The position numbers and the translations under genes are program-made. A stretch of DNA of 64,000 nt from Nitzschia sp. DOCU1 (lineage: Eukaryota > Bacillariophyta > Bacillariophyceae > Bacillariales > Bacillariaceae): positions 3,092,549 through 3,156,548 of the forward strand of contig OX595990.1 of the NCBI GenBank assembly GCA_951394045.1, given 5' to 3'. The notes under the pieces are model-generated. The model worked only from the letters and a program-made list of their open reading frames with translations, did not search any database and was not told where the DNA came from. Within the stretch, counting starts at the first letter, position 1; each line of letters begins with the position of its first letter. Below, piece after piece: positions 1-64,000 of this stretch.

Positions 1-22
1 CGAGGAGTGCTAGTCGTTGTAA

Positions 23-1018
23 TTACAAGCCTCCGCCTGTAGCCCCAAAACTTTTCCTCGTCCAGACAAAGATACGGTTGGGTTCATCCGCATTCCGACT
101 GATTCTCAAAGTCTCATCGCAAAAGGTAGTCTTCATAAAGACACGAGATGATCCAGGCGCAACTCGCTCGAGAGCTTCCCCCGACGGAAAGGCCGGAAGA
201 CTACCCTCTACTATCGATGCCAATGGACCCAACAACGTTTTGATGATGGTCGATTCCTCTGGTTGCGTAGTCTCTACTTGTAGCTCTAGTCCATCAAATC
301 CTTCCACCCCAATAATCTTTGCCTTGGTCGTCATCATGGACGTTGCCATGCCGTTCAAGGTTGCCACTTTGACCCGCGACACCAAAGTACCCGTTTGATT
401 TTCATCGATATTGATCATTTGAATTGCGGGACCCACATCTTTGATAGGCGAGGGAATGGCATCGGTAATTCCAAATATTTGATCCGCATTGTCAGGAAAC
501 GCCTTTTTGAAGGCCCAAAAGAAAGGAGACGACCGTGTCACGTCCTCGGGAGAGTAGAGGAGCTCCCTACAAAACGACCGTCAGAATAATAAATCAATGA
601 ATCATTTATGACGCGATTCCTTGAATCCATGTAACTCACCATTCGCCATTCAGAAGTCCCGAAAACGAGGATGACTGCCCTAGGCCCAACTGCACAGGAC
701 TCGGTGAGATTTTATTGTCGACGCCAACGTCCCCGACCTTCCAACAAAACGGCAACCACTTACAACTTCCGCCTTATCCTCCAACGCCCGAACGCAGGAT
801 TCGACTTCCATAGCCGATGGTTTGGAACTCTGGCTACAAACATTGACAAGTTTCACCTTGAGATCCAACACATTATTTGTAGCACTGCTGCTGCTGCCAA
901 TTCTTGTCGACTGCAGCCTGGTTTGGTGACGGGTCGAGAAGGAAAATGCAACGCAAGCATCGACCATCCAAACGGCGACACCCAACAAACAAAACGTCGT
1001 AGTTTTCATGTTCTTCAT
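23..1018 (-). CDS. Plastid lipid-associated protein (PAP/fibrillin family), three exons
   Basis: Fibrillins bind lipids at plastoglobules and thylakoids. The first exon (1018-764) starts at the ATG at 1018 and encodes a signal peptide followed by a VDACVAFSF junction, close to the diatom ASAFAP plastid-import motif. The intron at 763 begins GTAAGT; its acceptor is either at 691-690 (exon from 689) or 676-675 (exon from 674), and both keep the frame. The short second exon ends at 640 before GTGAGT, and the third runs 566-23. The joined middle reads NGEWELLYSPED, the family's NGxWxLLYS signature; near the C-terminus are DETLRISRNADEPNRIFVW residues matching the family's closing LRISRG...vFV motif. 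Length is 282 aa (or 277 with the second acceptor), usual for fibrillins. The family call is firm; the exact acceptor is open. Confidence 0.85.
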
Positions 1019-1439
1019 TTCTTGGCAAAGATCTTTGTTGCTATCCTATTACTGATCGGGGGACGGGGTTTTGTTGTTGTCGTCGTCAGGGTGGATGGAG
1101 TAAACAAAAACAAATGATGATGCGAGAGTGCGTGGAGAGGATGAAGCGAAACGGAGTGATGATGCGCGATCCTTCTGACGTCATCAACCTCAACGAAGAA
1201 GGAGTTATTGGTCAAAGAAGTCGTCTTTTAAAGGGACTTACTCGTGTATCGATTCGGACCGTGCACTATTGCGCGAAAAGCGCGACCACGCCGAAGGCCA
1301 ATCGAGCGTAGCCAAAACGAATGCGACGGCGATTGCTTTCTTGCGTGTGTTCTCACTCTTGGATACCATTCTGTTTGTTGATCCTTATCCTTATCATTGT
1401 ATCCACTGTTGTTGTTCTATCCAACTCGAATAACCACGC
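1019..1439. other. Divergent intergenic region, fibrillin / ankyrin gene
   Basis: This stretch separates two divergently transcribed genes and should hold both promoters. ORFs in it are short and have no family features. A perfect TGACGTCA palindrome at 1176-1183 is listed separately. A GT-rich run (about 1072-1090) lies close to the fibrillin start. Confidence 0.5.
1176..1183. promoter_or_regulatory. TGACGTCA palindrome (CRE/bZIP-type site candidate)
   Basis: A perfect 8-bp CRE-like palindrome about 160 bp upstream of the fibrillin ATG. In Phaeodactylum, TGACGT and ACGTCA are known as CO2/cAMP-responsive elements bound by bZIP factors. Function here is inferred from the motif only. Confidence 0.25.
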
Positions 1440-2465
1440 ATGACGAGTCTTCATCATCTTTGTTCGAAAGATTTTATGACATTGATTATCCGCCATGAGT
1501 GGGAACAAGCCAAGGTGGAAATCAAGCGAGATCGAGTGACGGCCCAGAAAAGTGCCAGACTCCAAGGGTTCTTGGGATGCAAAGGCGATTGCCAGGTCAC
1601 TCCCATGCATGTTGCTTGTGCCCACAATGCTCCTCTGGACTTTCTAGAAGTCTTGCATGGTTTGGATAAGTGTTATTTGCGTACTCGAGATTCTGTCTAT
1701 AAACGCTTGCCGCTGCATGTGGCCTTGATGTCGTCAGCTCATCCCCGAACGGTGCTACAGTTGATTCACTGGGATTCTACAGCCGCCCAAGGAAAAGATA
1801 TGTTGGGGCGATATCCTCTTCATTATGCATGTAATCATGGTGCAAGTGTGGAAGAGATTGAACACTTGATCAAGGCGTATCCCCAAGCTGTTACAATGGC
1901 AGATTCCAATGGCTGGTTACCGATTCACGTGGCCTGCCGGTTTGACATGTCCTTGTCTGTCATTCGTATGCTATTGAAGATTTATCCAACATCTATTCAT
2001 TTAAAGACTTCCAAAGGAACGACGCCACTGACCTATGCTCGTCGTACCAAAGATCAGGCTTTGATTACCTACTTGCAAAACCTGACTCAGTCAATACCGG
2101 CCCCAGACAATGACATTGACCACGCTTCCATTCATTTGGAAGAATTGGGTATCGAGGTGAAGGAACCGATCCACAGCGCCAATTTTTTGGATTTATCGAC
2201 GACGCAACTACACAACAACGTTTCCTTGACCGAGATTCGTCCCCGGATGGGAACAAGTTCGGCGTCCTCAGTCACGTCGAGTTTGACCAACTCTCCCACT
2301 GTCAGTCGCAGTAGTAGTGCTCGTGCCTTGGAGACGACGAGGGATGAGCAACTGGCTCGTCTAGCCTTTTCACCTCGTACCTCTCCCTACACCAAAACAA
2401 CGGATAAACATGTCCACCGCCTGCCATTTCTGGGGGAACGAATCGATGTGGATATCGACTTTTAG
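1440..2465 (+). CDS. Ankyrin-repeat protein
   Basis: A 341-aa single-exon protein starting at the ATG at 1440. About five ankyrin repeats fill residues 50-215; recognisable cores are TPMHVACAH, LPLHVAL, YPLHYACNHG, LPIHVACRF and TPLTYARR, each followed by a second helix and spaced about 30-35 residues. The C-terminal third is Ser/Thr-rich and predicted disordered, ending in a short charged tail. There is no signal peptide or membrane segment. Ankyrin proteins of this size are abundant in diatoms and usually act as protein-binding scaffolds; the sequence points to no specific partner. It is divergent from the fibrillin gene. Confidence 0.8.
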   Translation: MTSLHHLCSKDFMTLIIRHEWEQAKVEIKRDRVTAQKSARLQGFLGCKGDCQVTPMHVACAHNAPLDFLEVLHGLDKCYLRTRDSVYKRLPLHVALMSSAHPRTVLQLIHWDSTAAQGKDMLGRYPLHYACNHGASVEEIEHLIKAYPQAVTMADSNGWLPIHVACRFDMSLSVIRMLLKIYPTSIHLKTSKGTTPLTYARRTKDQALITYLQNLTQSIPAPDNDIDHASIHLEELGIEVKEPIHSANFLDLSTTQLHNNVSLTEIRPRMGTSSASSVTSSLTNSPTVSRSSSARALETTRDEQLARLAFSPRTSPYTKTTDKHVHRLPFLGERIDVDIDF

Positions 2466-3455
2466 TTACGAGAAAAAGAGATACTGAGCAAGAACAATCA
2501 GGAACGAGACGAATGTTGGATTTAAAAGCATCGCAAAAGCTCTCGTTGGACTTTCTCATTACCTGAAACGAGTTCATACTGATTGATTGAAAGATGCTGC
2601 TGTTGATACTGGCAGAGCTACCAGCTACCAATGATCAATTTCTCGCGTGGCCGTACATCAACTTGCACTTCTCCTACTCGAGAAGCTACCAAGACACAAT
2701 TGATGATGGCTGTTGAGCTAGTAGCTACAACATAGCAATGTTTCGTCATTCCTTTTGCTGCTGGCGGCGTAGCACACCATGCACTTCTCCTGCTCGAAAG
2801 ATCTACACTTTATAATCTTCTTTCGTAATATTAGCTAGCATAATTTGGGTTTCAACTTAATCCAAAAGGTTAGGACTCTTCCCAATAGTAGGCAAAGGCG
2901 AGGAATACACCAATTAATGTGCATTGTATTTGATAGAGATCTGTAGGACAACGAACGCTCGAGCTCTGGCGGACGAAGGACATGCCGGCGGTCATTGTTG
3001 GAGGCAAACGTACCATGGACGGACGGTACCGGGTATCATTGCATGCTGCAACGTAGAATTCCACGTAGGCAAGACAGATTGCGAAACGGCGCGCGCGAAC
3101 TACGGAAAGCGTCCCGATCATCGACAACCGCATCTTTTTGTTTCGGTGCAAAAGGAGATCCCACGGCATCGGCGGTCCATGCACCAATGCCTTGGATGAG
3201 ATCCCGATCCCGTCATTACACATCGGGGTAGCACAACTACTGCAACTCAAAGCTACTTGCTACATTGCTCGCTATCCACATTTACATTTTGCTTGAGACT
3301 TTTCAGTAGCAACAGGGTCCAGAGATTGTAATCGTACAATCCCTCCAGAGATCGTTTCCCTCGCTGTTAATTTCGCGACAAACAAAACGTTTGTCCCCTT
3401 ACGACTGACTCTCTCGCTTTGACATTGACAACCACTCGTTGAACTCTTGAAAAGG
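2466..3455. other. Gene-free spacer with a short degenerate repeat
   Basis: Almost 1 kb without a convincing gene. ORFs of up to about 125 codons exist on both strands around 2870-3250, but none has a supported ATG, domain or splice context. A short phrase (GCACTTCTCCTxCTCGA) occurs near 2666 and again near 2780, giving a weak direct repeat. The last few hundred bases should hold the promoter of the SET-fusion gene. Confidence 0.5.
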
Positions 3456-6400
3456 ATGAGCCGCTGGGGTCCCCCGAAGACGCATTCTACTGAAGATCGT
3501 CGGAGTTTAACTCCTCCTCCCGTGGCTTCGTCGTCGCCAGGGAATGCTGGGTTTGCCGCGAATATCACCTCGACTGCCTTGCTAGAGGACGAAGGAGACC
3601 GTGGCTTTCAATTGATTGACGCGGTTGAATGGGCGGATCCATCGTATTATACCGATGGCATTAACAGTATTTATAGGACCGAAGATGGAGATGAATTGGC
3701 ATTTAAACCCAGACCTGATCGTTCTGATGATCCGTGTGGTTGTGTACGGCCCGAAGATCCTACGGTAATGACGTGCAATGATTTGTCGTGCGTTTTGTTT
3801 GCTTGTCAAGAAGAATGTCGTTCGTCTTGTATGGCGGGAGAACAATGTGGAAATAGACGCATCCAACGACGAGAATGGAAAGAATTGGAAATTTTTGATG
3901 CCGGCAAAAAGGGACGCGGGCTACGCGTATTAGAAGACGTTGCCAAGGGAGAATTTATAGCCGAATACGTGGGTCGGGCCATTCCTAAGCACTTTTTGCC
4001 GACGTTGTTTCAACGTTATTCGAATGAACGACGATTGTATATCATGGCTTTGGATGCAAATATTTATTTGGATGCCCGAAGGCGGGGAGGGATTGCCCGA
4101 TACATTAATCATTCCTGTGAACCGAATTGTGTCGTGGAACGATGGAAGGTCCGAGGCATTTTACGGGCCGCAGTCATTGCCACCAAGGATATTCCGGCAG
4201 GAACTGAGTTGACATTTGATTATCAGTGGGAACGCAAACGGGGGCGTGCTCCTACCAAATGTCATTGCGGGGCAACGGCCTGTCGGGGAACCTTGGAAGT
4301 TCCGAGGAGTATGGAAGAAGAAGCTCTCGAACGTCAATTGTCATCGCATTGGACGAAACCACTCATATCCAGAGCGCGCAATGAAATCGTCAATCGATGT
4401 GTGAGAGTCTTCTCCAAAGCAACACAAGAGTATTTCATTGCCGATGTTGCTGCCTTTGATGAATCGACGGGCAAACACTTGCTCATGTACCGTCATGACT
4501 TGGAAGAAGTATGGGAGGATTTGAAGCAAGAAGACTGGATGATTCTGGATGAAGAAGCTCAGCGATATGTTATTCGCAAAAAGAGCATCAACACCACGTC
4601 GTCTCTACTGGACGGTGCGGCGGTGGCGTCGTCGGTTCCGAGTTTCAATTTGCTGTTGAGTGGACAAAAGGCCAAGAATTATATCTATGTTCAAACTAGA
4701 GTCAAGGAACGCTTGGTGATCAAACACTTGATTGAACGCTGTCAGCGCAGTTGTCGTGTCTCGATTACACCACAGCAATTTTCCAAGCCGCCTCTAACGC
4801 CAGACCCAAATGATGTTGAAGAAGTTGAAAAATACAAGGCACTAGAGGAGTCCCCGGACGGAACAGTATGGAAGTTGACCATTGTGGGCTATGATATTTT
4901 GAAAGCTTACAGTATTCTGGAAAAGAATGTTGCCTACATCGAAAGGGAACTTTTTGGCATGGAGTCACATGCTGGAGCTAATGGAAAGGGGGAAGGCATT
5001 GCAACTGTCGAAGGAACTGGGACCGGTCTAATCAACACGACGGGACTACCACCAACCGAAGTGGTACTACCCAGGTCAATCGTCGAAGCCGTCAAACGCC
5101 GTTTACCCCTTTTACGGGCAAAGTGTACAAGTGTCAACATAACTTTTGTTCCATCCGAATCTAAAAGCAAGGAGTTTGCCAAATTGATTGTGGAAGGATC
5201 ATTACAATCCGACCTCGATAGTGCAAAGGAACAATTGTGGAAGCAACTCGTCACGGCATGCGAAGAAAATAATGCTCCCAAAACACAAGCGGGTGTTTAC
5301 AAAGATTTGGGCTTTTTGGGTGGCGAATTGAGCTCGTCGGACTTTCATCGCTTGCTTCAATACGACAAGACCACAGTCGTGGCGGCTACCACCTCCTCGG
5401 CCGCTGCGGCGGGTGGAGCTGTGGGGGGTGTACAGCCCGTAAGACATATTACCGCCAAGGAAGATTTGACCCGATGGTCACCCTTTTTCGCTTCGTTTGA
5501 ATCCACGCACCGATGTGCGATTTGGGTGCAGTCCGATGAGGACAAGGGGCGGATCGATAGCTCCAATCGCATCGTGGGCGAGGCGACTCCCAACGGTCCT
5601 CGCAAGATGTATTTTGGCTGCGACCCGAAGGCGATTCCCAAACTCTGGGGCTTGATCCAGCAACGCGCGTCCGATGTTGCTCGGGGCGTCAAGTACCTGT
5701 ACTTGGGTCCCGATCGACTTTATCAGCCTATGATGATGCGCAACAGTGGCCAATTTTTTGAGTTTGTTCGATCCGTCACGGGCGCGTCGGTGACGGTGGA
5801 TTCCATGACGGGAGACCATTTGCGCATTGATGGCAAGGGGGGTCCACAATACGTGGGCAATGGCTCGATGCTGGCGCCCATTGAAACGTCCGAAGTTCCG
5901 GATAGTGTTTCTGAAGGAGAGCGTGCGGCATTGGCGGAAGAGTTGATTCGACTTCAAATCGAACTCTATCGCGACCATTGCGTCCGACAACAAGCTTGGA
6001 TCTTTGGACGAGACTGGACCCTGGCTCGTCGAAGCTCGTCTCATTCATCGACTACACAAGATGATACGTCCAGTCCAATCAACAATCGAGCTGCGTTAGT
6101 TTCCTCACGCGCGCTATCGTTTGACTCCAAGTCCATGTCCAATGCTACTTTGGAAATCGCTGAAATCATTTCCACGTTGGAATTGGGGGGCGAAGTGGCT
6201 GCTCATGCGACTATCATCTTTTATCGCTTCGCCACTGTGTTGTCTCAGGCTGATGCGGCCGAATCTAATTTCAAAATGCGGGAAATTGAACTGGCGTGCA
6301 TCTTTCTGGCCGATAAGGCACAAAAGGTGACGAAATGGAAGAAGCTCGATTCGATATTAGAGGCAGCCTACAAGACATTTTATGCTGGCGCTACCTTTGA

Positions 6401-8957
6401 TTCTTCAAAGGAAGAAGTCCTGGTGTGGGAAGACAGAGTCATCAACGCCGAAAAAGAGATCCTCGCGACGCTCGACTATGATGTCTTTTGGAGGGGCCTC
6501 GACTGGATTTCTTCGGCGGCCGTTGAGGCGGGTATGCTTGACCCCAAGTTGGCCAAGGAGGCATTGACGTTTACAACTAGTGGCCCTGTATTGGCGGCAG
6601 GCCCCGACTTGTGGCTTACCTACGGTGCGGAATATGTATACGCTGCGGCGGCAGGATTTCTCGACGCCAAGCTGGAGAAACTCTTCCCCGCCCTCTCGCT
6701 AATTCCATTGAAGGTGCACCAAGCGGCCGAGATTATCCTGAGCTCTATGAAATACAACAGCTTTGGCAGGGTGCAGTCTTCCCATCCTCTCTTCAACGAA
6801 GGCAAGAGAGGCCTTCAAAAACGGATACCGATCATCAAGGAGACGTGTGCTCATAGCATGGGGTCCTTCGTCCCAGGCTATCGACTGGATCAAATGTCGG
6901 AACAGGAACAACGATATCGCTTGTTGGGACAACAAAACAAAACTCGACGGATTTTCAAAGGAGTCGACGCTGCCACTATCAAGAATGAAATCTTGCCAGC
7001 CTTGGATGGAATTGCAGCAGAAAGCAATTGCTCCATTTTCTTGCAGCGAGAAGAACACACGGGAATCGAACAAATTATTCTGGAAGGATCGTGGCGAGCA
7101 CTGTCGATTGCTGCTAATCTGCTGCAGAGGGCAGTCAATGGAATATGCCAGCTCGTGGCAGCGGAGAATGACAAGGCCGGAAGCACGTCCCAAAACAGTA
7201 TTCAGGCGAAGGGACAGCCGGGCTTGCTTTGGATGACGAAGATTGAAACGACGGATGGATGGTCGGATACGATTCAATCAAAGTTATCGACAGAGGTCTT
7301 TTGGGGCCGTAAGACGGGAGGAAAAACATGCGTTCCTGGCAAAATTAAGGAAGCTGACTTGCGCCAAGGTGGTCTTCGATGGTGGATTCCACCACGCTAT
7401 GGACCTAGTCCAACAGGAACGATTTGCGATATGTTCGTCGTCAACAACAGTGAGTCTGGGACGCTAGAGGCCTTGGCGAACCTGACGCACGCCTTTCAGG
7501 GTGAATCAGCGGCTTTTTCTATGCTCACGTCAATGATGGGACAGAAGCGTCCCAGTAACGGAGCAGCCGATCGATTCGTGGCAGTCTCGCTCCAGCGGTG
7601 GCCGACCGAAAAGGTAGCAAAGCGAGAACAAGGGAAAGACAAGAAGGACGAAACGGGCAAGGCCAAGAAAGGAAAGCGGGTATGGGAGGTTGGCTTCTCG
7701 GCTGGTGCGTTGCAAGAGATGCAAGTTCTCCACCGGATCCACGGATTGATCAAGTCGCCACAAGGCCATCCCAATTTTCTCTTGCCGATTGCTGTGGGCC
7801 TGCCCTCGGAAGAGAAAAAGAACGAAATGATGGACCTTTCCTCCATGGGGTCGAAGGGACTCGACTTGAAGCGGAAGCGGATCGACGAGGATATTTTCTC
7901 CTTGACGCGAAGTAGCCTAGAAAATGAGGTTGCCCTCGAAAGGGAACGCAAACGGAAAGACATGGTCACCGGGCCACATCTGGTATTTCACCCCACTCCG
8001 TTTGTCCTGCAGCGATTTACGGTGCGAAAGAAGAAACGCGACACCGAATCACAGGAGCAACTCATCACCCCTACGATCTTAGCGGCCTGGATGCACGACT
8101 TGCTTTCAGCAATGCTGCATTGTCATTCCAACGACATTATCCTCCGGAACTTTCTATCCGACCAAATCATGGTTGATCATAGTGGCGTGGTCAAATTTGG
8201 CAGCTTTTACCGCGCTTCAGTCTTATCCGAGGAAGACAAGCGGGCGGATATTCTTCGCCTAGCGAAGGATCGCAAAAAAGAGAAAAGGAAGCCCAAGCGC
8301 GACGAGCCTGATGATTTGCTTGCCAATCCTTACGCAGCGCCCGAAATGCTTCTTGGCTCACCTAAGTTTACCAAAGAGACAGACATCTGGACCTTGGGGT
8401 GCATGTTTTGCCATTTGCTACTTGGCAAGCCCGCCTACAGCGGCAAGGACCGTCAATCCATGTTGTCGGCAGCTTACAAACTCGTCGGGGTTCCAAGTTC
8501 TGAAAATTTTAAGGATGGAATCAAGTTTCCTCACTACGAGAAACCTCCGAAGCGGTACAATGCCGCGGTTGCCAAGGCGCTCAGCGCAATGATGAAGGAC
8601 GAGAGCCCAGAGCGGTTTGGAGGCGCATTGGACCTGATCAGTAAAATGCTTCAACTGGATCCCAAACAACGAATTACTGCTCAAGGAGCCCTTCAGCATG
8701 AGTATATGCAGACCTTCGTCGAGAACAGTTCCACGCCAGCTTTCCAAGAGGCGTTTGTTCGGGATTGGATTGCTCTGAAGAGTAGCCTGATGCGATCTAG
8801 CAAGACGGAAGAGGACGAACAGAACGAACGAGAGCGCGGCATCAAACGCAAAGCCATGTTGCTTGAAGCGTCCAAGGGTACTGGGGAAGATGATCTCTAC
8901 GATATTTACGACATTCTTGAGGAAGGGGGAAACGCGGCGAAAATGTCAAAATTCTAA
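3456..8957 (+). CDS. SET methyltransferase - KH-like - cyclin-like - CDK-like pseudokinase fusion protein
   Basis: One uninterrupted 1833-aa frame. The ATG at 3456 is the first in frame. Residues about 90-285 form a Cys-rich AWS-like segment, a SET domain (NHSCEPN at 218-224, catalytic-type Tyr256 in FDYQW) and a post-SET CxCx4C (Cys269, 271, 276), the layout of SETD2/ASH1-type H3K36 methyltransferases. Several KH-like segments follow (about 407-470, 537-600, 760-800, 1165-1225). Residues about 899-1098 look like two cyclin boxes of the transcriptional (K/L/T) kind. Residues about 1370-1750 resemble a CDK-type kinase: the C-lobe is clear (APE at 1628-1630, DIWTLG with Asp1643), but HRD is LRN (1563-1565), the catalytic-loop Asn is Gln1570, DFG is Ser1583-Phe-Tyr, and the beta-3 Lys appears to be Ser1378. 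It should therefore be a pseudokinase. The enzyme likely acts on nucleosomes in transcribed chromatin; that role is inferred. Confidence 0.85.
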   Translation: MSRWGPPKTHSTEDRRSLTPPPVASSSPGNAGFAANITSTALLEDEGDRGFQLIDAVEWADPSYYTDGINSIYRTEDGDELAFKPRPDRSDDPCGCVRPEDPTVMTCNDLSCVLFACQEECRSSCMAGEQCGNRRIQRREWKELEIFDAGKKGRGLRVLEDVAKGEFIAEYVGRAIPKHFLPTLFQRYSNERRLYIMALDANIYLDARRRGGIARYINHSCEPNCVVERWKVRGILRAAVIATKDIPAGTELTFDYQWERKRGRAPTKCHCGATACRGTLEVPRSMEEEALERQLSSHWTKPLISRARNEIVNRCVRVFSKATQEYFIADVAAFDESTGKHLLMYRHDLEEVWEDLKQEDWMILDEEAQRYVIRKKSINTTSSLLDGAAVASSVPSFNLLLSGQKAKNYIYVQTRVKERLVIKHLIERCQRSCRVSITPQQFSKPPLTPDPNDVEEVEKYKALEESPDGTVWKLTIVGYDILKAYSILEKNVAYIERELFGMESHAGANGKGEGIATVEGTGTGLINTTGLPPTEVVLPRSIVEAVKRRLPLLRAKCTSVNITFVPSESKSKEFAKLIVEGSLQSDLDSAKEQLWKQLVTACEENNAPKTQAGVYKDLGFLGGELSSSDFHRLLQYDKTTVVAATTSSAAAAGGAVGGVQPVRHITAKEDLTRWSPFFASFESTHRCAIWVQSDEDKGRIDSSNRIVGEATPNGPRKMYFGCDPKAIPKLWGLIQQRASDVARGVKYLYLGPDRLYQPMMMRNSGQFFEFVRSVTGASVTVDSMTGDHLRIDGKGGPQYVGNGSMLAPIETSEVPDSVSEGERAALAEELIRLQIELYRDHCVRQQAWIFGRDWTLARRSSSHSSTTQDDTSSPINNRAALVSSRALSFDSKSMSNATLEIAEIISTLELGGEVAAHATIIFYRFATVLSQADAAESNFKMREIELACIFLADKAQKVTKWKKLDSILEAAYKTFYAGATFDSSKEEVLVWEDRVINAEKEILATLDYDVFWRGLDWISSAAVEAGMLDPKLAKEALTFTTSGPVLAAGPDLWLTYGAEYVYAAAAGFLDAKLEKLFPALSLIPLKVHQAAEIILSSMKYNSFGRVQSSHPLFNEGKRGLQKRIPIIKETCAHSMGSFVPGYRLDQMSEQEQRYRLLGQQNKTRRIFKGVDAATIKNEILPALDGIAAESNCSIFLQREEHTGIEQIILEGSWRALSIAANLLQRAVNGICQLVAAENDKAGSTSQNSIQAKGQPGLLWMTKIETTDGWSDTIQSKLSTEVFWGRKTGGKTCVPGKIKEADLRQGGLRWWIPPRYGPSPTGTICDMFVVNNSESGTLEALANLTHAFQGESAAFSMLTSMMGQKRPSNGAADRFVAVSLQRWPTEKVAKREQGKDKKDETGKAKKGKRVWEVGFSAGALQEMQVLHRIHGLIKSPQGHPNFLLPIAVGLPSEEKKNEMMDLSSMGSKGLDLKRKRIDEDIFSLTRSSLENEVALERERKRKDMVTGPHLVFHPTPFVLQRFTVRKKKRDTESQEQLITPTILAAWMHDLLSAMLHCHSNDIILRNFLSDQIMVDHSGVVKFGSFYRASVLSEEDKRADILRLAKDRKKEKRKPKRDEPDDLLANPYAAPEMLLGSPKFTKETDIWTLGCMFCHLLLGKPAYSGKDRQSMLSAAYKLVGVPSSENFKDGIKFPHYEKPPKRYNAAVAKALSAMMKDESPERFGGALDLISKMLQLDPKQRITAQGALQHEYMQTFVENSSTPAFQEAFVRDWIALKSSLMRSSKTEEDEQNERERGIKRKAMLLEASKGTGEDDLYDIYDILEEGGNAAKMSKF

Positions 8958-9153
8958 CCTCCAACATAAAGAAGCCATAGTAGAGAGTCATCAGTAGCTA
9001 ACGAGTGGGTGTTAGACCAAGGATGCTCAAAGGTAGAGCTGGAGTAAGTAATGTAGATCATCATCCTTGGTGCGATAAGTCTATGGTGCACAAGATAATA
9101 CTGTCTGTGCACCTCGATTATTCTGGGCTCTAGATAGATTTAAAAAGTGACTT

Positions 9154-10266
9154 TCTAGTGCCTCGTCGGGGCGCGCGGCCCACGTGGGCCGATGTGGGCC
9201 GATGTGGGCCGATGAGCACGCTTCGTCGCGCAACAGAATGAGACCCTTGTCTCGCATCCTCTCGTCTCCAACTTTCAGGAATGAATATTCAGATATGATA
9301 GTTGGTCCTGATGACTCCTGTTTTGTTAAGATGTATGAGAAAAAGACTCAAACAACCGTCTGAATGCAGTGGTCCTGGCCAGAAATTGATAAATTCCCTC
9401 GCGCTGCGCGACGATGTGGGCCGCGTGGGCCGCACGTAGAAATGCTACTGGAAGCTACGGGAGGCCCACGTCCCAAGCGTCGAATTTTCGGCTACCAGCC
9501 ATTATCTTCTTCCAAAGTAATGAAAAAAGATGCTTCATTATCCAAACCGTTTTTAACCTTTCACTAAGAATAGTTATTGAATATGTGCCGAATTGGATTT
9601 TTGTCGGAAGACAAATTCAAGTGCTGCGAAGCCTCAACTTACGCCAGACATTTAGTCCAATTACTCAAATCCCCCGATCAAATTCGAACTAGTCGTAGTC
9701 GAATTAGTCATCACGCGCTGTCATGCCGTGCAAAAAAACTGTTGGGGTTTGGTATCATGCTAAGCAACAGTTGACTCATGATTTTGGACCAGAGCATCAG
9801 GATATCATTTGACTATCTGTCCTGTTAGTGGTTTCTTTTGTTGTTGTTCCTGTGTCCTGAAAAACCTTGGCTCTGCGATCGTTGGAATGAAAATGGGATT
9901 TGCGAAAAAATCGTCGAAAGACATCGTCGCGCGTACGTGCCTGTACAGTTCCGTATGCGCAGACCACGTGGGCGGAGGACCGCGGTTGATACTTTGAGTG
10001 TGATATCTACGTCAACTAATAGGATGAATAACTCTTCCCTCATATATACCTTTAGTTTACTATGTTGGCTATTGGTTCGTGATGTTTTTTAGTTTGTCAT
10101 CATGTGTCAAGGTAGCTTCGGATGTCGATGAATGTGATGGTAGCAGTGTACCCAGGTAGCTGCCAGTAGCTGCCAGTACATTTTCTACGGGGTTTTCCAC
10201 ATCTCTGCGCGTGGGCCGTGTGGGCCGTGGGCCGCGTGGGCCGCACGCCCCCGACGAGGCACTAGA
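9154..10266. mobile_element. Putative non-autonomous TIR element (about 1.1 kb)
   Basis: The block is bounded by inverted repeats: TCTAGTGCCTCGTCGGGG at 9154-9171 matches the reverse complement of 10249-10266 perfectly, and the match continues imperfectly into GCGGCCCAC. Just inside the left end are a perfect palindrome GGCCCACGTGGGCC (9177-9190) and three tandem GTGGGCCGAT units (9184-9213). The right end has a cluster of GTGGGCC motifs (10209-10246), with another internal cluster at 9413-9435. No ORF resembles a transposase. A CTAG, or the TA within it, flanks both ends and could be a target duplication, but the termini cannot be fixed by eye. Confidence 0.5.
9184..9213. repeat. Tandem repeat, three copies of a 10-bp GTGGGCCGAT unit
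   Basis: Three exact head-to-tail copies of GTGGGCCGAT, part of the subterminal GC-rich motif cluster of the putative TIR element. Related GTGGGCC phrases recur near 9416-9432 and 10211-10240. Confidence 0.85.
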
Positions 10267-10935
10267 CGTTTTTTCTAGAGTAGATCGAGCTAGCAAGCTG
10301 TTCCGCTACGTCGTCAACGCAATTAGCGGGCATTTGCGGACTTTTTATGCCAACCTCACCGACAGAACCCGCCGACCGTGCATGTGCTTCCGATGATCTC
10401 TCTATTGAATGAATAATCAATCCCAGACCAAGCGAGCCGGCCCTCCATGGCTTGCGTTTCATTCCCATTCGATTGATATGCCCCATGATGCAGAAAGAGA
10501 GAAAGCTCAGCAACCAAGCACGATTAGTGCATAGAGGAGTGTCTCGTAGGTGGTCCACGGCGAAAGACACGCAAAAACGCGAACATATGGCAAGGGGGTT
10601 CCGTCGGGTCAACAACGATCCCAAGAACTCCAGTGAACCGTGACTTCTCTCTGCGTAGAACAAACGTGAAAAAGCTACTGGAAGCCAGTCAATGCCATTA
10701 GCGCCGATCCCCACGGAGCCAAAGCTGCACCCGCCGCTGCCCCGCGAAGGCCAAGTGGGTTTGCGCTCGTGTTAACACACCAAAGCCGCATGATCTCATT
10801 TCGCAACCACACATGCCTTCGTTTTGCTGATACCCTTTAGTATATAGGACACACAAGACACAACTACTTCCTCTCGGCAACAACACAGCTCGTTCGTAGT
10901 AGGATCAACCCTTCAAACAATCAAAAAGTACTATA
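10267..10935. other. Spacer upstream of the DUF6824 gene
   Basis: No supported gene. A TATATA-like string at about 10841 lies some 95 bp before the next ATG and could be a core promoter. Several short ORFs cross the region on both strands without family features. Confidence 0.4.
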
Positions 10936-12616
10936 ATGGCGTCTGAAGTTCTGCCCCTCATCGTCGATGATGAGAAGGATGCAATTCTGGGTCTTTTGCA
11001 AGTCGGGTTTCAACGAGACATTGTCAAAGAAGAGCCCGAAAGACCTGAAAAGAAGATCAAACTGGAGCTAGAAGAAGCCACGTATGAGGGTGAAACCACA
11101 GTGGGGTCGCCGGTTCTTACCTCTCGTGCGGCTGAAGGCGAAGATGATGACGCCTTCCCCTCTGACCCGCGGCCTCAGCCGATCTCCCCCCTTCCGGATC
11201 ATTCAACAACGGCATCTGCCACGGGCAGCACACCCCGAGAAGTCATCAAAAAGCGCAAGCACCATGCCAGTGTCGAAGGTCAATATGAAGATGCCGAGGA
11301 GAGCAACGTCTTTAACCCCCAGTTAAAGGTAAATAAGGATGAAAGCGATCACCGCCAGCCGTCTGGTGAACCGCACGCGGTGCCTCCACCGCCCCACTTG
11401 ATTCAGCAGACATCAAATGAATATACTCCCCCGCCACCTGCTTTACAAGCGCAGACGTCTGCCGAACTAGCCCGCCAAGCGTTGGCATATCAGCAGCAAA
11501 GATCATTGATGGAGAACGGCATGTTCCCTTCTCACTTCGCGGCCATGATGGCGGCTGGTCCTATGAAAGGAACCATGGGAGAAACCTTTCTAGAGCGAGA
11601 GCATCGTTTGCAAATGGAAATTCTTGCCATGCAAGCGCATATGCACATGTCGAGACAAGCCGGAGCAGCCGCGGCGGCTGCTGCTGGTGCCACTACTCCC
11701 TCCCAGGGAAAATTAGGATCATTGCTAGCTGGAGCAGCGGCGACGGGATATGGGGTCGGATCAAATCAACTTCCACTTGCCACACTTCAAGCTATGGATC
11801 GAAGGTACGATGCCTTGCGAAAGAGTGGCGCCGTTTTTGTTACGCCGCCGGCTGCTGAAGCCATGGGAGAGCCAATGGCCACCAATACCAAACCCAGCCC
11901 TTCCAAAGAAAGTTCCGTAACCGAAGGAGCCGACGCCGCGGAAGCCGCCGTTGCTGATCATGAGTACGAGTATGCCATGAAGCCACCTACTCGAGTCGAG
12001 TCCGAAGATGATTATGGCGACGAGAGTGACGACGATGCTAGCAAGACGCAAAAGAGTGGGTCAAAGACTGTGTCCACCAAGGAACGCTACGAAAAGTACA
12101 AGCCCCCTACCTCTTGGGGAGAAATCACCCAAGTTCGCAAAATGCCGTATGTTAACGCCGATTACAAGTTTGAGCATCCAATTGCTGAACTGGGCGAAAA
12201 TGATGTGATGCTCGGAAGAGGAGGACTCTCCAACCAGAACACTGGAAACATTCGATTCCGTAAATTGGTGAGAAACTATCGGATTCACTATTGTACGGCT
12301 CCCAAGGGTGACAAGGGAGCTCTTGCTCGGTATCTCTGCAATTATGTCCGAGCTATGGGTGGCCGCTTTTTACAACTACGCAAGGACAAGAATGGAGGCG
12401 AGAGCACTGGTGCCTGGGTACGTAATGACAACAATGGATGAACTTTCTGCAAATCCTTCCTCTTTCTAACTGGACCTGACTCTTCTTTTTTAAAAGTATG
12501 AAGTGGGGGATGAGAAGGCAGTATCTAAGTGTGGCCAAGCATTGCGTGAAGGAACGGCCGAGTTTGCACGCAAACGAAAGCAATCAACTCTCGATTCACT
12601 CGGAAGCGAGAAATAG
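10936..12616 (+). CDS. DUF6824-domain protein, two exons
   Basis: The first exon is 10936-12417; the intron 12418-12496 begins GTACGT and ends AAAAG, and the second exon runs to the TAG at 12614-12616. The protein is 533 aa. The C-terminal domain (from about residue 422) starts NDVMLGRGGLSNQNTGN and continues with the NYRIHY helix, a GGRFLQL strand and, across the splice, GAWYEVGDEKAVSKCGQALR. This is the full DUF6824 pattern of a GRGG-type start, central basic helix and closing W...K...QALRE helix. The N-terminal 420 residues are disordered, with Pro, Ala and acidic tracts and an Asp/Glu-rich stretch before the domain. The domain's function is unknown; a nuclear regulatory role is a common guess. 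The second exon confirms the splice because it completes the domain in frame. Confidence 0.88.
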
Positions 12617-12847
12617 CAGAACTTCGACAACTATATTAACAAGTACGAATGTTCTCTAACTCTCAAGTAGTCTAATTCAGGCCATCGCGAGTAATGTGAC
12701 TTTATAGACATCTTGTCAAATGGTTCCTTGTCTTCAATTATCAGTGCTTAGACACTTAAACTACAGCCTTCTGGAGGCTCAATAGCTAAGGGGGCTCGTA
12801 GCCGAATACACGTTTCGTTTTGTCCACTAGCTGGTCTAAATTAACAA

Positions 12848-14599
12848 CTAAGAGAAGAACCGCTTTAGCGCCGCAGGAGCAGCATCGACCGCTGCCACGA
12901 CCTCCTCGCCCCGGTCTTTCTTGTTTTCAAGCTTTTCCTTCTCTCGAGCCTCTCTCAGTTTGAGTGTCTGCTCGTCAATAATATTGTTGTGCTTTCTTCG
13001 AAGCTTCGACTGAATCTTGCTTCGACCGCGTCTCTTGTTCTTCACTCTAGCAGCCTTCTTTTTCGCGTTGGCTTGTTCTTCCAAATCCTGCAACCGTGCC
13101 CGACGGACATCCTCGGAACTGGATTCGACGCCTCCAATTTCATGGGGATCCAATGTGATCATGTTGGGAGCTAGTTTGTCCAACAACGCGCGCACTTCGG
13201 CTTCTCGTCGCTGTTTCTTGTCTTGGAAGGGATCCAAATGGTACTCGCTCGAATCCAAATTGGGTTCCCCAGATCCAGGAACAACAATCGAACTAATGCC
13301 CTTCGTATGGCCAATGCCGCAGACATCTTGAAAGGGTCGGAATCGTAACGTCTCGATAGGACCACAAGCGGGGATAGAATGACGCATGTAGGGGTCCTTG
13401 CACTTGGTAGACAAGGACTCGGGCGACCAAAACGTGGCGTGACAGCCATGGGCAATTCCTACCACCCGTCGTTGTGAGATATCCAACGAAGTAGGAACGC
13501 CCGCTGGTACAAAATAGGAATGGGTATTACGATAAGTGCGCAAATCCCATATCTTGACCTGCCGATCGGCTCCACCAGTCACCATGTAGCGCCCCGAAAT
13601 GTCAACAGCCAATGAGGTAATCTTAGCACCCTTGTGACACAGCAACTTGACTAAATATTGGGACGATGATGGCGACCACAGCGTGACTGTTCCATTGTTG
13701 TGACCTAGATGCATGATAGCGTTGGATTGGTTCTGTCGGAGAACATCGCATGGGCCAAGCTTGGTCTTGTGTTGACACACAAGCTCTCCAGTGGACGTAT
13801 CCTGATATCGCAGGATGCCCTGGCGCCCGACACTAGTGAGCAGCCAGTGATGTGGTAAGAAGTCAACAGCAAATGGGTCTTGATGATCACTCAATTTGTG
13901 AATTTCGGCCCCGGCGTCGTCATAAATGTAAACGTGGTTGGTTTGTGCCACGGCTAGCATACTGAAATTGTGCAAAAAGCAGGCGTCGCGAGTGCGCTCT
14001 TGAACATGAAATTCAGTATGAAGCTTAAGATTGTGGGCGTCCATTATCGCCAAGTGCCCGCGCTGTCCATAAAGAACAGAGTATCGACCGGATCGATCAT
14101 ATTTGCAGCCATACGGCGCATAAGGCAAAGTCAAATCATATATCTGCCTCGCCGTTTGTTCGTCCAAATGTTCTCGCTTGAGTTCAACCTGACTTAATGC
14201 TGTCGTCCTCTCCATTTCCGTCTCGGTTTCCAAGAACCCCGATGCCTCGGTATGAAGCACGACTTGAGCATCGGCCGACGCCACTGCTGCCTCGTATCGC
14301 TTGGCCCTGGAAATTTGAAGTTTCGCGGTTGTTGATTTGTCTTTTCGATGAATCCGGTGCTCAAGCGCCCGCTGTTGATAGCCACTCAGCCTCTCGGATC
14401 CCGCCTGATCCTTAGAGAGGTTGGATAAGCGATATTGCTGATTCGAATCGACATCATATGCCGCAATAATCTCTCGATCTTTGGACGAGCGTTGCTTGTG
14501 CTTGAGTTCCTGATGACGCTTTCGGGCTTCTTTGTTGTTGATTCCCCTGGACACGCCCAAGGTTGCTTTGTCGCCATCACCCTCACTTGTCTTGGCCAT
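12848..14599 (-). CDS. UTP7: WDR46/UTP7-like U3 snoRNP (SSU processome) WD40 protein
   Basis: A 583-aa protein of the UTP7/WDR46/BING4 family, which acts in 18S rRNA maturation within the small-subunit processome in the nucleolus. After a basic, helical N-terminus the WD-repeat region shows IYDLTLPYAPYGCKYDRSGR, GRYMVTGGADRQVKIWDLR and other blades. It is followed by the BING4CT signature around SSIVVPGSGEPNLDSSEYH and PFQDKKQRREAEVRALLDKL. The C-terminal tail is Lys/Arg-rich, typical of nucleolar proteins. The frame stays open upstream to about 14818, but the first in-frame ATG is at 14599 in a good ACAACAATGGC context, so I start there. Divergent from the GT31-like gene at 15021. Confidence 0.93.
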   Translation of the reverse strand: MAKTSEGDGDKATLGVSRGINNKEARKRHQELKHKQRSSKDREIIAAYDVDSNQQYRLSNLSKDQAGSERLSGYQQRALEHRIHRKDKSTTAKLQISRAKRYEAAVASADAQVVLHTEASGFLETETEMERTTALSQVELKREHLDEQTARQIYDLTLPYAPYGCKYDRSGRYSVLYGQRGHLAIMDAHNLKLHTEFHVQERTRDACFLHNFSMLAVAQTNHVYIYDDAGAEIHKLSDHQDPFAVDFLPHHWLLTSVGRQGILRYQDTSTGELVCQHKTKLGPCDVLRQNQSNAIMHLGHNNGTVTLWSPSSSQYLVKLLCHKGAKITSLAVDISGRYMVTGGADRQVKIWDLRTYRNTHSYFVPAGVPTSLDISQRRVVGIAHGCHATFWSPESLSTKCKDPYMRHSIPACGPIETLRFRPFQDVCGIGHTKGISSIVVPGSGEPNLDSSEYHLDPFQDKKQRREAEVRALLDKLAPNMITLDPHEIGGVESSSEDVRRARLQDLEEQANAKKKAARVKNKRRGRSKIQSKLRRKHNNIIDEQTLKLREAREKEKLENKKDRGEEVVAAVDAAPAALKRFFS

Positions 14600-15020
14600 T
14601 GTTGTTATTTCGTTCAATATACAGTCAGGTGCAATGTCACTTAAAATTTTAGTGTCGAATGTTCGAGGGAGAAATGTGTTTAGTCCCCCATCATCGTCGT
14701 TGGCAGCAGATTTCGCTTCCTGAAATTTTTTGGTGGTTGTCGTCTTTTCGCTGGTGTCATCGCATTGGTGGTCGATTGGGTCGTCGGAGCGGAATCGCGC
14801 GTACCATTCCGTTGGCACCCCTAACTATCTAAGCTGTAATACAATAGCCCCCAACCCAAACCCTAATCTTTCATTTATTGTGGTTCTTTTATCGATCTAC
14901 TCGACTACTTCGAGACTCTCCATCTTGCACACCATCTCGCGTCTAAAAGAACGCCGTCATTATTCGGCCATTCATCCTCTTTGCCATGCCTTAGAAAGCT
15001 ACCGCTAGTTCTATCGAACA
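14600..15020. other. Divergent promoter region, UTP7 / GT31-like copy 1
   Basis: Short region between two divergent starts. From about 14968 to the ATG at 15021 it is similar to the sequence preceding the inverted copy at 29694, so the duplication includes part of the 5' flank. No gene seen. Confidence 0.5.
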
Positions 15021-17087
15021 ATGGGCCTTCCGACGGTCTATGGAGATTTCCACCGTATCTTCCGTGGATGGTGGCGGAGCAGCCGTTCGTTCATTTTCTG
15101 TGTTGCAGTCTTTTCATGGTCGAATTTGCTTTATGGCTTTCGAGGACAAAGATCATTTCTCATTGCTACGACCGGTGAAGATGCCGTTGTGAGGTCAACA
15201 CATGGAAACTCATTTGTTGCAGGAATCAACGTCACATCTTTCGTTCCTGGCGTACTGCCCCACCATGAGGTTCTACAGACAAGGTCTAATACTACGAGAA
15301 ACCCCATCGATTCGTCATCTCAGCCGGTCACTGCTGGAATAATGCCACAACCCCTCCCTGTCCCTAGTTCCGTTACTGTTTCCACTGTAACAGTGACCCC
15401 AGGCCGAATCCTACTGGGTATCGACAGCAAAATCCTAAAAAGTGCCGGTTCCATGACATGGCGACATATAATTCGACGAACGCATCTCGATTTTGAACGC
15501 CTTTACCGAAACGATGAACCCAATCCAGTATGTTCCTTGCGAGCCTTTCGGTCGGCACCGGACCAGTTTTCACATTGTCGCTTGATTTATACCTTTGTGG
15601 TACCACCGGCAAAGAACAAAGTGAACAAAACGATACCAAGAGGAGAGGAACTTGTCTATTTGCCTTCCAACAAGTCGGAACAGGATCTGCTGGTCCTGAA
15701 TGTCGACGAAAATGATGCCGTGGGAAAATGCTGGGGCTGGTTTCGATATGCATCTTCGCTCATGCAGAAGGTTTCTCATTTATCTTTTGCCGCATATTCC
15801 ACCATGGACGTCCTGATGAAACCGACCAATTTTTGGAGGCTGAATACCTTGTTTCGCGAAGACAATGCCACGGTTATCTATGGGGGACTACCTGGGACAA
15901 CGACGAACTGCAACGGTACTTGCAAGTTGACGGACAAGTTCATTTTGTTGTCGTCCGACGTGGTGCACCACGTCGCTTCTCAGGATATCCCGCCATGGAA
16001 TGCGACCACCAAGAAACACCCAGCAGTGAGCATTGCCAATGCCATTCAATCTTACGCCATGGATCACAAAGTTCGCAAAGTGGAACTGCAAGGGCTGGAA
16101 GACAGATCAAAAGACGCTCCGTATCACCGATTGAAAGCATTCGACAAGTACAAGGACTCATTAGTGAACTACACGGATCCGGTGGAAGAGGCTTTGGTGT
16201 TGTCCAAACATCAAGCTTCGTTGCTACTATCAAACAAGAATCGAAAGCCAGGACTCTTGCTTGGAATCTTTACCATGGACAGTCCAACGGAGCACGATCG
16301 ACGAAACGCAATTCGAGAGTCCTATCTTCAAGCATTTGTTGGGACCGAAACACCACATCGTATCTGTTCCGTCGCCAAACTGGGAAGCATAGATGAGGAC
16401 GCAAAGAATGAATGTCAAATGGGATATATTTTTGTTACCAGTGGCAACCCGAATGGTACTACCGAGCTTGTAGAAGTGACTGATGAATCTGGGCCCGTTG
16501 CTTTGGAGCATGATATGGTACCGGATTCCGTTCGTCTCCCTGACCACGACATGCGCGACATGGTTTATCTCAATATCCAGGAGAATATGGAAGACGGCAA
16601 GAGTCAAACGTATTTCAAGTATGCAGTGAGTCTGCTGGATGACCACTACTTTGACTACATTGCCAAAACAGACACGGATACCCTGATCGTTCCACATGTC
16701 TTGCTCCAACAAATGACCAAGAAAATGCCTGTATTCCCCGAGAATGTGCGCATCTATGCTGGCAAATACAGAATTCACTTTCATTTTTTTCAATTCGGCC
16801 CTGCGTATATGCATGGCCAGTTCTACATGATGAGTCCGGATCTGGCACGATTCATAACATCCCCGGCCTGTAACCGAACTGCCGTACAGAGACGCGTTGA
16901 AGACTGGGCGATTGCAAATTTTATCTACCAACACCCACAACACATTCGTCGTTTTGAGTTACAAGGACAAGAACGTGGTTACAGACGACCAGCAGATGAC
17001 TCGTGGTATCATCCATTTAAAAATTCTAGTACCTTTCGACAGAGGTGGGTGACGCTGTCGCAAAAGAAGAAGCAAACAAGAAGTTAA
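15021..17087 (+). CDS. GT31-like glycosyltransferase, type II membrane protein (copy 1)
   Basis: A 688-aa single-exon protein. A hydrophobic segment near residues 23-38 is a likely signal anchor, so the catalytic part should face the Golgi lumen. Residues about 408-660 match the GT31 (beta-1,3-galactosyl/GlcNAc-transferase) plan: RRNAIRESYLQAF, YFKYAVSLLDDHYFDYIAKT, the metal-binding DTD at 551-553, IYAGKY, FYMMSPDLARFI and an ED pair at 627-628. Residues about 125-400 repeat the same order of elements in degraded form (RILLGIDS, WRHIIRRTHLDFERLY, WFRYAS, a STMD where DxD is expected, VIYGG, FILLSSDVVHHV), suggesting an internal duplication whose first unit lost the metal site. Several NxS/T sequons fit a lumenal protein. 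The closest relative is the inverted copy at 27631-29694. Acceptor and donor sugar are unknown. Confidence 0.8.
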   Translation: MGLPTVYGDFHRIFRGWWRSSRSFIFCVAVFSWSNLLYGFRGQRSFLIATTGEDAVVRSTHGNSFVAGINVTSFVPGVLPHHEVLQTRSNTTRNPIDSSSQPVTAGIMPQPLPVPSSVTVSTVTVTPGRILLGIDSKILKSAGSMTWRHIIRRTHLDFERLYRNDEPNPVCSLRAFRSAPDQFSHCRLIYTFVVPPAKNKVNKTIPRGEELVYLPSNKSEQDLLVLNVDENDAVGKCWGWFRYASSLMQKVSHLSFAAYSTMDVLMKPTNFWRLNTLFREDNATVIYGGLPGTTTNCNGTCKLTDKFILLSSDVVHHVASQDIPPWNATTKKHPAVSIANAIQSYAMDHKVRKVELQGLEDRSKDAPYHRLKAFDKYKDSLVNYTDPVEEALVLSKHQASLLLSNKNRKPGLLLGIFTMDSPTEHDRRNAIRESYLQAFVGTETPHRICSVAKLGSIDEDAKNECQMGYIFVTSGNPNGTTELVEVTDESGPVALEHDMVPDSVRLPDHDMRDMVYLNIQENMEDGKSQTYFKYAVSLLDDHYFDYIAKTDTDTLIVPHVLLQQMTKKMPVFPENVRIYAGKYRIHFHFFQFGPAYMHGQFYMMSPDLARFITSPACNRTAVQRRVEDWAIANFIYQHPQHIRRFELQGQERGYRRPADDSWYHPFKNSSTFRQRWVTLSQKKKQTRS

Positions 17088-17584
17088 CCCCTATTATCCT
17101 GGATTTGCTGTTCATTCATTCAACAAGTTTTACATATCGTTAAGTTGTACATAGTTCCTTTGAACAGTTTTTTCGTAGCGATTCGTTACTACCAGTGAAA
17201 AATGTCACGAGATTTCGACGGACGTGGGAGACTCCAAGTTGGGTGTCATAACAGCAGTAGTCGCGGTCGCAATAGAAGAAGCAAACAAGTTAACCCTTGT
17301 TGTTCTGGAGTTCTTTTTTCATCCAGCCAAGTTGCACAAATAGTTTAGGTATAGTTCGTTTGAACGAGTTAGCAAAGAAAGAGACAAAGGTCGCTTGGGT
17401 CGTCGGAGCGAAAAACGCGCAGCTTGATTCGGTTGGCGGTCGGACACATCCATCGTGGATCTTTTGCCACGCGCGCTGGTCGTCAAGTCGATCGAGTCGG
17501 CTTGGGGCGATCCAAACGCGGACTGAAACGCAACCAAAATACGCATGAGATTCAAGTGAATGACAAAAAAAGAGGCAGACGTCT
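17088..17584. other. 3' flank of GT31-like copy 1 with a decayed 3'-end duplicate
   Basis: 17088-17197 is shared with the flank of the inverted copy (27510-27620). Further on, 17258-17372 repeats the gene's 3' end in decayed form: a CAATAGAAGAAGCAAACAAG phrase, then GTTAACCC, TCTGGA, a TTCATCCA/AAGTTGCACAA analogue and TAGTTCGTTTGAAC, in the same order as 17060-17165. This is a gene relic without coding capacity. The last bases belong to the LRR gene promoter. Confidence 0.55.
17258..17372 (+). pseudogene. Relic of the GT31-like gene 3' end and 3' UTR
   Basis: Read beside 17060-17165, this segment keeps the order and spacing of several short blocks of the coding end and 3' UTR, with substitutions and small indels throughout. 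It is too short and diverged to code. It indicates an older tandem duplication of the 3' portion of this gene. Confidence 0.5.
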
Positions 17585-19916
17585 ATGACGTGCGATAGCG
17601 TTGGACACTCCTCTACTAGTAGAGAAGAATTCAACCAAGTGGTCGTTGGCGACACTTTGCTGGGTAAAGAAATCATGAGTGTAGAACGATATCCGGCGGT
17701 GGCTGCCATGCCATCCCCCGATCGAGATGCGGTTGCCCCCAGCAGCAACCAATCTCTTAGTCCGGAAAAGAATCGTTCTGCTGAAATGGGCCAAGAAGCG
17801 GACGTCGATACCTCTCAATCATCTCGACCGGGAGCGTATTCGGTGCAGCAACGAGCCATTGGAGCTCGGCCCGGTTGGGCGGGCCGCCGGCTATCCTTGT
17901 TTCGTAGTCGTAGAAATGTGGAACACCATCAGGTTCCTCCAGAAATGCGGGTTGTTGATAACAACATTCCACCAGAAATGAGAATGGCGCCAGAGCAATC
18001 GGTGAATACCGGCGTTGCCACGGAAAGCCACGACGCTAATAACTCGGTCGTTATGCAAGGCAATCAAGATGGGGAGACAAACTCACCAGGAGCTACTGGG
18101 AAAGATGAACCATCGGGTCGCCGAAGAATGTTGATTACCGTGGCAATAATAGCCTTGGTCCTGATTGCGGTTGGGATAGGCGTCGGATTAGCAGTGGGTG
18201 GTGGCGATAAAGATGATGAGAAGGCTATGGCAACGAATGACGAGGAAGAAGCTGATCCAGTCGTCCAAGTTGCTGCTGACATATACAAGCCCATGCTGTT
18301 AGAATTTTCCAACGAGGATGACTTTTTAGATCCAGACTCACCACAATCCCAAGCTCTGAAATGGCTGTCCGATTCCGCGCCACTCGACCCCACCACGGGC
18401 AAGTCGCCCCTAACACCAAGTCACCGTATTTTGACGCGATATGCTTTGGCTGTTTTGTATTACAGTACCGGCGGGCCAGAATGGATTGACCAACTTGGAT
18501 TTTTAGCCAAGGATACCCATGAGTGTGACTGGAGTATTGAATTACCAGGGACGGTGGAAGTGGAAACTGACACTCTCAATGTCACGTTAGATCGAAAAGG
18601 AGTTATTTGTGACAAATCAGAAAATCCAGATGACAGGCAGATTCGAATACTATTCTTTGGTGAGTAGTTATTTTCTCATCTGTGTTGGGAGCTGAATAGG
18701 ACAATACACGTGGTTCTTCTTCTTACCCCTGATGTTTACGAAATTAGATACAAACAATCTCAGCGGCCGCCTGCCAAGTACAGAGTTAGCAACTTTTCAG
18801 AACCTTGGAATCGCCATTTTTAGCCACAACTTTCTTTCCGGTCCGATGCCAACTCGATGGGACTTTCACTCTCTTGTGTTATTGAGCATATCGCGAAACC
18901 AACTGTCGTCTACCATTCCGTCCACATTGTGGACAGAAGCTACCAACTTGAGTCGTCTCTATCTAACCAGTAACAGCCTGACGGGTGCCGTTCCATTGAC
19001 GATAGGAAAGGCCACCAACCTCAAGAATTTGTTCTTGGGCGAAAATCAACTGGAAGGAAACCTGCCCGAGACGATTGGTCAGTTGACGGCTTTGGAACAC
19101 CTCGAATTGCAGAGAAACAAATTCATGGGGTCTATCCCTCGCAGCATTGGACGAATGCAAATGTTGTCTCGAATCTCCTTGAATACCAATGGCTTTACAG
19201 GGCAGTTTCCGTGGCAGGACTTCGCAATACGAAGCGGCTGTGCCTTGACCGAGTTAGTCTTGTCCTCCAACTCCCTTTCGGGAACCGTCCCATGGGAAAT
19301 CCTCGGTAACACTTCCTCTGTGGGCTGGGCGTGCCTGGAGAAACTGTCGTTGGAATCTTCCGGGTTGGATTCGGGCACCCTTCCGGTGTCACTATTCGAC
19401 AACTGGGCGGGCTCACTTCGCGAACTTGATTTACGAGGCAGCTCGCTACAAGGATCGCTCCCGAATACCATTTCCAAGTTGTCTGTCTTGGAATATTTGG
19501 ATGTTGGTAGCAACAACTTGGGCGGGACCATTCCCGAGACCATGACATCGATGACGGCGCTCCGCCAGTTCAGTATCGACTACAACTTCTTCATTGGGCC
19601 CATTCCGAACAATGTGGGTAACATGACGTCGTTGATTCAGATAGATTGGATGTCCAATCAGTTGACGGGAACGATTCCTGAGTCACTGGATAATCTCGGT
19701 TCTCTCGAATTGCTTCACTTGAGTGAGAATAAATTCACTGGCACTGTTCCTACTATTTTGGCCAACTTGACGAGCTTGAACACTCTCACTTTGTCAACCA
19801 ATCAAGTGCAAGGGTCCATGGAGTTTCTTTGTGATACCGCTCAAAAATTTATACTTCTCACCGCGGATTGTGTCCAAGAGGTGCAATGCGGTTGTTGTAC
19901 AAGCTGCACACGTTAG
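17585..19916 (+). CDS. Leucine-rich repeat membrane protein, two exons
   Basis: The first exon is 17585-18659, the intron starts GTGAGT at 18660 and ends AAATTAG at 18747, and the second exon is 18748-19916 (747 aa). The first 180 residues are polar and contain two ERPPEM-like repeats (VPPEMRV, IPPEMRM). A transmembrane helix lies at about 182-204 after RRRM, giving a cytoplasmic tail and an outward or lumenal C-terminal part. That part begins with an LRR cap-like segment (GGPEWIDQLGF with Cys pairs) and continues as plant-type LRRs of the LxxNxLxGxIP class (for example NNLSGRLP, NSLTGAVP, NQLEGNLP, NNLGGTIP), ending in a Cys-rich tail. No kinase domain is present. An alternative start is the in-frame ATG at 17675. 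Such proteins are expanded in diatoms; the ligand is unknown. Confidence 0.87.
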
Positions 19917-20400
19917 TATCTGCTGTATCCGTTCATAACATGATTTTCTCGCAATGCTGCCTACTACTAGCTACAGTAGCTATACAGTACTGTAGAATAG
20001 AAGACTACCGGTGCCTATCAAGTAGTAGGTACTTGGCTTTAGATGACTCATTTAGTAGTATTCGAACCGGTAGGTAGACGACGGACGGAGGAAACAGCAT
20101 GGTGCGATTCATTCGACTAACTGACGCAGTTTGTCGTTTTCGGACGTTGGCGGACTTTTTCGAAAATTCTGGACGGATGGCTGGGCAGACGATTCGCCCC
20201 CAGGGACCCATGCTCGCAATCGACCGCCACAAACAATGGCCAAAGCAATGCCATCACGTCCGTAACGGCCCCTTTACCTTCCACCAAGCTTGTTATTAGC
20301 AACTATTCGGGGTACAGTACAAGACTACTCTGTGCTTGAGAGGCCTTGACAGTCATTTCAGTGCCTTTGGAAGAAGGGAGAAGGTTGCGAGGACGCCACA
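19917..20400. other. Spacer between the LRR and p24 genes
   Basis: No gene supported. Contains a 12-bp palindrome TACAGTACTGTA near 19984 and several TAGTAG/CTACTA phrases. A 66-codon ORF starting near 20099 has no features and probably lies in the p24 promoter or 5' UTR. Confidence 0.4.
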
Positions 20401-21078
20401 ATGACCAAGGCATCTTGTTCACGGCGATTGCTGCTGTGGTTCTCGTTGCTGCTATTACACATCGCCTGTTGCGATGCAGCATATATCATGACTATCCCTC
20501 CCACTGATGAAGAGTGTATCTTTGTTTCTTCCCCGAAAACAGCTGGTACTTTCTTTGGCAACTATGACTTGCTGGATGATTCGAAACGATCCGCCGATGC
20601 CGTTTCCGTCCTCATTATGGACGCGAGCAATAGTCGCATTTTGTATCGCAGTCGACGAGGCTCTAATGAAGGAAACTTCAAAGTCGAAGTCACCAGCGGT
20701 CAAAAGTTGAGTGTGTGTCTTCAAAATGGAATTTGGAGTGCAGGCAAGCGCAAGACGCCGCAGAATCGACCCCATGACGGAGAACAGCGAACCGTCGGAC
20801 TCACCTTTTCCTTTGAAGAGAAGAATGCGGCACAAGAATTGCACAATCAAAGCGCCAAACTGGTATCTGCGGCTCAAGGCCTCATTCGAGAAATAGCGCG
20901 TTTGCAGGATCATTATGGGTACATGCGGGCACGCGAGGCCATGCATCGGGAAGTAGTGGAAGGAACCTTTTCCAAATTGATGAGTTGGACTTTGTTGCAA
21001 GGTACGGCTGTCGTCCTAGTAGCGCTCGGCCAGATTTTGTACTTTCGACGCTTTTTAGAGCGAAGGAGGTATATATAA
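20401..21078 (+). CDS. p24/emp24 family GOLD-domain cargo receptor
   Basis: A 225-aa single-exon protein with the complete p24 layout. Residues 1-27 are a signal peptide. A GOLD domain follows, with the two expected cysteines (EECIFVS near the start and LSVCLQNG near its end). After it come a predicted coiled coil (about 140-190) and one transmembrane helix (about 197-214), then a short cytosolic tail, YFRRFLERRRYI. p24 proteins cycle between ER and Golgi in COPI and COPII vesicles. The tail is basic but lacks the classical double-Phe plus KKxx arrangement, so its coat binding may differ. Family assignment is firm; the subfamily (alpha to delta) is not. Confidence 0.9.
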   Translation: MTKASCSRRLLLWFSLLLLHIACCDAAYIMTIPPTDEECIFVSSPKTAGTFFGNYDLLDDSKRSADAVSVLIMDASNSRILYRSRRGSNEGNFKVEVTSGQKLSVCLQNGIWSAGKRKTPQNRPHDGEQRTVGLTFSFEEKNAAQELHNQSAKLVSAAQGLIREIARLQDHYGYMRAREAMHREVVEGTFSKLMSWTLLQGTAVVLVALGQILYFRRFLERRRYI

Positions 21079-21943
21079 AGCACGAGGGGCGAAAGCTAGT
21101 TCGACAAGAGTAGGAAAGGCTACGGATCACTTTTGACTAAGTGGCCTTCGCATCTGGAACAAGTAAAAGTTAGTATAGCGCAATGTATCCTAAAGATCGA
21201 CAAGGTCTCAGTTTTGATCGTAGTCTAAAATACGAATAGTTGCGCTAGCAATTGCTACCAAGACTCGATTTGGATAATGTTTCAAACCCAGCGACGATAC
21301 CGCCTACTAGGGGTTCCAGAACTACCTCGACAACATTTTTGGCCCACTCTTTCCATGTATCTATTCAGTTATATATTTTCATGAGGTCTTTGCGTTCTAT
21401 TCATGCGAATGTCTTCTTGTAAGCTACTCGAGCTTTGAGACGCCTAACACGAGGAGCGATGCTGCTCGTCGTGGTTCTTCATCCTCGTCGTACTAAATCC
21501 AAATTCTTTGAGCATTCAACCTTTACTGTACTTCGGAGAGTGAAATGTGCCAGACACTCTATGAGCTAACATGGAGTTGGCGTTTCCAAGATGGTAATGT
21601 GACAGCTCCTTGGCCCTGCGCCGCTGAACTACTATGACGCGAGCAGTAGTAGCTCCGAATGACAATCAGATGATGATCGAATGAATCGTTTGAATGGTAC
21701 GTCCTTCCTCCGTGGGACAGTGCGCGGAACGCGCGGGTCAATGACTACTATGACCCATCACATCCAAGAAAAACAACGAGAGATGACGCATCAAGCGAAA
21801 AAGCATCAATCGTTCCCTCCGACGATGACGACGGCGGCGGGATATGCCATCATATCGACCGTTGTGCAATCCGCTGTGTTGATCCCGAAAGAGTTGATTA
21901 TTGATAATATCACCTACTGCAATTATCTTTTGATTGTAAACTG
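21079..21943. other. Spacer upstream of the plastid RNA methyltransferase gene
   Basis: About 860 bp with no supported gene. An open frame at 21681-21943 runs just ahead of the next start but has no features and ends right at it; I take it as 5' UTR or promoter. Confidence 0.4.
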
Positions 21944-23703
21944 ATGAGGTATCCGACTACCTTGGCAGTTGTTACGATGTTGTCAGTGGTCCAACTGATG
22001 ACAAACTTGGGCGGCCGAAGATTTCTACCAGCCGGCGTTCAGGCGTTCCAACTTGTCCCGTCGTATCTCTCCAGCAGCAATTCTTTGACAAAGAGACTTT
22101 CGGGGTCAATACGACGTGTATCTGATACTTTGGTGGAAGACGACGAGCAACAGGAAAACAAGCCACTGTCTCCGCGGAAGTTTATCAACCGACCATTTGA
22201 TGTAAGTCCTACCAAATCCCATTTCCCTGGAAAGACGAAAGTTGCGGTATCGTGAACCAATGCTTGCTAAATTGTATTTCTTAGTACCATGAAGAATTGA
22301 CGATTCGGATAGATTCACTGACGAATATGGGGTGGGGCATTGGGCGAGTGGCGTTGGACCCGTCGAAAATGAATGCCGACGTCAATGACGACCAGTCAGA
22401 TGCCGACGGAACATCGGCACAAGATGGGCGATTATGGGTAGTCATGGTGCCGCATGTGGTTGTGGGTGAACTAGTCAAAGTCCGCGTATTCCGAAATCAG
22501 CGCCAATATTCCGAGGCAGATCTGGTGGAGGTTTTGGAACCGAGTCCTCACCGAGTGGAGCCAAAGTGTGCGTTAGCTGGAGTTTGTGGTGGGTGTCAGT
22601 ATCAGCACATGTCCATTGAAGCACAGCGGGATTGGAAAACGAAACATGTGGAGGAAGTATTACGGCAACAACAAATCGAAGGATACCAAAGAGCTGAGGA
22701 TTTGAAAGTGCTACCAACCCTTGGAACGGATGACATTTTTCACTATCGAAGCAAAATTACGCCGCACTACAATGCTCCCCGCGAGGTCGGCCCGGACAAG
22801 TATGAATTGCAAGAAATAGGATTTCAGCAGTCATCGAATCGAAATCTTGTCGACGTCCCAGAATGCCCTATTGCTACCGAAGCAATCAATGAGAAATACA
22901 GGTTAGTCAGAGCCGAGCTCCACGACAAAGCCGAGCAAGGTCTGCTCAATCAAAAGAAGAAAAAGAAACGGCGTGGAAGTAGTGGTCGGGGCTCCTTGGG
23001 AGCGACACTATTGTTTCGACACGCCGATGATGACTCGGAGACGGGCGAACCCGTTGTAGTGACTGACAACAACCAGTACATGACGACTACTGTCAAAGAT
23101 TTGAAGTTTCGGTACTTGGCGGGAAACTTCTTCCAGAACAATAATTTCGTCTTACCGCTGATGGTCGATGCGGTCGTCGAGGCTGCCACCAAGCCGACTG
23201 CCACCGGTGAAGTACCGACACACTTGATTGACTGTTATTGTGGTTCTGGTCTCTTTGCACTTAGCGCCGCTAGCAAGTTTGATGTTTGCGTGGGCATCGA
23301 AGTCAACGAGAAGGCCGTAGCAGAAGCTACTACCAACGCGGAAATGAACGGCATATCCAACTGCCAATTTGTCGGTGCTAGCGCCGAAGCGATCTTTACG
23401 AGTCCGCCCAAGCTCGAGATGGAAGGTCACCAAGACGAGGGCGTCCAAGATTTCCCTCGAGACAAGACAGTGGTGGTCTTGGATCCTCCCCGTAAAGGGT
23501 GCTCGGAGGAATTTCTGGAGCAATTGTACGACTATAGTCCCCAGCGCATTGTGTACATGAGCTGTGGTCCTGCCACTCAGGCCCGAGATGCCAAGGGGAT
23601 TGTGGAAGTGGGTGGCTATGAAATTGTATCTACGCAGCCATTCGATTTGTTTCCGCAAACGAAGCACATTGAGTGCCTCATGATATTCGAGAAGAAGCGA
23701 TAG
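21944..23703 (+). CDS. TrmA/RlmCD-type RNA (uracil-5-)-methyltransferase, plastid-type presequence, two exons
   Basis: The first exon is 21944-22201 (GTAAGT donor), the intron ends TTCTTAG at 22284, and the second exon is 22285-23703; the protein is 558 aa. It transfers methyl from SAM to C5 of uridine in tRNA or rRNA. A TRAM-like start (YHEELTIRIDSLTNMGWG) is completed only after splicing. The Fe-S pattern is CALAGVCGGC (Cys181, 187, 190) with Cys280 downstream. The SAM motif is LIDCYCGSGLFAL, followed by VLDPPRKGC and the catalytic Cys513 in YMSCGPATQARD. The N-terminus is a signal peptide followed by GVQAFQLVP, with Phe just after the predicted cleavage site, as in diatom plastid presequences. 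A Lys/Arg-rich insertion (KKKKKRRGSSG) sits mid-protein. The exact RNA target is not readable. Confidence 0.88.
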
Positions 23704-24060
23704 ATTCACTTTTACTGGTAATGGTAGATCAACTTCCTCCAATCCAAACCGGCAAGCCCTTCTCTTGCTTGTCGAAACTATGATTTCCAAGTGGGCTTCA
23801 TGGACTTTTCGACGCCGTAGTAGCCGCTACGAAATCTCGAGGAGTATCTGTAGTGTGATGAGCGCATCAATAAGGAGATTTGGCCGGATCGTGTAAAGTG
23901 TATGTGCGTTCTATTTCAGACATGTGTAAATTTTTATTTTGGTCGTCGCGACTGAGCCGGCGGCAAGTATACCCTTGACTTCCCTTTGACAAATACGGTC
24001 AAAGCGCGCCCCAAAGTCTTCTTTTTGGTGCCCAATGTCAATGCCTCCCATTAATCTTCT
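23704..24060. other. Convergent spacer
   Basis: Short region between two converging genes, expected to hold both 3' UTRs and polyadenylation signals. No coding signal or repeat seen. Confidence 0.4.
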
Positions 24061-24573
24061 TTATACGTAACTCTTAAAGTTGGATCCAATGTCGGTAAGG
24101 GCGACTTCTTGACCAGGTCCGAAGATGTAGTGTGTCGGTTTGTGAGCCCCACCACTTCGCAGCAACTCGGATGCTATGTGCATCATGTCAATTTCTGATT
24201 TTTCCGAGGCGGCCAAAAAGAATTGAATACCATTCAGGTGCTGGATGATTTCTTCCCGTTGCGGTCCGACCTTGGCCTTTTTCATAATGCCGACGCCTTC
24301 GCCGATCCAAGTAATCATGGCGGATTTACATCGGGTAGAAGTGACGGCCTTTCGGTCTTCGGCACCAATGCGCAAAAAGCCAAACATGACCTGGTCGTCT
24401 TCAAATACTTTTGCAAGCTCTGAAAGGCCACCGGTTCCACTGGCCTTGACGCCGATCTTTTTGGTGCCGTCGGTATAGTAAAGGACCATCCAGTTGATGG
24501 AGCCTTTGGCATCGGCCACTTTGTTCCAAGCCTCCATAATGGCCGGGTCCGAAAGATCTAAACTGCCTCCCAT
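24061..24573 (-). CDS. Coactosin-like ADF-H domain actin-binding protein
   Basis: A 170-aa protein consisting of one ADF-homology domain. The frame opens further upstream, but the first ATG is at 24573 (MGGSLDLSDP). The core shows INWMVLYYTDGTKKIGV, FEDDQVMFGFLRIGAED, the CKSAMITWIGEGVGIMKKAK strand-helix that in coactosins reads KFxFIxWxGxxVxxxxKAK, and a closing helix HLNGIQFFLAASEKSEID. Coactosins bind F-actin in the cytosol. The C-terminal 30 residues (PTHYIFGPGQEV) extend past the minimal domain. There is no signal peptide or coiled coil. I prefer coactosin over cofilin because the WxGExVxxxKKAK motif is characteristic and cofilin's N-terminal Ser region is absent. Confidence 0.82.
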   Translation of the reverse strand: MGGSLDLSDPAIMEAWNKVADAKGSINWMVLYYTDGTKKIGVKASGTGGLSELAKVFEDDQVMFGFLRIGAEDRKAVTSTRCKSAMITWIGEGVGIMKKAKVGPQREEIIQHLNGIQFFLAASEKSEIDMMHIASELLRSGGAHKPTHYIFGPGQEVALTDIGSNFKSYV

Positions 24574-25278
24574 GATTACGATAGATTTCAATGTAATAAA
24601 ACAACTAAAGAGGTAGATCAGAGTTGCAGCAAAGCGTTTGGGCCAAACTAGCAACTACAGTAAAAGTGACCGTTTGACGACGAGACGACTGCGAAACAAG
24701 AAAGGGTCGAGTGGGTGCTGGCATCGGGAGAGGGACATTTGAATCCAATCCCGACGTGGATCTTGGGCATCTTGTCCCAAGGGTCGGCTTGCTCGCAGGT
24801 CACATATGCCAAAACGTCACAGTCATTTATTAAAATGGACCCAACCGATCGAAACTATTCAGTCACGGATATCGGTTCACGCTTTCATTTGTGCGGCCAA
24901 GAAAAGATCCACGTGGAAAGCTTCGCCACCGCCTTCTGGAAGTTTGGATCGCTTGGGTCAAAACGATCCATCGGCGTCGGTGGCTGGCCGGGCGGGCGAT
25001 ACGCGACGCGAAATGCTAAGAAGGCAAGCGACGAAACGACGCGACAATGGCACCCGACACCATCAGCGGCGTTTGACAGCAACTTCGATCGTACCTCTCC
25101 CACTTCTGACCACGGAAACGTATGAGCATTTTCATTGCTTTGTCCAGTTGAGCTTCAGTCCTCATTCTCACTAGCTACTACTGCAAAAGGACGACAAACT
25201 CCAGCCGCTCGCATTCGTCGATCGATCAAACGTCTTCAGAATCAATCAACAAGCCAAGCACGCAACAAAACACACAAA
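24574..25278. other. Divergent spacer, coactosin / SEC11
   Basis: Contains open frames of up to about 135 codons on the plus strand (24715-25125 region), but these lack a good ATG and any family features. The region likely holds both promoters and the SEC11 5' UTR. Confidence 0.4.
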
Positions 25279-25906
25279 ATGATTCGGGATATGATAGACA
25301 AGCAAGTAATTGAGCTGAAAAAGCTCTGGGCAAACAAGCGTCAATTATTGTTTCAAGTGTTGAATCTAGCAATGATTGTTTTTTCAGCGCTCATGATCTG
25401 GAAGGGTCTCATGTTTTTGACCAAGGTGAGCAGCGCCAATGATCGAGCAACATCCACACGTCGCACTGAAACCTAACGACTACTTTTTTCTTTTCTAGTC
25501 CGAATCACCAGTGGTAGTAGTATTATCTGGATCCATGGAACCTGCCTTTCAACGAGGTGATATTTTGTTTCTCAACAATGCGGTAACAGACGTCGGAGTG
25601 GGCGATGTGGTGGTATTCAAAATCAAGGATCGAGATATTCCCATTGTTCACCGTATCCTCAAGGTACATCAAAATGCTACAGGCCATGTAGAACTCTTGA
25701 CCAAGGGCGATAACAATCGTGTGGATGACCGTGGCTTGTATGCTCCTGGACAATTGTGGTTGGAACGGGGTGATATTTTAGGAAAGGCCGTTGGGACGTT
25801 GCGGTATGTTGGAATGGTGACGATTGCTCTGAATGATTATCCTGTATTGAAATATGTGCTAGTGGGAATGATGGGTCTCTTTGTATTGACGAGCAAAGAA
25901 GGATAG
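25279..25906 (+). CDS. SEC11: Signal peptidase complex catalytic subunit SEC11, two exons
   Basis: The first exon is 25279-25425, the intron begins GTGAGC at 25426 and ends TTTTCTAG at 25498, and the second exon is 25499-25906. The product is 184 aa, the usual SEC11 length. It cleaves signal peptides at the ER lumenal face. A transmembrane segment (about residues 28-46) anchors the N-terminus. The catalytic Ser61 lies in [14 protein letters not shown], His100 in IPIVHRIL (SEC11 uses His where bacterial LepB uses Lys), and the Asp region is [16 protein letters not shown] hydrophobic C-terminal segment follows ([13 protein letters not shown]). The splice joins FLTK to [11 protein letters not shown] exactly as in other SEC11 proteins. 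Confidence 0.95.
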
Positions 25907-26076
25907 TTGATACATAGTAGTATGGATAGTGATGGACTTTGAGCATCGTTTGGCTATATCAGTGCATTCTAGTGTTGCACATTTGCTAATTCTAGTAGCC
26001 TCTCGTAGTGGCAGTGTTGTTGTTGTTGTTGCAACTGTTGGATTCTATGGAATCGCAACTGTTTCGGCCCCATGCA

Positions 26077-27258
26077 TCAATAGAATGCCCTCTCTTGCCA
26101 AGAGTAATGTTCGTCGTCGTCGCCGCCGCCAGCCATATTGTCATTCGTTTGACTGGGGTGCAAAAGTAGGATGCGATACAAGCCCAGTCGGATCAAAAGC
26201 TTTGCACCAGGACTCAACAGCAAGAAGGAATCCATTGACGCTACGCTGTTGCCGACACCAGTCAAGGTGGTCGTCCGTTGCAACAAGGACACGAGACTGG
26301 CAGGAGTCGGTAGTGGAAAAAGCAATTCTTCCAGGCACTCTGGAATGATAATGGAATCGGATACACCGGCGAGAGTATCCATCAAATCCAGTAAATTCAC
26401 TGCCAAGGCATCCCCCGAAATATTAGCAATAGTTCGCGGCGCCGGAAAAGCAAGTGTTCCGTGGTAGACTTGCTCCAACAAGGACGACGCTACAAGCCAC
26501 CAGCCGTCTAGCATGACTGTTCGACTCGTTCGTAGTCCTTTGGTTAATGTTCGAGTGTGATCCAGGGCATGTAGTACCATGGCACGATGGACCCAGGCGG
26601 CATGAGGATTGGATAGCAAGGTACCCTGGATCCAGGCAATCAAAATGTCAAAACTAGCAGTCGCAGCAGTAGCAGTAGCAGTAGCAACTGGTTCTTCACT
26701 GCCAGCAATAGCAGGACCCTTGCTAGAACCAGCACCAGCTCTTTGAGCTTTGGCAGGGCGATGATGGATCATGACGTCGTCCTGCCCTTGCTCACCCTCC
26801 TCATGATCGCGCACGATATTGTTGTCATTGTGCAGCAAAAGTAAATGATCAATCCAAGCATCCAACTGTTGCACCAAATGACAAGCCACACCATCCAATG
26901 CTCGTCGATTAGTCTCATTATTGTTATTGTCTTCTTGTGCGGCAAGTCGACACGCCACTTGAAATAAATGATCCATGTGGTCTTGGTGTGGCTGTTCCAA
27001 CAACGTGCGGGGAATGCTTCGTTGTTCGCGCAACGAAAAAATGGCATCCAAACGACAGGTTCGTCCTCCCCAGGGATCCATGGGACGACGTTTTTTCTTG
27101 TTTTGTTGATTTCGAAAACGTTCCTTGACAATCACCATGGCGGCTGCGGTTTGCAATACGCATTGTTCTTGACGCGTCAAGCAACGTACCGATGTTTGTT
27201 CAAAAGACGTGAGAATGTCATTGGTTGTTGTTGTTGGAAGGGAGCGATTCGGATTCAT
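26077..27258 (-). CDS. Uncharacterised helical protein
   Basis: A 393-aa frame from the ATG at 27258, which lies in an AATCATGAA context; the upstream open frame has no ATG. I do not recognise the family. The protein is rich in Leu and Ala with many predicted helices. There are Asn and Ala/Thr runs in the middle encoded by simple triplet repeats (for example the AGCAGTAGCAGTAGC tract near 26670) and a short acidic Gly-Asp tail. No signal peptide or clear transmembrane helix is seen. Phrases such as AWVHRAMVLHALDHTR, MLDGWWLVASSLLEQVYHGTL and LIRLGLYRILLLHP look like packed helical hairpins, perhaps an ARM/HEAT-like or TPR-like fold, but this is only a guess. Translated phrasing and codon use make it likely to be a real gene. 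Confidence 0.6.
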   Translation of the reverse strand: MNPNRSLPTTTTNDILTSFEQTSVRCLTRQEQCVLQTAAAMVIVKERFRNQQNKKKRRPMDPWGGRTCRLDAIFSLREQRSIPRTLLEQPHQDHMDHLFQVACRLAAQEDNNNNETNRRALDGVACHLVQQLDAWIDHLLLLHNDNNIVRDHEEGEQGQDDVMIHHRPAKAQRAGAGSSKGPAIAGSEEPVATATATAATASFDILIAWIQGTLLSNPHAAWVHRAMVLHALDHTRTLTKGLRTSRTVMLDGWWLVASSLLEQVYHGTLAFPAPRTIANISGDALAVNLLDLMDTLAGVSDSIIIPECLEELLFPLPTPASLVSLLQRTTTLTGVGNSVASMDSFLLLSPGAKLLIRLGLYRILLLHPSQTNDNMAGGGDDDEHYSWQERAFY

Positions 27259-27630
27259 GATTGTGTTTGTGTTGACGACGTCGTTAGTTGACAGAAAGAA
27301 AAGAAAAGAACAGAAAACAGTCAAAAGGTGCAATACAATGGTTGCGGATTCCACTGTCCATGGTCGTCGGAGGCAACAAAGCAATGACACGGAGGGTAGT
27401 GTTTTGCGCGCCGGGAAAAAAGATACCTCGAGAAGATGACCACATCGACTAACTTGGATCAGGTTTGTCGGCTCCGGACCAGCTGGCAACTATTGCAATG
27501 ATGCTACTACCTAGTAGTAACGAATCGCTACCAAAAAACTGTTCAAAGGAACTATGTACAACTTAACGATATGTAAAACTTGTTGAATGAATGAACAGCA
27601 AATCCAGGATAATAGGGGTTAACTTCTTGT
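27259..27630. other. Spacer holding the shared 3' flank of GT31-like copy 2
   Basis: About 27510-27630 is the inverted counterpart of 17085-17197 (3' UTR of copy 1), with few changes. The rest is the upstream region of the unknown gene ending at 27258. No gene. Confidence 0.6.
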
Positions 27631-29694
27631 TTACTTCTTTTTCTTTTGCGACAGCGTCGCCCACCCCTGTCGAAAGGTATGGACATTTTTCACTGGATGA
27701 TACCACGAATCTTCTCCTGGTCGTTTGGAACTTATTGGTCCTTTTAACTCGATGCGACGAGTATGCTGTGGGTGCAAAGAGATAAAAGTTCCAATGTCAG
27801 AGTCTTCCACGCGTCTCGTTACGGCAGCTTTTCGGTGACAGGCCGGGGAGGTTATAAATCGTGCCAGATCCGGGCTCATCATGTAGAGTTGGCCTTGCAT
27901 ATACACAGGACCGACAGAAGTTCTGTATTTGCCAGCATAGATGCGCACATTCTCGGGGAATACAGGCATTTTCTTGGTCATTTGTTGGAGCAAGACATGT
28001 GGAACGATCAGGGTATCCGTGTCTGTTTTGGCAATGTAGTCAAAGTAGTGGTCATCCAGCAGACTCACTGCATACTTGAAATACGTTTGACTCTTGCCGT
28101 CTTCCATATTCTCCTGGATATTGAGATAAACCATGTCGCGCATGTCATGATCCGGGAGACGAACGGATGGCGGTACCAGATCATGTTCCAAAGCGACAGG
28201 CCCGGATTCGTCACTCACATCCACGAGCTCAGTAGCACCGTTCGGGTTGCCGCCGGTAACAAAAATATATCCCATTCGACATGCATTCCTTGCCTCCTCA
28301 TCCATGCTTTTCAGTTTGGCGACGGAACAGATACGATGTGGTGTTTCGGTCCCGACAAATGCTTGAAGATAGGTCTCTCGAATTGCGTTTCGTCGATCGT
28401 GCTCCGTTGGACTGTCCATGGTAAAGATTCCAAGCAAGAGTCTTGGCTTTCGATTCTTGTTTGATTGTAGCAACGACGCTGGATGTTTGGACAGCACCAA
28501 GGCCTCTTCCACCGGATCCGTGTAGTTCACCAATGTGTCCTTGTACTTGTCGAATGCTTTCAATCGGTCAGACGGAGCGTCTTTTGATCTGTCTTCCAGC
28601 CCTTGCAGTTCCACTTTGCGAACTTTGTGATCCATGGCGTTAGATTGAATGGCATTGGCAATGCTCACTGCTGGGTGTTTCTCGGTGGTCGCATTCCGTG
28701 GCGGGATATCCTGAGACGCGACGTGGTGCACCACGTCGGACGACAACAAAATGAACTTGTCCATCAACTTGCAAGTGCCTTTGCAGTGCTTCGTTGCCCC
28801 AGGTAGTCCCCCATAGATAACCGTGGCATTGTCTTCGCGAAACAAGGTATTCCGCCCCCAAAACTCGGTCGGTTTCATCAGGATGTCCGTGGTGGAATAA
28901 GCCGCAAAGGAGATCATTTGTGCAGGATTCTGCAAGATGAACGAAGATGCATATCGAAACCAGCCCCAGTATTTTCCCACGGTATCATTTTCGTCGACAT
29001 TCAGAACCAATAAATCGTGATCCCAGTTGTTGGAAGGGATATAGACAAGTTCCTCTCCCCTTGGTACAGTAGTGTTCACTTTGTTCTTGGCCGGCGGCAC
29101 CACAAAGGCATAAATCAAGCGACAATGTGAAAACTGGTCCGGTGCTGAGCGAAAGGATCGCAAGGAACATACTGGATTGGGTTCATCGTATCTGTAAAGG
29201 CGTTCAAAATCGAGATGGGTTTGTCGAATAATGTGGCGCCATGCCGTGAAAGTATTCTTTGGCCTGGCGTCTTGTTGGCTGTCGATACCCAGTAGGATTC
29301 GGCCTGGGGGCAATGTTGCAGTGGAAACAGTAACGGAACTAGGGAAAGGAACCGACTGTGGTATTAATCCAGTGATCAGTGCAGCTGACGAGTCGCTCAT
29401 GTTCTTCGTAGTAGACCTTGTCTGAAGAATGTCCTGGTGGGGCACACGTAGACCACCAGTAGCCAGCGAGATAGGAACCATCGATGTGGTGTTGCTTCCT
29501 GCAACAAATGACTTTTCATTTGTTGACCCCACGCCATCATTTCCACCGATCTTAGCAATAATAAATGATCTTTGTCCTCGGAAGCCATAAAGCAAATTCG
29601 ACAGCGAAAAGATTGCAGCACAGAGAATCAAAGAACGGCCCAACGATCCGCTCAAGCTACGGTGAGAATCTCCATCGTCAATCCGAAGCCCCAT
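27631..29694 (-). CDS. GT31-like glycosyltransferase, type II membrane protein (copy 2, inverted duplicate)
   Basis: A 687-aa single-exon protein, closely similar to copy 1 along its length. It has the N-terminal signal anchor (LILCAAIFSLSNLLYGF), the degenerate first GT31-like unit (with STTD where the DxD should be) and the intact C-terminal unit with DTD at 558-560, IYAGKYR, YMMSPDLARFI and a VEDSDIG ED pair. Compared with copy 1 it lacks a few residues after IYAGKYR (copy 1 has an RIHFHFFQF insertion) and diverges most at both ends. A 226-bp stretch across the DTD motif is identical in DNA to copy 1 (see findings). The ATG at 29694 aligns with that of copy 1. Confidence 0.8.
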   Translation of the reverse strand: MGLRIDDGDSHRSLSGSLGRSLILCAAIFSLSNLLYGFRGQRSFIIAKIGGNDGVGSTNEKSFVAGSNTTSMVPISLATGGLRVPHQDILQTRSTTKNMSDSSAALITGLIPQSVPFPSSVTVSTATLPPGRILLGIDSQQDARPKNTFTAWRHIIRQTHLDFERLYRYDEPNPVCSLRSFRSAPDQFSHCRLIYAFVVPPAKNKVNTTVPRGEELVYIPSNNWDHDLLVLNVDENDTVGKYWGWFRYASSFILQNPAQMISFAAYSTTDILMKPTEFWGRNTLFREDNATVIYGGLPGATKHCKGTCKLMDKFILLSSDVVHHVASQDIPPRNATTEKHPAVSIANAIQSNAMDHKVRKVELQGLEDRSKDAPSDRLKAFDKYKDTLVNYTDPVEEALVLSKHPASLLQSNKNRKPRLLLGIFTMDSPTEHDRRNAIRETYLQAFVGTETPHRICSVAKLKSMDEEARNACRMGYIFVTGGNPNGATELVDVSDESGPVALEHDLVPPSVRLPDHDMRDMVYLNIQENMEDGKSQTYFKYAVSLLDDHYFDYIAKTDTDTLIVPHVLLQQMTKKMPVFPENVRIYAGKYRTSVGPVYMQGQLYMMSPDLARFITSPACHRKAAVTRRVEDSDIGTFISLHPQHTRRIELKGPISSKRPGEDSWYHPVKNVHTFRQGWATLSQKKKK

Positions 29695-30664
29695 TGTCCG
29701 ATCGGAATACCGTAGCGGGTAGCTCTCTAAGGCATGACAAAGCAGATGAATGATCGCGTGATGTTAGAAAATGTGAATCGCACAGTTCATAGCAGGGCAC
29801 TTTTTCCATCCTCACTGCTGTTGCGTGTTGTTGATTCGACTTACAAGGACTCGAAGGATCACAGAGTAAAATTAACCGCTGCGGTGCGGACAATTTCATG
29901 CGAGGTTTCGATTCTCAATTGTTTCGTCAATAATAAGAATGGAATATCATCGTCGAAACCCCAAAAAACATCTCCATTGGTGCTCTGGGGCCGAGCAACA
30001 GATAATAGATCGCAAAATTTGAATTTCAGGCGTTGTCGGAAGCAGAAGAAGGCAATGACATCAACACACGTCACGCTAGTGCGCGCACGAACAAGTGACA
30101 GACGTGCAGCTGACCACGCCGACTAATGTCATCAGGCCAGGCGTTACTATCTATGCCCGGCCGCTGGGAGTTAGCACCCTTCCTAAGTGGTTTCAACAAA
30201 AGCGTTGACCAAGTCCAGTCAACTTCACTACCAAGGAATCAAACAAGGTGTTGGCAGTACTAGTAGTTCGCGCCACTGTGGCGGATATGTAGTAGACTTC
30301 GAACCTTCTTACTAGTTCTTGTTCAACCCCCAGAAGTCTGTGGTGCTGCTGGTGTGGTAGTAGTTGCCATGTCGTCCTTGCGCGTCCAAAGTATAGCACC
30401 TACAGTGGCCTATCCTCTTGTGTGCCAATACACCAAGAGTTGATTGTTTCCTAATCCGAGCAAACTTGACGGCTTCTTCGCACAATGCCTGTTCGAACCT
30501 TTTCACCTCACACGCTCGAAAGTAGTATCACGGAAAAGAATATACTAGCGATGAGAAAAAAAGACTTGGAGATTCTCACGAAAGTGGTGTGTGTTTATTA
30601 GCAAGTAGTACTGCGCTGACCACAGCAGGTCTTGTCCATGATATGGCGCCTTACGCCTGGAACC
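29695..30664. other. Spacer between GT31-like copies 2 and 3
   Basis: The first about 55 bp are shared with the 5' flank of copy 1. The rest contains only short ORFs without features; a 130-codon frame at 29734-30126 is low in plausibility and runs against the promoter of copy 2. No repeats stand out. Confidence 0.4.
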
Positions 30665-32716
30665 TTATCGCTGTGTAGAGCCTATATCGTAGTCACCAGG
30701 CTCGCGCTCGACAGCCCCAAGACGACTTGCATTCCACATGGAGCGAAAGGCCTCAACGTCCTTAACAGGATGGTCAAACACACCTTGCTTCTTGACGGTA
30801 CCTTTGCGTCGAATTGGTTTAGGGAGGGAGTGCACAAAGTTGCCAATGCTCAAGTCTTCAATATGCGTGTCGACAGCCGTCCGATTGCAAGCTTGGGAGG
30901 TGATGAACCTCGCCAAGTCGGGGCTCATCATGTAGAAGCGTCCTTCCATGTACGCCGGTCCCAATTGTGGTTCCTTGGTCGGATGCACAGCGTAGTGACC
31001 AGCATAGACACGTACATTGTCCGGGAACTTGGGCAACTTGTAGATCACCTGCTCGAGCAAGGCTTCGGGGTACACAATGGTATCCGTATCCGTTTTTGCC
31101 ATGTAATCAAAGTAATACTTGTCGAGAAGGGTGGTTGCATATTTGAAGTACGTAGGACTCTTGCCATCTTCCATGTTTTCCTTAATGTTCAGATAGGCGA
31201 TATCCCCCTTGTCGTGATCAGGTAGGCGGATGGACTTTGGTACCTTGTTCGCAGGAATGACAATGGGCCCAGTCGTCCCTGACTCTTCTACGTATTCGGT
31301 AGGACCATCGGGATTTCCACCAACGACAAAGACGTGGGCGATTTCACACTCGTCTCTCTGCTTGTCACTCATAGTTTCGAGCTCGCCAATAGAACAGATG
31401 CGATGCGGAGTATCCGAGTCAACAAACGCTTGTAGATAGGTACTTCGAATCGTTTCTCTTCGTTTCAACTCGGTTGGACTGTCCATGCTAAATATTCCAA
31501 GCAGCAGGCGCGCTTTTCGTTCCTTCACTCGCAATGACGGAAGCTTTGACAATACCAAGGCTTCTTCGACTGGATCCGAATAGATTGTCAACTGGTCTTT
31601 GAACAGGTCATATCGATAAATGAAGTGTTCCATGTAAACACTCGTTGGATGTTTCATTGGAATCGAATCCAGTCCACGTAGGGCCACTTCTTGGATTGGG
31701 TACGGAAAAGACGCCAAGCCGTTGGCAATTGCTACATCTGGTGAATCTCTTGTTCCATCTGTTAATTTGGGAACGGGTTGTTTCGCGAGATGGTCGACCA
31801 AGTCGGTGGAAAGCAAAACAAAGTGGTCCATAAAGGTTTCTCTGACAAGAGAGGCGCAATAGTTCAAGTCTTTCCGTTGGCATGTCGTCTTGGAAGTGGG
31901 TACCCCACCGTAAATTCTTCGGAGACGCAACGAAGGGTCTAGCGCGTCATCTTCCGTGTTCTGAAATAAAGGATTGTCATCCCAGAAGATGCTCGGCTGA
32001 ATCAACATTTGGCAATCGATATACCCCACCAATAAAGGAATGTCGTCGCTATTCTTCTTTTTCTTCTTGTTACTGCGTAATAATGTCGACGACACGTATC
32101 GAAACCAGCTCCAACGCTTTCTTACCCGATCCGCCACTTCTAGATTGAAATGGATCAAATCCTTTTCTGATGTCAAGTTGCGAAAAATCTCTGGCGGTAA
32201 CACATCTCCAGGGCTAAATTTCTTCTTGAATAGTTTCTTGGGTCCACTCAGAAATGTATAGATCAAACGGCAGTGTGGATAGTCTTGGGGGGCCGCAAAG
32301 AATTCCTGCATGGTGCAGACTCGATTCGGCTCGTCAGGACGGTGCAGTCGATCAAAATCAAGATAGGTCTTTCGGGCAATACGACGGCGCTTCAACGGAT
32401 TGACATCAAATACTCGTTCACTTTCAATGCCGAGTAGAATCCTGATTGGATGTTGTTGTTGGCTGCGTTGTCGTAGCGTTGGCTTGGTGGAATTTCGTAA
32501 GAACGGGCCACTCGATAGTTTGAGATCCATCGGCACCGAGACTGCAGACGCGGAATGCTTTCGTGGAGGTATCTGTACGGGATGCATTGGCACGTCCCCT
32601 AGTTCATGGTGCGTAGCATCAATCGCGATCGAATTCCAGATGGAATCTCCAACCAAGAGCGAAACAACCATGGGGATAACACACATCAAGTGCTTTCTGG
32701 TGAAACGCAACATCAT
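30665..32716 (-). CDS. GT31-like glycosyltransferase, type II membrane protein (copy 3, divergent)
   Basis: A 683-aa single-exon paralogue of the two genes above, clearly older. It starts with a short basic stretch and one hydrophobic anchor (about residues 10-25). The C-terminal GT31-like unit keeps RRETIRSTYLQAFVDSD, YFKYATTLLDKYYFDYMAKT, DTD at 543-545, VYAGHY, FYMMSPDLARFI and IEDLSIGNF. The N-terminal unit is again degraded (LLVGYIDCQMLIQP at the DxD position). The tandem position behind copy 2 on the same strand suggests a local family expansion. It has a Lys-rich loop (NKKKKKNSDD) not seen in the other two. Two adjacent ATGs at 32716 and 32713 could start it. Confidence 0.8.
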   Translation of the reverse strand: MMLRFTRKHLMCVIPMVVSLLVGDSIWNSIAIDATHHELGDVPMHPVQIPPRKHSASAVSVPMDLKLSSGPFLRNSTKPTLRQRSQQQHPIRILLGIESERVFDVNPLKRRRIARKTYLDFDRLHRPDEPNRVCTMQEFFAAPQDYPHCRLIYTFLSGPKKLFKKKFSPGDVLPPEIFRNLTSEKDLIHFNLEVADRVRKRWSWFRYVSSTLLRSNKKKKKNSDDIPLLVGYIDCQMLIQPSIFWDDNPLFQNTEDDALDPSLRLRRIYGGVPTSKTTCQRKDLNYCASLVRETFMDHFVLLSTDLVDHLAKQPVPKLTDGTRDSPDVAIANGLASFPYPIQEVALRGLDSIPMKHPTSVYMEHFIYRYDLFKDQLTIYSDPVEEALVLSKLPSLRVKERKARLLLGIFSMDSPTELKRRETIRSTYLQAFVDSDTPHRICSIGELETMSDKQRDECEIAHVFVVGGNPDGPTEYVEESGTTGPIVIPANKVPKSIRLPDHDKGDIAYLNIKENMEDGKSPTYFKYATTLLDKYYFDYMAKTDTDTIVYPEALLEQVIYKLPKFPDNVRVYAGHYAVHPTKEPQLGPAYMEGRFYMMSPDLARFITSQACNRTAVDTHIEDLSIGNFVHSLPKPIRRKGTVKKQGVFDHPVKDVEAFRSMWNASRLGAVEREPGDYDIGSTQR

Positions 32717-32960
32717 GAGCCCCGCTGAATCGCAAAGTCTGTCACCAATACTGCGTTAGGTACAATCGAGATCCACAATGAGTCAACAACCGATCCCCAC
32801 AGTCAATTCGTCTCTTTTTCTATCAGTTATGCAAGCTTTGACACCACCGCCCCATGGTGCGAGAGGACGGTGCCATCATCATCGTCGGGCGTTCTCATCG
32901 TCTCCTCGGGGGCTCTGTTCTCTCTCTTGAAAACAAGTTTGTGATCAAATAAGTCGATTG

Positions 32961-32968
32961 TGACGTCA
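32961..32968. promoter_or_regulatory. TGACGTCA palindrome (CRE/bZIP-type site candidate)
   Basis: Perfect 8-bp palindrome about 245 bp upstream of the copy 3 GT31-like start. Same motif as at 1176 and 53084; function inferred from the motif only. Confidence 0.22.
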
Positions 32969-33037
32969 CTGAAATCAAACCTACGACGATGACGTACGTG
33001 TCGTATCCCAAGCACCGCTGCCATAGCTATGATACGT

Positions 33038-33192
33038 TCCCAAACGATACGATTCACGGGCAAGTTGTCCCGAAGTTTGCTCTCCAGTCGATTAAACCGC
33101 AGAAAGCTACGGCAGGGCTAGTTCTACTTCCCAAACGATACGGTACACGGGCAAGAAGTCCGACGAAAGTTTCATCTCCAATGGATTCACAC
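33038..33192. repeat. Degenerate direct repeat, two copies about 91 bp apart
   Basis: Copy A (33038-33098) and copy B (33129-33192) share several blocks in the same order with substitutions and small indels between them. Non-coding. Confidence 0.55.
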
Positions 33193-34312
33193 GCTTGCCT
33201 GGACCTGTTGTCGTTTCTGAACTAACAACACCACTTCTACATCTTCGAAGCAGCGTTCATCGCCCAGAAAATACGAATGTACCATTTTCTAGTTGAAATC
33301 AGGTAGAACACTAGTTAGCGTGCGAAGGAAGCGCCGGGCAGCCGGAGCTGGTCGGACAAAAATTTCGACGAGAATGACGCACTTGAAGTACTTTCCGGAT
33401 ATAAACAAATGTACCGAGGATGACCGTCAAGGATGACCGGCGTCTTTCTCTTAAGTAAGCATATTTCAACGCATGGTTTCGAGTTCGTCAGCACATCCGT
33501 CGGCCTTTATTTGGGGCGCCTTGTGACAAAGAGCAGGGCGGGGATTCAGAAGAGCATTCCACTCCTCGCGCTGCATTTAATCTGCTGTTATACTTCATCC
33601 TCGATGCGCTTCTTATTGCAATTCGAGCCGCTACTTGGGGCTTAATATTTTTAAGTGATGCTGAAGCACTTCATTACGTGGACTGTACTGACTGTACTAC
33701 TAGCAGTGATACCGGTAGTTGTACACTATGACACCATCATCGTAGTGCTATTCCTTCTCCCTCTCCTTCCTCTTTGTTCCATACGGCGGCAGAATCAGGA
33801 CGAGCGAAGGTCCCGCACGAAGTGGGAGCATGGGGCAAGACAACAACAGGACAAATGATGATGGCGGCATTTTTATCTGGCAAACGGCTATTCGGCAAGA
33901 GCTGCTGCTTCTTGTTCTTCGGCAGATGGTGCTGCCTGCAGCACAACAATTGGTGTAAATGGTTTTCCTCTCTCCTCATTTTGTGAGTGCTTTCGTCGCC
34001 CTCTTTTGGGCCTCCCACCAATCATGTGATGTCGCGAGGTACAAAACTTCTTCATTGGCCACGTGTCATGCTATTTCCGGCAGCAGTGAACGCACAGCAC
34101 CAAATTTCTGCTTACGCGGAACCAAGAACTTCGTTCTTGAAATGAGGATTCGTAACAATTATGGTACTAACTGACATACTTCCACGTACATTTCTTTTAC
34201 AGAGTATTGAAAACAACAACAAGAAAAGAGCGAAGACCCCTATCCGCGGCGGTGAAAAGGAAACGCATTACCCGCGATACCCCATCACCAACAACAAAGA
34301 CAAGAGGACAAA

Positions 34313-37225
34313 ATGTTAGATCAAGTAGGCCGTGGTAAACAGGCGGACGACGTCCACGACTTTAATTCTAGTGGTAGTAGTGCTACTCTCAGAAGGGGCA
34401 TGCTGCTGCCCCCAAACACCGATGAAGAGGAATATGCAGCACTGCTAGTAGAAGCCGCCGCTTTCTTGCGAGGAGCACCATCAGTTGCCACCACAGCCGT
34501 CACCCCCGGGGGGGACGGCCTGGTGGAGAAAGAAGATGGGAATGGTGGGGACGTTGAAGATGGTGAGGAGCCGATGGCTCTTTTTGCCGCAAAACTACTA
34601 CCTCCGTTCTTACCAGCACAATCATACCACGGTGGGGGGGACAACAAGAACAGCAAGACGCCGAGGATAGGAGACCAGCAGCAGGAGAAGCACTTCTACT
34701 ACGAGGAGCACAGCTACCAGGAGGAGGACAGCCAAATGAACGACGTCGCTGATGAATCACGGCGGTACAAGAAGAATGCAGCTGGCGATGATGACTGTTA
34801 TCGTCACTACGATCGAATGTGTCTGTCTGCTATTGGTGGACAAAAGGGAGAACTCGCAGTAGCACCACAACTGCAGCACGGCGACGACGAAGGAGAAGAA
34901 GAAGAAACGTTATATTCATTGTTCCTGGAGGACAACATTCTTGTTGACCAGCACGGGGACGAGAAGGTCGCCAGGGAGCAGCAGCACAACAAGGACCATC
35001 ACCACCCACCACCAGGTCTTTTCCCTTACCACCACGAGCAGCAAGAAGATCCAGAAGGAAATAGTGCTGGTTGTAGAAAATCTACTCCGAGTAGTTCTTC
35101 TACTACTAGCATTGGTACTTGGGAGGGGGGACGATCAGCAGCTAGTAGTAAGAGGGGAGAAGGAGGAGGTGCCGAGGCCGGCGTTGCTGGTAAGTTCCAC
35201 GACGGCAACAAGGACGAGGAAGAAGCTCCTCAGTTTGTTTGCTGGTACTAGTACCCTAACAAGCACGACACACGCACCAACACTCACTGCTTCTGTATGC
35301 ACCAATTCCTTTGTTCTGCTGACCTCCTATCATGGTTTACAATAACTTATTGCTGGGACGACGACGGAATCCGTCCTCTCCTCCTACTTTTCCTCTCGTT
35401 CTTGATGTTGTCTTGCCCCCCCCTGTTGTGCCTCTACTGCTACCGCATTCTCGCTACAGATGCGATGAGGAGCACACCAGGCGACCTATTCCTGGGGGGC
35501 GGGGGAAATACTACTAAGACGCGGCGGCGTGAAATGAAGAAAGGACGAAGCGATTCAGGAATCAAGAAAGTTCTCTTTCCCCCTCGTCAAAAGCGGAGTG
35601 GTGCAAGACGAAGAACGAATGCTGCTGTGGCCATCGTCAGACCAACTGTCAGTGTTGTCTCGCCGTCGCCACTGGTCCCTCCTCCGTCTACAGCTTTTTC
35701 GCCACCCTACAACAACACCAACGAAGACCACATCTACTATCCTTCTTCTTCTTTGGACTTCGTCAACAATTGTGCGGCTTCTGGCACCCCTCTCCCCCCT
35801 CCGCCTTCCATTCCTCAGCAGCCGACGAGAAGATACTACTACCATCCCCCTTCAGCAAGATTGGGCGCCGATGGGGTGGGGTTTCCTTCTATAAATAATA
35901 GTTGTAAGAACAGCAACTTGCACCTCTATAACGAGGATGAAAGAAGAAGAAGGACAGGTCGTCGTGGCGGCGGGGACGATCTTGTACTACCGGCGGTGCC
36001 GTGGTTCTTGGCAGGAGGAGCACTAGTATCATCATCATGCCCAGCAACAGCGGCTGGTGCGCCGGTGCACGAAGAACGAGGTTCCGCAGCAAGAAGTTAC
36101 CAGAAAGCATGCGGCCCTGGAATCGTCGACTCTTCATTTGTACTACTGCCGCCATCCGCAGTCGTAGAAACAGAACAGCACCAGCCCTCCTCCGGCACCA
36201 CGAGTACTGGTGCAGCTGCAGAACAAGAACAGCGCGACCAGCAAGAAGCACCACCACTGCCGTGCTCAGTGTTCTTTTCGTTGAAGAATCATGATGAGTT
36301 CGAGGTGGAAGATCATGGTGGAGGAGACCAACACGAGGAACAAGAAGCAGACCAGCGCGCCATAACCCCTCGTCGTTTTTATCGTTTTCAATGTGAACTA
36401 TGGACCCAAAAGCTAGAGGAGGCAAGGGCGTTTGCGATAGAGCACGGACACTGTAGAATCCCACATAACTACCCAGAGAATCAGGCGCTAGCCAAGTGGG
36501 CACATCGCCAGCGCCAGGAATTCAAGAAATACTGGAAACTTCGTCCTCACCATCGTCTTCCCTCATCCCCGACGACGATTGCCGATGAGGAGGATTCTCC
36601 TCGAAGCCGTGGCGGCGGCGGACGCAGATCAGAGCAAGAAAAACAATCAGCGATCCCCGCGTTAGCAGCAGCACGACAAGGAGGAGAACTACTACCATCA
36701 CAACCATCCTGTTCTCCTTTTACGAGTAGAACAAATGCAGTACCCCCCGTTGTCCACCGTCAGCGAGATCATGATCTCTACTCTTCTCCTTCTGATACTG
36801 CTAGTACTTATACTTCTTCTTCGCCCCCCTCCAGCTTGACAATGGAGCGAATTCAAATGCTTGATGAAATCGGATTTGCTTGGGATCTGCAGGATGCGGT
36901 CTGGACTGAGCGCCTGGACGAATTAAAGGCATTTAAAGCTCAGCATGGACATGTGAAAGTTCCAACAACGTACCCTCCGAATCGATCCCTCTCAACTTGG
37001 GTCAGAACGCAACGAAATAAGTACTCAAAAGGATCGATCTCTGAAGAGAGAGTACGGTTGCTTAACCAGCTTGGCTTCTGCTGGAGTATAGTTCAAGAGG
37101 AGGCAGCCAACAAAAGGGAAAGAGGAACGCCAACCTGCTGGGGGGAGCAGTCGTCCAGTACCACCACCCCCAACGACGGGAGGAGGAGGCGGACGGGGCG
37201 GGGGCAGGGGCAGCAAGAAGCATAA
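34313..37225 (+). CDS. Protein with two helicase-associated (HA) domains and long low-complexity regions, two exons
   Basis: The first exon is 34313-35189; the intron 35190-35459 begins GTAAGT and ends in a long pyrimidine tract plus CGCTACAG; the second exon is 35460-37225. The splice phase (1) matches and the product is 880 aa. Two HA domains (PF03457 type) lie at about 600-660 (WTQKLEEARAFAIEHGHCRI ... WAHRQRQEFKKY) and about 771-835 (VWTERLDELKAFKAQHGHVK ... WVRTQRNKYSKG). Each ends with a GFxW phrase, EIGFAW and QLGFCW. The first 590 residues are acidic, His-, Ser-, Thr- and Pro-rich and disordered. No helicase motifs are present. HA domains bind nucleic acid in bacterial helicases; stand-alone HA proteins are common in diatoms and unstudied. 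The alternative of two separate genes is less likely given the fitting intron. Confidence 0.75.
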
Positions 37226-37595
37226 CTATGAACTAGAACAACAACGAGAGCCATGACAATACTAACTTCAGAAGCAGCAGGAGTCGAAGTAGTGGGGAGT
37301 CCACGACTTTACTACGTTTTCGTGTTCTTCTTGTTGTAGCGCCATTCATTGCAGTGGGGGGCCAGCAACACCCGCATAAGTACGTTTTGCCAGCGCTATT
37401 GCGACAAGTGCTGAGCATCAAGCCATACACGTTACAAGATGGAGCTACTATGTCGTAGTGGTGGGGCTTAGTAATAGCTCCTTGTTGTGTTAAGCAAGGA
37501 CGGCGCGAGCGAATCTACTAAATTTGAACAAGGATTCAAGAGGTGGGGTAGCACAAAAGCCCGCTGTGGTCTTCCTAGTACTTCAGCTGTCGTTA
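37226..37595. other. Convergent spacer
   Basis: 3' regions of two converging genes; no coding signal or repeat seen. Confidence 0.4.
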
Positions 37596-40500
37596 TCATC
37601 TACTACCAGAATCCGGCTCTGGCGAGCAGGCTTCGGCAAATGAGATCGTTCCGTTCTGGATGGGTTCCGGATAGCCGTATTTCGATACGCACCAACATAA
37701 CACGGGCCGGCCCATGGAGCCACATTGATACGAGAATTCACAGACAGATCGCCACATAGAGTGACATCCGAAGAAGGAATTTTCGGGTGCTCGACATTCG
37801 GTCCTCTGAATCAGTCGTCCAGGATCGTCCACATGGGAAATGGGATCTCGATCGGGTATTACATTGAAGACATGAGTATCCAATGCATCTTTCGAAACTG
37901 GAGGTTTGAATGTGCGTCGAGAAAGCATTGCATTCAACCCCGAGATGGCGACTGTAGTGGTGTTTGTCTGTGCTCCGGTTATGATGGCGAGACCACCACC
38001 TAGGCTTGCGCCGGTGACGCGCAATGATGTATAGTTCCCGTCGCCATAGTTCCCCGAGAGAATGTCATTAACAAACTTGGTTGTGGTGGTATAGTAGGAA
38101 ACCTTTTTAAGGTTGTCACTCTCTACTGAGTTCACCAAGTATACAAGGTCGTCCAAGATCGGCGTCCAAATCCAACCCAAAGGTATTACAGCGCGGATCA
38201 TTTGTGCCAACGCCGCTCCTAGCCACAGTTGCACATCGACAACCCAATCCAGTAGGGATTCACTGCCCCGTATGCTGACCAAGCCGACCCCTGGATTCTG
38301 AGGGAACGAGAACAACTTATATGAGATTCCGGTGGTGCGACCGACTTCACTTCGATACTCTGCCACGTATTCGGATTCGTCCACTACTTGATTCTCCCCG
38401 AACCATTCGGCCAAGAGTCGTGCACTTTCGTCCGGACCTGCAAACCCCATGACGGCCAAATACGCAATGTCAATCATCTTTGATTCTGCTCCATGCTCCA
38501 ACAAGGAAAAATGCTTGGCTATTTTGCACGTCGGGTAAGGAAGCTTAGGTTGTGGTGGGTAGTAAAACCCATGCGCAAAGAAAGGTTCGTCTTCGGGAAC
38601 TTTCACCTTGTAGTCAAAGCCATCGACACCCTCATTAAAAGCGGCAAGAGAGAACAATCCCACCAAAAGCATTAGAGCTCCGAAAACATACATCCAACGC
38701 GATATCATGGCTCGATTGTTGACCCTGCCAACTAGTGCCGACAATTTGGCTTTTTTGCGCAGGATAGTTTCCTCTCGAGTTTCGAAACCGTCATAAAGGA
38801 GGTTGGAAATACGGCGAGACATTGGGCTCATGGGGTCCACGGGAGGGTGCAATGATGTAGGAAATCGAATGTCATCCAATGGGCCTTTCTGCCGCAGAAT
38901 AGGAACGGGGTTGAGGTAGAGCCTTGGAACTGAAAAGGCCCCAAGTATCGTAAAGAATGTGCCCGTAGTATACTCGCCGTTGGCGAAGAAGCTTATCATT
39001 GGCCAGAGAAACCCTACGATGCCACCTAACCCAACCATGGTCCAGCAAAGACCTGGCTTTGGCTCTGATATCCGTGTACGTTCCCAAACTTGAAAGATGG
39101 CCCCGTCTCCGTTCTCGCTCTCGGCACCCTCCACCATCGGCCCTATTTGGTTCGGTTTGTGGTACATGCGATAAAGCCGGATCGTCGACAAAATGACTGG
39201 TAAGATGCAACAAAGGAAAACCAATAATGGAAATAATACCACAAAAAGCAATGGGGCGTCAAACCACGCCAATATCCCTGCCACGAGTAATATCACAAGA
39301 ATGGATCCCACTATGGAAAATACCAGAGAACACCGCACTTGCTCGGGACGAAGTGCACCGGGCCCTTTCTGGACAAAGATAGCCGCTTTGTCAGGATTAC
39401 GGCAAAACATACGCTCCAAAGACCAATTACGGGCCGTATAGAATGGTACCACGTCACTGCGAATGCCCAAACGGTCATTGTGAGAAGATGATGGTAGGTA
39501 GCACAGTCGACTGCCGCCGCCGTGTAACCTTAGGTCCCGACGTACCGGACTTCATCCGCAGAGTAAATTCGCACAGGGGGATTCAAAGTCGTAAAGAGCG
39601 AGCGAGTGCAACCGAACTTGGTCATCCTTGAATATAGGGATGTTTGCGATTTCAACACTTGCTTCTCCCCGTTTTCATCATTACCGCGCTGCAAATATTG
39701 GTGTCGAGTCACGCCTGAGTAGAACATGGTCTGATTCGTCAATATGGCATATCGGATCAATTCGAAAGTAGACGCATCAGGGTATCCCAGTCGCATGAGC
39801 GTCAAACAAGCCTTTACTTCATTGACGACGACCAGAAGGGCAAACACCGCCATGAATGCGAGCACGCAAATGACCCAGACCCGAGCAGTTATTTCCCACC
39901 AGTCGGCCAAAGATGCCAACAACGTGATGGCCGCCGTACACCCTGGTATGATTAAGAAGAGGACCGCACAGATCGATTCCATTACAATGTCGTTCGAAAA
40001 ACCGAGCAACTGTTGAAAAAGCTGGTTTCCTTTCCATGTATCTTGGACAAACGTCGTCCCCATGGCCAGGATACTAGCCATGGCGTACAAATTGATTGGA
40101 ACACTCGCAATAACCGCACACAAGTGCGCTGCATTAATCGCCCCGGAACCATTGGAGGCCATGTTGAGAAACAAAAACACGATAATCTCAAGGCAAAAGG
40201 CCAACAAGAATCCAAGCAGCAACAAGGACACCAGACTGTATATAACACGAAGAAAGCGCATCCCAGAGGATCCTGTATGATACCGCTTGACGGTAATAAT
40301 CTTTTCGTCCTTTCCATTGTTCGCTTCCTGAGTCGTCTCCTCCAGCACAACTTGATCGTCGTTGTCGAGCCCATAGAGCACGACATGTTTGTTGCGGAAT
40401 CGGACGCTGCTGGAAGGATTCCCCAGAGAGAAGTGATCGACTAACCGAACACGGCCACCTTCGACTTGAATAAAAGAATGTGTTGGGGAAGTGGGCGCTT

Positions 40501-40657
40501 CCACTTTGACGTTTTCTGGAGCCTCGGGAGGCTGAGGCACCGAGTCGTGGCTAGCGCTAACTACTGCCGCCTCATTTGCTGGTGGATCTTGCAGCGTTGC
40601 ACTGGTGGATACTTCGACCGCCTCTTCATCTATGTAACCTTCTTTGTTGTCTTGCAT
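37596..40657 (-). CDS. Polytopic membrane protein with C-terminal class 3 lipase-like domain, two exons
   Basis: The first exon runs 40657-39546, the intron begins GTACGT at 39545 and ends GCAG at 39457, and the second exon is 39456-37596. The joined protein is 990 aa and reads ADEVRDVVPFYTARNWSLER across the splice. The N-terminal 120 residues are acidic and disordered. About eight hydrophobic segments follow in two groups (residues about 150-300 and about 395-600). The C-terminal 300 residues look like an alpha/beta-hydrolase of the lipase class 3 kind: LVSIRGSESLLDWVVDV near its start, the nucleophile elbow VTGASLGGGLA with Ser855, and a VIPDRDPISHVDD Asp region followed by a CHSMW His candidate and a Cys-rich end. 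The elbow is GASLG rather than the usual GHSLG. It may be a membrane-bound acylglycerol or phospholipid hydrolase; the substrate is unknown. Confidence 0.7.
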
Positions 40658-41242
40658 TTTCAACGCTACAAGGTGTCGCCAGAGATGTCAACTGATGATA
40701 GTAGGAAGCGTTGCCACACTGACACATATCATGCTCATCGTCGGCGGGCAAAAGATTAGCGAAGCCCATTTTCATTTTTTCGGGGAAATCAAAAGATCCG
40801 CAGAAGGGGAATGCTGGTGCGCGTAAGGCCTCCCTCCCACTAAAAATACGTACGTACCGAGAGAATAGGTAGTATTTCTTTCCCGCCATTTTTTCTCCTT
40901 GTTGCCCTCGTGCTAGCTAGAGCTATGAATTATGGTATCATACGATTCCTAGCGTGGGCGAGGCCACTACTCGGCTGCTAAAGAATGTATAGTTACGTTG
41001 TTTAGCATAAGGAGAAGTACAAGTTGCTTGCGCGCGCTCGCTCGCTCGTTGATACATTGATGTCGTGTGGATCGAACAGTACAGTCGTCCTCAAAGGCAT
41101 CAACCTGACGATGGAAGATCGGGATGGATCGCAGCCCGGAATCTCCATTGCCTTGAGCCCGCGTCCCCTGTCAAGACCATGACGTCTTTGAGTTAGTGAG
41201 GCTAGCAGAAGCTCGGGTGCTATGGTACCATCCCACTGAGCT
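40658..41242. other. Spacer between the lipase-like and MFS genes
   Basis: No supported gene. Contains a GC-rich alternating tract (GCGCGCGCTCGCTCGCTCG near 41030). Promoter of the lipase-like gene and 3' end of the transporter gene are expected here. Confidence 0.4.
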
Positions 41243-42943
41243 CTATATTGTCGGAAAATTGACACTGCTAAATGAGGATTTCGAAGCCCGCCGATCAAAG
41301 TTGCCCCTGACCGTATGTAGCTGCCCACTTCCTCCCACATGGGAAAATTCGCTCGCAGCTGCTGTTAGCAACGACGCTTTGTGTACAATCGTCTTGAATC
41401 GTGCCCGTGTCCGTTCTTTTCGCCTTGATTGCATGTATTCCAACATGATCATGACCACAGCGGCCAATCCCACGGCGACTGTAGCGATTGTTACTCCACC
41501 TCGGTGGCCAATTCGGTCCAGTAGCAAAAAGACGATGGCTACCATGGTATTCAAGGGAACAGCAAAGAGCGTCATGATGACAGATCGATGCGAGTCCGGC
41601 AGAATGCTTCCCCTCAAAGTCCCCGTCGAAGGAAAGTACATGCCCACGCAAGTCTCAAACCCCAGATAGGAAAGAAACAACTGAAAGACTGAAAAACGAC
41701 CGTCATGCGTACCACCCGTGACCCACAAGGACATGGCCAAGGACAGTGATGCCATCACCATAACCATGGCCACTGCTCGTTCCAATCGAACAATTTTGAT
41801 TGCAATCCCAAACAAAGTACTCCCTAACATGCAGGCCGCCATGAAACAGGAAAATATCAATCCATATGGAGTTCCCACTCCTTGTCCAAACGTCTTGAGA
41901 ATTGTTTCTTTCATCATGGGCGCCCAAGCAATGACAAAAATGTACATGGAGGCTTCAAAAAAGGATTGCACAATTCCCAAGCACAAGATACGCGGGTCGG
42001 AAAAAATAACGCGAATACTATCCGGTATGGAGTGGCCATCCCCGTTGGATAGACTGGTATTACTCATGGACGAACTGATTGTCGTTGTTCGACTCTCTGA
42101 CCATAGTACCAAAACGACCAAACTCCCCAGAACCAAAAAGGCGGGCGAATAGAGAAAGGGCCCCGTGGATCCTCTTTGTTTGGCGGCCAGCTCGGCAATT
42201 TGTCCCGCCAAAATTGCCACTACCGAATCAAACGAATAGGCTATTCCAAAGGTTTCTCCCAAATATTTTCCAGTCGGATCTCTGTCCGGATGTTTGTCTT
42301 CCGAGACAAACCATGATTCAGGAGCATTACTCAATAAACTCTGCCCCATCCCCGCCAAGGCTCGTCCCAAAAATAGCAATGGTATCGAATCTAACGTGAC
42401 CGAAAAACTCCCTAGACCATAAAATAGCATGCCCACCATGGTTCCCACTTTTTTGCCATAGGTTTGAGTGATGCGTCCCATCATGGGCCCTAAAAACGCA
42501 ATCGCTGCATATCCCATCAAGGACACTTGCGAGATGATACGGACCGGCATTGGCTCGCCATTCGGTAATGTTTTGGACGCGAATGCGGCATAAAAATACG
42601 GGCCTGCCATCCAAAAGGCCACTCGCACTAACCAAAAGACTGATAGAAATTTGCGTTGGAGTTGTAGGACAGCCCTGGGTTTAACGAATTTTGGCGGCGC
42701 CGGTGCGTCGGTATCTTTGTCGTCAATCATTGCCTTGGCTTGTTGATGTTGCCACAGTCGAATAGCCATGACCGTAAATAGAATAACAATAAGAAAAGAT
42801 TGCGATAGCAGAGTGGGGTCAGTTGTCCCAAAGTCGACCACCAGCCACGTCGGAAGGAGTTCTGGATTCTGGACGCTCATGGTCAACACGGCCACCATCG
42901 CCACCATGGCACTGGAGGTTAAAATCCACCCACTAGTAGTCAT
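41243..42943 (-). CDS. Major facilitator superfamily transporter, MFSD5/MOT2-like (molybdate-anion transporter family)
   Basis: A 566-aa single-exon protein with about 12 hydrophobic helices and an ATG at 42943. The family fit comes from LQRKFLSVFWLVRVAFWMAG PY at the second helix pair, a GRITQTYGKK loop after it, GRALAGMGQSLLSNAPESWF followed by a LGETFGIAYSFDSVVAILAG segment, and the second-half helix FFEASMYIFVIAWAP. These match the MFSD5/MOT2 group, where a WxxxE phrase and the SFEASMYxFVxxWxP helix are typical. MOT2-type proteins move molybdate across membranes; whether this copy does is inferred from similarity only. The C-terminal tail is basic and Ser-rich. No signal peptide. Confidence 0.75.
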   Translation of the reverse strand: MTTSGWILTSSAMVAMVAVLTMSVQNPELLPTWLVVDFGTTDPTLLSQSFLIVILFTVMAIRLWQHQQAKAMIDDKDTDAPAPPKFVKPRAVLQLQRKFLSVFWLVRVAFWMAGPYFYAAFASKTLPNGEPMPVRIISQVSLMGYAAIAFLGPMMGRITQTYGKKVGTMVGMLFYGLGSFSVTLDSIPLLFLGRALAGMGQSLLSNAPESWFVSEDKHPDRDPTGKYLGETFGIAYSFDSVVAILAGQIAELAAKQRGSTGPFLYSPAFLVLGSLVVLVLWSESRTTTISSSMSNTSLSNGDGHSIPDSIRVIFSDPRILCLGIVQSFFEASMYIFVIAWAPMMKETILKTFGQGVGTPYGLIFSCFMAACMLGSTLFGIAIKIVRLERAVAMVMVMASLSLAMSLWVTGGTHDGRFSVFQLFLSYLGFETCVGMYFPSTGTLRGSILPDSHRSVIMTLFAVPLNTMVAIVFLLLDRIGHRGGVTIATVAVGLAAVVMIMLEYMQSRRKERTRARFKTIVHKASLLTAAASEFSHVGGSGQLHTVRGNFDRRASKSSFSSVNFPTI

Positions 42944-44075
42944 TGTCGTTGTGCTTCCTTTAAATTAGTAGTGGTAGCTAACACGGCAACACTTGCATTC
43001 ACGCCCTCTTGGTCTACCGTAGCTTGAGGCAATGGACTGAGAATGAATCGGATGACTGGTCACTTTGCGAACTGAAGAGAAATTGGATACCCCGTCTCGT
43101 CATTCAATCCACACGTCGTCGTTCGATTCACGTTTGGCCTCTTGGATACGTGTTTTGGGAAATGACCTATCGACATCTTGTGTCCTAAGACAGATCATTA
43201 TTTAAGCCTGAAGTGGAGTACTTAACACAGCAAACTAAAGTCCAATGGGTCAAAACACGGGCGTCGCGAGCTACACGCTACAGACTGTTGTGTCCAGCCA
43301 AAGCAAGATATTCAAATCAACAACAATTCGGTAGAAGTATTGGAAGTAGCAATGGCAAGGTTCACTCTACTTGGAGTGGAGTCGTTGGAACGGAGCTATG
43401 TTAGCACGGCGATTTCAAGTGGGGGAACGACATTTCGTGCCTTCACCACAACGCCGCCGGTCCCTGCTGTTGAGAAAGGAGGAAGCAGCGATTGAGAGAA
43501 ATAGATTTAGAGAAGTAGACGTAATCTCCTTTGTAACAAAATGTTTGTATGCATAAGAACAATCCTACCAGGAGTGGAGATCTTTGCATTTTTAGAAGTA
43601 GTTGCAGAGATCCTACGCAGTGGTGCCATTGGACTACGGAATGAACCGGTGCGGTCAAGGTAGTCAAGAGCGAGCGAATTATTTATTCTCCAGCCCTTGT
43701 CGTCTGTCCATCCACCAGAGCAACTTTGACTTCTTTGATTGGAATCCTTTCTCATGACTCACCATTCGCGACCAAAAAGATCGCACGAAGTTCCGATCCA
43801 AGAGAACTATCCAATGAATTCCGACCATCTGGACAGCCGCGCCTTTCCAATGCCTTTTTCTTCTTCTCCACCCATCATTTATTTTTTCAAAGAAGAAAGG
43901 GAGGCGTAGTGGTGTCCCATTTCTTTGGCGTGCCACTACGATACACGATCGAGAGAAAGAAAAAGTCGGACGAAGACGGATCGAGTCATCACCTGCCCGT
44001 CTCTGCCTTCCCTCTTTCTTCCACGCCATTGATTATTTCCGTCAACCTTTGGTGGAGCAATCAATCAATCGCACA
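42944..44075. other. Gene-free spacer
   Basis: About 1.1 kb. Overlapping open frames on both strands around 43679-44079 have no family features and a composition expected by chance. Promoters of the flanking divergent genes are expected here. Confidence 0.4.
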
Positions 44076-44708
44076 ATGACAACAACTCTCATGATGATTC
44101 AGTGGGTGAGCAAGACATCGCGATTGCAAGCCTTTTTGCTTCTATCGTGCCTGGTTCTCTTGGTAGAATCCTTTGTGGGTCCAGCCGCCAGCACCACAAC
44201 GACATCTGCCTCTACTACAGATCACCACTACCATCCATATCGTCGTTCTGGTAGCGCCATCGCCTTTCATTCCGACCAACAACGCCCCGACGAAGATGTC
44301 TCGTGGAATAGTACCGCCATGGCCATGAATGCGGCGGCTGACATGGCAGCTCTGACAGCGTCAACAATGTCCGAACAAGATACTAGTGCTGTTACGGCTT
44401 CTACTACAACCAGCAGTTCCACTGCTACACTCATAGAGGAAGACGTCGTGGTGATTACAACAACTACTACTACGAAACAAGAGCAAGAACGTCGATCGGC
44501 CAAGTTTGAACCGACGGTATCTCATCGTAATTTGGATCATTGGTTCCATGTACTCGGTGGCATGGAAGAAGAACGATTAAATACAAACAGCCGGCGATGG
44601 CCATGGCAACGGGGGGAGCAACAGCCACCACCACCACCTTCTCCTAGTACGCCACCCCCTCCACCCCCCAATGACAGCAACAAACCTACCGATCATTGGA
44701 TGTTGTAG
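44076..44708 (+). CDS. Small Thr/Pro-rich protein with signal peptide
   Basis: A 210-aa protein from the ATG at 44076 (ACAATGAC context). A hydrophobic signal peptide (LQAFLLLSCLVLLVES) is followed by FVGP, a Phe-plus-one junction reminiscent of the diatom plastid presequence, so either secretion or plastid import is possible. The mature part is low in complexity: Thr/Ser runs, a short VVVITTTTTT stretch, a conserved-looking NLDHWFHVLGGMEEE segment and a polyproline tail ending NKPTDHWML. The repeated DHW phrase may be functional. No known domain. Strong triplet-repeat character lowers confidence in exact boundaries. Confidence 0.5.
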   Translation: MTTTLMMIQWVSKTSRLQAFLLLSCLVLLVESFVGPAASTTTTSASTTDHHYHPYRRSGSAIAFHSDQQRPDEDVSWNSTAMAMNAAADMAALTASTMSEQDTSAVTASTTTSSSTATLIEEDVVVITTTTTTKQEQERRSAKFEPTVSHRNLDHWFHVLGGMEEERLNTNSRRWPWQRGEQQPPPPPSPSTPPPPPPNDSNKPTDHWML

Positions 44709-45202
44709 TACTAGTAAGTACAGAATGGGTCCCTTGTATTTAGGAGGACGATGATTGTGTCATTGTTCCATGGTATCGTGGAGGCAGGTGGATTCATTTT
44801 TTCGCATCATCATATTCCTCCTCCATTCTTCTTTCCTACCGATATTGTCATGATTCTCGAAGAAAACCTGAGAGAAGAGAACAAGAAGAACCTATAGTGT
44901 TGTTGTAATAACAGTTTAGTATACTACTATCAAATTGTCATTGTGCTAGCGTCTACAGTACCCAGCGCGGGGTACTCGGTTAGCTGCTACTCCTTTTTCA
45001 TAGTAGCTCGGATCAATATAGCGAAGCACATTCGACGCATCATGATGGGGCCTGGTTCGTGGCGCCGTCCCCTCAAAACCACCCATTCTCTTCAATACTG
45101 GTGGCTGCACCGCAGGAACTCTACCATCAACTAACCCACCCACTCTCCAGGTACATTGCTCCTAAATCTAGAGTCCAAAGTAGCTATGCTTGCTGCATCC
45201 CC
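44709..45202. other. Convergent spacer
   Basis: No supported gene or repeat. 3' regions of the converging genes. Confidence 0.4.
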
Positions 45203-46885
45203 CTAAACTAGAGCATCTCCTGGACCGCTTTTGTTTTTTATGTTGCGTCGCAAATTGCGAAATGCGTGGGCGACTTTGTCTCGAGCTATCGCAGCGCCTG
45301 CTTCCTCCCATTGTTGACTAGAGTCGTTGAATTTCAAAAATGACCCTCCCCTGCTTCGAATTTCCACGACAATCGAGTCGGAAATGGCCGTCTTCTTCTT
45401 TCGACTCTTGGTTGCGTCGTATTCAGAGGAATGTTGGATCACCAGACTCCGAAGGAAAACATTTCCTGGGCTTCCCGCGAACTCGTTTAACCTTTTCCCC
45501 AAGAAAACAGACATCTCGTGATGAGGATGATTTGACGGTGATCGAGATCCCCCAGGCTGCTCTCCATCGTGGTTAGGATTACTATCGCTCGTGTCCATGG
45601 AATCTTCCTGTTTCTGTGAAATTCCTTGCTTACGCGTTATCACTTGATCCTCCAACAACCTGCCGGTCTCAGTCTCCTTCCGCTGCTTTATCCAGTTTCT
45701 CCACAAATCCATGGAAAGTTCGTAATTTTCATAAAAAGGAAGAATTTTCTTGGGTATACCGTAGGATGCGAGGGCATACATGCATTCCATAGGAGATCCT
45801 TAGCAAAACAAAGTTAGATCATAATAGCGGAAGCGTAACAAGGAAGAGGTAGGCTGCTGGTACTAACACAGCAGCACTTCGCCATTCTAGCTCTGCAATC
45901 ACTTACCGTTATGAATTTTGACCCTCGCTCTTGTTTGAGAGCTTGCAAGTGTAATGCCAAGTCGCATGAACGACATTATATCTTCACCGCCCGAGCAAAC
46001 ATGATATGCCACCCAACGTATCGGGAGACCATGGGCCGCAATGATCTGCATTCGCCAGAAAAATAAATTATGTTGGGAAGGTCCCACTCCATCGACGACC
46101 GGGTGCGACCAAAACACGTGCGAGAGTCCTTTGCGCTGAGCTTGTTCATCTTCCATGATGGCCATCATAAGGTAAAAGTGAACTCTCGTATAGCTGGCGA
46201 CAGTCTTGAACGCGATCAGCTGGGTTTGCAACACTGCCACCAATCTGCCGGTCTGATCCATGCTGGGAAGCACTCTATACGACCCTTTCTTCAGAATATT
46301 CATCTCCTCAGCACCCAAATCATCCATTTGTATGGGCCGCCCCAATTTTTCAGCTCCAAAGAGCTCCAACTTGAGTTCAAAATGACTAATTATTCGTTTC
46401 GCTGTCATGTTCACGTCAAACCTTTTTGATCGCAGAAACATTATTAAAAATTTTCGATCTTGGACATAGTCTGGAGCCATCGATAAAGCCATATTATATG
46501 CGGCTTTCGATTTGATTCCGACCAGCTCTCGTAACAATTCGTCTAGTTTGGATCCGACAAAGTCGGGTGTTTCAGGGATTTCGTTCGAAATCCCATGAAT
46601 TTCATCTAGCGCATTGGCTCTTTCCTCAAAGCTCATCTCAGTCATTTCAGACGCTAAAAGCTGATCAATATAATCCTGATCAACATCTTTACTTTCTTTG
46701 TTAAGATAAGGAGACTGACAATTGAGACTTGATGCAGAAGCCAGGCGTTTCGCGCCCATCCAACCCCCGAGACACAAGGGCGCACAAAAGTCAACAGATG
46801 CACCGGGGCCACAGCCTGGCGACGATTCACCATCATCTTCAAGGCGACATCGCTTAGGGGCTGGTTGCGATGATCGGTCTGACAT
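45203..46885 (-). CDS. CRAL-TRIO-like domain fused to DUF6824, two exons
   Basis: The first exon is 46885-45907 and the second 45798-45203; the intron starts GTAAGT and ends GCTAAG, phase 1, giving 524 aa. The N-terminal part (to about residue 345) looks like a CRAL-TRIO/SEC14-type lipid-binding domain of the diverged diatom sort: FLIMFLRSKRFDVNMTAKRI as the CRAL-TRIO-N helix, then VLPSMDQTGRLVAVL and a MQIIAAHGLPIRWVAYHVC strand-turn region. The C-terminal part carries DUF6824: NEFAGSPGNVFLRSLV, an EYDATKSRKKKTAISDSIV helix-strand, RGGSFLKFN and a closing WEEAGAAIARDKVAHAFRNL. The splice joins KIHNG to SPMECMYALASYGIPKKILP, consistent with one protein. CRAL-TRIO domains bind small hydrophobic ligands; the coupling to DUF6824 is unexplained. 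Confidence 0.8.
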
Positions 46886-47916
46886 TGTCGATATCGTAAC
46901 CCCGACCCTACGGTAGTAGAGTCGATAACAATCACAAAGCCTTGTTGAATTGGACGATTTTACAATACACAGTATTACGGTAGTTTCATTGTGGTTCTTC
47001 GGTAGCTGGCTTCGCGTTGTTTACGGGACGAGGAGAGAAGAGCCTGTACTTTCACCGCATATGCATCGTGGTGAGACGCAGGCTTGTACGGCATAAACTT
47101 CGTGCTGCCATGAGCATCCCACGCATGCAACAGCATTTCAGGGCATATGTATTTAATTGCGCGTTGCAGTAGGAGAATGTCAAACGATCCCCTATTGGGG
47201 CGATGTCTAAATACGCGGAACGGATCCACTATGATCTTCCAGCCCTTAAATGTTTGCCCACTATCGGGTTCGAGTGCATTCGCCGAAGAGTATGATACGT
47301 AGCGCGAGGGTTGGTATCATAGGAAGAAGCGGGATGTCAGGGCCATCTATCAAGTACCCAGGTATGATACATAATAGAGCTAGATAGACCCATGATTCCA
47401 GCTTATTAGGGTGGTATCCGTAGACGCAACGAGGTTGAAAAGGCGATCTACTAAAACCGGTATAGTCAGAGTTGTAGTCTGGTCAAAACCTGATTGATTG
47501 GCTTGTTACTCCTCGTCCTCATAGTTCTCAGGGACAAACAAGACTTCGAGAGGCAGCACTCCCTACTTCTAGTGGCTCTTGGAATTCACCTAATTCGTGA
47601 TGATATGGAAACGCCTTTTCAGCGTTCACTAGTAGTTGTCCTCGTAATATGATACTATCGCATCCTTTGATGTCAACTGGAGCCAAGCGTACACCATAAA
47701 ACGCAGTCGAAAAACTGGCCATGTTTCGGTGGCTAGTAGCTCGTAAGCTCCTTCGTCCAGCATCCCCCGACGAGATGCCAGATCAAGTACATGCTGATCG
47801 ATATCATTAAGCGTTCCACTTTCGCCCTCTAGAGTAAAGATGCGGGGATAAAAGAGTACACACCACCGCCATGATTGATAACGTTTTCTTTTCTATGGTA
47901 CATGATGATGATAAAA
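46886..47916. other. Spacer with coding-like frames lacking starts
   Basis: Two minus-strand stretches look more protein-like than chance. One is open about 47321-46975, with phrases such as GWKIIVDPFRVFRHRPN and KYICPEMLLHAWDAHGSTKF, but it has no upstream ATG. The other is open 47892-47629, with RIFTLEGESGTLNDIDQHV and EGAYELLATETWPVFRLRF. They could be exons of an unrecognised gene, alternative 3' exons of the Orai-like gene, or relics. No known domain can be assigned with confidence. Confidence 0.35.
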
Positions 47917-48942
47917 TCACACAGTCTGTATAAAATGCTCGGGGGGCGAGCTTGATCTCCCTCTTCGTTTCATATCTTTTTTTCGTTCCAATAGTCGTTG
48001 ACTTACTTGCCTCCATTCTAAATCTGTCAACTCCGTAGTATCAAATGCAGTATCTGCCGGCAATGACGCTGTCTTTTTGTAATGTGCTGGATCTTTGTTT
48101 GTTCTCAGGTTCGCTCCTCCCGCTCGATAAAAGGCCGATGATTGAATCATGGGCATCGCTTGAATAGCCGCCGGTCCTTCCATAATATCTCTAAAATCCA
48201 CAGTATCATTTTCATCAAAATCAAATCGTTGTTGCACTCGCACATAGTTGCGCCAAATTGTTCGGCACGTCACAAGTGTCAGAATCATGCAACACAAGGC
48301 CGATTCCCACTGCAAAATGATCCAAACGCAAATGACGACACTGCCCACAGTACAAGCCAATCCAATCCCAAATATCCAAAAGACCGACTTGCGTTCTTCA
48401 TACAAGCCATCCGTTGCCGTCATCATGCTACCATCGGGACCCCTCAAAGCCATGCCCGCGCCCAAGACACTGAGAGCAGTGGTATGGCTGACCACGGTCA
48501 TGTTGGCGCAAAAGGCCGAAACAATCGTAAAGTAATAACAGAACTTTAAAAAGCGAGGAAACAACTTCATATCTTCTCCCTAATCATAGTAATAGTAGCA
48601 CGACATGCATGAATGTGTGAGAGAGAGACAAACGAAGGGTTGCCGACAAGTGTCATTGCTGCCTATACTCCATAAGTGACTCACCCAGGTATCATTGTGT
48701 GGAGGATTGAACTCGATAAACATGGTAATATCCAAGCCTGCCAGGACGGCAGCTTGTGTACCGACAGTCACTAAAGAATGACGAGAAAAGAAAGGTTAGC
48801 CAGCTGGCAAAAGGACAATGCCGTCCTTGTTCACTCGGCACGTACTCAAGTTGGAGTGATGAAGGTTAAATTCCTTCTCTTTGAGCGCCGTTGCCTGCTG
48901 CTTGAGGGCACTTTGGAGTTGCAGTTTGTCGGCGGCTAACAT
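47917..48942 (-). CDS. Orai-like four-helix membrane protein (store-operated Ca2+ channel family), three exons
   Basis: Exons 48942-48846, 48770-48685 and 48579-47917, with introns GTACGT...TTTAG and GTGAGT...GATTAG. The start codon of TVGTQAAVL is not a start at all: Met33 is made across the first splice. The protein is 281 aa. The first helix reads MTVGTQAAVLAGLDITMFIE, closely like Orai TM1, with Glu52 where Orai1 has its pore Glu106. The second is FCYYFTIVSAFCANMTVVSH, as in Orai TM2. After a GPDG loop come two more helices (KSVFWIFGIGLACTVGSVV and the ESALCCMILTLVTC segment). A basic amphipathic stretch precedes TM1 and a basic tail closes the protein. Topology and length fit Orai; the similarity is distant, so a diatom-specific relative is possible. 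Confidence 0.6.
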
Positions 48943-49517
48943 GATGTACTATAGTCGTCCCACACTAACTAACAAGACGAAAATGATGATGGGGGCTGTG
49001 GCAAAATGTCCTTTTTTCTCGTGGTGTGCCATGGTGGGAAGGCCGACCATCATGGTGGCACCGGCCCAACCCCTACCTCCTGTTTTTTTCGGGCAAGTCG
49101 TCATTCATTCAGTGTCAGGCAATTGACTCCTTCGACCCACATGCCCAAGGCGCGCCCGGCGAGCGTTGCGACCCATCCATTTTCGAGCCCGAAATTCCGG
49201 GATGCGATTTATTTAGCACTATACCACATATACCCAATCGGTATGTACGACTGAAAACCGTTGAATGCTACATACGGACGGACGACGTGTGAGAAAAAAA
49301 TGGTGTGACGAGCGAGATGAAGATGAGAAGACGGAAAGGCGTGTTGTTGCTATCGTGCACATGCTCCTGCTTACTACACATATCTCAAATACCATCCGGC
49401 AACAAACGAAGGCAACCAGAATAGGTAGACTTCGCGTCCGTGCTGTCACTACTCGAATTCGGTAGCTTAGAATAGCCATTCGAATAACAGCAGCAGCACA
49501 ACAAATTACGAGTTAAA
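48943..49517. other. Divergent promoter region, Orai-like / GH36
   Basis: Between two divergent starts. No gene supported; short frames only. Confidence 0.4.
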
Positions 49518-52500
49518 ATGACCTCTTCCGCTGCTGCTGAAGTGCCAATGGTGCCCATGAGGAGTTCCAGTCGGCCAATGGAACCACGAGACGAAGAGGA
49601 AGAGTGGGTTTTCTCCTTGGCCTTGCCGTTTGCCGATCAAAAGGTGGTTCGACTTGTTACCAAACACGAAGCCACAGAAAGTACTTCTTCTACTATTACT
49701 ACTAAAGATTCCACGGCGGCAACTAGCACGTTAAACGACGAAGAATTCTCAGCGCCAAACGAAACCAAATCCTTGTTGGATGCCGTGGACGATGATGACG
49801 ACGAGGATGATAATAATGGTGCAGCACTTTTGTCATCACAGAGTTGTTGGAAGTTTGAATCGCCTCGAGGACGCAGTTTTCAATCGAATATTTTATTGCA
49901 ACTTTCTTATCGGCCGGCCTGGCAGGGAATTCCAGAATACACCAACACGCTCAAACAGCGTCAATTCGCTAAAGTGCTGGGGTGTTGTGGAGCATGTCGA
50001 GGACCACAAAATGATGATCCAGAACAAATTTGGGAAGTTTATGGCACAAGAGATATTGTGGATACCAAGAACCGATACGTTACCATTCGTGGTATGGGCA
50101 AGTGTCAAGCGGTATCCGTTTATCTCAAGCCGTTGTATACAAGAGAAGGAGTCGATGACGACGAAGATAATGTAGCCCAGCCGCTTTACGAGTCGGCATG
50201 GAAAGCACATAAACATCGCATGGGACAATCGTCTACAGGCAACAGTCAAGAAGATGTCTGGAGTCGTTTCACAGAACCAGAAGATTCGTTGCCACCTATA
50301 GATGACAAGCATATTGTCATTACATTTGCGGTACCAATCGAAACAGAAACAAAATATGATCCGCCTTTATTATGGAAGGTGCAATTGCCACCTCGATATA
50401 ATAAAAGAGAGGGATCGTCTTCAGCAATCATGCTGGATACTCTGACCGTCTTTGATGGATCCGTCGACCTCAAGGAACCGGCGACTCATGCATATATCCA
50501 GGGCTATCAAAGTTGGTCTTTTACTGGATCGATATGGAAGGGACAACCCCAGCCCCAGCCTGCAATGCCGAACGTCTTTAGTCGGGCCTTTAATTACGGG
50601 GGCAGTGTACCGGATCCGCCGACGACTGTATTAACATCGTCGGGACCAACCACGTCGCGGTTCAAGAGTCATTCCACACGAAATCCACCCTTTTATCATT
50701 CCGAGTTCTTTACATGCATAAGTACTGGCCGTGAACAGCTCATGGATGAGTATGGTGGGCCCGCCATGTTGTGCGGATGGATCTCGCAACATGAGCAACT
50801 CGGAGTGATTGGAATGAATTCGGATTTGTCCAAAGTTTCCATGCACGCCTCACACAAAGCCCAGGTAGTCAATGGTGGAGTCCAAACGGATTGGGCGTAT
50901 GGTCAATTGGTATCACCGCATCACTACGATGAGGAACCCATGGTTCACTTTTTGCACGCAGCGGCGGCCTACAATCAAGCCAAGCCGTTGCAAAATGGTC
51001 CGCTACTAACAGGATGGTGCAGTTGGTACCACTACTACGAAAATATTTCGGCAGACAACTTGAGTACCAATTTTGGAAAACTGGCAAGTATGAAAAACAA
51101 GGTGCCTACCAATGTAGCTGTCGTAGATGATGGATACATGACGGCGTGGGGAGACTGGGACTCTTTCAAGCCAGGCAAGTTTGATGATATGGGCGTGGTC
51201 AGTCGAGACATTCAATCGCATGGTATGCGGCCTGGTATCTGGCTGGCACCATTTGCCGCCGATAAGCATTCCAAAATTGCCAAGCGTCATCCGGAATGGA
51301 TCATTCGCAATGACCGTGGTATGCCGGCCAATTCGTCCAATTGTGGCAAGTTCTTTTACGGACTAGATGCAACGAATCCTCATGTACGGCAGCATGTCTA
51401 CGAAAGTATTCGTCGGGCTGTCCAGGACTGGGGCTTTCAAGTATTGAAGATTGATTTCTTGTATGCGGCATGTTTGGAAGGAAATGGCAAGTACGACATG
51501 TCCATGACGCGAGCTCAAGCGATGCATCTGGCTCTGAAAACGATTCGAGAAGCTGCTGGTCCTGAAGTCTTTTTGATCGGGTGCGGTTGTCCCATTGGAG
51601 CGGCTATTGGATATGTTGATGGTATGCGAATTTCTGCCGATACAGGTCCGACTTGGTATCCAGCATTGCCCTTGCCATGGTGGGACCATAGCACTTTGCC
51701 AGCACTACGAGCCATGATTCGAAACAGCATGAGCCGAGCTCCGTTTGGGCATCGATGGTGGCACAATGATCCAGACTGCCTCTTGCTGGGAGAAACGACC
51801 AGCTTGACAAACGAGGAAGTGGCCAGTGCGGCTTCGATTGTAGCCATGACGTGCGGGATGATGCTTTTATCGGATGACTTGACCAAAGTCAGCATCGCTC
51901 GGATGCGTATTTTGACCAAAATTTTCCCAATGACTGGAGTGACGGCCACCGTACTAGACTTGCACACGACCAACAACAAGGGTCTTCCTTCGATAATGAG
52001 GCTTTGGTGCACCGACAAGTACAATTCGTTGGAAAATTTTAGGCAGTCGGACCTGTTTCGACAGAGCGTTCAAGAGTTTAGGCACAATGCTGAAGCAACT
52101 CATTTCGGGCGGGGTGCATCCTTCAATATGGATGAGCCCATGCCCCATCCAAATGAACGAAAGCGCAACTGCATTCCAGTAGCCCGTGGGCTTGGAACCT
52201 GGACTGTTATTTCATTGAGCAACTGGGATGATAAGCCCCGTGTCATGGAGATTCCTCACTTGGCCGTCGAGCCCCCTCCCACTTCGGGGTGGGGAACCTT
52301 GTCGTCGGCCATTGCGGCATCGGCTCCTGAAAGCCCCAAGTCGGAGAGTAATCAAGATGCTGGATATCATGTGTTTTCCTTTTGGTCGGGCAAGTATTCT
52401 TGGGTTTCTTTGGAAGACGTCTCACATACGAACGGCAAACGCGACGAACCAGTGTCGGCGTTGCGACGCCTACTGGGCCCGCATGAGACGGAAATCTTTC

Positions 52501-52865
52501 ACATTCGACCCGTTACTCCTGGTGTCCCGCAGTATGTAGGAAGCGATATCCATTTTTCATGCGGTCACGAGGTCTTATCCTTTGTGGTGCATCCGACCCC
52601 GACCCACAAGGTCGAAATCCAACTCAAGACCAATCTGAATCGCGTTGGCCACATTTTCTTGTTTGTGCCGACCGTCGATACGCGCCACGTCCAAGTGACT
52701 GTTGGAGGCAAAGCGCCAGGCCGGTGGTCCGTGGTTGGCAATGTTCCTTCGCCTGGAGGAGCTACCGTTGGCTCGTTTCAATGCATTGGACGTATTTTGC
52801 GCATCATGGTGGTCGTTCATGGAGACAAGTCCGAAATGGACGGACTTGTTGAAGTTGAATACTAA
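49518..52865 (+). CDS. Glycoside hydrolase family 36-like alpha-galactosidase
   Basis: A 1115-aa single-exon protein starting at the ATG at 49518. The catalytic barrel shows GWCSWYHYYENISADNL, VVDDGYMTAWGDWD, RPGIWLAPFAAD, the nucleophile Asp646 in VLKIDFLYAAC and the acid/base Asp708 in MRISADTGPTW, the standard GH36/melibiase pair. Upstream, GYQSWSF (from Gly329) is the usual GH36 N-domain mark. GH36 enzymes release terminal alpha-galactose from oligosaccharides or glycolipids. The first 300 residues are longer than in typical (about 700-aa) members: disordered, acidic and Ser-rich at first, then a beta-rich region. No signal peptide is evident, so the enzyme may be cytosolic or the targeting is unusual. 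A C-terminal beta-sandwich (residues about 880-1110) follows the barrel. Confidence 0.85.
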   Translation: MTSSAAAEVPMVPMRSSSRPMEPRDEEEEWVFSLALPFADQKVVRLVTKHEATESTSSTITTKDSTAATSTLNDEEFSAPNETKSLLDAVDDDDDEDDNNGAALLSSQSCWKFESPRGRSFQSNILLQLSYRPAWQGIPEYTNTLKQRQFAKVLGCCGACRGPQNDDPEQIWEVYGTRDIVDTKNRYVTIRGMGKCQAVSVYLKPLYTREGVDDDEDNVAQPLYESAWKAHKHRMGQSSTGNSQEDVWSRFTEPEDSLPPIDDKHIVITFAVPIETETKYDPPLLWKVQLPPRYNKREGSSSAIMLDTLTVFDGSVDLKEPATHAYIQGYQSWSFTGSIWKGQPQPQPAMPNVFSRAFNYGGSVPDPPTTVLTSSGPTTSRFKSHSTRNPPFYHSEFFTCISTGREQLMDEYGGPAMLCGWISQHEQLGVIGMNSDLSKVSMHASHKAQVVNGGVQTDWAYGQLVSPHHYDEEPMVHFLHAAAAYNQAKPLQNGPLLTGWCSWYHYYENISADNLSTNFGKLASMKNKVPTNVAVVDDGYMTAWGDWDSFKPGKFDDMGVVSRDIQSHGMRPGIWLAPFAADKHSKIAKRHPEWIIRNDRGMPANSSNCGKFFYGLDATNPHVRQHVYESIRRAVQDWGFQVLKIDFLYAACLEGNGKYDMSMTRAQAMHLALKTIREAAGPEVFLIGCGCPIGAAIGYVDGMRISADTGPTWYPALPLPWWDHSTLPALRAMIRNSMSRAPFGHRWWHNDPDCLLLGETTSLTNEEVASAASIVAMTCGMMLLSDDLTKVSIARMRILTKIFPMTGVTATVLDLHTTNNKGLPSIMRLWCTDKYNSLENFRQSDLFRQSVQEFRHNAEATHFGRGASFNMDEPMPHPNERKRNCIPVARGLGTWTVISLSNWDDKPRVMEIPHLAVEPPPTSGWGTLSSAIAASAPESPKSESNQDAGYHVFSFWSGKYSWVSLEDVSHTNGKRDEPVSALRRLLGPHETEIFHIRPVTPGVPQYVGSDIHFSCGHEVLSFVVHPTPTHKVEIQLKTNLNRVGHIFLFVPTVDTRHVQVTVGGKAPGRWSVVGNVPSPGGATVGSFQCIGRILRIMVVVHGDKSEMDGLVEVEY

Positions 52866-53257
52866 GCCTGCAGTTGCATGGTCGATCATCCCTTACTTGC
52901 GACACTTCGCCTGATCCTTGAAGTTAGAACTAACGCATGATGATAGAAGAATAGACAAAAGAAACAATAGCACCGACCTGACAACAATCTTTTACTCTAG
53001 TAGGAAGGACAAACCAGGCTCTAGTAGCCGATCGATCAGTGAGCTGGATGGAATAGAAGCGTGACCCACAACGCAGTCAGGAGTGACGTCAGATACGGCC
53101 TGTCCGCCGTCCATCTCGCTCTGCCAAAAGCCAAGAAAAATCCGAAGGGCGAGAGACGATGGCATCGACACATACTCGTTCTGGGGGAAGTGGTGTGATT
53201 GGATCACCTCTAGAGTTTGCTTCTCTATAACACTCCCCGAACGTGAGTCTACACACC
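52866..53257. other. Spacer upstream of BUD13
   Basis: GH36 3' end and BUD13 promoter. A TGACGTCA palindrome at 53084-53091 is listed separately. The long minus-strand frame at 52992-53759 overlaps BUD13 and is an antisense shadow. Confidence 0.4.
53084..53091. promoter_or_regulatory. TGACGTCA palindrome (CRE/bZIP-type site candidate)
   Basis: Perfect 8-bp palindrome about 170 bp upstream of the BUD13 ATG; third occurrence in the window, again in a promoter position. Confidence 0.22.
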
Positions 53258-54811
53258 ATGCCAAGCAGTAATAGCAAATTGGATTATTTGTCCAAGTACA
53301 TTGGCGGATCCAGCAGCAACAAGAAGGAGTCGAAAAAGAAAAAGAAATCCTCCAAGAAAGAATCGAAACGACGTCAAGACGTGGCAGCGGCTCTGTACGA
53401 TGACGACGACGCGAATCACTTGCCACGGGGAAATGAGGATGACGAAGACGATGATGAAGACAGGCCCGTTGTAGTAGCAGATGTTCCTCTAGACTCATCT
53501 GCTGCCGGCGGCAGTGCATTTCAACAAGCACGGGGCACGTGGGAGCCAGTGGGGGCAACATCGTCAGCAGCAAGCAACAATACCGACACTCATGACGACA
53601 ATAACAGCGGGAAGGACCAACATGTGCAAAAACGAAGACGACACGATTCCGATAGCGATCATGATGATGATCAGCATCATCATCGTCGTCGCTCTCCCCA
53701 GCCGCAAAGAGGTCGTCGTCATGATTCTTCGGACGAGGAAAATGAACCGCGATCTTCACCGCAACAGCAACGACGGCGTCATGACTCTGATGCTGAAGAT
53801 AGTCATAGTGACCGTCCTGATGCAGCTGTTCCTGTTAAAAAGGAAACAGAAGAAGAAGCTCAGCAAACCAATCAGGGTGGTCGTAGGCGGTACGACTCTA
53901 CTTCGAGTGAGGACGCTGTCCCAGGGACGAGGCGTCGGCATGAAGACAATGACAAAATTAGCTCTAGTAGCCGGAAACGTCGATATGATTCAGATGACGA
54001 TTCGGATGCTTCCAATAAAGGCAAACCAAAAACTGTCAAAAAAGAGCAAGACGATTCTGCTGCTTCTAGCGATGCGGATGGCCCTCGGCGACGATATGAT
54101 TCCTCGGATGAAGACGACGATGAGGCGGATGGTCGAGCTCGCATGTCCACCGGGCACAAGGCAGGACTTCAAAAGTATCAAGACTTTAATCGATCTGAAA
54201 CCAAAATACAGGGACGCAAGCAGCAGGAGGCGCAACTTATGGTGGACAAGTACGGTATGGGGGAGACTGTTTACCGAGACAAGGAGGGACGAAAAACAGA
54301 GGCACCTACAAAGGATGACGGCAAAAATAAGAAGCGAGCTATTGAATTGGATCCCGAAGCCCAACAGAGATTGAATCAAGGCAGAGTCCAACGAGAAGCG
54401 GCAAGTGTACGGGAACGAGAGTTTCAAGAACTGCAAGAGTCTAGTTTTGCCCGTCATCAGGACGATGAACGGTTGGAAGCGATTCGAAGAAGTGAGATTC
54501 GAAAGGGAGATCCAATGGCGGCATATGCGGCCCAAAAGCAACGAGAAAAGAATGAGAAGAAAAAGAAGAAGAAAAAGCGATCCAAAGAGGGAGAATCGAC
54601 TGAAATGGAAGAAATGATTTCAGCAGCGCCTCCTGCAAAACCTGCTTATAAGGGCCCGCCGCCCAAGCCCAACCGATATGGCATTCGGCCGGGATATCGG
54701 TGGGATGGAGTGGACCGAGGAAATGGTTTTGAAGACAGGCTTTTGGCGAAGCAGTTTAGTGCCACTCGACAACAGGAAGAGGCGTATCGCTGGCGGTCCG
54801 CAGATATGTAG
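53258..54811 (+). CDS. BUD13: BUD13-like pre-mRNA splicing (RES complex) factor
   Basis: A 517-aa single-exon protein. The first ATG in frame is 53258 (MPSSNSKLDYLSKYIGG); the YLSKYI start is the family's N-terminal mark. The middle holds six to seven copies of an RRRHDSD/RRRYDSS repeat (residues about 125-300), the Arg-Arg-His-Asp-Ser repeats of animal BUD13. The conserved C-terminal domain runs KAGLQKYQDF, ETVYRDKEGRK, then NRYGIRPGYRWDGVDRGNGF and RLLAKQFSATRQQEEAYRW, the signature end. BUD13 acts with SNU17 and PML1 in the RES complex, promoting the first splicing step and nuclear retention of unspliced RNA. The identification is firm. Confidence 0.95.
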   Translation: MPSSNSKLDYLSKYIGGSSSNKKESKKKKKSSKKESKRRQDVAAALYDDDDANHLPRGNEDDEDDDEDRPVVVADVPLDSSAAGGSAFQQARGTWEPVGATSSAASNNTDTHDDNNSGKDQHVQKRRRHDSDSDHDDDQHHHRRRSPQPQRGRRHDSSDEENEPRSSPQQQRRRHDSDAEDSHSDRPDAAVPVKKETEEEAQQTNQGGRRRYDSTSSEDAVPGTRRRHEDNDKISSSSRKRRYDSDDDSDASNKGKPKTVKKEQDDSAASSDADGPRRRYDSSDEDDDEADGRARMSTGHKAGLQKYQDFNRSETKIQGRKQQEAQLMVDKYGMGETVYRDKEGRKTEAPTKDDGKNKKRAIELDPEAQQRLNQGRVQREAASVREREFQELQESSFARHQDDERLEAIRRSEIRKGDPMAAYAAQKQREKNEKKKKKKKRSKEGESTEMEEMISAAPPAKPAYKGPPPKPNRYGIRPGYRWDGVDRGNGFEDRLLAKQFSATRQQEEAYRWRSADM

Positions 54812-55006
54812 GGCTTGACAGCTGCATCAGTCCAACCTTCACGAGCATTGTTTGCGATTCTTCCTATGAACACTATAGCATACTCCTGACGATAGAACCC
54901 CAGGTTGCCTTGCAAAGTATTTGCTGTATCTATAGTATTCTCCTTGTTTGTCACAAAGGCGTGGAGCGGTACTAGTTGGCAGATCACCAGTAAGATGTGA
55001 TTTATT

Positions 55007-58000
55007 TTAGTAATCCTCTTTGGATTCTGTCAAGTCATTGTACCGCTCTACCCACTGGCTGACAAGACTCTCCCCCTTCAATGCCCATTCTCGCCGATTC
55101 TCAAGAGCGTAGCCTAATAATAGTGATCACGAACGAGCAAACAATCAAATGTGAGACATTGGTGTTCGAGGTGTCAGGCACACAGCCTTTCGATCCTACT
55201 CACCGAGATACTCATCACTGGAAACTCCAAATACGCCGCATTCAAACAGCTTCTTCGCCAGCGGAACGATGTAGTTGTCGAAAAACCACAACTCGCCCTG
55301 ATACCAACCATCGGCAGGGTTCTTCTCCATACGCATTGTTTTGTACGCCAAGTACATTTCGGCAAACAGTTTTTCATTCCATTTTTGATAAACGTGCCAA
55401 TGTTGCATGGTGTGGGCAACATCAGACGCTTGGATCAGGTGCTCAATCACAATGGTCGCCTTCAAGTCTGTTGTATCCTGATCCATAGCATCCTCGCTTA
55501 TCGACGAGCCCCCGATGCCAAATGCTTTGTCCCAACGCGTTTGGCGGAATTCTTTCAACTCCTTGTCAAAAATATCGGTGGCAATAACTGCGTTTACAAC
55601 CAGACTTCGGAAGCGGTCGTGGTCTTCTTGTGTAGGGAAAATACAAGCGCGAAGATCCTCGTACGACTCTTCCATCAGCAAATCCCATGCCAAATCAATC
55701 GAATTCTGCTCGGCCACACTCTTGTTATCGTAGGCACTGGCCAACTCCGAGCCTTCCGCAATCAATTGCTGGTTGCTCACACCTTGGTGATCAACATCAT
55801 GTATGATCGCTGAAAATATGATGGCACAATGAGTCAAAGGATCGCAGGAAATTCCGTAGGCAAATACATTACTATTCTGCGCAACGAAATCAGGGGAGCC
55901 CGATGGGTCGTCACTTCCTGCCATGGAGCTAGGAGAAACAATGCGACTGAGCAGTTTTTGCGTGGAAAGTGTGACATGCGCCGAATGATCTGCAAACGGA
56001 GAGTGATCAGTTGTGTTAGCAACAGCAAGAAGATAGCAAGCCAAGGTGTCCCCAACTATATCGGGCCTTACCAAAATTGTGGAAAGGGTTCGAGTTGCGG
56101 TACATGTACGCAATCGTTCGGATATAATCACGCAGCTGATCTAAGACGATGGGTGAGATCTCAATTGAGGCATTTCCACCTTGTTGGACATAATAGGCGC
56201 TGACTGCATCTGGGTTTGGCATGGCTATGGCTTCCTTGATCTCCATACGAGGCGTTCGCGTGGTGACTTCACTAACGACAGGCTCAGTACTGACAGAACG
56301 ACCGACTCCAGCAGCTTCCTGTGCTTGACGATATGCCACCAGATTTCGCAGCTGACGATGGAGTACATCAACATTCCAGTCCACCAGACGGTCAAGGCGT
56401 TCGTCGATGATCGCCTCCTCAGTGCCGTCGTTCAACTTCAACGACTGTCGAAGATCAACAGCAGTGTCGGAGGACATCGTGTCAACGGGACTTGATGAAT
56501 TAGTTGCATTGCTTGGAATGACCCAGTAGGTTTGAACCTGTCCCTTGCCCTTTGCAGCTACCAGTTCATCACGCTTAACCAGCATGCTCTCATGTCCGCT
56601 AGCCCTTAGAATCGTGGCCGTAGCTTCGCTGCACTGAATGCGCCCCTTCTCTCCAGTAGACTCCATGCGCGACGCTGTGTTCACTGTGTCACCAAAGAGT
56701 TGAAATCGCGACTTTTCACCCCGGAGTACTCCAGCAGTGACGCTTCCCGAATGAATTCCAATTCTCATTTGGAGTGTCCCGGTGTCAGGTCCAAGCGTAC
56801 TTTCGAGCTCCTTGGTGAGAACGGAGAGCTTCTCCAAGCACGAAAGAGCAAACTGAAATTGAAATGATAGTGGATGAGAGGGGAAGTATCGAAAAGCTGG
56901 AACGTCATGAAAAGCTTACCTGAGCCATTCGAATAGCATGGTCCTTCTGAGCCTCGGGAACCCCCGTGGCCGCGACGTAACAGTCACCAATAGTCTCGAC
57001 TTTGAAAATTCGTTTACGCCGGGCCTCTTTGTCAAACTTTCCATATATCGTCTCCAGCAAAATGAAAACCTGTGTCGGTTCACGGCTTGAAGACCAAGCC
57101 GTGAATCCCGCAATATCCGCGAATAACACAGTTGCGTACGGGAAAAGGTCAGCAATGGGTAATCCTTGATCAACCTTTTGCTCTCCTTCAATTCCTTTAT
57201 TGAGAAAGGCCTGGGTCGTTTTCTTGTTGCCCTTTTGATCCTCGGAAATCTGAAACAAGCGCTCGCGAACATTTGCCGGGAAGAGACTGTTCACAACAGC
57301 GCTCGTAGCAGCAGCTCGTTGCGCAGTGTCTCTTTGCCGTCTTGTGACCACCATATCATAGAAGATGAAAACAACCGAGGCAAAAAGGAATGTAGCAATG
57401 ATCATGGACGCATATAGAGCTGGTTGCGAAGTCAAGAATGCACTTTCCATCTCACTTGTGGGATATAACGTCATGCGGTAAGGACAATAGTTGACATCCA
57501 GATCAGCCCCAGAAAACGTGATTTGTCGATCGCCACCACCCGAAATATCATCAAAGTGAAAAGTAAAGTCAGCCAGCGAGTCAAATCGTTTCAGGTGTCG
57601 GTCACCTTCCCCGAGGACCCGTACGTCCTCTCCCACCACCTCATAGGTGAACACCTGGAAACAGTCATTTGAAAGTACAACCAAAATTGGTTTGGCCTGT
57701 GGGGAGAGGGAATGGACAAAAAAGTCGCTCCAATACACCACGGCAGCGAGCATTCCAACCAGGTTTCGAGGCTCTTCAATGTGATCAAAAATAGGAAAGA
57801 ATGTTATGCTGACTGGGTCTCCAAAGTCGCCCCCAAATCCGGCCTCTTCTTCTTCGTGCTCGTCGTGTTCCTCATGATCACTATCTTCGCCCCCCTGCTC
57901 CTCGCCGTCATCATGGTGCTCGTCGTCGTGATCACTTTCTTCGACCCCCTCCTCCTCACCGTCATCATGGTGCTCGTCTTCCTCGTGATCAATTTCTTCC

Positions 58001-59070
58001 TCCCCCTCTTCCTCACCGTTGTGAATATGTTCACTTGCAACTTTGGCACCAGCTTCTAGCACCGAGCGGTAGATGAAATGAAATGGATCATGAATATCAC
58101 TGACATCCGCAATCTTGCTGAATACAATCCTTGTCGTATTTGCCGATCTCCGAACGTCATCGCCAAACGAAGGATGACTCGCAATGTTGTAATTCACCAT
58201 CTCTCTATGCACAGGTGTCATTTGCCAGGCGGGGAAGTACGGACCATTCGATGTGTCCGGTACACGCACATGATCTTCTTTGCGGATAGCAAAAATATAC
58301 TCGGCACTCTCAAGAGTGGTATTGCCATGACCTTCTTCTTCGTGATCTTCTTCAGCCACTCTGCGTCCAGCGGCATCAGCTAATAGCATTCGATGCTCGT
58401 GCTCAGACTCTCCTATTTCGACAAACGTCCTTGCTTCAAACTCCTCTCCGGCTTCAATCCATTCCGTATTATTCACAGTGAACTCTTCGTACATTTCTCG
58501 TTCTTCCTGTTTTACCAGCGGCATCACGACGATCAAACCAGCTCCCGCCAGAGCTCGAGTGCTGGATGCTCGAACTTCAAACTTTGGTGCCACCACAAAG
58601 GGCCACTCATCCCCAACAATAGCCTCGGTGGACGATACCACGGCATAGTTATCAATAGCTGCAATTTTGTTTACCAATCGCGCCTCAAAGGTATCAATGA
58701 GCTTAATCGCGTTTTCCTGATAATGAGTCTCAAATTGTTCAATTTCACTATCACGGGTAACCTGGTACATGAAATAAGCCGCCAATGAAGCGCCCACTAA
58801 AAGTATAATACCCAAAATAGTACGGAGCATAACGATGCGGCGGAACTCTCTTCGAGCCGAGGCCAGTGCTGCTGCCTCGGCCGATCCCCCAACCTGGGAT
58901 GTCCCACTCGATGACCCCTGGCTGCGAGAGTTGCCAGCTCCTGAGGACGAAGAATTAATGCTCATTATTCCGGAAGCATCTGCCCCATCCTCCTGATAAC
59001 CCTCTTTTGCCAGTGCTTTGTCCATGTAGCCTTCAGGAGGGGGATTTTTGGAGCCGCGGAATTGAGTCAT
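55007..59070 (-). CDS. Receptor-type class III nucleotide cyclase fused to a cyclic-nucleotide phosphodiesterase, four exons
   Basis: Exons 59070-56920, 56852-56072, 55989-55204 and 55113-55007, all with GT-AG introns and matching phases; 1274 aa. Order: cytoplasmic Gly/Ser-rich head; TM1 (about 79-102); an extracellular or lumenal sensor (about 105-550) interrupted by a His/Asp/Glu-rich repeat tract (about 349-408); TM2 (about 552-575); class III cyclase (about 640-800) with metal Asp652 in FADIAGFT and Asp696 in ETIGDCY; PDE domain (about 960-1235) with HNFDHSAHV, IIHDVDHQG (His1041, Asp1042) and SDVAHTMQHW. Glu692 favours GTP, but the partner position is RFQLFG (Gln), where guanylate cyclases have Cys and adenylate cyclases Asp. 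One chain thus makes and breaks a cyclic nucleotide at a membrane. Splices complete the MAQ-FALSCLEKL and HNF-DHSAHV motifs, which confirms them. Confidence 0.93.
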
Positions 59071-59892
59071 TTTGCACCGAAATGAAAAGCAAACGCGATC
59101 TTCCTTGATTGAAACCACAAACGATACCGGAAGCACCAATCACACAATCAACAACAACAACAACAACAAGCTCAGATGATAGTGATAGTAACACAAGAAG
59201 ACGGCACAGAGAGTTATTGCGGTTTTGAGAAGTGAATGGTGTGAACCTCCGACTTCCGAATCTTGCACAGGAAGGCGGGGATGCTTTGTTGATGCTTTTG
59301 GAGCACCGCTACTCTAAACCTGCCCGTTGTGGGAGAAAACGCCACTGGGACAAAATACCCCAGAACGTCACGAGGGAACAACGTAGAAGGGGTCGGACAA
59401 TAGGTGATTCGCGGAAGGATGCGAATGCCATCAGAAAAGGCTTATGTGCGACTTAGGACCCATTTGAACTTACAAGCCCGATACAAAACTCCAGCTATAG
59501 AGTTCTCGTTTAGATAATTCTCCAAATAGCCCTCGCCACGTGCAGTAGCCGTATTGAGAACTATTTGGGGCTTATTTCATTTCGAAAAGAATCGCTTCTT
59601 CTGACGCACTTCCTTGCGCTCGAATGTACCACTATGGGTACAAAGGTAGATAGTAACCTTATACTAGTAGATACAACGATGCTTATCTGTCCCGCGAAGT
59701 ATATCCATCCTCGTGAATGAATACATTGGAACATAAGTAAAATTCAAACCCCCGTTGGTACTGCGACACAAAATTTAGACGCATGGCGGGCAATCAGCAC
59801 ACCGCAGAAGGCGTTGTTTTCATTATCAAAGAGTTGGATTATCCCACAACACTGTTTGGGGTATCCTTTTAACTCCTTCGGTGCTTTTGACC
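59071..59892. other. Divergent spacer, cyclase-PDE / coiled-coil gene
   Basis: Holds both promoters. A CAACAACAA tract (about 59149-59168) sits just ahead of the cyclase start. Only short ORFs without features are present. Confidence 0.4.
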
Positions 59893-62800
59893 ATGGTCAA
59901 AGAGGGTTTCTTTGGCAGCGCAACCAAGAAGAGGCAATCTGAAGGTGGCAGCAGTCCGACGAAATCTTTTCTTTCCTCCGCTTCCCCGAGTTCTTCGATT
60001 GCTTCATCGTCTCACTTCTCCAAAACTCCATCCAGCACTAGCAAAAAGACGCCCGGCAAGAAGCTCTTGAAGCGCTTATTTTGTGCTCCTGTTGCTAAGA
60101 GTAGAGACTCGTTCTACGCGGAAACGTCGTTGGAAGGGCCTTTGGACTCCAATAGTACTACTGGGAGTGCGAGTCCACCTGGGGATCACCCGCCGCGTTC
60201 GATCACCACTGCCACACCGTCTAGTTGGAGCTCCACCTCGACAAACAGAAACCGGGACAATCTGTTGCCCCCAGCGCAATCATCGGTGACAAGAAATAAC
60301 AACAGCAGCAACAACATGACGGTTCACAACCCCACTACGGTTCCTCTACCAGAGACCCCACCCTCTAACCGAGGGCCCCTGAAGCAAAACATCTCCGACA
60401 TTCTCAACTCTGGAGGCTTGTCGCAGCACTCATCGGAAGAGGATGTATATTTGCCTCAGTCGTCGTCTTCGTATTCCGACGAGAACGTTGATATGAACTC
60501 CGCTACTCCGGATCGTCACCAATTCTCGGCTTCCATGAGCGGCGACAGTAGCAGTTTCGGGGGCATGCCCATGAAGACGCCTGGCATGGCGATTCCGACC
60601 CCGCAGATAAAGTCGGCTCGTTACCAAGATGACGAAGAAAATCACACGACTAGTCTCGTCTTTCCTCATCCACTCCGTGCCGTTACGGAGAGCCCGGTTC
60701 CTCTTGTGACGAGACATTTATCTCTCTCTCAAAGCGTTTCGGGTTCTCAGGAGAGTGAAGTGACTCCTAGCACTTCGGCGACTAATGAACAAGACGCCGA
60801 TGGTGACGATGCTGACGACGAAGATGACGCCTTTTTGCCGGACGATTTCAAGCAAAACAAGCAGCTTTATACCTGGGAGGAGGTTCAGAAGCTGATCAAG
60901 GAACATGCGGACGAGCTGCAGTTCCAGCTGGATTATCGCCACCAGCAAGAGCTCGAGGATGCCCTCGAGGCTCATTTGCGAGAGCACGGCGCTCAATGGA
61001 AGAAGGATGCAGCGGAAGAGTACGCTCGTCTCAACCGAATGATCAAGGAAGAAAAGTCTATAATCGAGCAAAAGAATTCGGAGCTGTTGGAGCTTGTCAC
61101 GGCAATGAACTTGCTCGAGTCTCAGGCATCGCTGCACTCGAAAGAAAAACGGAAACTGGAAGCCAAATTGCAGGCTCTGGAAGAGGATCTTGCCCAAGGC
61201 GTCTCGGCAAATGATCAGGCCAAGGAGCTTTATCTGAATCAGTTGCAGCAGCAGATTCAAGAGCTACAAGCCGAGCTAAACGAAGCAAAGTCCAACCAGC
61301 CCGACCCCCACTATGTGCAAAAGCTCGAGGCCTCCAAGGCAGACGCCGAGCGCAAAGTCGCGAATCTCGAGCGTATTTTACTGCAAACGAAGGACCAATT
61401 GAAGACTATGGAATTGAATCAGGAGTCGGCTGCCACGGACGAACGCAACTGGGATGTGCTTCACGCGGCACACGACAAGGAACGTCAAGAGCTCGAATCA
61501 GCACACGAGGCCACCAAGCAACAGGTCACAGTACTTCAGTCTCAGCTGGATGCTTTGCGACGAAGCCAGGAGCAAAAAATGCCTGCTGTAGAAGAACTCA
61601 AGGCGCTGAATTCTGAAAAGGCCGTCTTGGAACGTAAACTTCTCGAGTTGCAAACCCATCTCAATACCCGCATCTCCGCTGCAGATGAACAGATCGCCAC
61701 CCTTTCGGCTCAATTGGAAGACGCACGAATCCAGATCGAATCTTTGGAAGAGCAAATGGCCCAAAGCGTTAGAGCCAGTATTGAACAAGCCGTCAATGAA
61801 TCCGCGGCGCCTGAAGCTTCCCATGCGGAACTGTTTGCCGCCAAGGCCGCAGTCGAGACTTTACAGGTTCTTCGTGAAGAGGATCTAAAAGAAAATAAGG
61901 AGTTGAAGAAACGACTGCATAAAATGACGCAAGAGCTGATGCTCTCTCCCCGTGCGAAGGGTCGTGAGAGCATGTTGGAGATGGGTACTATGACTGTGGA
62001 AGTACCACCGTCCCTGTCCAAAAACAAGAGCCCAAGTTTCAGAAAGACCGAAGAGGATTCTCTCATCCGTCTACGATGCGAATTGGAATCGCTTAGGGCA
62101 GAACGAGATGCTCTAGAAAACCAAGTTCGTCAATTGGAACAAGATCGAGACAGCCACTCGGCGGAAGCTGTGATGCAAGTCAGGCAAGAGCTAGAGAAGC
62201 AAATCCAAGTCCTCAAGGATGAGCTAGATCGCCGCTCTTTGGAGTTCCAAACCCAAAAGCGCTCTCTGCAAGCCGATTTGTCAGCGCAGGAAATCGATGA
62301 GCTGACATCGGAAGTCGAAACGCTCAAGGATGAGCATCGAGTAGAAATGGAAGAACAGCGCCTGACCATGAAGGCGGAGAAAGATCAAGCTATAGCGGAG
62401 GCCAATGCACGTTTCGAGGAACTCCGCTCTGGCTTTGAAGAAAAAATGGTGCACCTCGTTGAGGCTCATGGTAAAGAGAAGAAAGCGCTCCTGTCTCAAA
62501 TCGATAAACTCAAGGAGCAGCATCGTCAGCAGGAAGACGCCAAGAAGGAAATCGAGTCTCTCCAAGAAAAACTGGATCGATTACGCATCGAGTTTGAAGA
62601 TGAAAAGGTCGAAATCATTCGCACTAGCTCCAGACAAGCCGATGAACTTCAGACCAAACTCAGCATGCAACAACAAGAGCACGAAGAGGCGCTAGAGTCC
62701 CTCCAACAAACGATCGAGTCTCTCGAATCAGAAATTGCGTCACTTCGTGCGGACGCACAGTCGAAGGAGGCTTTCACAGTTTCAAGTCAGTACCTCGAAG

Positions 62801-63957
62801 AAATGAAAGCCAAGTATGAAGAAGAGATGGAGTCTCTCAAGAGCAAGTCTCACGACGAAGCGGAAAAGCTCGAACATGAGCTCGAGGCGGCATTAACTGA
62901 GCAGGCCCATCTCGAATCCAAGATTGCGACTTTGGAAAAACAACTTGTCGCCATGACGGAATCTCACAAGAAGGAAATCGAGGAGACGGCGCTCAATGCC
63001 AAGATTGAAATGGAGAAGGAGCTGCAGGAACTTGAAGCTACTGTCATGAACATGGGCAAAGGTAATGGTGAATCGTCAAGGCAAATCGCCGAACTCCAGG
63101 CCAAGACGAAAACCGACCAGGAAGAATACGCCCGTCGTATTCGTGAAGTTCGGGAGGAACACAACAAGGAGATTGACGACCTTTTGAAGCAGCTCGACTT
63201 GGTAGAGGCGGAACATGTTGAAAAGACGTCCAACATGCGGCAACTGGTGAAGGAAAAGGAGGCTGTCATTTCTGCACTTGGAGCGCAGCTTGCCGACGCG
63301 GAAACCCGGCTCTCCGCCGCCACGGAAGAGCGGGAGGCATTGACTCGACGCGTTGGGGAGCTGGAAGAAGAAGTTTGCATTGCGAGGGCTGAGACCGAGT
63401 CCAAGGCTAAGGAAGTCAAGCGTCTCATTGCTGAGCGTACCAAAGCAGTTGAACAGGAAGAGATCTTGCGTGAAAAGCTTTGCGAGGCAGCTCGTGAGGA
63501 AATGGTCCAACAGGCAGAAAGTCAGTTCCGCGAGCTGAACTCCACCTACAAGAAGCTTAAGCATTCCTATGATGAAGCGACCGCCAAGATTGCGATGCTC
63601 GACAAGGAACTTGTTGCTGCCAAGAAACGAGCTGACCAGATCAAACGCGAGAAGGAAGCTCGAGAAGAGGATCTTGCCGATGAGCTGGCCCAAGCAAAGG
63701 CAGCCGCTGCCACTGCCGACTTGACGGCTTCAAGGAAAATGAAGCAATACCGAAGTGATTTGGACAAGGCAAAGCAGTTTGAGAAAGATCTTCAGCTCAA
63801 GCTGGACGAAGCGCTGGCTACCAGCGGTTCCGTGCAACGGACACTGGCAAGTGTCGTCGCCGAGAAGGAGAAGCTTCTTGAAGAAAACAAGGAGATGAAG
63901 GCGGTGTGCGAGGAATTGATGGAACTCGTCGAGCAACAGGGGAACTCATCAAAGTAG
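59893..63957 (+). CDS. Long coiled-coil protein of unknown function
   Basis: A 1354-aa single-exon protein; the first in-frame ATG is 59893 in an ACCATGGTC context. The first 290 residues are Ser/Thr-rich and disordered, with several SPTK/TPS-like phosphorylation-type phrases and a short basic KKLLKRLF patch. From about 320 (YTWEEVQKLIKEHADELQFQ) to the end it is almost pure heptad-repeat coiled coil rich in Glu, Lys, Gln and Leu, with a short Pro/Ser break near 690-710 (MLSPRAKGRE, VEVPPSLSKNKSPSF). There is no motor, kinase or membrane segment. Proteins like this serve as Golgi, centrosomal or cytoskeletal tethers, but the sequence does not say which; Golgi targeting domains such as GRIP are not visible at the C-terminus. 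Confidence 0.8.
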   Translation: MVKEGFFGSATKKRQSEGGSSPTKSFLSSASPSSSIASSSHFSKTPSSTSKKTPGKKLLKRLFCAPVAKSRDSFYAETSLEGPLDSNSTTGSASPPGDHPPRSITTATPSSWSSTSTNRNRDNLLPPAQSSVTRNNNSSNNMTVHNPTTVPLPETPPSNRGPLKQNISDILNSGGLSQHSSEEDVYLPQSSSSYSDENVDMNSATPDRHQFSASMSGDSSSFGGMPMKTPGMAIPTPQIKSARYQDDEENHTTSLVFPHPLRAVTESPVPLVTRHLSLSQSVSGSQESEVTPSTSATNEQDADGDDADDEDDAFLPDDFKQNKQLYTWEEVQKLIKEHADELQFQLDYRHQQELEDALEAHLREHGAQWKKDAAEEYARLNRMIKEEKSIIEQKNSELLELVTAMNLLESQASLHSKEKRKLEAKLQALEEDLAQGVSANDQAKELYLNQLQQQIQELQAELNEAKSNQPDPHYVQKLEASKADAERKVANLERILLQTKDQLKTMELNQESAATDERNWDVLHAAHDKERQELESAHEATKQQVTVLQSQLDALRRSQEQKMPAVEELKALNSEKAVLERKLLELQTHLNTRISAADEQIATLSAQLEDARIQIESLEEQMAQSVRASIEQAVNESAAPEASHAELFAAKAAVETLQVLREEDLKENKELKKRLHKMTQELMLSPRAKGRESMLEMGTMTVEVPPSLSKNKSPSFRKTEEDSLIRLRCELESLRAERDALENQVRQLEQDRDSHSAEAVMQVRQELEKQIQVLKDELDRRSLEFQTQKRSLQADLSAQEIDELTSEVETLKDEHRVEMEEQRLTMKAEKDQAIAEANARFEELRSGFEEKMVHLVEAHGKEKKALLSQIDKLKEQHRQQEDAKKEIESLQEKLDRLRIEFEDEKVEIIRTSSRQADELQTKLSMQQQEHEEALESLQQTIESLESEIASLRADAQSKEAFTVSSQYLEEMKAKYEEEMESLKSKSHDEAEKLEHELEAALTEQAHLESKIATLEKQLVAMTESHKKEIEETALNAKIEMEKELQELEATVMNMGKGNGESSRQIAELQAKTKTDQEEYARRIREVREEHNKEIDDLLKQLDLVEAEHVEKTSNMRQLVKEKEAVISALGAQLADAETRLSAATEEREALTRRVGELEEEVCIARAETESKAKEVKRLIAERTKAVEQEEILREKLCEAAREEMVQQAESQFRELNSTYKKLKHSYDEATAKIAMLDKELVAAKKRADQIKREKEAREEDLADELAQAKAAAATADLTASRKMKQYRSDLDKAKQFEKDLQLKLDEALATSGSVQRTLASVVAEKEKLLEENKEMKAVCEELMELVEQQGNSSK

Positions 63958-64000
63958 AAGTCATTAATCAGACTAGAGACAAGTCATCATTTGTGTCATT

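What the first reader, a model, noticed from the sequence alone, without database searches (positions are those of the whole stretch)
3456..8957. Single-chain fusion of a SET methyltransferase, cyclin-like boxes and a CDK-like lobe
One uninterrupted frame of 5.5 kb joins an AWS-SET-post-SET module of the H3K36 kind to a cyclin-like region and a CDK-like kinase lobe. In animals and fungi, SET2/SETD2 is recruited by RNA polymerase II whose tail has been phosphorylated by separate CDK/cyclin pairs. Here the writer, a cyclin and a kinase-like partner are in one chain, which would physically merge transcription-kinase and methyltransferase machinery. I know of no described protein with this order.
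Basis: partly seen in the sequence, partly recalled or inferred. Interest (0 to 1): 0.92.

Follow-up and report, generated by a model that had tools for sequence, protein, structure and literature searches.

The report
Histone methyltransferase fused to cyclin–pseudokinase
One long diatom gene joins an apparently working histone-marking enzyme to a cyclin and a CDK-shaped kinase that has lost its catalytic residues, which suggests that diatoms bring this chromatin mark to genes with a built-in docking platform and not with a working kinase.

Summary
Window 3456-8957 (+) is one open frame of 1833 aa with an AWS-SET-post-SET module of the H3K36 class, a weakly matching cyclin region and a CDK-like kinase fold. 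Of the 120 proteins listed (of 142 found), 115 carry both SET and kinase domains, at 38-76% identity. Sources that name an organism name diatoms, except one dinoflagellate label that groups with Cyclotella. Some are assembled transcripts. It is a conserved family, not a gene-model artefact.

The interpretation needs a correction: the kinase is dead. The HRD aspartate is kept in 0 of 135 sequences, the DFG aspartate in 0 of 134, and the catalytic-lysine position is serine in 136 of 136. The stretch with the PSTAIRE-like helix is the best-conserved one measured, and the cyclin Lys and Glu that contact it in known complexes are invariant (136 of 136). The likely design is a self-contained cyclin/pseudo-CDK scaffold attached to an active H3K36 writer.

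An inactive CDK-like kinase fused to an N-terminal histone methyltransferase was reported in Phytophthora in 2010 (PITG_14137, PMC3019232), so the pairing is not wholly new. The section I read mentions no cyclin in PITG_14137 and calls the structure absent from other species. Orthology could not be tested.

The parts
3456..8957 (+). Gene without introns in the coding frame, 1833 aa: SET methyltransferase / Tudor-like / KH-like / cyclin / pseudo-CDK fusion
   Evidence: open frame; 115 of 120 listed relatives carry both SET and kinase; both ends conserved in 7 of 8 compared
3726..4310 (+). AWS-SET-post-SET module of the H3K36 class, aa 91-285, catalytic residues intact
4389..4553 (+). Tudor/SH3-like small beta barrel, aa 312-366 (tentative)
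   Evidence: five predicted strands; PTM_DIR17_Tudor in 1 of 25 members at E<=0.1, best 0.0048, weaker hits in single scans
4668..5273 (+). Two KH-like alpha/beta units, aa 405-502 and 532-606 (tentative; no GxxG loop seen by eye)
   Evidence: secondary structure of the model; unit-to-unit hhalign p 0.0011 over 20 columns
5433..5855 (+). Conserved alpha/beta middle region of unknown fold, aa 660-800
   Evidence: mostly high pLDDT; not separately fold-searched
5919..6020 (+). Highly conserved helix (RLQIELYRDH...FGRDW), aa 822-855, before the cyclin
   Evidence: mean conservation 0.76, second highest of the stretches measured
6126..6755 (+). Tandem cyclin fold, aa 891-1100, two sets of about five helices; CDK-contact residues K954 and E999 invariant
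   Evidence: Cyclin_N in 12 of 12 fragments; cyclin L2 E=0.014; hhalign to cyclins of the same genome E=3.1e-4, probability 39%; K954 and E999 136 of 136; helices
6933..7151 (+). Third KH-like unit, aa 1160-1232 (tentative)
   Evidence: secondary structure; KH_1 0.043 in P0088 at 1202-1242; hhalign to the second unit p 0.0013, to the first p 0.14
7209..8792 (+). Pseudo-CDK, aa 1252-1779: whole CDK fold, catalytic residues lost
7689..7790 (+). PSTAIRE-equivalent helix region (consensus SPAALQEMQLL), aa 1412-1445
   Evidence: best-conserved of the 17 stretches measured, mean 0.79, 10 of 34 positions invariant
8121..8219 (+). Degenerate catalytic loop and DFG region (HRD Asp is N1565, DFG Asp is S1583), aa 1556-1588
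   Evidence: HMMER alignment to CDK5; counts

Best explanation
This is the diatom form of an H3K36-class histone methyltransferase. The SET module looks catalytically competent. Where Set2/SETD2 has a C-terminal SRI domain that reads phosphorylated RNA polymerase II, this chain carries a cyclin followed by a CDK fold that has lost catalysis but kept the cyclin-binding helix. Cyclin and pseudo-CDK most likely dock on each other inside the chain, like a permanently assembled CDK/cyclin pair (a conserved contact set and a confident joint model; docking itself inferred). That module then works as a docking platform that holds the methyltransferase on the elongating polymerase or its kinase machinery, with the Tudor-like and KH-like units adding contacts to chromatin or nascent RNA (inferred, not shown). 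Shown: order of domains, conservation across diatoms, intact SET residues, loss of kinase residues. Inferred: H3K36 as substrate, intramolecular docking, recruitment role.
For: SET closest to ASH1L, SETD2, NSD and Set2 among solved structures. Catalytic SET residues present in 133 of 133 readable sequences of 136. Kinase residues lost: 0 of 136, 0 of 135, 0 of 134, while the stretch with the PSTAIRE-like helix is the best conserved (0.79, against 0.60-0.70 for the other stretches measured within aa 1250-1750). Cyclin K954 and E999 invariant in 136 of 136; a Lys and a Glu at these places are invariant in five cyclins of this genome and align in the profile comparison. The cyclin plus kinase model (aa 820-1833) has pTM 0.82, against 0.45 for the SET-to-middle model at similar pLDDT, so cyclin and kinase appear to be predicted as one body. 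No SRI match in the protein (E<=1), in 25 members (E<=0.1) or in the genome (no positive control). SET and kinase together in 115 of 120 listed relatives. H3K36me3 was identified in the diatom Phaeodactylum (abstract of PMC10421102).
Against: No biochemical evidence. No predicted-error matrix or coordinates were seen, so docking rests on pTM. The SRI search in the genome had no positive control. The cyclin match of this protein alone is under Pfam's cut-off, a single-sequence PDB search with the region finds nothing, the profile comparison probability is only 39%, P0024 shows no Cyclin_N at E<=0.5, and the cyclin fold was not reached by the structure search because kinases filled the list. The single-sequence SET search prefers ASH1L over SETD2, so an ASH1-like role away from polymerase is possible.
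Confidence: 0.5

Rival explanations
1. The kinase is active, so the chain is a true transcription CDK/cyclin fused to the writer.
For: Whole CDK fold with a cyclin in cis.
Against: Catalytic Lys 0 of 136, HRD Asp 0 of 135, DFG Asp 0 of 134; the 8 activation segments printed differ in length and make-up.
Confidence: 0.03
2. The module works in trans: the cyclin captures a separate active CDK, or the pseudo-CDK captures a separate cyclin, so the writer carries a working kinase with it or keeps one inactive.
For: CDK-contact residues of the cyclin and the PSTAIRE-like helix are both kept. Diatoms have separate transcription-type CDKs: two CDKC and one CDKD in P. tricornutum (PMC2872877, passages).
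Against: Both partners lie in one chain and the joint model has pTM 0.82.
Confidence: 0.2
3. The pseudo-CDK/cyclin part is an allosteric switch for the SET domain (or ties the mark to cell-cycle state) and not a recruiter.
For: Pseudokinases often act as allosteric regulators (recalled); the SET and C-terminal halves are conserved together.
Against: The model of SET to middle region has low pTM (0.45), suggesting flexible linkage; SET and pseudo-CDK were not modelled together.
Confidence: 0.2
4. Gene-model or assembly artefact joining neighbouring genes.
For: One transcript marked complete (P0143) and other shorter proteins lack the SET half.
Against: Same order at similar length in many assemblies and in four complete-marked transcripts; conserved ends; the shorter proteins start at scattered internal places.
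Confidence: 0.01

Closest known systems
PITG_14137 of Phytophthora infestans and its P. ramorum and P. sojae orthologues (PMC3019232, CMGC section read)
   Same: Inactive CDK-like kinase fused to an N-terminal histone-lysine methyltransferase, in another stramenopile.
Set2/SETD2, ASH1L and NSD H3K36 methyltransferases
   Same: AWS-SET-post-SET module and catalytic residues.
   Different: No SRI match; instead a cyclin and pseudo-CDK, plus Tudor-like and KH-like units.
CDK12/cyclin K, CDK9/cyclin T and CDK11/cyclin L
   Same: CDK fold matched by CDK12 and by many other CDKs within 1 Z unit; the only solved cyclins reached by sequence profile are L2 and L1, weakly.
   Different: One chain, cyclin before kinase, no catalytic residues.
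Four Phytophthora CDKs with C-terminal cyclins (PMC3019232)
   Same: CDK and cyclin in one chain, catalytic Asp replaced.
   Different: Kinase first, cyclin last; no methyltransferase mentioned.
'SETD2 homologues' of diatoms with extra motifs IV-VII (PMC10421102, passages)
   Same: Possibly the same proteins, described as AWS-SET-PS plus further conserved motifs.
   Different: The motifs are not identified in the passages; 'cyclin' and 'kinase' occur 0 times in the main text. Identity with the present family was not tested.

Membership tests
H3K36-class SET methyltransferases (Set2/ASH1/NSD group) | AWS-SET-post-SET module with closest similarity to this class | tested here: met
   AWS is under Pfam's cut-off in the window protein and found in 4 of 25 members at E<=0.1
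H3K36-class SET methyltransferases (Set2/ASH1/NSD group) | Intact catalytic residues and post-SET cysteines | tested here: met
   N218, H219, F254, D255, Y256 in 133 of 133 readable rows of 136; C269, C271, C276 invariant in 29 aligned rows
H3K36-class SET methyltransferases (Set2/ASH1/NSD group) | Methylates H3K36 | not testable with these tools
   needs an assay
Set2/SETD2 orthologues proper | C-terminal SRI domain | tested here: not met
   no Pfam SRI match in the protein at E<=1 or among 25 members at E<=0.1; genome search empty but without positive control; a strongly diverged SRI is not excluded
Cyclin-dependent kinases | CDK fold with PSTAIRE-type helix | tested here: met
   the motif is SPAALQE-like, not PSTAIRE itself
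Cyclin-dependent kinases | Catalytic Lys, HRD Asp, DFG Asp | tested here: not met
   0 of 136, 0 of 135, 0 of 134
Cyclins | Cyclin_N sequence match | tested here: met
   20 of 25 full-length members at E<=0.1, 12 of 12 fragments; the window protein alone is sub-threshold (0.0028)
Cyclins | Two five-helix cyclin boxes by structure comparison | tested here: inconclusive
   helix pattern fits, but kinase matches filled the structure lists
Cyclins | Conserved CDK-contact Lys and Glu | tested here: met
   K954 and E999 136 of 136, aligned to the same residues of cyclins of this genome; their contact role is recalled from cyclin A
PITG_14137-type fusion | N-terminal histone methyltransferase plus inactive CDK-like kinase | tested here: met
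   against the description
PITG_14137-type fusion | Sequence orthology | tested here: inconclusive

The most novel reading that the evidence does not exclude
Diatoms, and perhaps stramenopiles at large, replaced the SRI-based recruitment of their H3K36 writer with a built-in, catalytically dead CDK/cyclin that mimics a transcription CDK complex and so places the methyltransferase where P-TEFb or CDK12 would sit on the elongating polymerase.
Probability: 0.35. Interest if true: 0.82.

Novelty: new variant of a known kind. Interest (0 to 1): 0.64.

Why it matters
H3K36 methylation is coupled to transcription in animals and fungi through separate CDK/cyclin kinases and a phospho-reader (recalled, and passages of PMC10421102). 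A chain with a kept cyclin, a kept cyclin-binding helix and a discarded kinase centre, conserved in centric and pennate diatoms, would show that a CDK/cyclin pair can be exapted as a pure scaffold, and would make the recruitment step testable in one gene of a transformable alga.

Tried and rejected
Active kinase: rejected on residue counts. Chance ORF or merged genes: rejected, in spite of P0143, a transcript marked complete without the SET half. A dinoflagellate relative: P0090, labelled Alexandrium tamarense, groups with the three Cyclotella rows (support 99), so I treat it as mislabelled or contaminated. Viral relatives: 66 stretches in viral contigs matched a peptide pattern and none encoded a relative of the cyclin region. 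A single-sequence PDB search with the cyclin region gave 0 matches at E<=1; only the profile reached cyclin L2 at 0.014 and L1 at 0.2. AWS and SRI in the whole genome: empty, but no positive control rang, so no absence is claimed. KH-like units: weak support only (KH_1 in 2 of 25 members, best 0.0043; P0088 0.043; of the three unit pairs two reach p about 0.001 at hhalign probability 18-21% and the third p 0.14); kept as tentative. Non-diatom relatives: the three protein searches listed 120 of 142, 120 of 244 and 90 of 90 hits; unlisted hits of the first two and candidates never scored could include other lineages, so restriction to diatoms is not claimed. Paper searches; they cover open-licence PMC papers only, I looked at the listings, and beyond PMC3019232 and PMC10421102 I saw nothing on this architecture. 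Huysman 2010 (author recalled; PMC2872877, passages only) has 0 occurrences of 'SET domain', 'methyltransferase' and 'fusion' in its main text. Another locus with a SET match in a long frame, L004, shows a 673-aa frame that by eye is a different kind of SET protein and not a second copy of this gene.

Full report
What is there. Window 3456-8957 on the + strand is one open frame of 1833 codons before the stop. Chance is excluded: 200 shuffles of the stretch gave no open frame above 222 codons, and the protein has full-length relatives; identities in the list run from 38 to 76%. Pfam finds SET (aa 153-257, 4.6e-21) and Pkinase (1527-1751, 3.6e-21), with Cyclin_N (901-1010, 0.0028) and AWS (101-139, 0.016) below their cut-offs.

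How far it is conserved. One search found 142 proteins and listed 120; 115 of the 120 carry both precomputed SET and kinase domains, and 12 of the 120 also a precomputed Cyclin_N domain. One search found 244 and listed 120; one search found and listed 90. The one other label, Alexandrium tamarense (P0090), groups with the three Cyclotella rows (support 99) in a tree of 39 rows. In that tree the Cyclotella, Discostella and Cyclostephanos rows fall in one group and the named pennates in another, and the window protein pairs with Nitzschia sp. Nitz4 (support 99). The window is therefore probably from a pennate diatom of the Bacillariaceae, and the fusion is older than the split of these lineages if descent was vertical. 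The root is a midpoint. Four relatives are assembled transcripts marked complete with the whole order (P0038, P0084, P0097, P0124). A fifth, P0143 (1065 aa), is marked complete but lacks the SET half; it begins at position 761, inside conserved sequence, and the 20 shorter or domain-incomplete relatives examined begin at scattered positions (44 to 1243), so I read them as truncated. The Nitz4 gene name spans 5,454 bases for 1,817 aa, which fits a single exon there too.

The cyclin. Evidence is several weak lines that agree: Cyclin_N in 20 of 25 full-length members at E<=0.1, best 1.3e-7, in 9 of 10 relatives scanned singly at E<=0.5 with P0024 the exception, and in 12 of 12 cut-out regions, best 4.2e-8; cyclin L2 (0.014) and L1 (0.2) as the only two PDB matches of the profile, while the single sequence finds none; hhalign to five cyclins of the same genome E 3.1e-4, probability 39%; two runs of about five helices at aa 891-1005 and 1016-1100. 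The Lys and Glu that contact the PSTAIRE helix in known complexes (cyclin A K266 and E295, recalled) are K954 and E999 here, 136 of 136.

Why docking is likely. In the kinase the stretch around the PSTAIRE-equivalent helix (consensus SPAALQEMQLL against PSTAIREISLL, the latter recalled) is the most conserved, mean 0.79 with 10 of 34 positions invariant, against 0.70 for the catalytic loop and 0.65 for the C-lobe, over 127 near-full-length rows of 136; the stretches were chosen by me. The AlphaFold2 model of aa 820-1833 has pLDDT 79.6 and pTM 0.82, whereas that of aa 75-900 has pLDDT 77.1 and pTM 0.45. So cyclin and pseudo-CDK appear as one body and the SET to middle part as beads on flexible links. 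I saw no coordinates or error matrix.

Other parts. A five-strand barrel at aa 312-366 with weak Tudor matches (best 0.0048 in 1 of 25 members), three KH-like units, and a very conserved helix at 822-855. The Tudor and KH readings are tentative.

Mechanism. Set2/SETD2 is brought to the polymerase through the SRI domain (PMC10421102, passages), which reads a tail phosphorylated by separate CDK/cyclin pairs (recalled). Here no SRI is found and the C-terminal half is a cyclin plus a dead CDK. The most economical reading is that a CDK/cyclin pair was reused as a docking platform for the writer. Rivals are capture of a partner kinase or cyclin in trans, and allosteric control of the SET domain; they are not excluded. 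Phaeodactylum has separate transcription-type CDKs (PMC2872877, passages).

Prior art. Judelson and Ah-Fong 2010 (authors recalled; PMC3019232, the CMGC section read in full) describe PITG_14137 as a CDK-like protein with inactivating substitutions fused to an N-terminal histone-lysine methyltransferase, with orthologues in P. ramorum and P. sojae 'but not other species'. This is the closest known thing and probably related; its sequence was not seen. The diatom family shown here extends the pairing widely and adds the cyclin. Wu and Tirichine 2023 (PMC10421102, passages and abstract) noted conserved motifs IV-VII in diatom SETD2 homologues; the words cyclin and kinase do not occur in its main text. 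In the listings of ten paper searches I saw nothing else on it.

Verdict. Observation confirmed; interpretation right on the parts and wrong on the activity. A new variant of a known kind, of good interest because of its conservation and the clean loss of catalysis beside kept cyclin contacts.

Noticed in passing
window 1440-2465 (+): Ankyrin-repeat protein of 341 aa (Ank_2 1.8e-13) upstream of the fusion gene.
   Followed up: no
window 10936-12441 (+): 501-aa ORF with DUF6824 near its C-terminus (3.3e-14).
   Followed up: no
window 12848-14818 (-): WD40 protein with a BING4CT domain (1.7e-31).
   Followed up: no
window 15021-17087 (+), 27631-29694 (-), 30665-32716 (-): Three ORFs with the same galactosyltransferase family (PF01762) in one window, perhaps copies of one another.
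   Followed up: no
window 56905-59139 (-): ORF whose C-terminal end matches only positions 9-83 of 183 of a guanylate cyclase domain (PF00211, 1e-18), so the gene may continue in another exon.
   Followed up: no
L001 and L002 (G000:C1:3493557 and C1:5402651): Two SET matches on one contig with identical scores and open-frame lengths on opposite strands: a recent duplication or an assembly effect.
   Followed up: no
P0090: EukProt protein labelled Alexandrium tamarense groups with three Cyclotella proteins (support 99), so the source is probably mislabelled or contaminated.
   Followed up: partly
P0143: MMETSP transcript marked complete (1065 aa) that carries the cyclin and kinase half but not the SET half; it starts at position 761 of the window protein, inside conserved sequence.
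   Followed up: partly
PMC3019232: Four Phytophthora CDKs carry C-terminal cyclins and all have the catalytic Asp of subdomain VIb replaced by Asn, a second kind of probably inactive CDK/cyclin fusion in a stramenopile.
   Followed up: no
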